From Fragilariopsis cylindrus CCMP1102 (lineage: Eukaryota; Bacillariophyta; Bacillariophyceae; Bacillariales; Bacillariaceae): 64,000 bases of DNA. Shown in pieces: positions 1-64,000 of this stretch. Each line of letters begins with the position of its first letter. Position 1 is the first letter of the stretch. Location of the stretch: assembly GCA_900095095.1 (NCBI GenBank), contig FMBT01000321.1, forward strand, positions 1 to 64,000, given 5' to 3'. The translations under genes and the position numbers were made by a program. The notes under the pieces are model-generated. The model did not search any database. It was given only the letters and a program-made list of their open reading frames with translations, and was not told the origin of the DNA.

Positions 1-264
1 GCGATATTCAAATATTACTCGTACTATATAAAAAAATGGCATACAGTACAGTCTTACGTAAAAGTATACGGGATTCGCTTGTTTTTAGAGAAAGTATACC
101 AAATACGTATACTTATCAAAAGTACCAGTGTGTACTGATGTGTACTTTCTTATACTAGTTCTACTGTAATTTATTAGTACTCGGTTGTACTCAGTGAAAA
201 GTATACAAAATTGAACAGCCCCTCGTATACTTTTCAGACACGTACTGCTTAATCTATAGTACTA
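1..264. other. Non-coding flank left of the piggyBac element
   Basis: AT-rich sequence with no supported gene. The word AAAGTATAC occurs several times in both orientations (near 61-70, 91-100 and, inverted, 225-236), giving a loose inverted-repeat look. No transposon could be delimited from it. Confidence 0.5.
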
Positions 265-268
265 TTAA

Positions 269-283
269 CAGGATTCCTGTTAT
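269..283 (+). repeat. piggyBac left terminal inverted repeat
   Basis: CAGGATTCCTGTTAT directly follows TTAA (265-268). It is an exact reverse complement of 3608-3622. Its core AACAGGATTCCTGTT (267-281) is nearly self-complementary, so each end is itself a near-palindrome. Confidence 0.93.
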
Positions 284-855
284 GGCGCCCCGCGGGGCTT
301 TTGGGGTCAATTTTTTGTAGGGGCATAATTCCCTCAAAAAATGGACTTACACCCCCTATTGAGACACAGCGTGTCTCCGTTCAACGGCCCGTGCTTTCTT
401 ATTAAGTTGAAATAACTCCCGGTCACTATGTATTGGCTGTTACTACTCCGGCAGCTGGAGTCCTAAATAAGATTTGGAAGAGCATGTGTTCAAATATAGA
501 GAGTGGAAAAACGTGCCGCGCAACCCTCTTTTTGTTCAATATTATTATGTGACTCACACCCAAGATTCAAAATTTGAAAAATGAACCAAGTTTAAAAAAA
601 AAGAAGGAGTCAACGCATGAAAAATATGAGTCAAATGGTCAGTCTTGTAAACTTTTGGGAAAATAACTAGCAAATTTACTAACAAATTCTTTTTTTCAAC
701 TAAATATTTCAAATTTTCATACTAACTAACTACTAGTAAAAATATTTTAGTCACTAATGCTTTTCGTACACTTTGCCACGCTTTTCCGTGTAGTCAAAAT
801 ATTGCAAAACCACACCCAAAACAACCAACTTTTTTAACACTACAATGGCAATAAA

Positions 856-3291
856 ATGCCTCCTAGAAGACGCCCAATCAGTGTCGAATGGGCTGAATCA
901 TTAGTAGGACTGTCTATGAAGGTCCCTGATTACTGGTGGGATGGTTGCAAAGGCTATAAGCTAAATGATGGTGTAATTGATTCATATTGTCAAATCAGTC
1001 AACGATGGAATTTATTATTAGATACTAAAGAAGATGATGCTCTCTACCTCATGGCTTATGAGGCTATCTATAAATATGCAGACTTCGATTCCTCCACTTA
1101 CAACGAGTTCCAACTAACACAACAACCTATTCGTGATGGTGATGATGAGATAGAAACAGAAACAAAAAAATATTATAGAACAGAGCCAGATGAATGGGAT
1201 GAGGTTGGTATTGAAGATGGTGATAGTGGTGGTCGTCCGATTGATCCTATTGAATGGGAAGGAGATGAAGAGTTCACTGTTAAGATAACCGATGAAGAGG
1301 TGGAGATGGTAATGGATGAAAGGGGTGAGATCAGGTTTGAGAAGGTGTTTCAATGGTGTTGTCCTAAGTTTGGTGATGATGATGATCAAACTCTATTTGA
1401 ATTCCAGGCTGCTAGGATGCGAAACTATATGAGGAAAAGGGTCCTTGAAAATGGCTTCAAGCCAAGGTACTATACAGGAGATAAAGTGATAACTGGAGAC
1501 CATGTGGCTCGTTTCTATGGTGCTTGTCTATGTAGAATGATTCATGGAGGAAGATCGATTGATCAGATATTTTCAACAAGAGAAATAATGGACGCAGTCC
1601 CATCTATTAGAGAGGCAATGACTAAAGCTTGTTTAGAGGATCTTACTACATGCTTGCACTACAGTGACGATTGGGATCCAGAGTGTGGTGGTGATTGGGA
1701 TGACATATATGATGATCCAAAAGTAGTCGCTCCACCAGGCACTGCAAAGCATTGATTGAAACATGGTCTATTGGAAGATGGTTATAATAAGGTATTTACT
1801 GTATATGTTGTTGTTGTTGTTGTTGTTGTTTCGAATCGATTACTAACCTACCTTCCTTCTTCTTCTTCTTCTTCTTCTTCTTTCAAGAGGTGGCAAGCTA
1901 TTGTCAACTTTGGCAAGTGGATTACTACAGATGAGAGTACAATTGGACCTGAACCAAAACCGATTCGAACTGGAGCTACTATTCATACTGTCTGTATCAC
2001 TACAGGTCCTCTCAGTACATACAAGTTGTTTGCTAGGGTCTATGGTGGTCAATTCGATGAAGATATTAAAGAGGTCAACGATTATGGGAAATACAAGATG
2101 ATCTCTCTCTATGACCTTATGCTTGATCCTTACAAGCATAAGGGTCATTGTGTTGTCATGGATTCTGCTTACATGAGTGATGCCATGTGTCAAGTTGGAA
2201 GAGAAGAATGGAAAATCAACATGGTAGGTACTTGTCAAACCAATCATACAGGGGCTGGTAGTCTTGGTAAGGCGACTGTGGCTGCAAGAGGGATCAAGGT
2301 TGGAACACATCAATCAGTTATGTATCAACACAAGGACAAGCCCATTACCTATGCTATTTGGGCTGATAACAACTATGTCAAGACGCTTTCTAACTTCCAT
2401 GGTCCTGTTCTTCTAAGAGGAGGAATTCAGAGAAAGCTGAGGGATCCAGTAACATTCAGGAGGAACAAGGACTTCACTGATGTTGATTGCCCTGAGCAAC
2501 AATGGGTGTACTGTCAAACATATCATTTGATTGATAAAGGGAATGGAAGTGAAGCTAAGTATGATCTCTCTACTGAATCGCATCTGCATGGTTGGTTCCC
2601 CAAGTTAGCATCTAGGTTTTTCAATATGAACCTTAATAATGCATACAACATCTACAAGTTCCTTTGTACCAAGTACCATCCTGACAGGACCTCAATGATA
2701 ATGAGATCGTGTATCAACCATTTGACTCACTCTCTACTGCAGCAAGGATCGGAAATACGGACAAGAGGGTACGGCGATACACCAAGTGCCACAAAGGATA
2801 TTACTACTACCTCATCTTCTTTGGATGGAAGAAAACTTCGATCTGATGCATTTAGACAAGATTTTACCTCCCCTACAGTACAAACTGGAACTCCTCAAAC
2901 ACCAGTGTCTGGTTTAGGTGCTAGGGCTCTTCGTTATTGGCAAGCTGCTTGTAAACGACAAAAGCAACGCCAGCCTGGAAGGAATCATATATCGGTTCCA
3001 GTGGTGGTTAAGGGAAATAAGGCTACATCTTATTGCAAGTACAAGAACTGTGCTGGTTTGAATACTGGAGCAAAGAGAAAAAGACCCTACAAGTCAAAGT
3101 ATGCATGTGAAGAGTGTAGTCTGGAGAAGGGTGAGGATTTTTGGCTGTGTAATTATACCAAGGATGTGGGTGGAGATTTGGTAGTAGTTGATTGTCACAC
3201 AGCATATCATGTGGAAAGGAAATTATATACAGCACCATCACCAGTGAGTACTGCTGAAGGTAGTGTTGTTTCTGAACTAACAGATGAGTAG
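856..3291 (+). pseudogene. piggyBac transposase (DDE_Tnp_1_7 type), one in-frame TGA and one intron
   Basis: It would cut and paste the surrounding element at TTAA sites. Both halves lie in the same frame, separated by TGA at 1753-1755. The first 299 codons (856-1752) carry the N-terminal region with an acidic stretch and the dimerisation-like helices around IFSTREIMDAVPSIREAM. After an apparent intron (1792-1887) comes the RNase-H-like core. Its three candidate catalytic Asp sit in ITTDEST, VVMDSAYMSD and YAIWADNNYV, followed by the family's usual LSN after the third. The C terminus has a Cys/His-rich domain (CKYKNC, CEEC, then further Cys and His) like the zinc-binding domain of piggyBac transposases. 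The TGA could be a CGA-to-TGA change, or a small intron could remove it. All catalytic motifs being intact suggests recent inactivation, or none. A plus-strand start at 856 is the first ATG with a long open frame. Confidence 0.85.
1792..1887 (+). other. Probable 96-bp GT-AG intron in the piggyBac transposase
   Basis: The stretch starts GTATTTACTG after an AAG codon and ends TTCTTTCAAG before AGG TGG. It holds a (GTT)n run and a (TCT)n pyrimidine tract that would otherwise be translated as runs of Val and Ser inside a conserved domain. Removing 96 bp (32 codons) keeps the frame and brings ...GYNK next to RWQAIVNFGKW. Confidence 0.75.
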
Positions 3292-3607
3292 ATACTTAAC
3301 CAGGTAATATATTACCTCTGTTTAATGGAGATCATGTATGTAATCTTCTTTTTCACTGTAGTTGAGTGGAACACCACATACTATTAGCATGTGTGTCGAT
3401 ACTCGTATTTCCCATTAACAATCTTGATTTTGGATCGAAAATCACTGTATTTAGCAGGTGTTATTTTAGCGCGCTTTATGGTATATATACTCAATCCGCT
3501 TGCTTATCTTCAGCGTGATAAAATCTCCTATGGATCCTTAGGGATGTGGCTAAAAAGATATAATTTTTTACTAGCAAATTTTCTTATAAAAAGACGAAAA
3601 AATTCTT

Positions 3608-3622
3608 ATAACAGGAATCCTG
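3608..3622 (-). repeat. piggyBac right terminal inverted repeat
   Basis: ATAACAGGAATCCTG is the exact reverse complement of the left TIR and is followed by TTAA at 3623-3626. Confidence 0.93.
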
Positions 3623-3718
3623 TTAACAAATCCTTTGTTGTTTTCTAATTTTTATTTGTTCCCAAACCAAGCAACCAAGCAAGGAATGATTCCAGTTTTC
3701 TCTAGTGTAACTAGATTA

Positions 3719-3732
3719 TGCTGTGCACTGGG
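3719..3732 (+). repeat. Left piece of an old Gypsy-type LTR, split by Copia-1
   Basis: TGCTGTGCACTGGG resembles the start of the 188-bp LTR of the Gypsy element at 53297 (TGCAGTGCGCAC...). The rest of the same LTR resumes after Copia-1 at 11542. With one copy of the duplicated CTGGG removed, the rejoined LTR is about 184 bp. Confidence 0.65.
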
Positions 3733-4117
3733 TGTTGGGGATTCAATTATTACGAGTCCCGTGTATGTAAGGTTTTCACAACAGTCATTGTGTCATGAAC
3801 GTCATGACATCTGTGCATGTTGTTTCCTTACAATAAATATATATATGCTGCGCATTATCGTGTGGTTGACAATTGAAGAGAAAAGATGTGTCGTATTTAC
3901 ATTGCGTTAATGTAAGCACCTCCATCGGCACCTCGGATTGTCAATCAATGTTGGTCATTATTTATTATAGAACTTATGCAATAGGTAAATAATAACAACA
4001 AGTTAATAAGCTAGCCATACATAGTATTCAAACCTATATATCATCCTAGTATCTTCAAGCATTACGTAATAAGCAACATACCAATAACCACGGCGTTGCG
4101 ATTACTGTATTTCAACA
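3733..4117 (+). repeat. Copia-1 left LTR (385 bp)
   Basis: Direct repeat of 11157-11541, TG...CA termini with the short inverted ends TGTTG/CAACA, preceded by target duplication CTGGG. It contains CAATAAATATATATATG (about 3830-3846), a plausible TATA or poly(A) region. Confidence 0.96.
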
Positions 4118-4226
4118 TTCTATAATAAATAATCACAGTCATTGATTAGATTAATCGAATCAACAACAACAACCACCTTACACAAGATATACCTATTAGT
4201 ATTCCAATTACTATCACCTTGCAAGA

Positions 4227-6533
4227 ATGGCTGTCACCGACAATAAACCTGCTGACAACACCAGTACAACTAGTGGTGCTGGTAATGCCCTCTCTGCCAA
4301 AGAGAAGGAAGCGAAGGCTGCTGCTGCAGCCGCAAAGAACAAAGCGAACCAAAAGAAGAAAAATCATCCATCGAATGCCTCAAACAAGAAGAAACAACAA
4401 GTTGCGAAATCCAAGTTTGAAGGTTTAGCCTCCGGTACCAATCTTATGAAAGGGACTGTCATTGCATTAGCTAATGGCAATCTACTGGGACAATATCGAA
4501 CATATCAGAACACGATGGCAGGATCGGCAGCTGCTGACAAAGCCTATGGGCTTGATTCAGTTATCCTTGATTTGGTTGCTAAAGTCGAATCTGATTTTGT
4601 CACATCAAAACCAGATCCTTTGAAACATTCAAACGTCGTTACCATCTACACCAAAGATGCTACGGGTGCAGATACTACTACACCAACTGGAGAGAAACGA
4701 CTAGTCTGTTTTGATCCTATCCTCAAGGAAAGTACGGATTCAAACTACTTCATCGATGTAAAGATACAAAAAGCCAACTGGAATAACTATGATAGATTCT
4801 CCAAAGCATACTATCGTACAGCGATTGGGAATGTAGAGGATGTTATCATCACCTACTGTCGCGCCGACAAGAGAATGGCTCTTGTGGAAACTGAAAAAGA
4901 TTTAATAAGATTCTTACAAATCCTCCGTTCAGTATGCGCACAAACCAATGGCATTGTTAAAGTCGATCAAGAATTCCAAAACCTCCACACCTTACATGCT
5001 GCAATTGCTTTCAAGCAGGTAGCTAACGTAGATGACTCCACATTCTCAAAACAAGTACAAGATCGATACAAATCAGCTATCTTCACATGTGGAAAGTTCG
5101 CATTTGGACAAGCTTCATTTGACAAGGTACTACTATCAACTCTTCCGGCACCCATCACTCTCGATGGTTATCTCAAGCTGAAACCGGAAGATCAAGCACC
5201 ATATGATAAACTTGTTGAAGAGCGAATTGTCGCTCGACTGATTGTGAAGAATTCATTAAATAAGAATCTTAAAGCTCATTTAATGACCACTTACTCTACT
5301 GCTAAAGGCGATTGTTACCCCAATACAATCAATGACGCGCTAGCGTTGCTATCAACCTTTGCTGGGCCAGCAAAGAATGCACCTACTGAAGATGCTGTTG
5401 TGTCGTATCATGAAGCATCATCTGTACCGGATCCAGTGTCATCTATTCAAGAAGAGGCTGAAGAAAATTTATCTGATCCAGAACAAGAACTAACAATTGA
5501 AGAATTGCCACCTGATGTCATCAGTCCAGTTGAATTCAATGCATCAGTTATGGCAACAGTCATTGCTGAAGCCACCAAAGAAGCTGATAACGATTGTTTC
5601 TTCTGGGCAAGTTTTGCACAACTACAAGATGTCGACGACATCTATGATGACAATGAGCCAGATTTTGTAACCTGTGCTCATGTCGTTGATCGTCCAGGAG
5701 ATTCAACTGATTTTGACAGTAACTCTGATATTGACCATGCAGGCGACCGACATGGTGATTCAAGTGACTGGAACACTGATGAATGGAATTGTGAACTTGA
5801 AGAGAACAGTTACCGTCCTAGGACTGGAAAATCTCCCATAACAATCAACAAGGCGCATGGCTTTGAAACAGTTGTGTACCTCACAGCACAACGTGTCAAG
5901 AATACAGGTGCTGTTCGAATCAAACACTATGGTATCGATGAACCAGATCTCATCAGCTATGAATATGATAGTCCTACTCCAGAACATATCATTGACTACT
6001 CTGATGTTGTCCGTGAGAAACTAAAACTCTCCGGAATTTGCGATACTGCTGCATTAGTTGAACTCTTTGAAGGATGCAGTATTGCAGAAGCTGCTAGGAG
6101 ACTACGTCAGCAACTTATGGATGTCAATCAGACTGCCCTACATGGTGATACAGTACGTTACCTCAAAGAGGAAACAGAAAGACACTATGATCATACCAGA
6201 TTCTACTCTGCCCGATATGATCGAATGATCACTGAAATTGGTCCGGATGATGAGCGCGAGGTCTTTCCTGCGGATCATGTATTGTTACACCACACAGTTG
6301 TGGCTGTATCAATCAATCAACGACGCCGCAAACCCAATCGGTGGATCAATAAAGTGACCCAAAAATTGGTCAACTGCGGTGTTAACACAGTTGAGTTACT
6401 TGAGTCCAAACTAAAAGATAATACATTAAACCTTGTGCTCCAACGCCATGGGCTACCAAAATTCCATATAATGACTATCTATGGATTCAATTTGATTCTA
6501 GATACATCGGATTTTCGTCAGGGCCGTTCTTAA
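4227..6533 (+). CDS. gag: Copia-1 Gag polyprotein (768 aa)
   Basis: This is the capsid protein of the retrotransposon, which would package its RNA in cytoplasmic particles. The start ATG follows the left LTR by about 110 bp. The N terminus is Lys/Ala-rich (residues 20-65, KEKEAKAAAAAAKNK and following), likely RNA-binding. Residues about 70-400 form the Gag core, with helices such as KDLIRFLQILRSVCAQTN. The C-terminal half is acidic and contains no CCHC zinc knuckle that I can see, unusual for Gag but known in diatom Copia elements. The stop at 6531-6533 lies 11 bp before the next ATG, in another frame, so pol would need frameshifting or re-initiation. Confidence 0.8.
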   Translation: MAVTDNKPADNTSTTSGAGNALSAKEKEAKAAAAAAKNKANQKKKNHPSNASNKKKQQVAKSKFEGLASGTNLMKGTVIALANGNLLGQYRTYQNTMAGSAAADKAYGLDSVILDLVAKVESDFVTSKPDPLKHSNVVTIYTKDATGADTTTPTGEKRLVCFDPILKESTDSNYFIDVKIQKANWNNYDRFSKAYYRTAIGNVEDVIITYCRADKRMALVETEKDLIRFLQILRSVCAQTNGIVKVDQEFQNLHTLHAAIAFKQVANVDDSTFSKQVQDRYKSAIFTCGKFAFGQASFDKVLLSTLPAPITLDGYLKLKPEDQAPYDKLVEERIVARLIVKNSLNKNLKAHLMTTYSTAKGDCYPNTINDALALLSTFAGPAKNAPTEDAVVSYHEASSVPDPVSSIQEEAEENLSDPEQELTIEELPPDVISPVEFNASVMATVIAEATKEADNDCFFWASFAQLQDVDDIYDDNEPDFVTCAHVVDRPGDSTDFDSNSDIDHAGDRHGDSSDWNTDEWNCELEENSYRPRTGKSPITINKAHGFETVVYLTAQRVKNTGAVRIKHYGIDEPDLISYEYDSPTPEHIIDYSDVVREKLKLSGICDTAALVELFEGCSIAEAARRLRQQLMDVNQTALHGDTVRYLKEETERHYDHTRFYSARYDRMITEIGPDDEREVFPADHVLLHHTVVAVSINQRRRKPNRWINKVTQKLVNCGVNTVELLESKLKDNTLNLVLQRHGLPKFHIMTIYGFNLILDTSDFRQGRS

Positions 6534-6544
6534 AGGAAGACCGA

Positions 6545-8737
6545 ATGCCCTATCATCCGTATGATACTGGATGGATTAAAACAATCTATTCATCCATCTG
6601 TTTAGGATGGTTTCTACTCTCTACCGGTTTATTACCCAGGTTTACATGCTACTCGCTATACAACAATGTTTGGATCACATATTGCAAAATAATTGCATAT
6701 ATGTGTGAAGCAATTGGCGACGCTATCATAACAGCTGGTGAAACAATCATAGAGATTGATTCCATCATATTCAACAAAATCAACTACATCAACCCAATCT
6801 ACAACGTGTTTCAACGATTTGAGCACACGCTTTCTAAACTCAATATTTTCACCCATCCAATCATTGGCATGCGTCCAAAACCCATCTCCAGAAAGCACAA
6901 CTCCAAGAACAACAAGACATCCTCCGGAAGCCATCTACATGTCTTCTTTGCGCGCAAACGCAGTCGGAAAAGGCGCTCTGTTATCTCAGGACCAATCCCA
7001 CATTTGGTGAATGATAACAGCCGAACCAAGGATCGAACCCAAGCTGGCACCCAGCCTCGATCCAAGGTTCCTTGTATCCCTACACTTACGTCCACGTCAG
7101 TCATCTATCCTATAGATGATCCATCATGTCAAGATATCACTTGGTATGACGCCATCTCTCCTTACTGGACTGGTGGTATGATTTGGGACGGTGCCTATGT
7201 CCTTAATCACCAAGTTGTTTCTGTTACAACCGATCCTATCTTTGTTTCTGATTTACTTCCAGCATTTGAATTGTCTGCTACAATTCAATCACCGAAAGCA
7301 AGGAGTGGGGGGGATAAGCATGTCGGCCCACGGACCACCATTGCTATTGATAGCGTATCTACTATTCACATCTTCAAAGATGCCTTCCTTCTGGCTGACA
7401 TCCAAGCTGATGAAAACAGTTCTATTTCCGTACGGACTACAGATTCGAAGTTCCAAATCAAGGATATCGGACGTCTGTGTGATGACCTTGACACTCTGCC
7501 TCTCCCATCAGACGGTTACTATTTCTACCCTAATGGAGTAGCCAACTTGCTATCACTAGCCATGCTAACTGATACCAAACGAGTGGTTATGGACAGCGCC
7601 ATTGACAATGCAATATATGTATTCAATGATGACGGTTCATACATAAGATTTGGTAAGACATCCAATGGGATGTACTGTATTGATATCACCACTGATGACG
7701 ACCACCATATTGTCATGGCACATCAAACTGTAAAAGGGGAGAGTGCACACTTTTCTGCAATCGATTGTAGAAGAGCTGCAAAAGTCAGGGATCTCCAAGA
7801 AGCACTAGCATGCCCTAGTGACTTTGATCTGGCTAATGCAATTGAACATAATGTTATTGGTAACAGCCCTTTCACAAGGAGGGATGTACGTATTGCCAAA
7901 CAGATATTTGGACCTGACGTCCCAGCACTGAAAGGAAAGACTGTCAAGAACAAGAGCATTATGCCAAGAGAGGATGACGTAACAGACATCCCATCTTTCA
8001 TCATGAAAGAATACTCCAATATCCACTTAGCAATTGACATCATGCATATCAACGGAATCAAGTTTCTTATATCACACTCCAAGCACATTGGGCTGATACA
8101 AACATACTGTGTTAGAAAGAACAACCGAGACGCCATACTGGCATGCATTCTGAAGATAGTACAAACATACAAAAGTAGGAGTGTGTTTAATGTTGTGACA
8201 ATTGAAGCAGACGGTGCATTCGAATGCATCAAACATGAACTACAAGACAAGCCATACAACATCACACTATCAACATGTGATGCTGACAGGCACGTTGAGA
8301 CTGTTGAAAGACAAATCAGATTCCTTAAAGAAAGAATCAGAGCAGTAAGAATGATGATGCCATACAAGAAACTTCCCAAACGATTCACAGTTGAAATGGT
8401 CCTCCGAGTTACAATGCTAATCAACTCACTACCCAAACAGAATGGCATCCATTCCATATTATCTCCACGAGAAATAGTAACAGGAAAGAAATTCAGATGC
8501 CCTACTGTCAAGGTAGGACAATATGTCCAAGGACATACCGGAGGAACTAATAGTACTGATGAAGAAAGATCTATCGATGCCCTGTACATCGGTCGTGCTG
8601 ACAATGGCAGTGGTCATGTTGTGTTCAAGCTGAGCACTAAGCAACCCATTTCTGTCAACAGGGTTACAATCATTCCAACTACTGAAGCCCTGATCAATAC
8701 TGTCAATGAGATTGGAGAACAAGAAAGACAACCATAA
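6545..8737 (+). CDS. pol: Copia-1 protease-integrase part of Pol (730 aa)
   Basis: The first 100 residues are hydrophobic and basic. An aspartic-protease-like motif IAIDSVSTIHIF replaces the usual DSG. A Gag-pre-integrase segment (FTRRDVRIAKQIFGPDVPAL) precedes the integrase core, with candidate catalytic residues Asp498 (LAIDIMHING), Asp556 (IEADGAFE) and Glu588 (ETVERQIRF). The segment SPREIVTGKKF follows, as in other diatom Copia integrases. The frame stops at TAA 8735-8737, but the same frame continues open into the RT segment at 8795. The stop is therefore internal to Pol and is either a nonsense mutation, a readthrough site or an assembly error. Integrase inserts the cDNA; protease matures the particle. 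Confidence 0.85.
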   Translation: MPYHPYDTGWIKTIYSSICLGWFLLSTGLLPRFTCYSLYNNVWITYCKIIAYMCEAIGDAIITAGETIIEIDSIIFNKINYINPIYNVFQRFEHTLSKLNIFTHPIIGMRPKPISRKHNSKNNKTSSGSHLHVFFARKRSRKRRSVISGPIPHLVNDNSRTKDRTQAGTQPRSKVPCIPTLTSTSVIYPIDDPSCQDITWYDAISPYWTGGMIWDGAYVLNHQVVSVTTDPIFVSDLLPAFELSATIQSPKARSGGDKHVGPRTTIAIDSVSTIHIFKDAFLLADIQADENSSISVRTTDSKFQIKDIGRLCDDLDTLPLPSDGYYFYPNGVANLLSLAMLTDTKRVVMDSAIDNAIYVFNDDGSYIRFGKTSNGMYCIDITTDDDHHIVMAHQTVKGESAHFSAIDCRRAAKVRDLQEALACPSDFDLANAIEHNVIGNSPFTRRDVRIAKQIFGPDVPALKGKTVKNKSIMPREDDVTDIPSFIMKEYSNIHLAIDIMHINGIKFLISHSKHIGLIQTYCVRKNNRDAILACILKIVQTYKSRSVFNVVTIEADGAFECIKHELQDKPYNITLSTCDADRHVETVERQIRFLKERIRAVRMMMPYKKLPKRFTVEMVLRVTMLINSLPKQNGIHSILSPREIVTGKKFRCPTVKVGQYVQGHTGGTNSTDEERSIDALYIGRADNGSGHVVFKLSTKQPISVNRVTIIPTTEALINTVNEIGEQERQP

Positions 8738-8794
8738 GGAATTGAATTTGCTGACATCAACGGAAGAGTCACATTAGACGACTTTGCTGCTAAT

Positions 8795-10663
8795 GTGATC
8801 AATGATGATGACAGTAATGCCTCCGATATTGATTTCAAAATGGATGAAGAATATCGAGAGGAACTTAAAAAAGAACTAAAGCTGGAAGCAAAAGACAAGA
8901 CTGTTACCGAATCAGATCCTGATTCAAGACAATTTGGTGGTGATGACCCTGACTCGCAAATCGACTTCTTCCAGAATCCAATACAGCAACACAACAGGGA
9001 CACTCTTAATGAAAATGAAGATGAACCTATTATCCTTGACAGTCGAACCCGATCTGGCATGAATCTCGCTAACTCAACATCAAAGCAGGAGTGTGGGAAG
9101 GATAAGAAGAAGAAGAAGAGAAGAATCATCGTTGAAGATGATACTAACTTAATTGAAGATGATCTTGACGATGATGATATGATGCAATCCAACATAGCAT
9201 CCGAAGATGACATTATTACTAATGATTCATCTGAAGAAGAAGTAGAAGAACCTTCCATACCTCATGAACTTGAATCTGACCTGGGTGAATATTGGTCCCT
9301 AGCACATTCCACACAAGCTTACGTCCTTAGCACCATCACCTCATATAGCCATATAGAGGCATCGAAATCAACTCCACAGTATGGTTTCAATAGGGGGTTA
9401 AAGGAATTTGGCGCAATGGGATATGAAGCAACTATGAAGGAGCTTGATGACAACCTCCTAGGAATGGGAGCAGTGAAGATGTTACTACCATCAGAAGCAA
9501 GCAGTTCAATACGATTCGAAGCCCTAAACTATCTTATGTTCTTGAAAAGAAAAAGATGTGGGAAGGTTAAAGCAAGAGGATGTGCAGATGGGAGACCCCA
9601 ACGTGAATACATATCAAAAGATGAATCCAGCTCACCAACTGTATCTATATATGCTCTAATGACATCCTGCCTAATGGATGCTATTGAAGGCAGGAAGGTT
9701 GCTACCTGTGATATACCAGGCGCTTTCCTACAGGCTGACTACCCAGCTGAGCGTGACTGTTACCTCAAGTTCGAACGAACAATGGTGACAATGATATGTG
9801 CCATTGATCCTAAATACAAGCAAAATATAGTGGAGAGGAATGGAAAAGAATATGTATATGCCAAACTGACCAAGGCTGTGTATGGTACACTCCTTGGAGC
9901 CATCCTATTCTACAAGAAGCTCAGTAAGCAATTGATTGAATGGGGGTATGAACCAAACTGCTATGATAGATGTACCTTCAACAAGATGATCGAAGGGAAC
10001 CAATGCACTATCCAATTTCATGTGGACGATCTGAAAATATCGCACTTGAAACAGTCTGTAATAGAGTCAGTACTTAATGATGTAAACAAAGAATTTGGTA
10101 CCATCAAGAAGCCATTATCAGCTACCACTGGTGATATACATGACTACCTCGGCATAACCATTGACTATAGTGAAAAGAACAAAGTTAAGTTCACTATGTA
10201 TGACTATCTAGAAGACATACTGGCCGAGATGCCGAGCGATATGAATGGAACAGCTCCCACACCAGCTAGTGATAATCTATTTGATGTGGATGAGGATTCA
10301 GAACTATTGAATGAAAAAGAAGCAGATTTCTTCCACCGATCCACAGCTCGGTTGTTGTTTGCTGCCAAGAGGGCAAGACCAGATCTCCAAGTGGCTGTTG
10401 CTTACCTCTGCACCCGAGTCAAAGCTCCTACACGCTCTGACTATCGAAAGTTGACCAGAGTGATGAAGTATCTAAGGTTAAGTATATCCATTCCTCTCGT
10501 GTTGGGATGGGATGGAAGTGGAAAACTGTTGTGGTCAGTAGACGCATCATTTGCTATACACGAGGACATGAGAAGCCATACTGGTGCCGTATTGACAATG
10601 GGGCCAGGGAGCCTTAATGCCAATGTCCCTGAAGCAAAAGATCAACACAAAGAGCTCCACTGA
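8795..10663 (+). CDS. pol: Copia-1 reverse transcriptase and start of RNase H (622 aa)
   Basis: This continues the frame of 6545-8737 after the TAA; the true polypeptide probably includes 8738-8794 as well. An acidic linker (residues 1-150, with a Lys run KDKKKKKRR) leads into the RVT_2 reverse transcriptase domain. RT motifs include TCDIPGAFLQADYP (first catalytic Asp) and QFHVDDLKIS at about residue 410, where HVDD replaces the common YVDD. RNase H starts with LLWSVDASFAIHEDMRSH near the end. The frame is lost near 10622, where one extra A seems to lie between GCC and ATG. The rest of RNase H is in the overlapping frame at 10617-11093. Confidence 0.85.
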   Translation: MINDDDSNASDIDFKMDEEYREELKKELKLEAKDKTVTESDPDSRQFGGDDPDSQIDFFQNPIQQHNRDTLNENEDEPIILDSRTRSGMNLANSTSKQECGKDKKKKKRRIIVEDDTNLIEDDLDDDDMMQSNIASEDDIITNDSSEEEVEEPSIPHELESDLGEYWSLAHSTQAYVLSTITSYSHIEASKSTPQYGFNRGLKEFGAMGYEATMKELDDNLLGMGAVKMLLPSEASSSIRFEALNYLMFLKRKRCGKVKARGCADGRPQREYISKDESSSPTVSIYALMTSCLMDAIEGRKVATCDIPGAFLQADYPAERDCYLKFERTMVTMICAIDPKYKQNIVERNGKEYVYAKLTKAVYGTLLGAILFYKKLSKQLIEWGYEPNCYDRCTFNKMIEGNQCTIQFHVDDLKISHLKQSVIESVLNDVNKEFGTIKKPLSATTGDIHDYLGITIDYSEKNKVKFTMYDYLEDILAEMPSDMNGTAPTPASDNLFDVDEDSELLNEKEADFFHRSTARLLFAAKRARPDLQVAVAYLCTRVKAPTRSDYRKLTRVMKYLRLSISIPLVLGWDGSGKLLWSVDASFAIHEDMRSHTGAVLTMGPGSLNANVPEAKDQHKELH

Positions 10664-11093
10664 AGCAGAATTGGTTGGAGTTGATGATGCCATGAATTTT
10701 ATTGAATGGATTCAATTATTCGTTGGTCAACAACTCAAGTCAATCAATCCGGATTCAATCCTTAATAAGATTGGTTCGGATGTTGTCATTCAACAAGACA
10801 ACACAAGCACAATACAGCTCGAGAACAATGGACAAGCGTCTAGTACCAAGAGAACTAGGCACATAAATATCAGATACTTCTATGTGACAAGCAAGATCAA
10901 AGAAGGAAGCATTCGTGTGATATATCATCCCACGAAGGAAATGGTATCGGATTATTTGACTAAGCCATTGCAGGGGAGTCTGTTTAGAACTCATCGTAAC
11001 TCCCTCATGGGGCACGATGAGGATTCGATAGCACTTTGTAATAAAGAATACAATGATGCTAAGGCAGCTGCTGCCAAGGACCTTTCTAATTGA
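10617..11093 (+). CDS. pol: Copia-1 RNase H C-terminal part, frame-shifted (158 aa)
   Basis: It holds the remaining RNase H motifs of a Ty1/Copia Pol: KSSTEAELVGVDDAMNFIEW, the Asp in VIQQDNTSTIQLENNG, and RTRHINIRYFYV followed by the family's SDYLTKPLQG tail. Its first codons overlap the end of the preceding frame by 47 bp. The motif order shows that both frames once formed one domain. Confidence 0.82.
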   Translation: MPMSLKQKINTKSSTEAELVGVDDAMNFIEWIQLFVGQQLKSINPDSILNKIGSDVVIQQDNTSTIQLENNGQASSTKRTRHINIRYFYVTSKIKEGSIRVIYHPTKEMVSDYLTKPLQGSLFRTHRNSLMGHDEDSIALCNKEYNDAKAAAAKDLSN

Positions 11094-11156
11094 ATGGAAG
11101 GGACATATTCATTACATTCGCATCGATGCTAACACATCAATTCAAATGTAGGAGTG

Positions 11157-11541
11157 TGTTGGGGATTCAATTATTACGAGTCCCGTGTATGTAAGGTTTT
11201 CACAACAGTCATTGTGTCATGAACGTCATGACATCTGTGCATGTTGTTTCCTTACAATAAATATATATATGCTGCGCATTATCGTGTGGTTGACAATTGA
11301 AGAGAAAAGATGTGTCGTATTTACATTGCGTTAATGTAAGCACCTCCATCGGTACCTCGGATTGTCAATCAATGTTGGTCATTATTTATTATAGAACTTA
11401 TGCAATAGGTAAATAATAACAACAAGTTAATAAGCTAGCCATACATAGTATTCAAACCTATATATCATCCTAGTATCTTCAAGCATTACGTAATAAGCAA
11501 CATACCAATAACCACGGCGTTGCGATTACTGTATTTCAACA
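11157..11541 (+). repeat. Copia-1 right LTR (385 bp)
   Basis: Direct repeat of 3733-4117 with a single visible difference (T at 11353). It is followed by CTGGG (11542-11546). A purine tract TAGGAGTG lies immediately upstream. Confidence 0.96.
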
Positions 11542-11716
11542 CTGGGACTGATTCAGTCTTTAGTCATGAGTAACAACTCGTGATTAAAGTGTTCACGAGT
11601 AACTACCAGTGGCAATAAGCATTACAACGCTAATAGCTCACAATTACATTCTATTGCAATATCAAGTCCTATCTATCTATCTATCCTATACAAATAGTCT
11701 AGAAGTAGGCATGGCA
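11542..11716 (+). repeat. Right piece of the old Gypsy-type LTR hosting Copia-1
   Basis: The stretch ends with AGTAGGCATGGCA, like the LTR of the Gypsy element (ends TCTAGGGCATGGCA at 53484). It is followed by the same 13-bp palindromic word TGATTTTAAAATC (11717-11729, compare 53485-53497). This marks it as a 5' LTR of a related Gypsy element with only a short piece of internal sequence behind it. Confidence 0.7.
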
Positions 11717-11721
11717 TGATT

Positions 11722-12129
11722 TTAAAATCCGCCAAGCTGTTGAAAGAGCAAACTAAGGTTTGAGCATGAAGGTGCATGTTTCGCTACTAGTATGAAATCG
11801 CTTTCGATAGAAGTGCTTATACTCTTGTTGTTAACGCTAGGATGATAACAATGACTGATCGATATTTTAGGAACCTCACTAGGAATGAAACTTGGTTCGT
11901 CACTAGGATTAAAACTAGGAGCAGAGCTGGGTACACCACTCGGTGAAAGACTTGAAATGGAATTTGGAACAGCACTTGATGAAAGACTTGGAAGAGAACT
12001 TGGTGCAAAGATGTTGCTTGGTTGTTCCTGTGGGGAATTTGTAAGTTTCATCATAGGTAGTGATTCTATTGAATAGGTTCTTCTTCCTGTTCTTCTTCCT
12101 GCTGATAGATTTTCGTGCTCTTTCCTCAT
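11722..12129 (-). pseudogene. Fragment of a Pro-Ser repeat gene
   Basis: The minus strand reads a short array of the same repeat as the large locus upstream (PSSLPSLSSSAVPN, SGVPSSAPSFNPSDEPS) between about 12010 and 11870. Unrelated residues follow, and the frame ends inside the Gypsy leader. The array has no signal peptide or start of its own, and it lies between an LTR and an LTR relic. It looks like a stray piece of a Pro-Ser gene moved or cut off by retrotransposon insertion. It could instead be an extreme 3' exon, but no splice signals support that. Confidence 0.5.
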
Positions 12130-12530
12130 TTCCCCAAAAAGACTACTGCTGTTGTTCTACCAGGCTACTCACCTGTCTTGAACACAAGATCTTCCTTCCA
12201 ACAGATGGTGTCCTTTCTCTAAAAATCTCTACTAATATTGCTATTGCATTATAACGGTTGTTCACACACAAAAGGTTGCTATTAACACACTTGTTTATTT
12301 AGTCTATGATTATTACAATTCATCAACAATAAAAGAGATAGAGATGGTTCGTTTCAAGTACTCTGGTCTTTTCTTGTATTTTGGTATGGCAATAAACAGT
12401 AACTTTGTACACAACGATATTCATAACATCACTTCGCCTAATACATATATATTAGCGGTTCGGCGAACACTTCTCTTATTTGTGTAACGACTTCAACTGG
12501 TCATCAGTAATTAGAATACTACCTGACAAC
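12130..12530 (-). repeat. Diverged LTR relic related to the Copia-4 LTR
   Basis: Read on the minus strand, this stretch matches 52170-52500 in patches. Both have GAACCGCTAAT, GCGAAGTGA, TCTTTTATTGTTGA, and a run around CATAGACTAA and AACAAGTGTGTTAATA, then CCTGGTAGAAC, in the same order and spacing. It is therefore a diverged, inverted copy of the putative Copia-4 5' LTR just downstream of the giant gene's stop codon. No gene is visible in 12130-12596. Confidence 0.6.
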
Positions 12531-12596
12531 ATTTACTTTTACTAACATCAATGGGAACAAATTGTACATCTACATATCAGGAAGTACAGGAGGTTC

Positions 12597-15500
12597 TTAA
12601 GGAGGTGTGACACCGCAGAAGGTATCACAGTAGTCGATGCAGTTGGCAATGATGCAGTTGGCGAAACAGTTACCTGTAATACTTGGACCATCACTAGGTG
12701 CAAAACTTGCACTCAGAATACTTGGACCATCGCTAGGTGCAAAACTTGCACTCAGAATACTTGGACCATCACTAGGTGCAAAACTTGCACTCATAATACT
12801 TGGACCATCACTAGGTGCAAAACTTGCACTCAGAATACTTGGACCATCACTAGGTGCAAAACTTGCACTCAGAATACTTGGACCATCACTAGGTGCGCCA
12901 CTTACAATGGGACTTGGTTCTCCACTGGGGATTAGACTTGGTGCAGAACTTGCTGAGATAGATGGTGATGCGATTGGACCCAGAATACTTGGACCATCAC
13001 TAGGCAAACTGCTAGAAGTCTCACTGGGGATTGAACTTGGTGCTGTACTTGGTGCGCCACTCGGATCAAAACTAGGAGAATTCACTGTAATACTTGGACC
13101 ATCACTAGGTGCAAAACTTGCACTCAGAATACTTGGACCATCACTAGGTGCAAAACTTGCACTCAGAATACTTGGACCGTCACTAGGTGCGCCACTTACA
13201 ATGGGACTTGGTTCTCCACTGGCGATTAGACTTGGTGCAGAACTTGCTGAGATAGATGGTGATGCGATTGGACCCAGAATACTTGGAACATCACTAGGCA
13301 AACTGCTAGGAGTCTCACTGGGGATTGAACTTGGTGCTGTACTTGGTGCGCCACTTGGATCAATACTAGGAGAATTCACTGTAATACTTGGACCATCACT
13401 AGGTGCAAAACTTGCACTCAGAATACTTGGACCATCACTAGGTGAAACACTTGCATCCAGAATACTTGGACCATTACTAGGTGCGCCACTTACAATGGGA
13501 CTTGGATCTCCACGGGGGATTAGACTTGGTGCAGAACTTGCTGAGATAGATGGTGATGCGATTGGACTCAGAATACTTGGACCATCACTAGGCAAACTGC
13601 TAGAAGTCTCACTGGGGATTGAACTTGGTGCTGTACTTGGTGCGCCACTCGGATCAATACTAGGAGAATTCACTGTAATACTTGGACCATCACTAGGTGC
13701 AAAACTTGCACTCAGAATACTTGGACCATCACTAGGTGCAGAACTTGCACTCAGAATACTTGGACCATTACTAGGTGCTCCACTTACAATGGGACTTGGA
13801 TCTCCACGGGGATTAGACTTGGTGCAGAACTTGCTGAGATAGATGGTGATGCGATTGGACTCAGAATACTTGGACCATCACTAGGCAAACTGCTAGAAGT
13901 CTCACTGGGGATTGAACTTGGTGCTGTACTTGGTGCGCCACTAGGATCAAAACTAGGAGAATTCACTGTAATACTTGGACCATCACTAGGTGCAAAACTT
14001 GCACTCAGAATACTTGGACCATCACTAGGTGCAAAACTTGCACTCAGAATACTTGGACCATTACTAGGTGCGCCACTTACAATGGGACTTGGATCTCCAC
14101 TGGGGATTAGACTTGGTGCAGAACTTGCCGAGATAGATGGTGATGTGATTGGACTCAGAATACTTGGACCATCACTAGGCAAACTGCTAGGAGTCTCACT
14201 GGGGATTGAACTTGGTGCTGTACTTGGTGCGCCACTCGGATCAATACTAGGAGAATTCACTGTAATACTTGGACCATCACTAGGTGCAAAACTTGCACTC
14301 AGAATACTTGGACCATCACTAGGTGCAAAACTTGCACTCAGAATACTTGGACCATTACTAGGTGCGCCACTTACAATGGGACTTGGATCTCCACTGGCGA
14401 TTAGACTTGGTGCAGAACTTGCTGAGATAGATGGTGATGCGATTGGACCCAGAATACTTGGACCATCACTAGGCAAACTGCTAGAAGTCTCACTGGGGAT
14501 TGAACTTGGTGCTGTACTTGGTGCGCCACTCGGATCAATACTAGGAGAATTCACTGTAATACTTGGACCATCACTAGGTGCAAAACTTGCACTCAGAATA
14601 CTTGGACCATCACTAGGTGCAAACTTGCACTCAGAATACTTGGACCATTACTAGGTGCGCCACTTACAATGGGACTTGGATCTCCACTGGCGATTAGACT
14701 TGGTGCAGAACTTGCTGAGATAGATGGTGATGCGATTGGACTCAGAATACTTGGACCATCACTAGGCAAACTGCTAGAAGTCTCACTGGGGATTGAACTT
14801 GGTGCTGTACTTGGTGCGCCACTAGGATCAAAACTAGGAGAATTCACTGTAATACTTGGACCATCACTAGGTGCAAAACTTGCACTCAGAATACTTGGAC
14901 CATCACTAGGTGCAAAACTTGCACTCAGAATACTTGGACCATTACTAGGTGCGCCACTTACAATGGGACTTGGATCTCCACTGGCGATTAGACTTGGTGC
15001 AGAACTTGCTGAGATAGATGGTGATGCGATTGGACTCAGAATACTTGGACCATCACTAGGCAAACTGCTAGAAGTCTCACTGGGGATTGAACTTGGTGCG
15101 CCCACTAGGATCAATACTAGGAGAATTCACTGTAATACTTGGACCATCACTAGGTGCAAAACTTGCACTCAGAATACTTGGACCATCACTAGGTGAAAAC
15201 TTGCATCCAGAATACTTGGACCATTACTAGGTGCGCCACTTACAATGGGACTTGGATCTCCACTGGCGATTAGACTTGGTGCAGAACTTGCTGAGATAGA
15301 TGGTGATGCGATTGGACTCAGAATACTTGGACCATCACTAGGCAAACTGCTAGAAGTCTCACTGGGGATTGAACTTGGTGCTGTACTTGGTGCGCCACTC
15401 GGATCAATACTAGGAGAATTCACTGTAATACTTGGACCATCACTAGGTGCAAAACTTGCACTCAGAATACTTGGACCATCACTAGGTGCGCCACTTACAA

Positions 15501-15654
15501 TGGGACTTGGATCTCCACTGGCGATTAGACTTGGTGCAGAACTTGCTGAGATAGATGGTGATGCGATTGGACTCAGAATACTTGGACCATCACTAGGCAA
15601 ACTGCTAGAAGTCTCACTGGGGATTGAACTTGGTGCTGTACTTGGTGCGCCACT
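12597..15654 (-). CDS. Giant Pro-Ser protein, C-terminal array and Cys-rich tail
   Basis: About ten copies of a roughly 292-bp higher-order unit, each reading SASFAPSDGPSIL (13 aa) once to several times, then TVNSPS.DPSGAPSTAPSS and SPIASPSISASSAPS. Single-base frame changes fall near 15195, 15101, 14620 and 13808; each is a one-base difference from the matching position in neighbouring units. The Pro-Ser frame always resumes. The last coding segment (13673-12597) ends in a unique tail, NCFANCIIANCIDYCDTFC, with six Cys before TAA. A disulfide-rich C terminus fits a secreted protein that is cross-linked outside the cell. Confidence 0.65.
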
Positions 15655-16380
15655 GGATCAATACTAGGAGAATTCACTGTAATACTTGGACCATCACTAG
15701 GTGCAAAACTTGCACTCAGAATACTTGGACCATCACTAGGTGCAAAACTTGCACTCAGAATACTTGGACCATTACTAGGTGCGCCACTTACAATGGGACT
15801 TGGATCTCCACTGGCGATTAGACTTGGTGCAGAACTTGCTGAGATAGATGGTGATGCGATTGGACTCAGAATACTTGGACCATCACTAGGCAAACTGCTA
15901 GAAGTCTCACTGGGGATTGAACTTGGTGCTGTACTTGGTGCGCCACTCGGATCAAAACTAGGAGAATTCACTGTAATACTTGGACCATCACTAGGTGCAA
16001 AACTTGCACTCAGAATACTTGGACCATCACTAGGTGCAAAACTTGCACTCAGAATACTTGGACCATTACTAGGTGCGCCACTTACAATGGGACTTGGATC
16101 TCCACTGGCGATTAGACTTGGTGCAGAACTTGCTGAGATAGATGGTGATGCGATTGGACCCAGAATACTTGGACCATCACTAGGCAAACTGCTAGGAGTC
16201 TCACTGGGGATTGAACTTGGTGCTGTACTTGGTGCGCCACTCGGATCAAAACTAGGAGAATTCACTGTAAAACTTGGACCATCACTAGGTGCAAAACTTG
16301 CACTCAGAATACTTGGACCATCACTAGGTGCAAAACTTGCACTCAGAATACTTGGACCGTCACTAGGTGCGCCACTTACA
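12660..16380 (-). repeat. Higher-order tandem array, about 292-bp period
   Basis: The word GAATTCACTGTAA recurs at about 13080, 13375, 13670, 13960, 14255, 14550, 14840, 15125, 15418, 15668, 15966 and 16258, giving twelve units of roughly 290 bp (one shortened near 15101). Each unit holds one to several 39-bp subunits (CTTGGACCATCACTAGGTGC and continuation) plus a variable connector. Further units occur at about 17880, 21285, 21580 and 21830. Units differ by few substitutions, indicating recent expansion or homogenisation. Confidence 0.9.
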
Positions 16381-18764
16381 ATGGAACTTGGTGCGCGACT
16401 GGGATCAAAACTAGGAGAAGAGCTGGGAACACTACTTGGTGTAAGACTTGGAATGGAACTTGAAACACCACTTGGTGTAAGACTTGGCCCAAAACTAGGC
16501 AAAACACTAGGAACCTCACTTGGGACGGAACTTGGTGCGCCACTTGAGTCAAAACTAGGAGAAGAGCTGGGAACACCACTTAATGTAAGACTTGGAATGG
16601 AACTTGGAACATCACTTGGTGTAAGACTTGGCCCAAAACTTGGCAAACCACTAGGAACCTCACTTGGGATGGAACTTGGTGTGCCACTCGGATCAAAACT
16701 AGGAGAAGAGCTGGGTGCACTACTTGGTGAAAGACTTGGAATGGAACTTGGAAGAGTACTTGGTGTAAGACTTGGCCCAAAACTAGGCAAAATACTAGGA
16801 ACCTCACTTGGGATGGAACTTGGTGCGCCACTCGGATCAAAACTAGGAGCAGCGCTAGGTGCACCACTTGGTTTAAGACTTGGAATGGAACTTGGAACAG
16901 CACTTGGTGAAAGACTTGGAAGGGAACTTGGTGAAATGCTAATGCTTGGTTCTGCAGTTGCAGTAGGTACAGAACTAGGGATAGCACTGGTGCTGGGTGC
17001 ATTACTTAAGCTGGGTACATTACTTGGCAAACTGCTAGGAGTCTCACTTGGGATTGAACTTGGTGCGCCACTCGGATCAAGACTAGGAGAAGAGCTGGGA
17101 AGACCACTTGGTGTAACACTTGGAATGGAACTTGGAACACCACTTGGTGTCAGACTTGGGCCAAAACTAGGCAAACCACTAGGAACCTCACTTGGGATGG
17201 AACTTGGTGTAAGACTTGGCCCAAAACTAGGCAAAATACTAGGAACCTCACTTGGGATGGAACTTGGTGTAAGACTTGGCCCAAAACTAGGAAGTAAACT
17301 TGGAACACCACTTGGTGAAAGACTTGGAATGGAACTTGGAACAGCACTTGGTGTAAGACTTGGAATGGAACTTGGAACACCACTCGGTGTAAGACTTGGC
17401 CCAAAACTAGGCAAAACACTAGGAACCTCACTTGGGATGGAACTTGGTGCCCTGTTAGGTGCAAAACTTGCACTCAGAATACTTGGACCATCACTAGGTG
17501 AGCCACTTACAATTGGACTTGGTTCTCCACTGGCGATTAGACTTGGTGCAGAACTTGCTGAGATAGATGGTGATGCGATTGGACTCAGAATACTTGGACC
17601 ATCACTAGGCAAACTGCTAGAAGTCTCACTCAGAATACTTGGACCTTCACTAGGTGCAAAACTTGCACTCAGAATACTTGGACCATCACTAGGAGCGCCA
17701 CTTACAATGGGACTTGGATCTCCACTGGCAATTAGACTTGGTGCAGAACTTGCTGAGATAGATGGTGATGCGATTGGACTCAGAATACTTGGACCATCAC
17801 TAGGCAAACTGCTAGAAGTCTCACTAGGGATTGAACTTGGTGCTGCACTTGGTGCGCCACTCGGATCAAAACTAGGAGAATTCACTGTCATACTTGGACC
17901 ATCACTAGGTGCAAAACTTGCACTCAGAATACTTGGACCATCACTAGGTGCAAAACTTGCACTCAGAATACTTGGACCGTCACTAGGTGCGCCACTTACA
18001 ATGGAACTTGGTGCGCGACTGGGATCAAAACTAGGAGAAGAGCTGGGAACACTACTTGGTGTAAGACTTGGAATGGAACTTGAAACACCACTTGGTGTAA
18101 GACTTGGCCCAAAACTAGGCAAAACACTAGGAACCTCACTTGGGACGGAACTTGGTGCGCCACTTGAGTCAAAACTAGGAGAAGAGCTGGGAACACCACT
18201 TAATGTAAGACTTGGAATGGAACTTGGAACATCACTTGGTGTAAGACTTGGCCCAAAACTAGGCAAAGCACTAGGAACCTCACTTGGATTGGAACTTGGT
18301 GTGTCACTCGGATCAAAACTAGGAGAAGAGCTGGGAACACCACTTGGTGTAAGACTTGGAATGGAACTTGGAACAGCACTTGGTGTAAGACTTGGAATGG
18401 AACTTGGAACACCACTTGGTGTAAGACTTGGCCCAAAACTAGGCAAAGCACTAGGAACCTCACTTGGGATGGAACTAGGTGCGCCACTTGGATCAAAACT
18501 AGGAGCAGAGCTGGGTGCACCACTTGGTGTAAGACTTGGAATGAAACTTGGAACAGCACTTGGTGAAAGGCTTGGAATGGAACTTGGTGCAATGCTAATA
18601 CTTGGTTTTGCAGTTGCAGTAGGTACAGAACTAGGGACAGCACTGGTGCTGGGCGCATTACTTAAGCTAGGTACATTACTTGGCAAACTGCTAGGAGTCT
18701 CACTGGGAATTGAACTTGGTGCTGTACTTGGTGCGCCACTCGGATCAGAACTTGGTGTTAGACT
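15573..18764 (-). CDS. Giant Pro-Ser protein, second array, first part (about 1,037 aa open)
   Basis: This is an uninterrupted Pro-Ser frame that follows directly on the domain A' exon after the one-base change near 18765. It alternates two repeat styles: units around SGVPSSIPSLTPSAVPSS, and units around SASFAPSDGPSIL with SPIASPSISASSAPSLI. It contains no Cys and almost no Lys or aromatic residues apart from Phe. The frame is lost near 15655, where CACTGG replaces CACTCGG or CACTTGG. The antisense strand is also open here (LGxxLG frames), a by-product of the repeat codons. Confidence 0.7.
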   Translation of the reverse strand, partial: SLTPSSDPSGAPSTAPSSIPSETPSSLPSNVPSLSNAPSTSAVPSSVPTATAKPSISIAPSSIPSLSPSAVPSFIPSLTPSGAPSSAPSFDPSGAPSSIPSEVPSALPSFGPSLTPSGVPSSIPSLTPSAVPSSIPSLTPSGVPSSSPSFDPSDTPSSNPSEVPSALPSFGPSLTPSDVPSSIPSLTLSGVPSSSPSFDSSGAPSSVPSEVPSVLPSFGPSLTPSGVSSSIPSLTPSSVPSSSPSFDPSRAPSSIVSGAPSDGPSILSASFAPSDGPSILSASFAPSDGPSMTVNSPSFDPSGAPSAAPSSIPSETSSSLPSDGPSILSPIASPSISASSAPSLIASGDPSPIVSGAPSDGPSILSASFAPSEGPSILSETSSSLPSDGPSILSPIASPSISASSAPSLIASGEPSPIVSGSPSDGPSILSASFAPNRAPSSIPSEVPSVLPSFGPSLTPSGVPSSIPSLTPSAVPSSIPSLSPSGVPSLLPSFGPSLTPSSIPSEVPSILPSFGPSLTPSSIPSEVPSGLPSFGPSLTPSGVPSSIPSVTPSGLPSSSPSLDPSGAPSSIPSETPSSLPSNVPSLSNAPSTSAIPSSVPTATAEPSISISPSSLPSLSPSAVPSSIPSLKPSGAPSAAPSFDPSGAPSSIPSEVPSILPSFGPSLTPSTLPSSIPSLSPSSAPSSSPSFDPSGTPSSIPSEVPSGLPSFGPSLTPSDVPSSIPSLTLSGVPSSSPSFDSSGAPSSVPSEVPSVLPSFGPSLTPSGVSSSIPSLTPSSVPSSSPSFDPSRAPSSIVSGAPSDGPSILSASFAPSDGPSILSASFAPSDGPSFTVNSPSFDPSGAPSTAPSSIPSETPSSLPSDGPSILGPIASPSISASSAPSLIASGDPSPIVSGAPSNGPSILSASFAPSDGPSILSASFAPSDGPSITVNSPSFDPSGAPSTAPSSIPSETSSSLPSDGPSILSPIASPSISASSAPSLIASGDPSPIVSGAPSNGPSILSASFAPSDGPSILSASFAPSDGPSITVNSPSIDPVAHQVQHQVQSPVRLLAVCLVMVQVF

Positions 18765-21700
18765 GGCCTTGAGCTTGGAACAGCACTGGGTAAACGACTT
18801 GGCTCAGAACTTGGTGTAAGACTTGGCCTTGAGCTTGGAACAGCACTTGGTGAACGACTTGGTTTAGAACTTGGTGTAAGACTGGGCCTTGAGCTTGGAA
18901 CACTACTGGGTGAACGACTTGGCTCAGAACTGGGTGTAAGACTGGGCCTTGAGCTTGGAACAGCACTGGGTGAACGGCTTGGTTCAGAACTTGGTGTAAG
19001 ACTGGGCCTCGAACTTGGAACAACACTGGGTGAACGACTTGGCTCAGAACTTGGTGTAAGACTGGGCCTCGAACTTGGAACAACACTGGGTGAACGACTT
19101 GGCTCAGAACTTGGTGTAAGACTGGGCCTCGAACTTGGAACAGCACTGGGTGAATGACTTGGCTCAACACTTGGATTCGAACTTGGTGCAATTGATACGC
19201 TTGGACCTGAACTTGGTTCAGAACTAGGCTCTTCACTAGGAGGCAAAATTACCGTAGCTTCTATCCCTGAAGTATCCTTTAAAACTGTGGAATAAGTGTC
19301 TACCAAGATTGCGTTTTCATTTTCTGTTGCTGCTAATGCAGTGTTAAAGCCTGTTGAAGGTGAAGCAGTGAAGCTACATAGTACAGAATAACAATTAGAA
19401 TTTGTTGTACCAGTTTCTGCTACAATATCATCACAGGTTGTCTCTGTTGCAGTACATTCAGTAAGAATTTCTTTAGCAAGGCGTCTGCCTGCAGGTGAGT
19501 TTGTTGAGAGACCAGCAATTGCTTTTGATGTATCAGTAGCACCTATAAGAACAAAGAACAAGCGAAAATTGGTTAAAAATAGTTAATGATGAAAAAAAAG
19601 ACAGTGTTTGGGGGGAAAAGTAAAAGGTTTTGGCTTACCTTGTGCAACTTCCGCAGAGGTAACAGTCGAACCTATAGGAACAAAGAACAAGTGAAATTGG
19701 TTAGAAATAGATGATGATGGAAAAAAAAGACAGTGTTTGGGGGGGAAAGTAAAGGGTTTTGGCTTACCTTTTGCAGCAACCACTGCTCCATAAAAACTGA
19801 CAGGTGTGATAGTTGGAACATTTGAGGGCATCGAACTTGGTTCAAGACTTGGAGCAACACTTGGCAATGAACTTGGTGTGAGACTGGGACTAGAACTGGG
19901 CACATTACTTGGAAGAGAGGAAGGTTCCAAACTTGGTGAATGACTTGGCATAAAGCTGGGTCTCAAACTAGGTAAACCACTCGGATCAAGTGAAGGAGGA
20001 GAAGATGGAGACACGCTTGGAACATCACTTGGTGCAGAACTTGGTGATTGACTAGGCTTAAGACTTGGACCAAAACTAGGCAAACCACTAGGAACCTCAC
20101 TTGGGATCGAACTTGGTGTGCCACTCGGATCTAAACTAGGAGAAGAGCTGGGAACACCACTTGGTGTAAGACTTGGCCCAAAACTAGGCAAACCACTAGG
20201 AGCCTCACTTGGGATGGAACTTGGTGCATTACTTGGATCAAAACTAGGAGCAGCGCTAGGTGCACCACTTGGTTTAAGACTTGGAATGGAACTTGGAACA
20301 TCACTAGGTGAAAAACTTGGAAGGGAACTTGGTGAAATGCTAATGCTTGGTTCTGCAGTTGCAGTAGGTACAGAACTAGGAATAGCACTGGTGCTGGGTG
20401 CATTACTTAAGCTAGGTACATTACTTGGCAAACTGCTAGGAGTCTCACTTGGGATTGAACTTGGTGCACCACTCGGATCAAGACTAGGAGAAGAGCTGGG
20501 AAGACCACTTGGTGTAACACTTGGAATGGAACTTGGAACACCACTTGGTGTCAGACTTGGGCCAAAACTAGGCAAACCACTAGGAACCTCACTTGGGATG
20601 GAACTTGGTGTAAGACTTGGCCCAAAACTAGGCAAAATACTAGGAACCTCACTTGGGATGGAACTTGGTGTAAGACTTGGCCCAAAACTAGGAAGTGAAC
20701 TTGGAACACCACTTGGTGAAAGACTTGGAATAGAACTTGGAACAGCACTTGGTGTAAGACTTGGAATGGAACTTGGAACACCACTTGGTGTAAGACTTGG
20801 CCCAAAACTAGGCAAAACACTAGGAACCTCACTTGGGATGGAACTTGGTGCGCTGTTAGGTGCAAAACTTGCACTCAGAATACTTGGACCATCACTAGGT
20901 GAGCCACTTACAATTGGACTTGGTTCTCCACTGGCGATTAGACTTGGTGCAGAACTTGCTGAGATAGATGGTGATGCGATTGGACTCAGAATACTTGGAC
21001 CATCACTAGGCAAACTGCTAGAAGTATCACTCAGAATACTTGGACCATCACTAGGTGCAAAACTTGCACTCAGAATACTTGGACCATCACTAGGTGCGCC
21101 ACTTACAATGGGACTTGGATCTCCACTGGGGATTAGACTTGGTGCAGAACTTGCTGAGATAGATGGTGATGCGATTGGACTCAGAATACTTGGACCATCA
21201 CTAGGCAAACTGCTAGGAGTCTCACTGGGGGTTGAACTTGGTGCTGTACTTGGTGCGCCACTCGGATCAATACTAGGAGAATTCACTGTAATACTTGGAC
21301 CATCACTAGGTGCAAAACTTGCACTCAGAATACTTGGACCATCACTAGGTGCAAAACTTGCACTCAGAATACTTGGACCATTACTAGGTGCGCCACTTAC
21401 AGAGGGACTTGGTTCTTCACTGGGGATTAGACTTGGTGCAGAACTTGCCGAGATAGATGGTGATGTGATTGGACTCAGAATACTTGGACCATCACTAGGC
21501 AAACTGCTAGGAGTCTCACTGGGGATTGAACTTGGTGCTGTACTTGGTGCGCCACTCGGATCAATACTAGGAGAATTCACTGTAATACTTGGACCATCAC
21601 TAGGTGCAAAACTTGCACTCAGAATACTTGGACCGTCACTAGGTGCGCCACTTACAATGGGACTTGGTTCTCCACTGGGGATTAGACTTGGTGCAGAACT

Positions 21701-22240
21701 TGCTGAGATAGATGGTGATGTGATTGGACTCAGAATACTTGGACCATCACTAGGCAAACTGCTAGGAGTCTCACTGGGGATTGAACTTGGTGCTGTACTT
21801 GGTGCGCCACTCGGATCAAAACTAGGAGAATTCACTGTAATACTTGGACCATCACTAGGTGCAAAACTTGCACTCAGAATACTTGGACCATCACTAGGTG
21901 CAAAACTTGCACTCAGAATACTTGGACCGTCACTAGGTGCGCCACTTACAATGAACTTGGTGCGTGACTGGGATCAAAACTAGGAGAAGAGCTTGGAAAA
22001 CCACTTGGTAAAAGACTTGGAATTGAACTTGGAACAGCACTTGATGTAAGATGTGGAATGGAACTTGGAACACCACTTGGTGTAAGACTTGGCCCAAAAC
22101 TAGGCAGAACACTAGGAACCTCACTTGGGATAGAACTTGGTGTGCCACTCGGATCAAAACTAGGAGAAGAGCTTGGAACACCACTTGGTGTAAGACTTGG
22201 AATGGAACTTGGAACATCACTTGGTGTTAGACTTGGCCCA
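18758..22240 (-). CDS. Giant Pro-Ser protein, middle part with domain A' and two tandem introns
   Basis: This continues the array after the frame change at 22240; a further single-base loss lies near 21953. The array ends with SMPSNVPTITP, like the segment before domain A. The coding part then runs through three exons: to 19768, 19671-19639 (only 33 bp) and from 19542. Joined, they give domain A', whose first 19 residues align without gaps to domain A (GAVVAAKGSTVTSAEVAQG versus FAILFALDPSVTQAEIEEG). It has four conserved-looking Cys and ends VILPPSEEPSS. A regular array follows (SRSPSVVPSSRPSLTPSSEP, 20-residue period, 19160-18780). The frame breaks near 18765, where GG replaces GGG. Confidence 0.72.
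19543..19638 (-). other. Intron 3 of the giant Pro-Ser gene (96 bp)
   Basis: Minus strand GTAAGCCAAAACC ... TTCTTATAG, phase 1, at the position equivalent to intron 1 in the paralogous domain A (after ...EVAQ-G versus ...EIEE-G). Confidence 0.85.
19672..19767 (-). other. Intron 2 of the giant Pro-Ser gene (96 bp)
   Basis: Minus strand GTAAGCCAAAACCC ... TTCCTATAG, phase 1. It is near-identical to intron 3 (same 96-bp length, shared GTAAGCCAAAACC, CCAAACACTGTC and TTGTTCTTTGTTC), from which it is separated by a 33-bp exon. It has no counterpart in domain A. Confidence 0.85.
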
Positions 22241-25200
22241 AAAACTTGGCAAACCACTAGGAACCTCACTTGGGATGGAACTTGGTGTGCCACTCGGATC
22301 AAAACTAGGAGAAGAGCTGGGTGCACTACTTGGTGAAAGACTTGGAATGGAACTTGGAAGAGTACTTGGTGTAAGACTTGGCCCAAAACTAGGCAAAATA
22401 CTAGGAACCTCACTTGGGATGGAACTTGGTGCGCCACTCGGATCAAAACTAGGAGCAGCGCTAGGTGCACCACTTGGTTTAAGACTTGGAATGAAACTTG
22501 GAACAGCACTTGGTGAAAGACTTGGAAGGGAACTTGGTGAAATGCTAATGCTTGGTTCTGCAGTTGCAGTAGGTACAGAACTAGGGATAGCACTGGTGCT
22601 GGGTGCATTACTTAAGCTAGGTACATTACTTGGCAAACTGCTAGGAGTCTCACTGGGAATTGAACTTGGTGCTGTACTTGGTGCGCTACTTGGATCAAAA
22701 CTAGGAGAAGAGCTTGGAACACCACTTGGTGTAAGACTTGGAATGGAACTTGGAACACCACTTGGTGTAAGACTTGGCCCAAAACTAGGCAAAACACTAG
22801 GAGCCTCACTTGGATTGGAACTTGGTGTGCCACTTGGATCAAAACTAGGAGAAGAGCTGGGAACACCACTTGGTGTAAGACTTGGAATAGAACTTGGAAC
22901 AGCACTGGGTGTAAGACTTGGCCCAAAACTAGGCAAAACACTAGGAACCTCACTTGGGACGGAACTTGGTGCGCCACTTGAGTCAAAACTAGGAGAAGAG
23001 CTGGGAACACCACTTAATGTAAGACTTGGAATGGAACTTGGAACATCACTTGGTGTAAAACTTGGCCCAAAACTAGGCAAACCACTAGGAACCTCACTTG
23101 GATTGGAACTTGGTGCGCCACTAGGATCAAAACTAGGAGAAGAGCTGGGAACACCACTTGGTGTAAGACTTGGAATGGAACTTGGAACACCACTTGGTGT
23201 AAGACTTGGAATGGAACTTGGAACACCACTTGGTGTAAGACTTGGCCCAAAACTAGGCAAACCACTAGGAACCTCACTTGGGATGGAACTTGGTGTGTCA
23301 CTCGGATCAAAACTAGGAGAAGAGCTTGGAACACCACTTGGTGAAAAACTTGGAATGGAACTTGGAACATCACTCGGTGAAAGGCTTGGAAGGGAACTTG
23401 GTGCAATGCTAATACTTGGTTTTGCAGTTGCAGTAGGTACAGAACTAGGGACAGCACTGGTGCTGGGTGCATTACTTATGCTAGGTACATTACTTGGCAA
23501 ACTGCTAGGAGTCTCACTGGGAATTGAACTTGGTGCTGTACTTGGTGTGCCACTTGGATCAAAACTAGGAGAAGAGCTGGGAACACCACTTGGTGTAAGA
23601 CTTGGAATGGAACTTGGAACACCACTTGGTGTAAGACTTGGCCCAAAACTAGGCAAAACACTAGGAGCCTCACTTGGATTGGAACTTGGTGTGCCACTTG
23701 GATCAAAACTAGGAGAAGAGCTGGGAACACCACTTGGTGTAAGACTTGGAATAGAACTTGGAACACCACTTGGTGTAAGACTTGGCCCAAAACTAGGCAA
23801 AACACTAGGAACCTCACTTCGGACGGAACTTGGTGCGCCACTTAAGTCAAAACTAGGAGAAGAGCTGGGAACACCACTTAATGTAAGACTTGGAATGGAA
23901 CTTGGAACATCACTTGGTGTAAAACTTGGCCCAAAACTAGGCAAACCACTAGGAACCTCACTTGGATTGGAACTTGGTGCGCCACTCGGATCAAAACTAG
24001 GAGAAGAGCTGGGAACACCACTTGGTGTATGACTTGGAATGGAACTTGGAACAGCACTTGGTGTAAGACTTGGAATGGAACTTGGAACACCACTTGGTGT
24101 AAGACTTGGCCCAAAACTAGGCAAACCACTAGGAACCTCACTTGGGATGGAACTAGGTGCGCTACTTGGATCAAAACTAGGAGCAGAGCTGGGTGCACCA
24201 CTTGGTGTAAGACTTGGAATGAAACTTGGAACAGCACTTGGTGAAAGGCTTGGAAGGGAACTTGGTGCAATGCTAATACTTGGTTTTGCAGTTGCAGTAG
24301 GTACAGAACTAGGGACAGCACTGGTGCTGGGTGCATTACTTAAGCTAGGTACATTACTTGGCAAACTGCTAGGAGTCTCACTGGGAATTGAACTTGGTGC
24401 TGTACTTGGTGTGCCACTCGGATCAAAACTAGGAGAAGAGCTGGGAACACCACTTGGTGTAAGACTTGGAACGGAACTTGGAACACCACTTGGTGTAAGA
24501 CTTGGCCCAAAACTAGGCAAACCACTAGGAACCCCAGTTGGATTGGAACTTGGTGTGCCACTCGGATCTAAACTAGGAGAAGAGCTGGGAACACCACTTG
24601 GTGTAAGACTTGGAATAGAACTTGGAACAGCACTTGGTGTAAAACTTGGCCCAAAGCTAGGCAAACCACTAGGAACCTCACTTGGGATGGAACTTGGTGC
24701 GCTACTCAGATCAAAACTAGGAGAAGAGCTGGGAACACCACTTGGTGTAAGACTTGGAATGGAACTTGGAACACCACTCGGCTTAAGACTTGGCCCAAAA
24801 CTAGGCAAAACAGTAGGAACCTCTTTTGGGATGGAACTTGGTGCGCCACTCAGATCAAAACTAGGAGAAGAGCTTGGAACACCACTTGGTGAAAGACTTG
24901 GAATGAAACTTGGAACACCACTTGGTGTAAGACTTGGAATAGAACTTGGAACACCACTTGATGTAAGACTTGGCCCAAAACTAGGCAAACCACTAGGAAC
25001 CGCACTTGGATTGGAACTTGGTGTGCCACTCGGATCTAAACTAGGAGAAGAGTTGGGAACACCACTTGGTGTAAGACTTGGAATAGAACTTGGAACACCA
25101 CTTGGTGTAAAACTTGGCCCAAAACTAGACAAAGCACTAGGAACATCACTTGGGATGGAACTTGGTGCGCCACTCGGATCCAAACTAGGAGAAGAGCTTG

Positions 25201-28067
25201 GAACAGCACTTGGTGTAAGACTTGGAATGAAACTTGGAACACCACTTGGTGTAAGACTTGGCCCAAAACTAGGCAAACCACTAGGAACCTCACTTGGTGC
25301 TCCACTTAGATCAGAACTAGGAGAAGAGCTGGAAACTGAAGTAGTGGCTACAGTAGGTGCAGTAGTAGGTGTTACAGTAGGTGCTGAAGTAGGTGCTACA
25401 GTAGGTGCTGGAGTAGGTGTTGCGGTAGGTGCTGGAGTAGGTGTTGTGGTAGGTGATGCAGTGGGCAATTTAGGCGATGCAGTAGGTGTCGTGTTAGGCG
25501 ATGCAGTAGGTGTCGTGTTAGGTTTATTACTTGGAACAAGACTAGGAGCAGAAATACTTGGAACAAGACTAGGAGCAGAAGTAGGTTCATTACTTGGTGA
25601 TTGACTAGGCTTAAGGCTCGGACCAGCACTAAGTGCTCCACTTGGTACATTACTAGGCATCTCAGTAGGGATGAAAGTTGGTGCGCCACTTGGTGCACCA
25701 CTTGGTACACTACTTGGTGCGCCACTTGGAATGGAACTTGGTACACCACTTGGAGTAAAACTTGGATTTGAACTTGGCGCAATTGATATACTTGGACCTG
25801 AACTTGGTACAGAACTTGGCTGCTCACTGGGAGGCAAAATTGCTTTACCATCTATCTGTGCCACTTTCTTTAACTTTGCAACATATTCTCCTGAAATGAC
25901 TGCCTCTTCAGTTTTCTCTGCTGCTTCTGCAGTGTCAAAGCCTGAACAAGCAAAAGCAGTGATGGTACATGGTACATTCCAACATATCAAATTAGCTGTA
26001 TCTACACCCTCAACAACTGAACAAGGTATTTTTGTTCCATCACATTCGACAGCAGGAGGTGGACAAGTTGGGGTTAGGGTAGTAGATAGAAATTGTTGGC
26101 GTCCACTTGATGCTCCGGCTATCTCTGGTGGAAAATCAGCCAATGCTTTTGCTGTCTTAAGAGCACCTAGAAAAAGACAAAAGAAGTTAAAAATTTGTTA
26201 AAAATTGTTGATGCTAAAAAAGACAATGTTCTGGGGAAAAAAAAGAGGGTTTTCGCTTACCTTCTTCAATTTCAGCCTGAGTAACAGATGGGTCTAAGGC
26301 AAATAGAATTGCAAAAGTAGTGGAAGGGGTCTCAGTCGGAACATTTGAGGGCATTGTACTTGGGGAAAGACTTGGAGCAGAACTTGGAACAATACTAGGT
26401 TTGCTACTTGGATCCTGACTAGGAGCAGAACTAGGTACATCACTTGGTGCACCACTCGGAATGAAACTTGGAACAGCACTCGGTGAAAGGCTTGGAAAAG
26501 AACTTGGTGCAATGCTAATGCTTGGTTCTGCAGTTGCGGTGGGTCCAGAACTAGGGACAGCACTTGTGCTAGGTGCAGAGCTTAAGCTGGGTACATTACT
26601 AGGCAAACCACTTGGTTCGAAACTTGGAACAGTACTCGGTTTGTTACTTGGATCCTGACTAGGAGCAGAACTAGGTACATCACTTGGTGCGACACTTGGA
26701 TCAAAACTAGGAGAAGAGCTGGGTACACCACTTGGTGCGACACTCGGAATTGAACTTGGAATAGAACTAGCCAAACCACTAGGAATTTCACTAGGAATCT
26801 CATTTGGGGTGGAACTTGGTGCAGAGCTTGAACTTGGTGCGCCATTCGGAATGGAACTTGGAAAAGAACTAGGCAAAACACCAGGAGTCTCACTTGGAAT
26901 GAAACTTGGTGAGCCATTCTGATCAAAACTAGGAGGAGAGCTTGTTACACCACTTGGTGTAGGACTTAGAATTACACTGGGGATGAAACTTGGCGCAGAA
27001 CTTGTTGAGATAGCTGGAGATGCGCTAGGACTTGAAGTTGGACTCAATGTTGGCGAAGAGGTGGGAGTTGCTGTTGGTGAATCAGTCTGTCTACACTTAT
27101 TCCTGCATGTTGCTGGACAAAAGAACTTAAGTTTCTTTTTGTTGGTACCAGGTTGGACCTTTTTACATCTCTTGTTGGGTTTTTCTGCAACGTATGAATC
27201 ACATGTAAATTCTGGATTGTCTTTAAATCGGAATGAATCAGAATTTGTACAGTCACCACGTCTTACTGTTGGTGGTGATGTTGGTGATGATGCTGTTAAT
27301 GATGTTGGTGATGATGTTGGTGAATCAGTTCCTTTACATTTTTTCCTGCATGTACCAGGACAAAAGTCTTTAACTTTCTTTCCACCAGAACCATGGACTT
27401 TCTTTCTACATCTCTTCCTTGGTTTTTTTGCAACATATGAATCACATGTTTGGGTTGCATCACCTTTAAATCGGAATGAATCCAAATTTTCACAACCACC
27501 ACGTTTTACTGTTGGTGATGATGTTGGTGAATCAGTTTCTTTACATTTTTTCTTGCAGGTTGATGGACAAAAGAATTTTAATTTTTTATCAGTACCGGGT
27601 TGATCCTTTCTACATCTCTTCCTTGGTTTTTTTGCAACGTATAGATCACATGTAAATCTTGGATTGTCTTTAAATCGGAATGAATCCGAATTTGTACATG
27701 CACCACGTTTTACTGTTGGCGATGATGTTGGTGAATCCGTTTCTGTACATTTTTTCTTACAGGTTGCTGGACAAAAGAACTTAAGTTTGATGTCGGTACC
27801 AAGTTGTTTCTTCCTACATCTCTTGTTTGGTTTCTTTGCAACAAATGAATCACATGTTTTGGTTTCATCGCCTTCAAATCGGAATGAATCCGAATTTTCA
27901 CATTTACCACGAAGTTCACGCTGTGCACCAAATAAACGAGCAGCAGCTTTAGTCTCTACCGTAGCTGCTGTAGTAGCTACCGCAGGACCTGCCGTAGGTA
28001 CTGCATTAGCTGCGTAAACGAGGATGGGGACAAGGAAGGCGCTGATATACGCAAAAGAAAGCTTCAT
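22217..28067 (-). CDS. Giant Pro-Ser protein, N-terminal part: signal peptide, Cys modules, domain A, first array
   Basis: Start ATG at 28067-28065, chosen because it begins a clear signal peptide (MKLSFAYISAFLVPILVYA, cleavage likely after ANA); an upstream in-frame ATG adds 32 residues that spoil it. Residues about 55-310 are four modules with cysteines in the order C-x15-C-x11-C...C-x3-C-x3-C, rich in Lys/Arg, separated by ETDSPTSSPT linkers; the spacing recalls ShK-like folds. Exon 1 ends at 26261 and exon 2 begins at 26166, in phase. Exon 2 opens with domain A (about 130 aa, six or so Cys, ending KAILPPSE), then a Pro-Ser array of about 1,200 residues with units such as SGVPSSIPSLTP. The frame breaks at an A5 run (22240-22244) where other units have A4. 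Confidence 0.78.
26167..26260 (-). other. Intron 1 of the giant Pro-Ser gene (94 bp)
   Basis: Minus strand GTAAGCGAAA ... TTTTTCTAG, phase 1, joining GAA GAA G to GT GCT CTT. It lies within domain A and resembles introns 2 and 3 in length and in its start (GTAAGC.AAAACC). Confidence 0.85.
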
Positions 28068-28404
28068 AACGACAACTTCTTTTGTAATGTTATAGGAACA
28101 CAGAAGATGGGAAGATAAGGAAGAATTGAATTGAACAATAATGTGAGAAAAATATTTGTACAATATAATTGTTGATCTTTACAAAATATTGGTGCCTTAT
28201 TGATCTTGTAAGGGTACTATTATTATATTCCATTTGTTGTTGTTGCTGTTGAAGACCCACACATTTCCTAGCCATGACGATCATTATTATTTGACTTGAA
28301 AGCAACATCACCTTATCCGTCGACGACGACGACGATGATAGTCAAAGTAGGCAAAGGACGTCCTTCGTTGTACAGTACTGTACTGGATCAAATCCTTTGC
28401 GTCA

Positions 28405-28590
28405 CTTTTCTTGTCGACGTATCATTCGTATGTTCGACCTTTGTCGTATCATAGCATACGCTCTTGTCTTGATAACAATAGAGAACTCCTTGTTGCATAA
28501 TGGCAATAGTATCTCCGATTATTGTCGTTTCATTCGTATGTTCGACCATTGTCGTATCATACCATACGTTCTTGTCTTGACAATCAAGAT
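28405..28590. repeat. Imperfect direct duplication
   Basis: CATTCGTATGTTCGACC followed by TTGTCGTATCATA and CATACG.TCTTGTCTTGA occurs twice, near 28424 and 28529, about 106 bp apart, with a few substitutions. Confidence 0.7.
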
Positions 28591-29221
28591 TCTTTGTTAC
28601 AGTTAAAATTGCAGTGTTGATGCGATCATAAATGCCACCAACTTCCGTCTCCCCATCCTTGCTCGATTCATCGGATAGATCATTCTTGTCTTCCTTTGAA
28701 CTATTTATATTTATGTCTTTGATCGTATCCATATCAATCATTGCCATATTTCTGTCTATTCGATACGCCGATCGAAATAACAATATCAACTCCCCATCGA
28801 TCGTAGTAGCAGAGTAACCGTATTGATCATTAACGTCTTGATAGTGAGCTACTGATCCTGATTATAGTAGTAATACTATTGATGATGGAGGACGTCGTGC
28901 AGTACCCATACCCGAAGTTGATGTAACAGTAATAGTGTGATACTTTTCTTGATAGTTGCGTAATAGTATCGTCATTGTCGTGAATATCTTGATGGAGAAC
29001 TACTTGTAATGGTCCTGATTGTAGTAGTAATAAAATTATTGATATTATTGTGCCAACCACTCGATATGCCAATCGAAATAACGACATCGCTTGGGAATGG
29101 AGCCCAAGGACTTAAATCGAATACCATACATATTATTATAAAACGACTTTGTCTTGACTTGTGAATCTAATTGAATTGAGCCATGATTGTTTTATTATTG
29201 TTATGTTGTCTTGATGTGATC

Positions 29222-29306
29222 ACCTTTTCTGATGAGGATGATCACGATGATCACGATGATCACGATGATGACGACGATGATGACGATGATGATAATGACG
29301 AGAAAA
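29222..29306. repeat. Short tandem repeat (GATGATCAC and GATGAC)n
   Basis: GATGATCACGATGATCACGA repeats three times and grades into GATGACGACGATGATGACGA. A second microsatellite of ACAACACAAC and ACAGCACAGC units follows at 29343-29380. Confidence 0.8.
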
Positions 29307-29659
29307 GCTTCGATACAATCGCAGGACATACAACGTTGTAACAACACAACACAACACAGCACAGCACAGCACAGCACAAAATAAAACAGTACTCACATTT
29401 TTAGGACTTTATTGTATGTTAATATTGAGTCTCCTTTTCTTTTCGAAACTGAACTGATTCAATAAAGTGACTATTTCATTTCAAGATTACGCGAGATTAC
29501 GCGATTAATTAATTTTAAGATTACGCGGATCAAAAAGCGATATTTTTCAAATAACTGCTCTCTCTTCTATTATTATCTACCGTATTTCCAGATTTCCTCT
29601 TGAATTTTGATGCTGCTGACTGGAAATTTACCGACGCTAGCCCAGTGAAGCGCCATGCA

Positions 29660-30510
29660 TTATTCTAATCTTCTATTTTACGACGGTAATGCTTTAGACA
29701 GGCTTTGGACAAAATCCTAGTGAAGCGCGGTATTAGCGCGATGAAATACTTAATCTTCTATTTTACGATGGTACAAAATTCTATGTGTTCCATGCTTTAG
29801 ACAGGCTTTGAACAAAAGCCAGTGAAGCGCGATATGAGCGCGATGAAATACTTAATCTTCTATTTTACGATGGTACAAAAGTTCCGGTTCAAGGTTGTTT
29901 TTCTAAATAAGCGCAATGTAATATAGGCTGGAGCGCGATGAAATGTGACGATATTTTCTCTTGTACGATGGTACAAAAGTCCCAGTAAGGTTGGTTTTCT
30001 AAATAAGCGCAATGTAATAGGCTGGAGCGCGATGAAATACTTAATCTTCTATTTTACGATGGTACAAAAGTTCCATACCTCCCGTAGTTGAAGTGGCAGG
30101 AGATGACTAGAGGAGAATCAAAACCGCGACGGTTTAATGCTAAAGCGCATTGTTATTATTATTCTACCAAACTTCAATCATTACTTAGTACTATAATCTT
30201 CTATTTTACGATGGTACAAAAGTTCCATACCTCCCGTAGTTGAAGGGGTAGGAGATGATTAGAGGAGAATCAATGCGCGACGGTTTAATGCTAAAGCGCA
30301 TTGTTATTATTATTCTACTAAACTTCAATCATTACTTAGTATTCTAATCTTCTATTTTACGATGGTACAAAACTCTTTGTGTTTCCTATCCATTCCATGC
30401 CTCCCTTGTAGAAACGCGAGAACATATCTAAAGCGCATTGTTATTATTATTCTACTAAACTTCAATCATTACTTAGTGTTCTAATCTTCTATTTTACTTT
30501 AAGTCAGATA
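29660..30510. repeat. Dispersed-tandem array of about 100-170-bp units
   Basis: The word AATCTTCTATTTTACGAYGG occurs at about 29677, 29750, 29855, 30043, 30190 and 30347, usually followed by TACAAAA. Accompanying words also repeat: GAAGCGCG..GAGCGCGATGAA, TCTAAATAAGCGCAATGTAA, CATACCTCCCGTAGTTGAAG, and GCTAAAGCGCATTGTTATTA. Copies are diverged and partly truncated. No open reading frame spans them. Confidence 0.8.
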
Positions 30511-30519
30511 ACAGCCCAT

Positions 30520-30710
30520 GTTGAAATTTGCAGCGGGCACAAGCCATTGAAGCGCGATGAAATATGACATATGAAGCGAATGAAAGCAAAAATGCAGTTG
30601 GCACACGCCATTGAAGCGCGATGAAATATGAGATATGAAGCGAATGAAAGCAAAAATGCATTGGGCACGCGCCATTCAATTGAAGCGCGATAAAATACGA
30701 GATATCCAGC
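30520..30710. repeat. Tandem repeat, about 72-bp unit, three copies
   Basis: GGCAC..GCCATT..GAAGCG followed by CGATGAAATATGA and ATATGAAGCGAATGAAAGCA repeats at about 30535, 30598 and 30665, the last copy incomplete. Confidence 0.8.
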
Positions 30711-31267
30711 GACTAACTCTTATACTTGCCGTACTAACGCGATTGAAGTTTGGCTTCTACTAATGGCACTATTGTGTAGAAGAAGAAACGCGAGCCACTA
30801 ATATCACAAGTTCTATTTTTTTTTGATTCTTTATATAACGCAATCTTCCAGAACAAACAGGAGAACCCATGTAACAGCCCATGTTGAAGTCTAACTCTTA
30901 TACTTCCCGTACTAAAGCGATTGAACACTAGTAACACTTTGGTGCGTTACACGTTTCACCCCTCAAACAGTCATTCTTTTGAATTTTCGGAAAAAAGAAC
31001 TCCGATAGTGGACAACTATCACAATTTATTACAAATTTGGGGTCAAACCGTTAAAAAACTTTCCATAGAAGTGCGAACAACCAACTCCGAGTACACCCCA
31101 TTTTCAAAAAATGCAGCAAACAAAGGGTCGGAATTGTTGCAACAATAACCAACATACTACCGTAATATTCTGCTTCACATATCTTTTCAACATCGTTGCT
31201 CCCTTCTAATATTCTAATACAGGTACTACCTAACCACATGTCACAATACAACAGATAGTAGAACAAG

Positions 31268-32560
31268 ATGAATTTTCCATACAACAATAGTAAAGGAGAG
31301 CGAGGGGGGTCCGCCGCAAGAACCGCTTCGAAATTACGTTTTATGATAATGGGTGCGATCGGCGCTTTGTTCCTGAATAATTTGTTGATTTCATCGAGAC
31401 ACCACCATTCTAATTCGTGGTCGAGTAGTCCTGATATGCATAGCCATGTTGGTATCAGTCGTCCCATTTCTGCTACAGGAGCAGGTGGAGGAAGAATTTC
31501 ATCCGATTTCTACTCGACATCGGACCGACTTGTCGAAGAAAAGCCAGCATCTTCATTCACCGTAGGACTGGAACTTTCCACATCGGAAGAAACAGCAAAT
31601 GGAAGCAATGCACCTCATTTGAGGCATCCAAGAATATTGATGGGAATATTTTCCAGTGACAATATGTTCGATGGGACACATCGTACGTGGCACCGTCGTT
31701 TGTTTGAAAATATATGGAAAGATGAAAGGGTATGCACTCTTAGTCAGTTTCGGAATGATAATACTACACAACAAAAATGTGAATTGATTTATACGTTCGT
31801 TTCAGGATCGAATACTGATCCCAATGCACCTACGGAACGTCTAGAGGACACGGACACAAAAGATACTCCTATAGAATTAATATCCGGCTACAAAAATCCT
31901 TTGAAAGATGACATCAATTGGCCCGACGTAACGCATCTCAACATCCGAGAAAATATGAACAAGGGGAAATCACAAACTTGGTTTTATTTTGCTAGCAAAC
32001 TTGCTGATCAATTTAGTCATTCATCAACACCAATCGACTACGCTATGAAATTTGATAGTGATTCGATCTTACGTTTACATGATTTTCTTGAGTTTGCGCA
32101 CACGAGATTGCCACCTGCACCTTACAACAATAATATCTTTGGTGGTGCACTCCGTGACAAAGGCCCTTGGTATCACGACAATTCTAAACTTTCGCACCCT
32201 GCATCGGAACTTAGTCGATATGAAAGTCATTGGGGACAAGAATATGATGGTGTTCACATTTATCTGGCGGGCCAGTGCTATTTCATGTCAATGAATTTAG
32301 CAAAATTTGTAGCCTCAGAGGCTCCCTTTTCAAGGGTAAGAGTAGCGAAAGGTGGATACATAGAGGGGCACGAAGACCACGATATAGCCGCTATGGTATA
32401 TCATAGTCCGTTACCTATTAATTTGATTACCATAGGAAAAACTCAACGGTTTTGGGAACATCCAGTAAAGGGAGCACCAAGGTATCAAAAAATTGTGAAG
32501 AGAGAGACGGCAAGAGTGAATAAAACGCCATATAAAGGAAAAGTTTTGAGATTGTATTGA
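31268..32560 (+). CDS. GT31-like (beta-1,3-galactosyltransferase family) type II membrane protein, 430 aa
   Basis: Probably transfers a sugar from a nucleotide-sugar donor to glycoprotein or glycolipid acceptors in the Golgi. Residues 1-23 are basic, and residues about 24-42 (LRFMIMGAIGALFLNNLL) form a single membrane anchor. A Ser/His-rich stem follows, and the catalytic domain starts near residue 117 (HPRILMGIFSS). The DxD metal site is Asp263-Ser-Asp265 in MKFDSDSILR. Near residue 369, EGHEDHDIAAMVY matches the ED-V/I region of GT31 enzymes, and GQCYFMSMNLAKFV the preceding strand. The start is the first ATG of the frame. No intron is needed. The acceptor cannot be told from sequence. Confidence 0.8.
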   Translation: MNFPYNNSKGERGGSAARTASKLRFMIMGAIGALFLNNLLISSRHHHSNSWSSSPDMHSHVGISRPISATGAGGGRISSDFYSTSDRLVEEKPASSFTVGLELSTSEETANGSNAPHLRHPRILMGIFSSDNMFDGTHRTWHRRLFENIWKDERVCTLSQFRNDNTTQQKCELIYTFVSGSNTDPNAPTERLEDTDTKDTPIELISGYKNPLKDDINWPDVTHLNIRENMNKGKSQTWFYFASKLADQFSHSSTPIDYAMKFDSDSILRLHDFLEFAHTRLPPAPYNNNIFGGALRDKGPWYHDNSKLSHPASELSRYESHWGQEYDGVHIYLAGQCYFMSMNLAKFVASEAPFSRVRVAKGGYIEGHEDHDIAAMVYHSPLPINLITIGKTQRFWEHPVKGAPRYQKIVKRETARVNKTPYKGKVLRLY

Positions 32561-33415
32561 ACGAAATTTCGAGAATGAGATCTTTCAAACGATTTGATTG
32601 TAGATGGTATTGTTTTATAGTAAAGAAAAGTTAATATTACTGTTTATGAAATTCATCAATACTTTTTATTAATTTTTGTTAGAAAATTGCGTTGTATTTC
32701 TATTTCTTGTCCATTCAATTTTCCTGAAATAAACAAAACAATCCTACTGTATGAAGGAATTTTTCACTTTCCTACTTTGATATCTCGTGCAACAACGATT
32801 GTTCCAGTCAAACTCAATCTTGTTTTGGTGGGATATTTCGAAAGTTCGTCGCGCAATTCTTTCATGGACATTGAATTGAGATCGATCGAAACGATAAATG
32901 GCAATGATGATGACTATTATGGTGAAAAAGATAGATCGTTATCATCAAAAAGGCAACAACTATTACCATCATCATCAGGTCAAATATTTTTACAACAAGC
33001 TGAAACAGTACGTTTAGGGCAAAAAGATGGAAATTATATTCGTGCTACGGATTTAAAAGTACTACAATCATCATCATCATCTCAATCTCAATCTCAACAA
33101 CAACAAGTTGCAGTCAACAATGGTAAAAGTGCACGCTTTCATAATAAATTAAATTGAGAATCTTTGTTGCTATCTATAGATCTACTGGTAGTGGGTACGC
33201 AAGATATCAACTGAACACTGAAAACATTATACCACGTATGCATGATATGTACGGTACGTAAATGCGACTGCAATCTATATGATGATTTTCCTTCGAATTC
33301 GCGATCTATGGTAGGTTCTCATCATTATTCTATTCTCGGTTTAAAGACTTCTTCGTTCCGTTAATTCATCTTGAGTGATGGTTGATGCATTAGCAACTGT
33401 AGTAAATATTATATG
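32561..33415. other. Intergenic region with a possible small gene
   Basis: Apart from the weak open frame at 32687-33157, there is no recognisable feature. 33160-33415 contains no gene and separates two convergent transcription units. Confidence 0.4.
32687..33157 (+). CDS. Possible hypothetical protein (156 aa)
   Basis: An open frame on the same strand 126 bp after the glycosyltransferase stop. An internal ATG at about 32864 ([20 protein letters not shown]) is a likelier start than the first one, giving about 97 residues. The product is hydrophilic with Ser and Gln runs ([14 protein letters not shown]). It contains no recognised domain, and the Ser/Gln run is encoded by simple repeats, so it may not be a gene. 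Confidence 0.3.
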
Positions 33416-34831
33416 TTATCGTGGTCCACTTTTAAGTCTCCATACAAAATCGATAGAATTTAGAAGATCCTTTCGCTTTTCCAGTAACTTGCCCCTATTG
33501 TACGCATTTCGTTGATTCATAACCCATCTGCCAAGATGCATATCATTATTTTCACAAGTGTAAGTTCGTGGTACCTGAGTTGACTTGTGTTGTATCTTAT
33601 ACGCCACAAGTTGGTCATACATCTCCATCCATTTCCCATCAAGTACACATGCATACTTTGCATACCTTTCATTCCAAACGAAGCCAATCGATTCAAGACG
33701 TTCAATCCGATGTACGGAGATCGTTTTGATACTATACCTATGTCGTTGAGTACATACCCATGTTCCGAGTTGAATATCCGCTTCATCCCTACTGGGAAAT
33801 GACATAGATCCATTGTGCTGGTTTTTGTACGCAACGAGTTTCTGGAACATTTCGTCCCATTGATTATCTTGTGCATTCCAAACAAATCCGATAGAATCTA
33901 AAAGATTCACACGATGCTCTGATATTGGATTCTTTTTATATCGCTGAGTGTTTACCCAGCGACCAAGTTTCGGATCAGCGATATACACGTAGGGAACAAC
34001 CATAGAATTGTGCTGCTTTTTGTAGGAAACAAGTCGTCGGAACATTTCATTCCAGTTTTTATTTTGGTTCTTTGTGTATTTGATGTTTCCAACCGTGCGA
34101 GTACTACTACTACTTCCGGTAGGTAAAATCAAGCACCAATTCCCTTCCGTCCATGATTCGTACCCATCATCATCATCATCATCATCGTCATTAGCTTTGT
34201 TGTTAACTTCATCATTGTAACAAACACTATCTTCTTCTTCTTCTTCTTGCTTGACGGTAGTAGCGTGTTCATTATTTGATGGAGGAGGAGGAGGAGGTAA
34301 TAATCTTGTCTTCTTGTTTTTCGGTGTATCCTTCTTCATGACGGACGTTGCGTTGCAACTTCTTGATGATACGGTTCTCTTTCTACTACCACTACTACTA
34401 GTTCTACTGGGTGTGGCTGATGGGATGGCAGTATTATTTGCATTTGCATTTGTATTTGTATAACTACACGTAGTAGTAGAGGTTGGTAATAGCCAACCCC
34501 AATTCCCACTTGTCCAATCTGTATAATAATCGTCATCATCATCATCTGCATTCTTTCTGTTGCTGCTGCAATTATTGATTTCTGCGGGATTATTGTTGTT
34601 GCCGTCGTCTTCCTTTTCTTCTTCTTCCTCCTCCTTCTTGGCTTTTACTTGTTCGAACCCACAACTCTTTCTACTAGTAGTATCAGTAGCAGTGCCATCA
34701 TAGTTGTTGTTGCTGTTGTGATCATCACTATCGCGATCTTCTTCTTCTTTCTTTACGTGAATTATTGGAACATCATTTTTGGATGAAACAGCTTCTGTTT
34801 TGGATGAAACAGCTTCTGTTTTGATATTCAT
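33416..34831 (-). CDS. Helicase-associated (HA) repeat protein, 471 aa
   Basis: The C-terminal half has three consecutive HA repeats of about 65-70 residues (about 258-322, 325-393, 402-471). Each follows W.EM...LV.YK.QH...VP ... LG.WV..QR ... R...L.SIGFVW, the pattern of Pfam HA (PF03457), a small winged-helix-like nucleic-acid-binding module. No helicase motor motifs are present, so it is a stand-alone HA protein, common in diatoms. The N-terminal 250 residues are low complexity: long Asp/Glu and Asn runs, and two copies of a sequence around W.SGNWGWLLPTS and WTEGNWCLILPTG. An 8-residue unit SSKTEAVS is duplicated at the start. DNA or RNA binding is inferred from the family only. Confidence 0.8.
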   Translation of the reverse strand: MNIKTEAVSSKTEAVSSKNDVPIIHVKKEEEDRDSDDHNSNNNYDGTATDTTSRKSCGFEQVKAKKEEEEEEKEDDGNNNNPAEINNCSSNRKNADDDDDDYYTDWTSGNWGWLLPTSTTTCSYTNTNANANNTAIPSATPSRTSSSGSRKRTVSSRSCNATSVMKKDTPKNKKTRLLPPPPPPSNNEHATTVKQEEEEEDSVCYNDEVNNKANDDDDDDDDGYESWTEGNWCLILPTGSSSSTRTVGNIKYTKNQNKNWNEMFRRLVSYKKQHNSMVVPYVYIADPKLGRWVNTQRYKKNPISEHRVNLLDSIGFVWNAQDNQWDEMFQKLVAYKNQHNGSMSFPSRDEADIQLGTWVCTQRHRYSIKTISVHRIERLESIGFVWNERYAKYACVLDGKWMEMYDQLVAYKIQHKSTQVPRTYTCENNDMHLGRWVMNQRNAYNRGKLLEKRKDLLNSIDFVWRLKSGPR

Positions 34832-35275
34832 GATGACGATGAATCGAATCTAATCTACTAGTGATAATACTGATATTGTCGAAATAAAACAACAGGACTC
34901 TTTCTCTCTCTCTCTCTCTGCTATAATTGTTTGTTGATCCGCTATTTGTACGTAACAACTACTTTTGACTTGAACAACAGTCACTTGATGATGCGATGGA
35001 TGGCGTAAAAGGAGAAAGATTTGTATTTGTTTATTTCTTAACTACCGTAGTCGTAAATTGTAAATGGCTGGTTTAGTCAAGCAAGCGTTGTTCGAAAGAA
35101 GTGAGATGTCGTGATGTGAAGTAGAGGAGGGTACTGTAGTACCTGGTACGGTTCTCGATCGCTTTTAACAAAAAAATACTGTATGTACAGTACACCAAAA
35201 AAGAATGTTTCTTGGTGGGGATGATGATGCTTTCCCTTCACGAGTAAAACGAAAAAAAAACTTCAACGTTACTTA
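34832..35275. other. Intergenic region with a (CT)n microsatellite
   Basis: CTCTCTCTCTCTCTCT at about 34900-34919 lies upstream of the HA-protein start on its coding strand's 5' side. Nothing else is recognised. Confidence 0.5.
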
Positions 35276-35277
35276 TA

Positions 35278-35352
35278 CTTCCTCAGCGAACGCTTATTTC
35301 AACCGCGCTATCGCGTGAAAATTTAACACGTGTTATCAACACGTTCAACGGT
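35278..35352 (+). repeat. Mariner-like element left TIR
   Basis: CTTCCTCAGCGAACGCTTAT continues with high similarity to the reverse complement of 48394-48468 (one-base gap after CTTCCTC, a few mismatches, shared GCGTGAAAATTTA). Confidence 0.85.
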
Positions 35353-35648
35353 CAATCCAAATTTCACACACACGCGCTTAACGTGGGGAAAAATGCGTCA
35401 AGGTTCCTGATTGAATAGTGATTGATAAGTGATTGATACAATAAAATGCGTTGAACAAAGAATAAGGATGGGACGTTACTCAATACGTCGTACTGTACAA
35501 CAAAATAAATATCGAACTAACTATCATTACGATTGAATCATACATGCTATATTTATATTAATAAGTACTACTGTGTGTGTATATTTATGATGGATAGATA
35601 CTGTACGTACTGTACATACTGTACTTGTCAAATCCGCTCGTAGCAACG

Positions 35649-35801
35649 AACGGACAACTAAGAACGAATCCTAAGAACCAATCCGTTCGTTCGTTGCAAC
35701 TAAGAACGTCCATCGGATATCGTTAACGGACAACTAAGAACCAATCCTAAGAACCAATCCGTTCGTTCGTTGCAACTAAGAACGTCCATCGGATATCGTT
35801 G
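35649..35801. repeat. Tandem duplication, 76-bp unit
   Basis: CGGACAACTAAGAAC and the following sequence up to CATCGGATATCGTT occur twice, starting at 35651 and 35727, with about one mismatch. The sub-words CTAAGAAC and CGTTCGTTCGTTG recur within the unit. It lies in the mariner element's 3' non-coding part. Confidence 0.9.
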
Positions 35802-35886
35802 CGATTGTTATATTCGTTTCGTCCATTCCTCCCCGAAATAGATTGGAGCATCGTGTATATTGTTGTGTTTGTATATTGTAATTATA

Positions 35887-36772
35887 TCAATCGAATTCCC
35901 CATACCGTGCCTCGAATTGTGCTTGTTGTTGGTAGTCTTGTTGTCTCCTCTGTTCCTCGTCATCACTATCATCATCACTATCATCATCATCATCATCATC
36001 GTAATCAAATTCCTCATCATCCCGACTAGCATCTTCATAATAATCATAATCAAATTCATTACCATCCATCTCCTGTACCAACATTTCAAGTAAATTATAT
36101 GAAAGATGATTACCCGGATGGTAGAGATGATCATCTCTATGTACATTTAGCGCATCCTGGTATTCCTTTGTCACAACTGGCTTCTTGTATCGAAGCTTCG
36201 CTTCAACATCCACCACAGTAAGACACTCACGGACTTCCACACCACATGGTACAGTGGCTTGTTCATTTTCATATACAGGATGTACAACACTTCGGATACC
36301 ACAATGGAGTGATCTTGATGCCGTCACAAACTCGTCACCATCTTCACAATCAATAATGGCATTAGCAATTTGTGCATGATGCATATATGCACGAGATAGA
36401 GAAGCTAGTGGATAGTTGTTGTATACATGTTGAATTCCCCTCCAAAGTTCTTCTCTCTGTAGATAATGGGACCGATTGTGCAGACCTTGACATGCTGTTA
36501 GGGAACATAGCAGAATCCTTAGTATCGGTAGTGGGTGAATTAGGTGGTTGATTTCGAAGTTCCCAACCCCGTTGATTGAATTCCTTCTTCATCCATTTCT
36601 TCAGTGTTTTACACATGTGTGGTGTTGCATTATCCCATTGCTTCACCATTACAATTCGTTTCCCTGTACAAGTTGTCAATTGCTATGCCAATGCATCCAT
36701 TGCTGGTAGTCCCTCCTCCTTGAACAACTTCAATAGGGAAAACTTAGGTTCTTTATCAGTCCCTTCATTGGA
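35887..36772 (-). pseudogene. Mariner-like transposase, C-terminal part
   Basis: Reading down from the Copia-2 junction: residues continuing to GLPAMDALA, a stop, then VMVKQWDNATPH with the second catalytic Asp. QPPNSPTTDTKDSAMF follows, with the third Asp 39 positions later, the DD39D spacing of plant mariners (compare QPPNSPDLN..DLGFF). A frame change near 36490 leads into LQREELWRGIQHVYNNYPL. The frame 36384-35887 then closes with a very acidic tail (DDDDDDDSDDDSDDEE). Confidence 0.75.
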
Positions 36773-36777
36773 TCCAG

Positions 36778-36995
36778 TGTAGGCGTAAGGCGAGTGTCAC
36801 TATGGAATGACCGACCAGGACAGACCATATGAGTGGTATGACCGACCAGGGTCAGACCGCACATACACCGTACGAGTAGATATAGCCAATCATAGAGAGC
36901 TACTAAGCTCACTCTTCTAATAAACACTATTTACATACGTTAATAGCATAGAAGGTCTTCAGCCTAGTGAACTTAGGTAGCTAGATACATTTACA
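36778..36995 (+). repeat. Copia-2 left LTR (218 bp)
   Basis: Direct repeat of 46088-46305, preceded by TCCAG. It includes ATGACCGACCAGG twice (about 36807 and 36839) and AATAAACAC as a possible poly(A) signal. Confidence 0.96.
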
Positions 36996-37004
36996 GGTTA
37001 TGAG
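36996..37004 (+). promoter_or_regulatory. Copia-2 primer-binding site (half-tRNA-iMet type)
   Basis: GGTTATGAG is complementary to CTCATAACC of the initiator-tRNA anticodon stem-loop, and it abuts the LTR. Drosophila copia and yeast Ty5 use the same internal tRNA site. Only nine bases match clearly. Confidence 0.6.
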
Positions 37005-37258
37005 AACAAATATCTTTTATCACTGTTAAAAGATAATATAATAAAGTTAAAACAGGGTTTCGTTATCGATCATCATAGATCAACAACGACGTACATCGAA
37101 AGTTTAAAGGCTGTCGGTGATAGATTCTTACGAAACAAGTTTCGTGCACGTAAAAACTGTACCAAAAGCATACAAAACAGCGCGTGCGTTGAATTAAAAT
37201 TGCAAAAATCGCTTAAATAATAAATAAAAGCACAACAAATTTCTACAACACTTGTACC

Positions 37259-40200
37259 ATGGCTAAAAAGCACTCAAGAAAGTCAGGTAAGATGCAGACA
37301 AGCACATTGGACACAATGCCAATGTCACCACCGAGGGGTGGTAGAACAGTACCTACAGATTTCATTCCTTACGACGGTATAAAGGAGGAGGAGATCGAAG
37401 CGCTGAAGCTAGTTTTTCGACTGGATGGAAGCAATCCATACAAGGATGACCCATTCAATATAAAACCATTCATGCCGATGACACGGTATGAAGAAGCGGA
37501 TCACCAATCACACCTTGTCATACTACATGATGAAGAGTTGGAAGTAGACCAGAAGTATATTGCCATCGAAAACTTGATAAAGCAAATGTTTAGCACACAA
37601 CATGCATGGACTCCACCGACATGGACGCCACGAAGCAGATACCACTACGCCCAGCCACTTCATACTATCCTACATCAAACGGAGCCACAGTATAAGAGAA
37701 GAGGTAAAGCACCTAGAATCGTTGAATCACCACCACAGATACAACTATTGAAGGATTTAGCAGAGGAAACTGAACTTGACTCCAGCGACACCGGAAGTGC
37801 ATGGACAGTGAAGCAAGCCAAGCAGAGAGCTAAGCGAGCACGAGAAAGAGATGGAAGAAACACCTCTCGATCCAAAGCAAAGCAGCGCCTTGCAAATTCT
37901 AAGTCACCACAGAAACTCCAAAAGAAGTGCAAGACATATCATCACTATTCGATTCGGAAGCAGAAGAATCAGAAGTAGAAAAGGAAGACGAATTAGATGA
38001 TGATACAGTAAAGGAAGAAATGGATGATACAAAAGAAGAAATGGATGCTACAATCGATAGATTAGAACAACAGGAAGAGGTATACTTACGAGAACAAGAA
38101 GAGACCAAAAGTGAGGTACTCAATGATAGTAACCACACTCCCAGCGTACTTGGAACGGATAGCAACAACGATAGTAGTAGACTTGGATCTCGCAGTAGCA
38201 TAGACTTAGAAGATATGATCGATAAGAGGATGGAAGAAATGATGAATAGAAAGATGGAAGTGAGATACAAGGAATGGAAGTAAGAAACACCCAAGAACAC
38301 CTTGATTCCATCACCCGAATGATGCAATGGAAGAGAGTGCGGGTAATCAAATGAGAATAACAAAAATGATGTTACAAGATGCTGAATCAAAACTTATGGA
38401 ACTCACCTCAAAGATAGATGAAGTCACAAACCGAATCGATGAAGCAACCACAACAATTGCAGAAGTGGATACGGCCACATCAGTTCTTGCAGATCATCTG
38501 GAAGCAGCACAATAGCCATGCAACTCATAACAACATCCAGACAACTAACGGCAGGAGAAGCAGTAGCCATGCGATTGGGTGCAAAGAAACTAGCACAGAA
38601 GTTAACTGACCACACGGATGCACTAGTACAAGATCTCCAAAACCACAAGGACGCCTTAGCACAAGATCTCCAATGGTCCCCAGAGGAACTAGATCCAACG
38701 AGAATCAAAACAGCACTGAAAGATGCCATAGCACAAATCAAATCAGCGAGGGATAGCACCACCCTTGGATTGAGCGACATGGCACAGTCGATCAATAGGG
38801 AAAGCCGGAAGAATATCATTGTGGAAAATCGAACACAGTCATTAGCAACCAAGACAGAACTATCAAAGTTCACCAAGAAGGCAACGGACGACATGCTTAT
38901 TACATTAGCAATGATAGAAGATCAATCAAAGGCTGCAATAACATCTCTGGTAGACGGACCAGATTTTCGACAGATAATCCAAGATCAAATCAAAGCCTAC
39001 ATCAAGACATTCCCACAGGAAATGTCCGATACATTGATGGATTTCGCATTAGATTTCTTCAAGGATAATGATACAATCGACCATCATATCAGAGAAGTAG
39101 CATCCTCAGCAACAGACATCGAACATATCACAAACCAACTTGAGAGAGAAATCGATGGAATCGCGACGAAGTGGATGAACACCAACGTAGGAGATATCAC
39201 CAACAATCTTGGAAAAGAAGTGGATTGAATCGCGACAGAATGGATGCATACCAACGTAGACAAGGCAACAGACTGGACGCGAACCAACTTAAACAGAACA
39301 CCAAGCACAACCGGAACGGACCCAACTACAGAGGAAGAAAAATCGTACAATGAGACAATGGGTGAGGATGACATTGGAACAGGAGATACAGGCACAGGAG
39401 ATACAGGAAAATATAAAGGTCTATTTCCAGAGGCGAACAGAAGTTTTCAACAAGAACAAGCAGCACGAAAAGCCCGACAGGCAGAGGAAGCAGCACTGGC
39501 AGAGACTAAGAGAATGGGACACATCTCGAAATCAATCACAAGGTTTGGCACCATGGCAATGCACAAACATTGTATTCCAGCAAAGACGATGGTAACAATG
39601 GACCAAGCAAAACAACTGTACAACGAGATGTATGATGACTGCCTCATAGAGACATACCCACTCACCAAACTAAAGCACCTATCACCGACAGGGTCATGCC
39701 TACCACCAATGCACAACGAAACGGATAACACCATCGCCACCATCAGCCATGCAATCATGCGACGCCTTAAGGTCATTATACCGATCACCAACTTGGCAAT
39801 GCTTGACATACTCAGCCCATTCGATGAGGAACGCAACGGGTATGGAGCACTATATGCCATCATGAGAAGGACATGTGCGTTCATGAAACCAACCACGCAA
39901 GGATGGGGACCAACCTGGAACAAAGCAATGACCCCAAGTGCATATGTAGTAGAACTCCAAGCATCAGTAGCAACCCATGAAATGAGACACAACACCATAT
40001 ACTCGGAAGTTCAACAATCACAAGAAATGCTCCATCAAGCACTTCAATCGTATAATACATCAATTGCGACGAAACTGAGTGGAGACTTCAATCAATGGAT
40101 CCTCGCACATCCAAAGAAACCCCTCCCCAACACTTGGAAGACAACAGGTCTGGCAGACCTATTTGCAGATTACCCCAACACATCAAATAACAAGATCAAC

Positions 40201-40544
40201 ACCTTGTCGATCAACACATTCGATGGAAAACCAAAAGAGAATGGATATCGAGGGAAGGGAGCCAAAGATACTCCCTACGTAACAAGAAACAATGTGCATG
40301 TTGTAAGATGGCAGGACATAGTATAGGAGATCAGATATGTAGAATCGGAGCTCAAATATCACACGCAACAAAATTCGCAACAACGAATAAGGAAACTTAC
40401 GATACCAATGCAGATAAGTACTACAAATCGAACCGTCCAGTAATGATCAACAGGGTCATGAGATCACTCCCAACCTATGCATCAGACGAGACAATAAGAG
40501 AAGAGTGTGAGGAATGGACCAAGGACGATGAAGAGGAAGAGTGA
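37259..40544 (+). pseudogene. gag: Copia-2 Gag, coiled-coil, in several frames
   Basis: The start ATG is in a good context (ACCATGG). Frame 1 segment 37259-37978 (239 aa) is basic. One base short in an A-run (37920-37923), the frame continues from 37924 as an acidic coiled coil, then 38327-38515 (SKIDEVTNRIDEATTTIAEV) and 38518-39228 (ALVQDLQNHKDALAQDLQ). TGA at 39226-39228 interrupts a repeated unit (IATKWMNTNV / IATEWMHTNV). 39244-40326 is the C-terminal core, and 40308-40544 carries a zinc-knuckle-like CACCKMAGHSIGDQIC. Rejoined, it is about 1,090 residues, long for a Copia Gag. TGA 40542-40544 separates it from pol in the same frame. Confidence 0.7.
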
Positions 40545-43500
40545 CAAACATGCTGTCCTGAGAGATCGGTACAGCCTGCACGAAAGAAAACACCACATAT
40601 ACCATCGTCACCATCACCATCAGATAAAAGAATAAAGGGGAATATAATCATCAACAAAGTATCAAAACAACAACAAAGACAAACGATATCAAACGACGTA
40701 CCACACCACATCAACCATAACAATCATAACTACTGCTTTGTTGAAGCCCATACGAAGGATTTACAGGAACAACAAGCAGCAAACAATACCATCGTCCAGT
40801 TGAATAAAGAAAGGATGGCCATTGTCAATCGATTCAATCAATTATTATCTGAAACAGAGTGTAAAGATAAGATTTGTAACGAAAAGATAACTTGTAATGA
40901 ATTCAATAATATGGAAAAGAAAAATGAATATCTGGAAAAAGAACCAACAATCCTACCAACAACGCGTAGAATTCTACAGGAAAAACAGAAAATTCAGAGC
41001 GTGGAAAATCCGGAGAAGCAATCACGGGAATCAACGAAATCAGTTAAGACAACTCCAACGAATACGATTGAAAAATTACCAAATTCCGAGTCGGAGATGA
41101 AGACACATGTTTGTAAAGTATCGACGAATCCCCAATGCGGACAAGAACCAACAAACACGATTGAAGATTCCTTAACAAAAACACGTGGGAACGGAAACAT
41201 ACAGAACAGTAATACACAACACATACTTAACAATCATGAATCGGGAAACGAACAGAAAATCGATACACGTCTCATAATTAACACTAAGAGTACACGAACT
41301 GTAAAAGACTTCACGGACATCATCCGCGAATACAATACATATGGAGGAAGAACAATGCATGAGACAGGAGCATATATCATCAACGCAATTGAATATCGAT
41401 ACAACACGTGCAAGGCATATCAAAGCATGGTCAGCGCGACTAAAGCAAAATCAAATTTTTCAATCACTTCAGCAGACCTCACTCCCGCGTACACGCCGGC
41501 CGACAGCCTAGGTTCAACACACGGACAACCATATAATATAAATGCAGTTAAGCTACAGTCAACCTCAAATCGAAAATCAGTACGAGTAAAATTTAGAATC
41601 AAAAAGCTAAATAAGAGAGTCAATACAAACAATGAAGATGGGAATGAAATATTCAGTAAGAATGAACAAGCACAATATACCACAGAAATCAACGCACAAG
41701 GCGATACTGGAGCTAACTGCTCCGCAACTGACACGATTGATATCATACACAACTATGAAGAATTCGCAATCCCACAAGACGTTGGAGTATTCTCCGACGA
41801 TGAGACAAGTACAACTCTCCAAGCGTTGGGTGAAGGCGTGATTAAAATTTTGTCAGATCAAGGCTCTATTATGGAGTGGCCCGTGTTGTATACACCACTA
41901 TCGAGTGGTACAGTACTATCACCAGATAACTATCACTTCACTCATAAATTGAAATATTACGCGTTCTACCACCTTGGAACGACTAATAGTACTGGAAAAA
42001 TTGGATTTCTAGATTACAATCAAAATGAACTAGAATCAATCCAAATGAAACGCACTAACAATGGCGAATGGTTGACTTCCAACCAGATCTTACTACCACA
42101 CTCATTGAACAACAAACACATCATACGAGCAGTAACACGAAGATCGGATCGAATTAGAGACCTACAGTTGGAGAGAAATGACAATATGCAAGCAAAGGAA
42201 GATAGAATAATAATTGATCAACAAATCAATGAATCTTGGGCTACTGATATCGGAGCCCATCACTTCGAACAAATGAAGGAAGAAGCACACCCAATATTCA
42301 CTGACGTCAAGCTAAAGACAATGGACACACCACACCAATTATACACTCAGAAGATGAAGGAACTGGAACTATGGCACCAACGGATGGGTCATTGCTCAAC
42401 AAGAACATTGAATGAGACAAGAAAATGTGTAGAAGGAATCCCCGATCTACCAACCAATACACCGTTTTTCAAATGCCCATTCTGTGAAAGAGGCAAGATG
42501 GTCAAGAAGGGAGGCAATAAAACAACAGATAAGGACAACTTCATACCGGGACAAGCGTATCATATGGACCTAGCCTTCATAAGTGGACCATCGAATCTAG
42601 AAATAGATGCAGGGAAGAATAGTGAAGCACGACCAATCATCACTAAGAGTCGAGACGGATACATCGGATTCCTTACCATCATTGATGTATCATCACGGAA
42701 ACTATGGACCCATCCAATCAAGAATAAAGATCCACCAATCGAATATATCAACAAATTCCTCAAACGACATGGTATTAGAACAACAAACCCTTCAAAAGCT
42801 ATCATCACAACAAGTGGTACTGGATATTTGGCCAAGTCAAGAGCATTCGACGAAGCGGTGACAGCACAACAGTATATCATTCAACCAACAGATGATGATA
42901 TCGACTTCTTTGGGGATCTGCTACCGGATCAAGTTGGAGCGACGATCACTACAGATGGAGGAGGTGAATTATCCAAGTCACACGAGCTCACAAAGCTATG
43001 TAACTCTCATGGATATGAAGTCAATTCAACAGCCGCGGACGCATCTTCACAAAACGGAATAGTGGAAAGACCACACAGGACGTTGAAGGAAAGAATGAGA
43101 TGTATGATGTACTCAGCAAGACTAGGAACAGAGTTTTGGGCCGACGCACTATTACATGCAACATGGCTGTACAATCGTACATACCACAGTAAGATCAAGA
43201 TGACACCACTGCAAGCATTTTCAGGTCAAATACCAGCACTTGACAGCTTGATTACCTTTGGAGCCAAAATAACAGCGAAGAAGCCGGGTAGTAGACCAAC
43301 AACGTTGAACCCATGGTCGTATGATGGTATCTTTCTTGGGTACCAAAATACTATGCACAACATCAAGTACTGGGACATCAATACTGGAGCAATCAAAACG
43401 GCTAAGCACGATTCAAAGGATGAGATACAGTATGGAGACAGACCAACGAATCGATCACCGGCATCAAAACATCTAATGGAAGTTTTTACTGGAAGCGCTG

Positions 43501-43937
43501 ACCACACTACCTACATGAACCCTGAGAAGGTAGATCTACACTTAAAAGATAAGCTATCACCATCAGCAACAGATATATTGGAAAGCAACCTACTGAATTC
43601 ACCATTACCATATACAGTAGCAGCAGCAGCAACAATGAACAGGAGACAACAACGATGGACGGACAGGAGGATTAACAAATTAAAAAGAGCATTTCGACGA
43701 CCAGAAATAGGAGATTTACAACAAGAACTTGCAACATTAGATATATCAACAAACAAATATGTACACACTACATCACATACGATTCCATTAAACGAAAAAT
43801 CGTATCATCCAACATTAGGAATGATAGTAGCAACACACCCGGATATGAGACAAGCAATGGAATTAGTGGAGTTTCAAGTTGGAACTTCAACCCATCGTCA
43901 TATTCGATCATGGAAGAGAAGATTAAGGGGACAATAA
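40545..43937 (+). CDS. pol: Copia-2 Pol: protease and integrase
   Basis: The first ATG is at 40800 (1045 aa), but the frame is open from the Gag stop TGA at 40542. Pol is probably made by reading through that TGA (followed by C) or by re-initiation. From the 40800 start, aspartic protease is at Asp302 (AQGDTGANCSA), and the HHCC Gag-pre-integrase zinc site is LWHQRMGHCSTRTL...CPFC. The integrase core has Asp590 (HMDLAF), Asp719 (TTDGGGE) and Glu756 (NGIVERPHRT), DD36E spacing. The C-terminal part (TFGAKITAKKPG, DGIFLGYQNT) is typical of diatom Copia elements. The frame ends at 43937, 28 bp into the RT frame. Confidence 0.88.
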   Translation, partial: QTCCPERSVQPARKKTPHIPSSPSPSDKRIKGNIIINKVSKQQQRQTISNDVPHHINHNNHNYCFVEAHTKDLQEQQAANNTIVQLNKERMAIVNRFNQLLSETECKDKICNEKITCNEFNNMEKKNEYLEKEPTILPTTRRILQEKQKIQSVENPEKQSRESTKSVKTTPTNTIEKLPNSESEMKTHVCKVSTNPQCGQEPTNTIEDSLTKTRGNGNIQNSNTQHILNNHESGNEQKIDTRLIINTKSTRTVKDFTDIIREYNTYGGRTMHETGAYIINAIEYRYNTCKAYQSMVSATKAKSNFSITSADLTPAYTPADSLGSTHGQPYNINAVKLQSTSNRKSVRVKFRIKKLNKRVNTNNEDGNEIFSKNEQAQYTTEINAQGDTGANCSATDTIDIIHNYEEFAIPQDVGVFSDDETSTTLQALGEGVIKILSDQGSIMEWPVLYTPLSSGTVLSPDNYHFTHKLKYYAFYHLGTTNSTGKIGFLDYNQNELESIQMKRTNNGEWLTSNQILLPHSLNNKHIIRAVTRRSDRIRDLQLERNDNMQAKEDRIIIDQQINESWATDIGAHHFEQMKEEAHPIFTDVKLKTMDTPHQLYTQKMKELELWHQRMGHCSTRTLNETRKCVEGIPDLPTNTPFFKCPFCERGKMVKKGGNKTTDKDNFIPGQAYHMDLAFISGPSNLEIDAGKNSEARPIITKSRDGYIGFLTIIDVSSRKLWTHPIKNKDPPIEYINKFLKRHGIRTTNPSKAIITTSGTGYLAKSRAFDEAVTAQQYIIQPTDDDIDFFGDLLPDQVGATITTDGGGELSKSHELTKLCNSHGYEVNSTAADASSQNGIVERPHRTLKERMRCMMYSARLGTEFWADALLHATWLYNRTYHSKIKMTPLQAFSGQIPALDSLITFGAKITAKKPGSRPTTLNPWSYDGIFLGYQNTMHNIKYWDINTGAIKTAKHDSKDEIQYGDRPTNRSPASKHLMEVFTGSADHTTYMNPEKVDLHLKDKLSPSATDILESNLLNSPLPYTVAAAATMNRRQQRWTDRRINKLKRAFRRPEIGDLQQELATLDISTNKYVHTTSHTIPLNEKSYHPTLGMIVATHPDMRQAMELVEFQVGTSTHRHIRSWKRRLRGQ

Positions 43938-46120
43938 TATCAACAGTTAATAATCAACCAATTAGGACGGAGCAAGATATCATCAATGCCATTCATCAAG
44001 CAAGAATTAACAATCAATCATCAATCAAAATAGAATTTGGATCATTAGTAGGCTTTGCAATGAGTGGAGAAGGAGTACCAACATTGCAATCGGACCAACT
44101 CAACGTAATAGCACATCATCTCAACAGTATCAACAATGAGGAGGACATTTGGGTAGACAAGACGAAATGGCCACAACAAATTGATTCAGGTGATTCAATT
44201 AGAGAAAAAGTAAGAATAAATATTATGAAACGTAACAAACTCAAGCTCACTCCAGAATGGGATGATTTCCTCAAATCAGAATGGAAACAATTAGACCGTT
44301 ATGAAAAAGTAGGAATGTTTGGAGAACCAGTGAAATCAGATCAGTGGATGACAGTGCTGCCATGGGTATGGTCTTATGTCAACAAGGAAGACCCACTCAC
44401 CGGGGATACGATACGAAAATCAAGAGGTACATGCAATGGAGGACCACGATACGGAGCGGCAATCACACTTGCAGAAACGTATGCAGCGTGTGTGGAACAG
44501 CCAGTCCACCGATTGACATGGGCAATATCAGCAGCAATGAATCTAATCTGTAAGGGATACGATGTAGGCAACGCATTTGCAGAGGCACCAGCACCAACAT
44601 CCCCATTCTTTATGAGACCAGACGCCCAGTTTAAACAGTGGTGGGAGGAACATCTCGGAAAGGAACCAATACCTGAAGGCTATGTAATACCAGTTAGAAA
44701 AGCACTACAAGGGCACCCGGAATCGCCACGACTATGGGACAAATACATCTCCAAGATGATCATTGACGAGTTAGGCTTTACAGCAACAGTGCATGAACCC
44801 TGCCTCTACTACAAAAGAGATGACCAAGACAACTTGACACTCATCCTACGACAAGTCGATGACTTTCTAGTAGCTAACAACGATTCATCAGAGTGTGATC
44901 GAATAGGAAAACAAATACAGGACCGTATGACCAATCCACTAAATCAATTAGGTACAATTAGGAAATTCAATGGTGTCAATGTGGAACAAACAAGATACTA
45001 CAACCATGTCCATTGCGCAACGTATATCGATAAGATCGTATCACATCATGGATGGAGTAATTTAAAAATTAGATCACCACCAACACCAATGAAAAGTGAT
45101 TCAAAGTACCAATCAGATATACAGTCAAGTAGAGGACCGGAATCAATTAAAGAACAGAAGGAATTAGAAAAACGCATGGGTTTTAGTTACAGACAAACAA
45201 TTGGTGAATTAATCTATGCACTAACAGTATGTCGTGTGGATATATCAATAGCAGTAATAACATTAAGTCAACACTCGCACCACCCGGCTCAAATACATTA
45301 TGAAGCAGTTAAACAAGTCTTTGGATACCTCCATGCAACGCGTATGGATGGACTCACATACTGGAGACCAACACCACGTATGGATCTTCCAATACGACCA
45401 GATCCATCACCAATATCAGCACCATCTCAACTACATAAATTTGATGAACAATGGAATGCATTAGAAATCACTGGTTCATGCGACACCACATGGGCATCAG
45501 ACAGAACTGAAAGGAGATCGATGGGTGGTATCATTATGATGTTAGCAGGAGCAGCGGTTTATTATCGAACAAGACTACAACCAACAATAGCACAAAGCTC
45601 AACTGAAGCCGAATTTACGAATATGGCAGATGCAGGTAAAGCAGCATTATATTTAAGATGGATTTTAGAAGAAATTGGTATCATTATGGACGCACCAACT
45701 CCAATTTTAGCAGATAATCAAGGTGCAGTTCGTTTAGCGAATGCACAACAACCAACAAGAAGAACAAGACATGTAGAAATGAAACACTTTATTATATTAC
45801 AATGGACAGATGACAAGTTCATTGATTTTGTCGATACATCGACAGATGAAAATTACAGTGATTCTCTGAGCAAGCCAACAGGGAGGACAAAATTTTACGA
45901 ACACACGGACGTCTTTATGGGAAGACGCAAACCGGCATATACTACCTATATTGATCATTCTAATGACAAAGCACACATAATCAATTATGTGTCTGTCTCC
46001 ACTTACAGATCTAACCCACTTATATCACTATTACAGTCTGCATCACAGTACAATCCTGATGCTCTAGATTCTGTAAGTGTGGGGAAGTGTAGGCGTAAGG
46101 CGAGTGTCACTATGGAATGA
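43910..46120 (+). CDS. pol: Copia-2 reverse transcriptase-RNase H (736 aa)
   Basis: The RVT_2 domain has GYDVGNAFAEAP (catalytic Asp) and LRQVDDFLVANN at about residue 317. RNase H has GSCDTTWASD, QSSTEAEFTNMADAG and ILADNQGAVRLAN, and the usual RRTRHVEMKHF tail. Pol loses frame at a GGGG run (43927-43930); one more G would make integrase and RT continuous (RRLRG then TIISTV), so the start at 43910 is probably not a true initiation site. The last 33 bp of the frame run into the right LTR. Confidence 0.88.
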   Translation: MEEKIKGTIISTVNNQPIRTEQDIINAIHQARINNQSSIKIEFGSLVGFAMSGEGVPTLQSDQLNVIAHHLNSINNEEDIWVDKTKWPQQIDSGDSIREKVRINIMKRNKLKLTPEWDDFLKSEWKQLDRYEKVGMFGEPVKSDQWMTVLPWVWSYVNKEDPLTGDTIRKSRGTCNGGPRYGAAITLAETYAACVEQPVHRLTWAISAAMNLICKGYDVGNAFAEAPAPTSPFFMRPDAQFKQWWEEHLGKEPIPEGYVIPVRKALQGHPESPRLWDKYISKMIIDELGFTATVHEPCLYYKRDDQDNLTLILRQVDDFLVANNDSSECDRIGKQIQDRMTNPLNQLGTIRKFNGVNVEQTRYYNHVHCATYIDKIVSHHGWSNLKIRSPPTPMKSDSKYQSDIQSSRGPESIKEQKELEKRMGFSYRQTIGELIYALTVCRVDISIAVITLSQHSHHPAQIHYEAVKQVFGYLHATRMDGLTYWRPTPRMDLPIRPDPSPISAPSQLHKFDEQWNALEITGSCDTTWASDRTERRSMGGIIMMLAGAAVYYRTRLQPTIAQSSTEAEFTNMADAGKAALYLRWILEEIGIIMDAPTPILADNQGAVRLANAQQPTRRTRHVEMKHFIILQWTDDKFIDFVDTSTDENYSDSLSKPTGRTKFYEHTDVFMGRRKPAYTTYIDHSNDKAHIINYVSVSTYRSNPLISLLQSASQYNPDALDSVSVGKCRRKASVTME

Positions 46121-46305
46121 CCGACCAGGACAGACCATATGAGTGGTATGACCGACCAGGGTCAGACCGCACATACACCGTACGAGTAGATATAGCCAAT
46201 CATAGAGAGCTACTAAGCTCACTCTTCTAATAAACACTATTTACATACGTTAATAGCATAGAAGGTCTTCAGCCTAGTGAACTTAGGTAGCTAGATACAT
46301 TTACA
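46088..46305 (+). repeat. Copia-2 right LTR (218 bp)
   Basis: Shows no difference by eye from 36778-36995; preceded by polypurine tract GGGGAAG and followed by TCCAG (46306-46310). Confidence 0.96.
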
Positions 46306-46310
46306 TCCAG

Positions 46311-47947
46311 TGATTTCCATACTCTTGAAGTACAGCTGGCCTGCTGGTCAAAGAAGGTTATCAGGGATTCGGGGGTAGTGATAGTCACCGGAATCATCAT
46401 CCTTGTAGACACGCTTGTATGAATCACCGACAGCTTCCACCATAGCACCGGCTCATGTACACAACAACTTGAAAGATTGTCCACCCTTTTCGAAATCATT
46501 ATCTGTTGGCATGAAGGCAGTCATAACAAACACCAACACCTTATATAAAAGAGACAAACAGAACATATTGTGAGTAGAAGAAACAAGATAAAACAAATCA
46601 ATAACAATAGTAGAAGATTTACCTTCCCAATATGATTCTTGTGATGAACACCATGTACTACTGGATGACAACCAAAGAACAGAATACATTTCAAAAACTG
46701 CTGGACTACCAGACTATAGAACCACTTCTCATCCGACTGAACAAGCACCACTTGTACTGTTGCTGCTACTAATTTTGCACCATACCATAGAATATTAAAA
46801 CCTTGAGCCCAGTAGTATTGCCTTGTTTTAGTCTGACTTGTAAGCATAGGAAGAATCTTAGTGCTTTGATAGACTGATTGAGGTAACGACATGACATATG
46901 TTCGTATAGTATCCTTGCAAGCAAGCAGTACACCATCACCTCGAAGTTTCTCTGAGAGCTCCATGAGATAGAACCATTTGTCTGTCTAAGAAGCTCTCCA
47001 ATAATATCTGGTGCAGCAGCAACCCGAGTACGAAGTGATACAGCACCCCTGTCATATGGGATCTTCTCCTCCTCAGATAGCTTTAAAAACTCCTCCCGTA
47101 GTGTAGTAGCATCGTATGGTTCACCTGGATTAGTGTGACAAATATATCGCTTGTAGTAGTCCATGTTGGTGTAGACTTGCTGTCTTTTTGTTTCCCAAGT
47201 GAAAACTGATTTACCAGCATCAGTTCGTTGCTTTCTAGACGCAGTCAATGTAGCATCAGCTAAAACTCATGCATCAATCTTGTTGATTCAAGATCTAGAT
47301 TTATCCCAGGCGTATGCATGATCCAATGTCGTATTGAATCCTTTGGTCTTGCTAGGAGTGAGGGCTGAGGTACCACCTATGATTTGCGAAAGAAGTCTCT
47401 TTTCAGGTGATTTCAACTGACCATCCGGCATTGATGGTAGTTGCAATGCTTTCTTTACATCCCGTCGTAGCCATCCTTGTTCCTTATTCTCCTTTCCTTC
47501 CTTCAGCATCTGTAGTACTGGATGTGGTCCTTCAGATGATAGCCACGATCTTGATTCCTTGATTGCATTGTCAATATTCTTTGGTCGGTTTCTTTTTTGG
47601 ACTGCTCTTGGTGGTGGTGGTGGTGTTACTACTGCAGCTCTTCGACGACGGCCACTTACTACTGCTGCTCCTCGATGACAACCACTTCGAGTAGTACCAG
47701 TATCATCAGATGGAGCATATACATGTGCATGTGATCTCCCCTCATCAATGAAAGGAGAGGAATTAATAATACCAATTGCATTTTCATCATAATTGACATC
47801 AACTTTTCTTTGTTCTGGATGGACTGCAGAAACAAATCCTATTCCTCCCTTGCTTGTAGTGGATGCGTCAACTCTAACACATGCAGCCATAGAGAAGATA
47901 TCTCTACTCATAGGATGAGGAGGCTTGGTGTTGGGGCGACGGAACAT
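46311..47947 (-). pseudogene. Mariner-like transposase, N-terminal part with the first catalytic Asp
   Basis: The start at 47947 opens a 219-codon segment (basic, with SGRRRRAAV and the DNA-binding-like region KEQGWLRRDVKKALQLP) ending at 47288. A second segment from 47248 (TWETKRQQVYTNMDYYKR) shifts frame near 46965. It continues with VQSDEKWFYSLV, the first catalytic Asp of mariner transposases, and FFGCHPVVHGVHHKNHIGK. An 83-bp intron follows (46540-46622, GTAAAT...TATAAG), then VLVFVMTAFMPTDNDFEKGG. Several stops lie between here and 46311, where Copia-2 interrupts. At least four lesions make this a decayed copy. Confidence 0.72.
46540..46622 (-). other. Intron in the mariner transposase (83 bp)
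   Basis: Minus strand GTAAATCTTC ... TTTATATAAG between ...NHIGK and VLVFVMTAF; removing it joins two conserved transposase segments. Confidence 0.65.
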
Positions 47948-48393
47948 CTTGTTGTTATTGTTATTGTCTTGAAAAGAAGCAATACATATTTATTTATTTT
48001 CATGGTCAAAAAATGGAGTTAGAAGGTCCTGCTCCATGGTGTACCTTGTGCTATTAATGTAGAAGAGAGTGCATCAAATTCGTTTTGTGATAAGAGCAAT
48101 AGAAGATTTGATATGGTTGATTTTATAAAATTTTCTACTTTCTTGATGTGTCAACAGACCCAGTTTGAAAATAATTGATATCTTTGCTTAAAAATAGGAC
48201 TTGGGAACTGAAGAGGAACTCAGTTGTAGTAGTTGAGTTGCTCGTGATGGGAGGTATGATTTTGTATATTTTCATTTATTGGAAGTAGTCTAAGATGAGC
48301 CACCATGGTCAAATCCAATTGGATCGTAATTAAAATAAGATAGTAAGAAAAAAGCTTACGAAAGAAAAAGAAGAAAAAAAAATAAGCATCCGT

Positions 48394-48468
48394 TGAATCT
48401 CTCCGTGCTTTAGCAAGTGCTAAATTTTCACGCAGTGGGCGGGTGAAATAAGCGTTCGCTGGAGGAAG
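48394..48468 (-). repeat. Mariner-like element right TIR
   Basis: Reverse complement starts CTTCCTCCAGCGAACGCTTA and matches the left TIR; TA follows at 48469-48470. Confidence 0.85.
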
Positions 48469-48470
48469 TA

Positions 48471-49274
48471 ATAACTACCCATCCAACAATTCAATTTTGC
48501 ACGCATGACACAAGTCGATAGACGAGTGGCGCTTGTCGAAATTGGCCACGCCTTCACTCTTCCTAGTCAAAGCCAGTATTTCCACAAGTCTTTCTATATT
48601 GGTAACGAGTTGGAAGCATTGTGGTATGTGCAGTTATTCACGTAATATTTGACATGCAAGTCAAAGCAACAAGTGATACGCAAATCAGCATCTCAGTAAT
48701 TCGGAGCTTGTTTGCGTAATTTATGTGAAGAATTTTTTTTTTGAGCGCGTGCCCAAAATTTGAGTATTTCCATTTTTCATGTGCCGTATTTGAGTAATTC
48801 GAATAAATGAGACATTACTTAAGCTTTCACATATGAGTATTTTACACTACTTACCAGTATTTCACACATTTAAGGTTTGCACATTTGAGTATTTCTTTTT
48901 GCATGCGCCAAATCTCATTTTATCTATTGAATTAGACCCTAGGTTGATTGACAGGTTTAGCTAAAAATTCAATTCGTGTTTCAAACCGTGGACAGTTCTC
49001 AATACTTAAGCATATTTTCAAAAGTTCATTCACACTAGAGTTTTCCTATATAAATTGATCACGATTGAAATATTTGACCTGTCATCCTCTCTCACCGTGT
49101 AAATGCTAGTCTTATTTTCAAAATAATCTTTTATGCAGTGTTTCTTGCAGTGATTTTTTTTTACTTGATACTGCTAGTTGTAGGTCTCATAAAATATATT
49201 TTCCACACTTCGAAAGCAGATAACTGATATGTTACTAATCATTACGACCAATTAATAAATAGAATTGATCCATC
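48471..49274. other. Non-coding region with degenerate GAGTATTTC words
   Basis: No gene. TTTGAGTATTTC or close variants (TTTGAGTAATTCG, ATGAGTATTTTAC, CCAGTATTTCAC) occur six or so times between 48565 and 48900. Confidence 0.5.
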
Positions 49275-51756
49275 ATGGAGGTTGACGATGATGACTGCTC
49301 TGTATGCTTCAGCTGTTGTAGTTGTAGTAGTGATAGCTCTACTGACGTTAGCTGGAAAGGTTCTATTTTTCATGACTTCGATACTGTTATTACTGATAAA
49401 AAAACAAAACAAGTTAGAAATAATACGGGAGGGTCCTTCCGCAATGGGATTTTCTACAAATACGCTCATCATGTTGATGTTGATCTAACCAACTCTCCTC
49501 CTCCATCTTCATCATCCTCAGTTGAATTCCTCCGTGTCACTCCTTCATCAACTCAATCTATCTATCGTTTACAAGTAAGTTATTATCCATTTGATATCGA
49601 TTCTGTATTGTCATTGTTACGATTCAATACTATTATCCGCATTATAACACCCACTCACCTCTTCATTCATTCATTCTTCATTGCCAGTGATTGTACTGGA
49701 ACTGATTCCAATCAAGATCTAGGTTCCTGTGATTTTACTCAATCTATTTGTAACCAAAAGTAAGTATTGGTTGCGTTGTCGTTGACGTTGTCATTCTTCT
49801 AATTTAGTTTCTGTAACATCTAACATTCATTCCTTATTTATTATTCTATTCATTCAATATCAAAGAATTTGTTCAACCATGGCGCGATATAAAGAGAATG
49901 ATTCTACCATCGATTCCGATATCGATTCTGATATTTATTCTGATATTGATTCTGATTATAAAGATCTTGATTACAACAAGCCTCTACCTCCAACAACGGA
50001 AGATGTGTTCAACAAGATCAATGTTACTTTTGGTTCTACTCCTACGCCACCTCCTCCTCCTCCTCCTCCTCCATCAACGACCACCAAGAAAAAGAAGAAG
50101 AATACCAGGAAGCCGATACCACAACCAAGAAAAGAACACGTAAATCATCATCAATCGCGAAATCATCAACTGCCCCTTCCATCACAAGTCCTGCTCCTCA
50201 TCTACCTCTCACGCTCCTCCCAAATGGTGCGTTACTGTCATCTATACTCACAAATGGTGCATTACTGTTTTAATTATCATGTGTCGAGCCAACCAATTCT
50301 CCATATTTCTATTGCTCACATTTTGCTTCCATCATCAACTTATTTTAATTCCTTATTTTCAATTTTCTGCAATCAATATTTGGATATTGCATCTGATTCT
50401 TATCCTGCTACCGGTATTGATACTGCATCATCTATCGTGAATACATCCACCGCCTACATTCCTCCAATCACCATTCCAATGACAACAACCACATCTGTTG
50501 CCGTTGCATCAGATGCTTCTACTGCCACCACATCTTTTAACGATCCAACCACAGCATCCTTTCCTGCTGCTTCTACAACCGCCGCATCTATGTCAACTGG
50601 GGGTCCATCCGTTCCAACGACAGCCGGCCCATTCGCTCTTACTACATCTGTTCCAACAACAGTCGCTCCGTCCGTTCATACAAGTACAACGGCTGCCTCC
50701 GTTCCTGTTACACCGTCCGACTTCACCTTGGATCCAGTACAAGCCAAAGAATTCTTTGATGCATCTGATGATGATACCCTATCATTAACTGATTTTCTTC
50801 GGAAGATGGATTCAGTTAAAGATATCTATGGAGCTGATACTGAAATGATCAACAAGGGTCTTACTTCTAATACCAAGGATCATGAAAAAGCTAAAATCAA
50901 GGTCCATTGTCTGTGTGTATGTTGTTGTCTTGTGTATTTGATTGAGCAAGCCGATGTCTTCTTTTCTATTCAACTCACATTATTATTCCTTCCTCTTTTC
51001 ATTTACAAATCTTTTTAACTTTTTATATATAGATGGTGGCTCGATTTTTTGCATGTCTATCTACAAATGATCTATTCAAGCACCTGACAATCTCTTCAAC
51101 TACATGAGAATCGCTGACAAACCCAAGCATCTGCTATATAGCAACTCTACCATTCAGAGCATGGTCCATTCAATCCCAACATTGTTTTCTCCCTTCATGA
51201 TGGTCGATGACAATCTGATGTTCGGGCGGTGTGTGCCAAAATTGTATCTGTACAACAAGGTGCAAGGCAAGTACAAGTTCAAGATCCAGGCCACGCTTGT
51301 ATGTGAGGAGGTACGCTATCCACCCTCATATTACAAGTGTATGACACACTAGTTTGCTCTGTCCTTGCACAGAAAAAATTCCCTTGGCACGAGCACGGCC
51401 CAACTTTGCTCTTTCCAGAATATGGACGCCAAATGTGGAACAATTTCACTGATAGACTGACATCGCTGCTCCACTGTCCACTTCGTAATCCTCACTCTCT
51501 CTTGATGCAAATTCTCTACCAGCTGTACGCGGGTAACCGGTATACGATTGAGGTGCCGACAGCTGACGAATTCAAAAATTATCGGCTTCATGATAAACGC
51601 TACAAAAAGACTATGGACGAAATGGTGAACGCTCTACCCAGAGCCTATACAGTTTGTGTGAATGATGATATTATACCAGACAACCCTGAGTTTATCAGCA
51701 CTGTCAGCAGATACGTGGCAGCTTGGATGGACCAGATGTATCCCGAGAGGGTGTAA
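49275..51756 (+). CDS. Multi-exon gene of unknown function (exons only partly resolved)
   Basis: Splice signals link several open segments. Possible introns are 49575-49687 (GTAAGT...TTGCCAG), 49760-49865 (GTAAGT...ATCAAAG), one in the Thr/Pro/Ser-rich part between about 50227 and 50400, 50902-51032 (GTCCAT...ATATATAG), and 51311-51372 (GTACGC...TTGCACAG). The last joins CEE to KKFPWHEHGPTLLFPEYG in phase. The N-terminal part is acidic and then low complexity (poly-Pro, Ala/Thr/Ser). A conserved-looking domain runs from LDPVQAKEFFDASDDDTLSL to the stop at 51754-51756 (NDDIIPDNPEFISTVSRYVA). One base seems missing near 51080. The first intron is out of frame as drawn, so that end is uncertain. 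I do not recognise the family. Confidence 0.5.
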
Positions 51757-51830
51757 AGTGTAAAGTGATTCAAGCAGTTCTCTCTTCATGCTACTGTTGT
51801 TGGTGCGGATATAATTTATTAGGGACCATG

Positions 51831-52617
51831 TGTTAAATTATACATAGTACTCAAGCGTAGGAGTATATGCCGTACATAAGCCCCGCGGAGTAGAAATGCG
51901 AGCGCGATGAGATTAGTGAGTGAGAATGCACGTGTATGCATTATTGAGATAAAAGAGAACCGAAAGTTAGCTAAAAGCCAAACTCGCACTGTTTGGAGTT
52001 GAAGTGACCTTGTCGAAGCCGTTGCCGAAGCAATTGGAACCGAGCGCAAAGAAGAGAAGTGCTTAGGTATATTTATACAAACCGGAACACGATTAGGAAG
52101 AGTGTCCGAATACATAGAACACGATTATGAAGAGTGTTATACATATGGAAGTCGAACAGATGTCGATGTCCACCTTTGAACCGCTAATGCGATATATATG
52201 CATTGAGGCGAAGTGAGTTAGGAACAGAAAGTTGTATGCAGGGTTACTGGAAACCGCAATACTAAAATACGAAGAAAAGAGCAGAATTACCTCGATTACG
52301 AGAAATGAACAATTACTGTCTTTTATTGTTGAGAAATTGTAATAACCATAGACTAATTAAACAAGTGTGTTAATAACAACTTTTGCGTTTGAACATATCG
52401 TTGTCTGGAAAGATAATAGAATATCTACATTTACAGAGTGAACATTGTTCGGAAGGACTTTCAGCATTCTAAAAGGGAGAGTATCCTGGTAGAACATCGC
52501 AACCAGTCTATAAGAATCGAGAGTATCTTTTCTTACCGTCATAACAGAATCTTACAAGACCGAAGAGTAAGATTGTCTGAATATCAAATCCTATTTGATA
52601 CTGAACCCGTTTCAACA
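51831..52617 (+). repeat. Putative Copia-4 5' LTR (about 787 bp)
   Basis: Limits are chosen from a TGTTAA start and a TTTCAACA end, similar to the Copia-1 LTR termini (TGTTG...TTTCAACA). That the stretch is repetitive is supported by a diverged inverted copy of its 52170-52500 part at 12130-12530. The partner LTR is outside the window, so the exact ends are unproven. Confidence 0.45.
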
Positions 52618-52842
52618 ATCATCGATTGTTTGTGAAACTTATAAGATTAACAGTCGCAATTCTATCCTATAGAACTGCTGATCAACTTCCTTTGGTTTCA
52701 TTTTGAACATCAAGAGGACCGGAGATCCAATTAAATTTAATTGATATTATTGAATTAACGATCTCGAAAGAAGTCTAAATACAATATACTCATACCTCAA
52801 GTCTTACCGAATAAGCAACTAAGAGAAGTCATTCAACTGTGA

Positions 52843-53296
52843 ATGAATCAAGAAGAAGAAAAAGAAGGAACAGCTAATAATCCACTACCCAGCACAGGAA
52901 GTGATAATAGCGATAGTCCATCTTATTCTTACTTATCGGCAGCCAGCCTATCGCCAATACCCGAAGCGTCGATCGACAGCTCTACTCCTCCAAGAGAAGA
53001 TCCAGGTCTACTTACACCTTTGCGTCAAAGTACTACCTCTCCAAGGTCCGCGAAACCACTCAAGAGAAAGCAGCAATATCTATCGACGAGAGGAGAAGCA
53101 GAACCTGAAGCGAAACTAGATCATAACAACAGCGCTCTAAGCGGCTCTAGTTCCGGCGATTCAACAGATTCTGCTATACCCAGCTTGGATTCATATCTAG
53201 CAGGACATCAGATCAAATCTATTGTCTCGAAAGAAACAACAAACGACCCAGAAGAGAGTATCGAAAGAAACGACGATAACGACAAAGGAACAAGTC
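52843..53296 (+). CDS. gag: Copia-4 Gag, N-terminal part (before the Gypsy insertion)
   Basis: ATG is preceded by an in-frame TGA. About 150 residues rich in Ser, Pro, Glu and Asp (GSDNSDSPSYSYLSAASLSP), hydrophilic. At 53296 the frame runs into the Gypsy LTR; the codons across the joint (ACA AGT C|CA CCT) continue directly into 59230. The extra residues coded by the LTR (QCALIHGISY) are an artefact of the insertion. Confidence 0.7.
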
Positions 53297-53484
53297 TGCA
53301 GTGCGCACTTATTCACGGGATTAGTTACTAGTGATTCATCGCTAATAAGCAATCAATTGCTAACGAATCAACGAACTGCTTCCATTATGAATGGAAGCAT
53401 CTCTAGAATAGAACCTAATGCTTATAATATACATTATCTCACAATAGAAAGCCTCTTCCCTATATACTAGTCTAGGGCATGGCA
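53297..53484 (+). repeat. Gypsy left LTR (188 bp)
   Basis: Direct repeat of 59037-59224 with one mismatch at 53358; preceded by AAGTC. Confidence 0.95.
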
Positions 53485-53497
53485 TGATTTTAAAATC
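53485..53497 (+). promoter_or_regulatory. Palindromic primer-site-like word after the Gypsy LTR
   Basis: TGATTTTAAAATC abuts the LTR and contains a perfect 12-bp palindrome. The same 13 bases follow the related LTR at 11717-11729. No TGG-type tRNA primer site is present. Confidence 0.45.
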
Positions 53498-54133
53498 TTA
53501 CTAATAAGTTATTGACAACAAGAACGTTCGTAATATTTTATCTAAAAGTACTACGTACCTCTTGTTCGAAACAAGTAGGCAAGATAACACTACGAGTGAT
53601 ATCTACTGGACGACAACAACCATGGTGGAGAGAAAACTCCTATACCAGAACGTTGAACAATGATAAGATATGGAGGAGTCTAAGAGCTCCATCGTATCGG
53701 TTCAAGGCAATATCAACCATCGTCGTTGATATCAACTTTGAAGAAAATCACATGATATGAAGAATTGAAATAGAATTAGCTATTCTAATAGAATTAGTCA
53801 ATCAAAAATTGAATAAGGTGCGCGCAAGCACCCACTCAATAAGCACGACAGCCAGGCAAGGCATGCGTCTAACTGAAAACACTTAAGTGAAATAAGTCGT
53901 TGAAGTTAATATTAATTACATACTTATTAAGATATGTATATATTAAAAGAAATAATTAGAGGATTAGCAACATGTGTAAGGTACCCATTACACAAGCCTA
54001 CTAAGTAAATGTCAGTTTAAATGAACTGACACAAAAGCTGACAGGTGCCCAACGGGTTAAATACAGCGATCACTGTCTCACGCACTAAGTATTCAACAAT
54101 GAAAATTCAATCGCACAAAATTATAGGATTGTA
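53498..54133. other. Gypsy 5' leader
   Basis: About 640 bp between LTR and gag with only short open frames and no recognised motif; probably untranslated leader and packaging region. Confidence 0.5.
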
Positions 54134-54778
54134 ATGAAAAGATTACAACCACACACCAACCACAAACACGTTAGATTTAATATTAAAGAAAATATTGATT
54201 TGACCATGGCAAAATCCAATCGTAACAGCACTGAAGTGCCAGCCAAGGAAGCAGCCAAGGTAAAGAAGGTCCATAGGATTAGTGGGTTTAAACCATTCCT
54301 CTATGACGCGGAGTGCTGGGAAACTACAGCACCATCCCAGACCGTTAAAACGACCGAAAATGGTAACAGAATTGATAATAAGATGTACATCTTACAAGGT
54401 GATGAAACACCTGAACAGTTAATGTTATGGATCAAGAACTACAATGACAAGATCAACGTATCTCTTGCACCAGCAGCCCGATTGACATTCCTTAGAAGAA
54501 TTGTTGATAAGGAAGCACAAACAATCGTAAGCAATGTGGAAACAGCTTTTGAGTCCTATGAGGACGCAGAAGACATTGATAAGATCGAAGATCAACAGAT
54601 CAGAGATGAAATCAGAACTGATTGCGATGATGATGCTACTATCGAAGCTTATTTTACTGCCGGAACTGCAGCGCAGAAGAAAAAGAAGATAACACATATC
54701 ATTCAAGAATGTATGTATCATCTTAAGCTCAAGTATTTGGTAATGAAACTCTTGGAAGATCAAGCTTCATTCAACTAA
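54134..54778 (+). CDS. gag: Gypsy Gag, N-terminal part (214 aa)
   Basis: Capsid protein of the element. Basic start, then a folded region with FILQGDETPEQLMLWIKN-like helices (seen as YILQGDETPEQLMLWIKN, residues about 90-110). It ends in a Lys run and YHLKLKYLVMKLLEDQ. The frame shifts near 54765; in the neighbouring frame the protein goes on (FIQLKRTIRNMKIS), showing that both parts form one Gag. Confidence 0.72.
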   Translation: MKRLQPHTNHKHVRFNIKENIDLTMAKSNRNSTEVPAKEAAKVKKVHRISGFKPFLYDAECWETTAPSQTVKTTENGNRIDNKMYILQGDETPEQLMLWIKNYNDKINVSLAPAARLTFLRRIVDKEAQTIVSNVETAFESYEDAEDIDKIEDQQIRDEIRTDCDDDATIEAYFTAGTAAQKKKKITHIIQECMYHLKLKYLVMKLLEDQASFN

Positions 54779-54795
54779 AGAGAACCATACGTAAT

Positions 54796-55539
54796 ATGAA
54801 GATCTCACCACAACTGGGAGTAGCAGCATGGAGTAAAAGGTTTGATACCTTCCAACTGTACCTTCCTTTGTGCTTGTGGGATGCCGGCGCAAAGAAAGGA
54901 CTTTATCCTACTAAGTACGATGAAGAAAACTGCGGGGAGATACTAGAGTATGCTCTATCTCCTGTCTACCTCACCAAGCTTCACAATGATGGGTGGTGCT
55001 TGCAAAGCAACTCATACACCCAATCGATCACCAAGCTCAAGGAAATTGAACCAGGAATTCTTAAGCAATTAAAATTTGCAAAAGAACAACTGCAACAAGC
55101 TAAAGATATAGCTGAACTGCAGAAAGGAAAAGGAAAATCTTCCAATACTGCTTCTTCTTCTTCTAGAGACAGAAAGCAGAATGGTGGAGAGAAGCGCAAA
55201 CGCGAGTGTGACACCTGTGGCAAGAGACATGCAGGCGAATGCTGGAAGCTCCAGTCTGGAGGAGGGAATAACAGTGGTCGAAAAGGCAACAATTATAACA
55301 CCTTCAACAAGGAAGCCAAGCAATACATGAAAGCCATGTTTGCAAGGCAAGCATCAGGCGCAAGCTCCGATTCAAGTGATTCCAATGATGAACAATCTTG
55401 GAAACAAGGATTGAATCAAAAAGAACAGATGCATGTACTAGCATCAGCTGGCTTCGATCCTAGCGAAAGGAATATCAATTTCGATCCTTCAGATCTTAAA
55501 CGATACAGAAAGCAAGCAAAGAAGTACTTCAAGAGATGA
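54796..55539 (+). CDS. gag: Gypsy Gag, C-terminal part with zinc knuckle (247 aa)
   Basis: This continues Gag after the shift; the first ATG at 54796 is internal to the protein. A Gln/Lys-rich helix (KQLKFAKEQLQQAKDIAELQ) precedes a Cys/His knuckle CDTCGKRHAGEC, in a basic, Asn/Gly-rich nucleocapsid region. A Ser/Asp stretch and FDPSDLKRYRKQAKKYFKR end the protein. Confidence 0.75.
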   Translation: MKISPQLGVAAWSKRFDTFQLYLPLCLWDAGAKKGLYPTKYDEENCGEILEYALSPVYLTKLHNDGWCLQSNSYTQSITKLKEIEPGILKQLKFAKEQLQQAKDIAELQKGKGKSSNTASSSSRDRKQNGGEKRKRECDTCGKRHAGECWKLQSGGGNNSGRKGNNYNTFNKEAKQYMKAMFARQASGASSDSSDSNDEQSWKQGLNQKEQMHVLASAGFDPSERNINFDPSDLKRYRKQAKKYFKR

Positions 55540-55602
55540 AGTGCAACAACAACGAAACCAGGTAGGATCCTTCACAGGCCTACACCGGTACTAGTTGGTA
55601 CT

Positions 55603-58026
55603 GTGGATGGTACATTATATCCAAGTCGGGCGAAGCCACTACATGGTGCAAGGCGCTTCTGCGAAGTGCTGCTCTCTATCAACGTCAATGGACGTGATAC
55701 TATGGCTCGATGTCTTCTAGACACTGGATGTACCAAGTCAATGATACTGAAACAGTTTACAGACAAGAAGCGACGAACCAAGCTGTCAAAGGAAAATACT
55801 ATACGATATGAAACATATGGTAGTACATTCCACTCCTCAATGACAGCTAGCGTGGGCTTCAAGATGATTGAATTTGAAAACCAAAAGAATCAAACCATCG
55901 AATACAAGTTCCAAGTGGACGAAACATCTAACCCAAGAAAACAACAGTATGATGTTATTATTGGGAATGATCTCCTCTGGAACATGGGTATCAATATCTT
56001 ATTCAAGGAACAAGAAATCCATTGGAATGAAGATAAGATCCCTCTAAAGACTATCGGTCAGTTGCACGATCGTGCAACTTGTAACATGCTCTATAGCATG
56101 CACACTGATAGCCCTCTCCTACAAGATGCAGAAGAGCGACAAAACAAGATGTTGGAATGCAACTACTCCAAGGTCAACATCGATGAGATGGTCAATGATC
56201 TAGATATTGATGCTACCAACAAGGAAAAACTGAAAAAGACCCTTCGAAAATTCGAAACAGGTCTCTTTGGTGGAGGTTTGGGTACGCTCAAACACTGTAA
56301 GCCTGCACACATCAAGTTAAAACCTGGTGTGGTGCCTTATAAAGGAAGATACTTCAATCTTCCGAAGGCTTACGAATATATTGCTAAGAAGGAGGTGGAA
56401 CGTATGGTGTCTATTGGTGTACTAGAAGAGTTACCATGGCACGACGATAGCCCTTGGGCTTCCCCATCCTTTGGTGTATCAAAGAAGACTGGAGATATTC
56501 CTATCGTAACAGACTTCCGAGAATTGAATAAGTGGGTTGAAGTGGACCCATTTCCACTACCCCGAATCAATGAAACACTGCAAAAGCTTGAAAAATTCAA
56601 GTCAGCTACAGCACTGGACCTATCTCTTGGTTTTTATACAATTCCACTTGATAAAGAAAGCCAAAAGCTATGTGCAACTATACTACCCTGGGGGAAGTAT
56701 AGATATCTACGGATGCCTATGGGTGTTGCGTGTGCTCCATCTATGTTTCAATCTGTAATGACAGAGACACTTAGAGGACTAGATGTACTTGTATACATCG
56801 ATGATATACTGGTGATTCAAAGAGTGAATGAGTCAACAGAAAATCACTTACAAAAGGTTGAGCAAGTTCTGCAGCGTCTGCAAGATGCCGGATTCAAAGC
56901 TAACCTTAGAAAGAGTTTCTTCATACAAAAGAGTGTAGAATATCTTGGCTACCAGCTTACAAGTGAAGGCATCGGTCCACAGCCAAAGAAAATTGAAGCA
57001 ATGGATCGTATACTACCACCAACTAGCGGAAAGCAACTAAGAAGATTCTTAGGAATGATCAATTTCTACAGAGATCTCTTCAGAGGAAGGAGTCATATCC
57101 TATCCCCTTTGAATGAATTAGCAGCGGCTTCAACAAAGAAAAAGAACAGTACCAAGCGTCCTATTCCATTTCTTATGTTGGAAAAGCATCTAACTGCTTT
57201 TAATAAAGCCAAGGAAATGATCAAAACAGATGTACTGTTATCATTTCCGGACTTCGACAAGCCCTTCCACTTGTACACCGATGCGAGTGACATCCAACTG
57301 GGTGCCACTCTAGTACAAGAAGGCAAGCCACTTGGATTCTATACAAGAAAACTCAGCGATCCACAGCTAAACTATACAGTAGGAGAAAAGGAACTCCTTG
57401 GAATAGTAGAAGGACTAAAAGCCTTTGCTGGTGTTATTAGAGGACAAGATCTTACGGTTCATACTGATCACTTGAACCTCTTGTATGCCAAGCTGCCATC
57501 TCAACGTATGATGAGATGGAGAAATCTTGTAGAAGAATATAACCCGAAAGTGGTCCACATTGCAGGCATTGATAATGATGCTGCAGATGCTCTATCAAGA
57601 TTAGATCTTAATGACAAGGCTGATGACTTGAGAGTGTGGGAACAGAAACAGAAGAGACTACAGTATGAAGACGTAAAGATGATGAATCTTTGCATGTTTA
57701 TGTCAGAATCGAACTTCGCAGAAGATGGATTTGACTGTGATAACAACATACTGATGACTACTTCAGACAACGTATCATCATATCCATTAGATCTACAATC
57801 AATGCAAACAGCACAGCTGAATGATGAAAGCTTAGTAAATATGGTCGACAGCCATATTAAAACAAGTAGCAGTACAAGTTCAACGACCTACACATACAAA
57901 TCTTTGGAAGGAATTGAACTAATACACAAGAATAATAGAATCATGGTACCCCAATCAAAACAACAAGTTGTATTAGAGTGGTATCATAATATCTTAATTC
58001 ATCCAGGTGAAAAAACGAATGATTGA
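55603..58026 (+). CDS. pol: Gypsy Pol: protease, reverse transcriptase, RNase H (807 aa)
   Basis: Retropepsin-like protease at Asp40 (LLDTGCTKSMI) with the second motif YDVIIGNDLLW. RT has DFRELNKW, the catalytic Asp in TALDLSLGFYTIPL, RMPMGVACAPSMFQ and LVYIDDILVI at about residue 400. It is followed by LGMINFYRDL (thumb). RNase H (RT_RNaseH) starts HLYTDASDIQLGATL (Asp560), with GEKELLGIVEGLKAF and VHTDHLNLLY. The frame ends soon after the integrase zinc-finger start (LEWYHNILIHPG), at an A6 run (58010-58015). One A fewer would join it to the next frame. The 807 residues plus 328 make a normal-length Gypsy Pol. The start at 55603 is not certain. Confidence 0.9.
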   Translation: MDGTLYPSRAKPLHGARRFCEVLLSINVNGRDTMARCLLDTGCTKSMILKQFTDKKRRTKLSKENTIRYETYGSTFHSSMTASVGFKMIEFENQKNQTIEYKFQVDETSNPRKQQYDVIIGNDLLWNMGINILFKEQEIHWNEDKIPLKTIGQLHDRATCNMLYSMHTDSPLLQDAEERQNKMLECNYSKVNIDEMVNDLDIDATNKEKLKKTLRKFETGLFGGGLGTLKHCKPAHIKLKPGVVPYKGRYFNLPKAYEYIAKKEVERMVSIGVLEELPWHDDSPWASPSFGVSKKTGDIPIVTDFRELNKWVEVDPFPLPRINETLQKLEKFKSATALDLSLGFYTIPLDKESQKLCATILPWGKYRYLRMPMGVACAPSMFQSVMTETLRGLDVLVYIDDILVIQRVNESTENHLQKVEQVLQRLQDAGFKANLRKSFFIQKSVEYLGYQLTSEGIGPQPKKIEAMDRILPPTSGKQLRRFLGMINFYRDLFRGRSHILSPLNELAAASTKKKNSTKRPIPFLMLEKHLTAFNKAKEMIKTDVLLSFPDFDKPFHLYTDASDIQLGATLVQEGKPLGFYTRKLSDPQLNYTVGEKELLGIVEGLKAFAGVIRGQDLTVHTDHLNLLYAKLPSQRMMRWRNLVEEYNPKVVHIAGIDNDAADALSRLDLNDKADDLRVWEQKQKRLQYEDVKMMNLCMFMSESNFAEDGFDCDNNILMTTSDNVSSYPLDLQSMQTAQLNDESLVNMVDSHIKTSSSTSSTTYTYKSLEGIELIHKNNRIMVPQSKQQVVLEWYHNILIHPGEKTND

Positions 58027-58993
58027 AACAATCAAGCTAGTATTCAATTGGAGCGGTCTCAACAAGCAGGTGAAACAGCTTGTCAAGACCTGTCATGAGT
58101 GCCAGATGTATAAGAAAGCTGGCAAGAAAAAGTACTCACTACTACCACCCAAGACTGCAGAATCTATACGATGGAATAGAGTTAATGTAGACCTGTGGGG
58201 ACCAAAGTCAGTAGTGAACTCAAATGGTTTTACGTATGAAGTACACGTAATGACCATGGTCGATCCAGTTACTGGCTGGTTTGAACAACAGCAGTTATAT
58301 GGTCCTCCAACAGCATACAGATGCCAACAAATCCTTGACAGTGTGTGGTTAGCAAGATACCCACGCCCAAAAGAAATTGGATTTGATAATGGAACTGAAT
58401 TTAAAGCAGAGTTTGCTGAACTCTGTGATAATATGGGTTTAAAACAAAGACCAAGCAATGCTTGGAACCCTCAATCAAATGCTATACTGGAACGTATACA
58501 CCAAGTGTTAGGTGATGGTTTAGCAACATTTGATTTAGAAAATACACCAATCGATCCGGATAACGAAGATCCATTCGATGAGTACCTCTCTTCAGTAGCC
58601 TATGCAATTAGATCATCGTATCATCAATCGCACGGACACTCACCAGCGCAGCTTGTGTTTGGAAGAGATATGTTTTCACCAGTATCAACTGAAATTGACT
58701 GGAATGAAATCAGAAATAATAAACAAACAAAAATAAACAAAAATAATATTAGAGAAAACTCAAACAGAGTACCTCACATCTATCAGAAAGGTGACCTCAT
58801 CACACTGAAGAAGCCAGGAATCCTTCGAAAGCTAGCAATACCTCGCGAAGGTCCCTACAAGGTTATAAAACATAATAATAATGGATCAATATTAATTGAA
58901 AAATCCCCAACAAACATCAAGAATGTCAATGTTAGGAGGGTTACTCCATACTATCGCAAACCTGAAACTCCTACCACCACAACAGTTGAATGA
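58007..58993 (+). CDS. pol: Gypsy integrase (328 aa)
   Basis: It holds the rest of the HHCC zinc finger (TCHEC at residues about 26-30) and an rve core with Asp62 (NVDLWGP), Asp127 (GFDNGTEF) and Glu162 (AILERIHQ), offset 35. A C-terminal region resembling the GPY/F module follows (PGILRKLAIPREGPYKVI). No chromodomain is seen. It inserts the element's cDNA. The stop (58991-58993) lies 43 bp before the right LTR. Confidence 0.9.
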   Translation: MKKRMIETIKLVFNWSGLNKQVKQLVKTCHECQMYKKAGKKKYSLLPPKTAESIRWNRVNVDLWGPKSVVNSNGFTYEVHVMTMVDPVTGWFEQQQLYGPPTAYRCQQILDSVWLARYPRPKEIGFDNGTEFKAEFAELCDNMGLKQRPSNAWNPQSNAILERIHQVLGDGLATFDLENTPIDPDNEDPFDEYLSSVAYAIRSSYHQSHGHSPAQLVFGRDMFSPVSTEIDWNEIRNNKQTKINKNNIRENSNRVPHIYQKGDLITLKKPGILRKLAIPREGPYKVIKHNNNGSILIEKSPTNIKNVNVRRVTPYYRKPETPTTTTVE

Positions 58994-59036
58994 CAATAGA
59001 AGTCTATTTGAAATACTAATATGGATCGGAGGAGAA

Positions 59037-59224
59037 TGCAGTGCGCACTTATTCACGGGATTAGTTACTAGTGATTCATCGCTAATAAGCAATCAATCGC
59101 TAACGAATCAACGAACTGCTTCCATTATGAATGGAAGCATCTCTAGAATAGAACCTAATGCTTATAATATACATTATCTCACAATAGAAAGCCTCTTCCC
59201 TATATACTAGTCTAGGGCATGGCA
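59037..59224 (+). repeat. Gypsy right LTR (188 bp)
   Basis: Direct repeat of 53297-53484 (one mismatch), followed by AAGTC at 59225-59229 and preceded by GGAGGAGAA. Confidence 0.95.
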
Positions 59225-59229
59225 AAGTC

Positions 59230-60650
59230 CACCTGATCCTTCAGGTCCTCAAGACCCATCCGATCCACCTGACGATCCTTCTAAGACTACAATGCCGTCC
59301 ACTCGAACAACACCTACGGTAGCGACAACTGCTATAGTTCAAAAAGATCTAGAACATCTGTTAGTAGATATCATGTCACTTAAGCTCACGGATTATGTCT
59401 CGTTAGCACTTCACCGTCAAGGATGTTGTTCCTTTGAAGATTTCTGTGTATTAGATGAAATTGACACAGACACTCTTCAATACGATACGGTAGATGGTAT
59501 TTCTAATACGATTAAAGCAGAGCCATGTAATTCGACAGACAGGAAGAAGATCAAGCGTGCTGTTGCCTACTGCGCATTTCGTGAAAGTGATGGATCTGAT
59601 GTTGAGAGACGTAATCCAACAGCATGGGTTGCCGCTGATTACTCTACATGGTGTAGGACTGGATATCCTGCCTGGCTTATCACACTCTCGAATGCAGCGT
59701 CAGTAACCTCATCTTCAGGAACGAGTGGTAGCTCAGCTGGTACTATCTTCTTACCTAAAAGCCAATTAGAAAAGGACCAAGATGCATTGCTGGTTAGCTG
59801 GAATAGAAGCCCAAGAGATATTGCTAAATATCCACATATCAAGGATGATGTAGGTTACGGAGAATGGTTTATCAAGATGAAACGGCAATTGAAGGCTGAT
59901 CGATTATGGCGGGTAGCAGCACCTAATTGGACAATTGCTAAGAATTGCAGCCCAGGATCCGATACAATTTTAGCCGAACTTCAGCTAAACTATTTCGAAC
60001 AGATCCTAGCTGCAGTTCTTCTGAATCCCGAAGGTAAAGGTTTACTGACCACACATCCAGAAGATTCACTTTATGTATGGAAGAAGCATGAGGAACATCA
60101 GACGTCATCTGATTCTGCAATGCAAGGTACACATATCTTGATGAATAAGATAATGTCTTTAACGATTTCAAAGTTCGATACAAGATACGCATTCCTCATT
60201 TCGTTCCAAGAATGTGCTGACAAGTATGACAAGATCGCAAGAAAGCCTCTCGACGAAGATTTTAAGATTATGCTTCTTCAAAGAGCCACTAATCCTGATG
60301 TCGCTCTATCCAATAGTTGGGTACAAAAGACAGAAGCAAAGAGAGCCCATGCGTTACCTGGTGCACCTGTTGTTGTTTCATATACGGAATACCTAAAGTT
60401 CCTAATGCAACAATCAAAGGTACACGATTTGAGCACTCCATTCAAACGGCCAACTCGCCATGCGCATCAAGCTGAATCATTTTACAATGATAATGACAAC
60501 GGCGTTATCGACGGAGAAGACGATGGTACTAGTGACTTCATTGCAAATATGTCCATTTCTGGTGAAACTATGAGCAATGAACAAACGGTACTCGCCTTCG
60601 CCGCTTATCAACGCAACCGTCCGCCACCTCGTCCTCGAGATCTAAGCTGA
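59230..60650 (+). CDS. gag: Copia-4 Gag, main part (after the Gypsy insertion)
   Basis: This continues the frame of 52843-53296 through a Pro/Asp-rich linker (PPDPSGPQDPSDPPDDPS). An ATG at 59292 is internal. The Gag core includes CSFEDFCVLDEIDTD, AWVAADYSTWCRTGYPAW, a helical capsid part (DILAEL-like, seen as TILAELQLNYFEQILAAVLL), and LMNKIMSLTISKFDTRYAFL. No CCHC knuckle is visible. It ends at TGA 60648-60650; in the next frame GCT GAT ATC GAC opens a segment that leads to the protease without another break. Confidence 0.75.
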
Positions 60651-61338
60651 TATCGACCAAGCAATCTACAGCAAGTGTTCTAGGGAATTTCGCATTGCAT
60701 GGAGCAAGGAGCCAACGGATATCAAGAAGCAGATTCTTAAACAGAATAACAACAAATCTCCTAAGCAAGGTGCTAAGAAGAATAGTGAATTAGCTGTTTA
60801 CATGGGTCAGTCTGAAGGCTACGAAACAGATACATCTGCATATTCAGAAGCTACGTACGGATACGACGCTGATGACAATGACGATCAATCTGTTATTGAA
60901 GCTACCGAGCTAGTTGCAAATGCAGCAAGACGACGCCCCAATGGAATCCTCAAGAAGAAAGATCTCCCAAAGAAGACCGATCTACCAATTGCTGATCCAC
61001 GAAGAATGCTGTCCAATAGATCTACACCATTAATCGGAAAAGATGGAAATATCACTGGACATCTCACGTATACAGCCTCTATGGCAGTAATCCGTCACCG
61101 ATTCGATCAAGTCGATTCTTCGCAAACAGTTTCCATCGAAGATAACTATGTCATATCCGTCAATGCAACCAAATTCTTTGATGAACCGCTTGCATTAATG
61201 GACGGAGGCGCTAATGGTGGAATCGCAGGCAGCGATATGAGAGTTATGTCATACAACTCAGATGGACGACGTGTTAATATTGGCATTGCAGGTGATCATC
61301 AAATGACGGGCAAGAAACTCGGTACTTTTGCGCTGTGA
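60646..61338 (+). CDS. pol: Copia-4 Gag end and protease
   Basis: Open from 60646 (the first ATG, at 60802, is internal). A basic/acidic linker leads to the aspartic protease motif ALMDGGANGGIAGSD (around residue 131 of the 60802 frame), then GIAGDHQMTGKKLGTF. The frame is lost at a TTTT run (61326-61329); one more T would make it continuous with 61335. Confidence 0.75.
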   Translation, partial: ADIDQAIYSKCSREFRIAWSKEPTDIKKQILKQNNNKSPKQGAKKNSELAVYMGQSEGYETDTSAYSEATYGYDADDNDDQSVIEATELVANAARRRPNGILKKKDLPKKTDLPIADPRRMLSNRSTPLIGKDGNITGHLTYTASMAVIRHRFDQVDSSQTVSIEDNYVISVNATKFFDEPLALMDGGANGGIAGSDMRVMSYNSDGRRVNIGIAGDHQMTGKKLGTFAL

Positions 61339-62924
61339 TCGAAACTCGATTCGGACGTGTTCTAGCTATATTCCATCAATATGCTCATGTACCCGAACAA
61401 AGACGATCCATCCATTCAAAATGCCAATTTCAAGCGCATCACAACCTAGTTGGTGATACAGCGACAGCCTATGGCGGTCTTCAACGCATCGATACAGCAG
61501 ATGGGTATCAACTACCTCTAACTATTCGAGCAGGATTACCATACATCCGTCAAACGTATCCCACCGACGCTGACATGAACCTTCCACAAGTACAATTTAC
61601 TTCACCTTCTCAATGGGATCCCAATCTTAATGATGATAACCGTACATCAGAAGAAATGATACGAACATTTCCTCCTATTCCTAAAGAAGCCATCGATAAC
61701 TTCTATGATGAATATGGAAGAACTAACTACGAATATTTACAAAAGCGTGTAAATAAAACCGTTGAGATTGAACCTGAAGATGATGACAGTGTTGGTACTA
61801 TGCCTGGTTTACAAGATCGAGCTCGAGAAGAAGATTCCTCAAGTGATGATGATAGTGTCGTGGAACATATCAAACCATCTACCTCAATTGAATGGAATGT
61901 TCCAATCGATGACTCCAATGGGGAGAAAATTGAATGTCCTCGACTTAGGAAAAGTAAGCTCAAACGTCGTATCCGAATCAAAGAAAAACGACTCAAAGCT
62001 GCGTCCTCTAAACAAGAACTGACTGACAAGAAAACATCTGCTTCTAAAGCTAATGATTTACCAATCCCAATTATTGATAACATGGGCAATAATGAGGAAT
62101 CATCTACAATGGTAGACGGTATAAAATTCTTTCCGGCAGAACGTAATTCGACTTGCACCGACATTATTGAGGATAATAATATCGAAGATTTGAACGATCA
62201 AATATTTTATGACTCCACTGAAGTACTTCATGATCCTAACATCTTTGTTGACACTGTATCCGACACAGCGTATCTAGATGACATGTCGACGCCTCGACCT
62301 ACGGAGCACGAGTACTGGGAAGACTTTCTATCAAACGAAGTCACTCAACGTCTTATTTATCAAGGCATCATTGATTCCTGTGAACAATATGACATCAACG
62401 CTAACGATATAGCTTCTGTAATGACGCCTCTCAAGCCAAGATATTCGGTACCTACACCGATTGACTACGAATCCAAACGGAAATATTTTGCACATCTACC
62501 GGCAGATATTATTAGAAATACCTTTAAGAATACAACGCAAAATATGAAGCTGCCTCCATCTACGAACCTGCACAAGATGTTCAAGTCACCTAATCCTTCT
62601 GCAAACCTCAAACGTCGAGACGAAGCTGATGCAACTGACATGATCTATTCAAATACACCTGCTATAAATGGTGGTGAGAAATGTGCTCATATCTTCGTTG
62701 GTAAAAAGTCAAAACTGACTGATGCATACAAGGTTAAAAATGGTTCTTCTGAAGAGTTTCTAGAAAGCCTACAAGATCGAGTCCGTTATCGAGGATGTCC
62801 TACAGGATTAGAAGCAGATAATGCTCCCATGTACCGCGGTTGGAAAAACTCACGATATCTCCGAGATATATGTATTTCCCAGTGGCAGTGGCAAATCGAA
62901 ATATCAGCATCAAAATTACGCTGA
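61335..62924 (+). CDS. pol: Copia-4 integrase, N-terminal and core part (529 aa)
   Basis: It begins with the protease C terminus (ETRFGRVLAIFHQYAHVPEQ). A Lys/Glu-rich spacer and an integrase core follow, with Asp435 (ADATDMIYSN) and Asp495 (GLEADNAPMYRGWK). The catalytic Glu lies just beyond the frame change near 62890, in HQNYAENRW of the next frame. Counting across the junction gives DD35E. The ATG at 61335 is a GTG in the DNA, inside the protease, and not a start. Confidence 0.78.
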   Translation: MIETRFGRVLAIFHQYAHVPEQRRSIHSKCQFQAHHNLVGDTATAYGGLQRIDTADGYQLPLTIRAGLPYIRQTYPTDADMNLPQVQFTSPSQWDPNLNDDNRTSEEMIRTFPPIPKEAIDNFYDEYGRTNYEYLQKRVNKTVEIEPEDDDSVGTMPGLQDRAREEDSSSDDDSVVEHIKPSTSIEWNVPIDDSNGEKIECPRLRKSKLKRRIRIKEKRLKAASSKQELTDKKTSASKANDLPIPIIDNMGNNEESSTMVDGIKFFPAERNSTCTDIIEDNNIEDLNDQIFYDSTEVLHDPNIFVDTVSDTAYLDDMSTPRPTEHEYWEDFLSNEVTQRLIYQGIIDSCEQYDINANDIASVMTPLKPRYSVPTPIDYESKRKYFAHLPADIIRNTFKNTTQNMKLPPSTNLHKMFKSPNPSANLKRRDEADATDMIYSNTPAINGGEKCAHIFVGKKSKLTDAYKVKNGSSEEFLESLQDRVRYRGCPTGLEADNAPMYRGWKNSRYLRDICISQWQWQIEISASKLR

Positions 62925-64000
62925 AAATCGATGGCAAACTGTCAAGCGGTACACTAACCGAGTCATGGATCGCAGCGGCTGCCCTCCTTACATTTGGTTT
63001 CTAGCATTATCGTATGTCATCTTCTGCCTCAATCATTGTGTTGATCCTATGCTCGGAGATGGAACCAAAAGTCCTTTGCAAATCGCGACATTCCAAATGA
63101 CCGATATTAGTCCTCTGCTATACTTTTATTTTTGGGAACCTGTTTATTTTCTTCTCGACGAAAAAGAACGAAAGTTTCCAGGAAAATCAAAAGAATGCAG
63201 AGGCCATTGGGTAGGAGTATCAGAACACATTGGAAACAAGATGACCTACAAAATCATTACAGATGATACTGGAGAAGAAATTTGCCGATCTGCCATACGT
63301 ACTGCACGGGACACTACGATGAAGAATCTACGCGAAGATCCAATCACGATTGATGATAACCTACTCAACGTAGAAGATATCATTTCTCCAGCGGAAGAAA
63401 TTGCAAATATCAAGTTAAAAGAAGTAACATCGGGAAATACTTTTAACAATTTTGATACTATAGCAATATTAAAGAACATCGACGACCAACTACAAGAGGA
63501 ACTGAAAGTAAAAGCTAAAGCTAAAGCTCATCAACTACAAGAAGAAGCGGATGACTACCTTTTTGATTCAAATGAACAGCAAACTGGTCATTTTAACACA
63601 GCACCTCCTGTTGTCCCCGTTAAATCGTCGCTGCCCAAACGTTCATCTACTACCATGTCGAAACATGTAAAACCTAAGAAATTACGCGACTTACATCCAA
63701 AAGATCCAAGTAGAGGAAGAGGAACACGTAGTAGTAAACGTTTACGGGATATGACCGTTCATGCAATGAATGCACTCATGACTAACGAAGAACAGGACCT
63801 TCCGTTATCAACTAGTCGCAACCAAGAACATGTTACGGATATCAACCATCCCACCAACCCACGGCCATCACCTCTAACCCGTCAACAGGTTCTGAAAAAT
63901 CGTGATACGCATATCACCGAACAAACCGATGAATTTGTCTATCTACGAGAAAATGGGGAGAATGAAAATCCTATATGGCAAGAATTTGAGTTTCCTCTCG
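62908..64000 (+). CDS. pol: Copia-4 Pol continuation: integrase C-terminal part and linker, cut by the window end
   Basis: The frame is open from here to the last base. It starts HQNYAENRWQTVKRYTNRVM (catalytic Glu in AEN), then GCPPYIWFLALSYVIFCLNH and DISPLLYFYFWEPVYFLLD, a signature of this Copia group in diatoms and oomycetes. A long Lys/Ser/Glu-rich linker follows, with RGRGTRSSKRLRDMTVHAMN, the region that precedes RT. RT itself would lie beyond 64000. Confidence 0.8.

Follow-up and report, generated by a model that had tools for sequence, protein, structure and literature searches.

A minus-strand locus of Fragilariopsis cylindrus probably encodes a giant secreted Pro-Ser tetrad protein belonging to a genome-wide family

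The window, the 64,000-nucleotide stretch of Fragilariopsis cylindrus DNA analysed here, carries between positions 28067 and 12597 of its minus strand (the strand of every feature below unless stated) a signal peptide, four six-Cys modules, a Pro-Ser stretch, a first copy of a domain that we call A (A1), Pro-Ser array 1, a second copy (A2) and Pro-Ser array 2, in that order. Analysed as 11 in-frame segments with limits placed at frame changes, the locus yields 5,042 residues (29.9% Ser, 20.0% Pro); these include seven Met and 883 PS dipeptides, and no codon ahead of the last is a stop. A preliminary description had read one Pro-Ser architecture along this strand. The layout stands, but the single open reading frame does not exist as assembled; it is broken by three short introns, all within A1 and A2, and by eight single-base slips. 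Opposite the arrays the plus strand is open over long stretches too, the longest frame having 1,008 amino acids (15793-18819), and the minus strand alone carries a signal peptide, the six-Cys modules, both A domains and their introns.

The start codon and putative signal peptide MKLSFAYISAFLVPILVYAANA occupy 28002-28067. The start Met at 28067 has the best 13-residue hydropathy of the seven in-frame Met (2.35; next 1.58), and a near-identical start is shared with contigs C395, C809, C279, C580, C589 and C340. Window DNA resembles C395 as far as 28164, upstream of which no C395 match was found. Hydropathy and the conserved start thus support the earlier proposal that the product would be secreted by way of its N terminus. 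The four six-Cys modules claimed previously lie at 27905-27747, 27698-27543, 27494-27336 and 27251-27093; in alignment they are 67-72% identical to module 1, with all six Cys invariant, and they did not reach a Pfam cut-off. Structural modelling did poorly with A1 (from two sequences) and with the six-Cys module (from four), at pLDDT 38.6 and 46.9, and a fold search with the six-Cys model gave five matches, the best at E 4.3, which were set aside.

Downstream, a Pro-Ser linker and the first exon of A1, identified by translation (26261-27077), are followed by a 94-bp intron (26167-26260; GTAAGC...CTAG), found at the same place and with similar sequence in C395, and by the A1 main exon (25817-26167). 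This exon is about 93-95% identical to C809, and A1 has 20 matches on 13 contigs of the genome. A2 is interrupted twice, by a 96-bp first intron (19672-19767) and a 96-bp second intron (19543-19638) that is 91% identical to the first, with a 33-nt mini-exon (19639-19671) between them; its main exon (19226-19543) is about 94-96% identical to C395. That the locus holds two copies of one domain is borne out by 37% identity between A1 (26167-25817) and A2 (19543-19226). Domain A did not reach a Pfam cut-off. In the window proteins scanned, weak Pfam matches to DUF7480 (E 0.0002, 21.9 bits against a cut-off of 27), DUF7576 (E 0.015), Tannase (E 0.057) and DUF1644 (E 0.1) were set aside. A whole-genome search with the second A2 intron returned ten matches, two each on the window contig (C303), C395 and C809 and one each on C617, C411, C307 and C146. 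We rejected a mobile intron (introner), because all matches lie beside domain A copies and shared descent is enough to explain them.

Most of the locus consists of array 1 (19768-25816; slips near 22244 and 21945) and array 2 (12675-19225; slips near 18763, 15655, 15196, 15103, 14621 and 13811), the latter containing a 294-bp unit and a 39-bp (13-residue) repeat; the Pro-Ser part amounts to 4,184 counted residues, and Lys and Arg are scarce in the arrays. Successive P[S/T] motifs are exactly four residues apart in 658 of 842 spacings over both arrays. The Pro-Ser tetrads reported earlier are present in both arrays, and their number, 659 where 200 composition shuffles averaged 27.5, excludes chance as the source of the periodicity. 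Five repeat families contain 64 changes, 19 synonymous and 45 altering the amino acid; selection is not visible in them, and the missing nonsense changes carry no power, about one being expected.

The layout is not unique to the window locus, which has family members on many contigs of this genome. The most informative member is the C395 paralog, a gene of about 8 kb that shares the signal peptide, A1, A2 and the intron places with the window locus and has three six-Cys modules; C809 is a second contig copy of it. The frame of the C395 start codon continues from the A1 exon to 78950 without a stop, save inside the second A2 intron, and one frame slip was seen, in A1. When window positions 28,165-40,000 and 9,000-12,590 were compared with 15 kb of C395 and 10 kb of C809, Pro-Ser pieces alone matched; since the flanks lack a match, we treat the window locus as a paralog of C395/C809 rather than an allele.

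This paralog bears on whether the window holds two or more genes, the first running from 28067 into array 1 and the second beginning near A2. Two slips between A1 and A2 would suit such a division, as would Met 19831, after which come mildly hydrophobic residues (mean 1.58 over 13). Yet Met 26354, an internal one ahead of A1, stands in the same sequence context (MPSNVPT...), and C395 keeps a single frame between A1 and A2, so that we regard a division as very improbable. That C395 shares the signal peptide, modules, A1, A2 and introns supports one gene in which A2 lies internally; none of the other six Met is signal-like, and the earlier claim of a single locus is supported.

The assembled length is less secure. 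Near-identical 294-bp units and larger near-duplicates within the arrays (17456-17825 resembles 20857-21226) are difficult to assemble, the C395 gene is about 8 kb, and identical stretches occur in C252 and C809; a true gene of the same layout but much shorter or longer is a real possibility, if not the probable case, and would be compatible with our main reading. Against this, a genome-wide search with the 39-mer, allowing up to three mismatches, placed 34 of 34 matches on the window contig, so array 2 was not borrowed from another locus, and the order and introns match those of C395.

Seven of the eight slips are one-base gaps relative to repeat copies in the window that are 95.3-99.2% identical, and four of these seven alter a run of one base. 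The eighth, at 18763, was called against the consensus of a 60-bp unit because the best repeat copies there are only 81% identical. Indel noise exists elsewhere in the assembly, since C809 and C395 (97.6% identical over 10,172 columns) differ mainly by small gaps, with 134 gap openings against 50 mismatches. Of these openings, 116 are gap runs in C809; by C395 position, 74 fall at 79.0-84.0 kb (arrays and A2), 53 at 77.5-79.0 kb, mostly beyond the gene end, and seven elsewhere. In A1, C809 is intact at the site where C395 slips. The C809/C395 gaps are not limited to repeats, and C809 may itself be a decayed copy. No second copy of the window locus was found that could show its slips as errors; residual assembly errors are nevertheless the most likely explanation for all eight.

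If the slips were genuine, the locus would be a decaying giant pseudogene and the full-length protein would not be made. Eight slips in ~15 kb, against one seen in ~8 kb of C395, point that way, as do array changes that mostly alter the amino acid and the stops or broken frames of domain A in paralogs C252, C279 and C340, by which loss may be common in the family. However, the six-Cys modules, A1 and A2 are intact, no substitution has created a stop in 5,042 codons (a count of little power), the slips are all single-base, runs of one base account for four of the seven that are well shown, and the assembly has demonstrable indel noise. In comparisons with paralogs dN stayed below dS, at 0.19 and 0.36 for the N-terminal modules, 0.025 and 0.054 for A1 and 0.021 and 0.052 for A2, the last two pairs resting on 11 and 9 changes. 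On balance, we consider a pseudogene unlikely.

One part of the preliminary description, a Cys-rich C terminus, was not supported. Local alignment of the tail DNA (12597-12674) to the C395 Pro-Thr array scored 45, against 27 for the best of 100 shuffles, and the matching C395 repeats are open in another frame; moreover, in paralogs C279 and C580 the C terminus is Pro/Thr/Ser sequence and lacks a Cys-rich tail. The putative tail is probably off-frame Pro-Thr repeat DNA, or else a 78-bp GT-AG intron (12673-12596), and its Cys-rich reading would arise from a further slip or an unrecognised intron. Beyond it, the 3' flank (12252-12579) is 93.6% identical to that of C279 and C580 and overlaps a many-copy repeat. 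Given the frame slips and the misread tail, the exact protein sequence is provisional.

The locus is best read as a giant representative of the secreted Pro-Ser/Pro-Thr tetrad proteins that make up a family across this genome, and it probably encodes one secreted, rod-like protein of ~5,000 amino acids. We think it reasonably likely, judging from sequence, that the product of this single minus-strand gene is a long fibre with a structural role in the cell-wall coat or extracellular matrix. The signal peptide would direct the chain into the secretory pathway, and the tetrad arrays (about 4,200 residues) would adopt an extended rod shape resembling polyproline II, with probable hydroxylation and O-glycosylation. 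The four six-Cys modules and two A domains may act as folded nodes where partners bind or where disulfides join one rod to another outside the cell. Array length varies among paralogs and probably grew by unequal exchange. An adhesive role is one of several possible extracellular roles. A bolder version, which we consider distinctly unlikely, is that a single polypeptide of at least 5,000 residues forms one continuous rod, its length set by unequal exchange of 13- and 98-residue units; it would give the cell coat an adjustable tether or ruler in which the two A domains, which are not in Pfam, are the nodes. A polyproline-II helix rises 0.31 nm per residue; fully extended, such a Pro-Ser rod would measure ~1.3 micrometres, comparable in scale with a small diatom cell.

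Homology searches and genome assembly both have difficulty with the repetitive wall and surface proteins of diatoms. In this genome, the signal peptide, six-Cys modules and domain A that its members have in common make one subfamily recognisable. Gene prediction will break such genes apart at slips, and what looks like a Cys-rich end can result from reading the wrong frame. The C395 paralog, shorter and nearly intact, is the first choice for expression and localisation work. The same genome also encodes silicon transporters, which point to a diatom as its most likely source; they occur in a few other silicifying algae as well.

The architecture was not named in the open-licence literature searched, and its parts resemble known systems to differing degrees. 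ShKT-type domains resemble the window modules in their count of six Cys and in a CPxTCxxxC-type ending; as a difference, the last spacing in the modules is C-x3-C, and the Pfam ShK profile gave no match at E up to 0.1 or up to 10. Pleuralins, diatom wall proteins with PSCD domains, share the composition rich in Pro, Ser and Cys. A PSCD structure exists in the PDB; a six-Cys profile search (E up to 1) returned three weak matches, none of them PSCD, from a set that may hold no PSCD chain. The solved chain OCM3 (PDB 9ufe), presumably an Ochromonas mastigoneme protein, has PSGQ-type tetrads in PSxx register, but its match is mostly compositional (33.7 bits, bias 35.3), and A1 with its linker matched it in the Pro-Ser stretch only. 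In one search Plasmodium CSP chains made up seven of the eight matches and were discounted as low complexity. Diatom adhesive-trail proteins with vWD/GDPH features have been described (PMC7335047); VWD had no match in the scanned window proteins or the whole genome, and control genomes were equally silent, which makes the genome-wide negative uninformative.

A model of how a Pro-Ser array can work is offered, by analogy, by the extracellular Chlamydomonas mastigoneme proteins MST1 and MST3, whose Pro/Ser-rich stretches are described as hyperglycosylated polyproline-II helices (PMC11015965). They differ in a far higher proline density and in coming from a green alga, MST3 also having a PKD2-like membrane domain; no mastigoneme-type homology was seen outside Pro-Ser sequence, the N-terminal region having no match at E up to 0.1. 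The PT-repeat proteins of Thalassiosira pseudonana, products of silicon-responsive genes such as TpSIL1, carry many X-P-T/S-X tetrapeptide repeats (Brembu et al. 2017, PMC5501833). A 5,000-residue size, these six-Cys modules and domain A do not feature in the description of them compared here. An N-terminal signal peptide, common to many members though not defining, is predicted here from hydropathy and the conserved start; the window arrays have the four-residue spacing in 658 of 842 cases, and their PS, like the PT of the C395 tail, fits the X-P-T/S-X motif.

Three-frame translation of the minus strand of the window (bases 1–64,000 of contig C303, in a searched genome of 67.9 Mb in 818 contigs) revealed, after a start at 28067 reading MKLSFAYISAFLVPILVYAANA, four six-Cys modules, a Pro-Ser stretch, A1 (the first copy of domain A), a long Pro-Ser array, A2 (the second copy) and a second long array ending near 12600. 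The outline in the preliminary description, namely a signal peptide, four six-Cys modules, two domain A copies and Pro-Ser arrays on this strand, is thereby confirmed. The Pro-Ser-bearing frame comprises eleven segments totalling 5,042 residues (29.9% Ser, 20.0% Pro, seven Met and four N-x-S/T sites), none with a stop before the last codon. Ser or Thr directly follows 852 of 903 array Pro, and P[S/T] motifs keep a tetrad register, with a spacing of four residues in 658 of 842 cases. Long ORFs cover the repeats on the opposite strand too; the signal peptide, Cys modules, A domains and introns all lie on the minus strand. We moderately favour a single gene for a secreted Pro-Ser protein of about 5,000 residues, the exact length of which is unproven.

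A paralog on contig C395 bears directly on gene number. It opens at 86963 with a signal peptide of the same type, followed by three six-Cys modules and by A1 and A2, whose introns are placed as in the window, and continues beyond A2 through Pro-Ser and then Pro-Thr sequence up to a stop at 78950. Earlier stops in its start frame lie in or just past the A1 intron (84995–84815), up to a slip, or single-base frame change, with one more at 82472 in an A2 intron. A motif scan of ten stretches (the window and nine others) found the same signal peptide in seven; the motif was not found in C252, C624 and C411. Because C395 runs through both A1 and A2, and only Met 28067 among the window's in-frame Met precedes a signal-like stretch, sequence comparison suggests that A2 is most likely internal to a single gene, in support of the single locus originally proposed.

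The window's A domains contain three minus-strand GT-AG introns (26260–26167, 19767–19672 and 19638–19543). Those in A2 (19543–19767) are 91% identical to one another, on either side of a 33-nt exon. Only the second of these places is occupied by an intron in A1, and an A2-like copy on C617 has one intron in the stretch viewed. The first A2 intron may be a duplicate of the second. Eight further frame changes, none of them an intron, interrupt the minus-strand reading. Seven (near 22244, 21945, 15655, 15196, 15103, 14621 and 13811) each show a one-base gap against other window copies that are 95.3–99.2% identical, and a run of one base is altered at four of them (22244, 21945, 15103 and 14621). 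Near 18763, the window has GG versus GGG in the 60-bp unit consensus, the best copies found being 81% identical at most.

Such slips could reflect assembly error or real decay. A second copy of the C395 paralog, at 134–144 kb of C809, matches it at 97.6% identity across 10,172 columns and differs by 50 mismatches but 134 gap openings (gap runs in C809 for 116, in C395 for 18). On C395, 74 gaps fall at 79.0–84.0 kb, covering the arrays and A2, and 53 at 77.5–79.0 kb, for the most part beyond 78950, where the gene ends; the remaining 7 lie outside both intervals. Within A1, C809 is unbroken where C395 slips. Indel noise therefore exists in this assembly, inside and outside repeats, and the window slips are likely of the same origin. 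That the C809 gaps are not confined to repeats slightly lowered our confidence in the favoured reading. A genome search turned up no other copy of the window locus that could prove this: matches to its 39-bp repeat were found on C303 only (34 of 34). The N-terminal modules and both A domains gave dN below dS, with few changes (11 and 9) in A1 and A2. Across the repeat families counted, 45 of the 64 changes were non-synonymous, and a nonsense test lacked power. Elsewhere, C252:39.5–44.6 kb and C809:55.3–60.4 kb share identical stretches (3,315 and 3,089 columns at 100%), which points to duplicates left uncollapsed in the assembly.

The Cys-rich tail of the preliminary description is probably wrong. 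Its GNCFANC... reading is in frame with the array end, and the tail DNA aligns to the C395 Pro-Thr array (score 45 versus a best of 27 in 100 shuffles), an array whose Pro-Thr frame is open and which reads Cys-rich off frame. The Pro-Thr frame at the window tail reads TVSPTASLPTASTTVIPSAV. The paralogs C279 and C580 finish in Pro/Thr/Ser sequence, with stops just where their match to the window flank begins (12579). Alternatively, a 78-bp GT-AG intron (12673–12596) would link the array in frame to EPPVLPDM-stop. The tail thus appears to be a further slip or this intron, the plain Cys reading being the least likely of the three. Just past the gene end, scoring 40 of 151 candidates for 12252–12579 gave at least 46 genome matches, counting small pieces and the window's own copy; several are on contigs without a six-Cys module among the matches listed. 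Some 590 bases past the gene end lies a short same-strand Pro-Ser fragment (11868–12008) that shares 94% identity with parts of C589 and C340 and may be what is left of a further member of the family.

The locus has relatives throughout the genome and is probably a giant gene in an expanded family. The A1 query gave 20 domain A matches on 13 contigs (20 of 20 candidates scored) and the A2 query 19; with 150 of 220 candidates scored, the six-Cys module gave at least 150 on at least 48 contigs, some of them duplicates of one another, the longest open frame among the matches listed being 3,016 residues (C425). Domain A copy number varies, from a single one found in C279 to three in C340, with two each in the window, C395 and C589; stops or broken frames affect the copies in C279, C340 and C252. 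A Pfam search with domain A and the six-Cys modules returned no family at its cut-off; silicon transporter family matches in the genome exceeded the curated cut-off (best E 1.1e-226, profile search), which points to a diatom. Downstream of the gene, a pair of identical direct repeats of 300 nt (3732–4031 and 11156–11455), separated by 7.4 kb, may be the LTRs of a recently inserted retroelement. The window also holds retroelement ORFs at 40800–43937 and 55603–58026 (GAG-pre-integrase domain; reverse transcriptase with RNase H) and, at 33416–34831, a protein with three helicase-associated (HA) repeats.

We propose that the protein would be secreted, with its Pro-Ser arrays forming a hydroxylated, O-glycosylated polyproline-II rod that could be cross-linked via Cys and serve a structural role outside the cell. 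Adhesion, suggested earlier, is possible, but the evidence does not make it more likely than a role in the wall or coat. The rod model draws on known systems: Chlamydomonas mastigonemes are described as containing glycosylated polyproline-II helices from Pro/Ser stretches, with Ser O-galactosylated (PMC11015965), and a diatom study (PMC5501833) reports dihydroxyproline in diatom walls and PT repeats in proteins that respond to silicon. The model also draws on OCM3, which has PSxx tetrads like those of the window arrays, a match that is mostly compositional.
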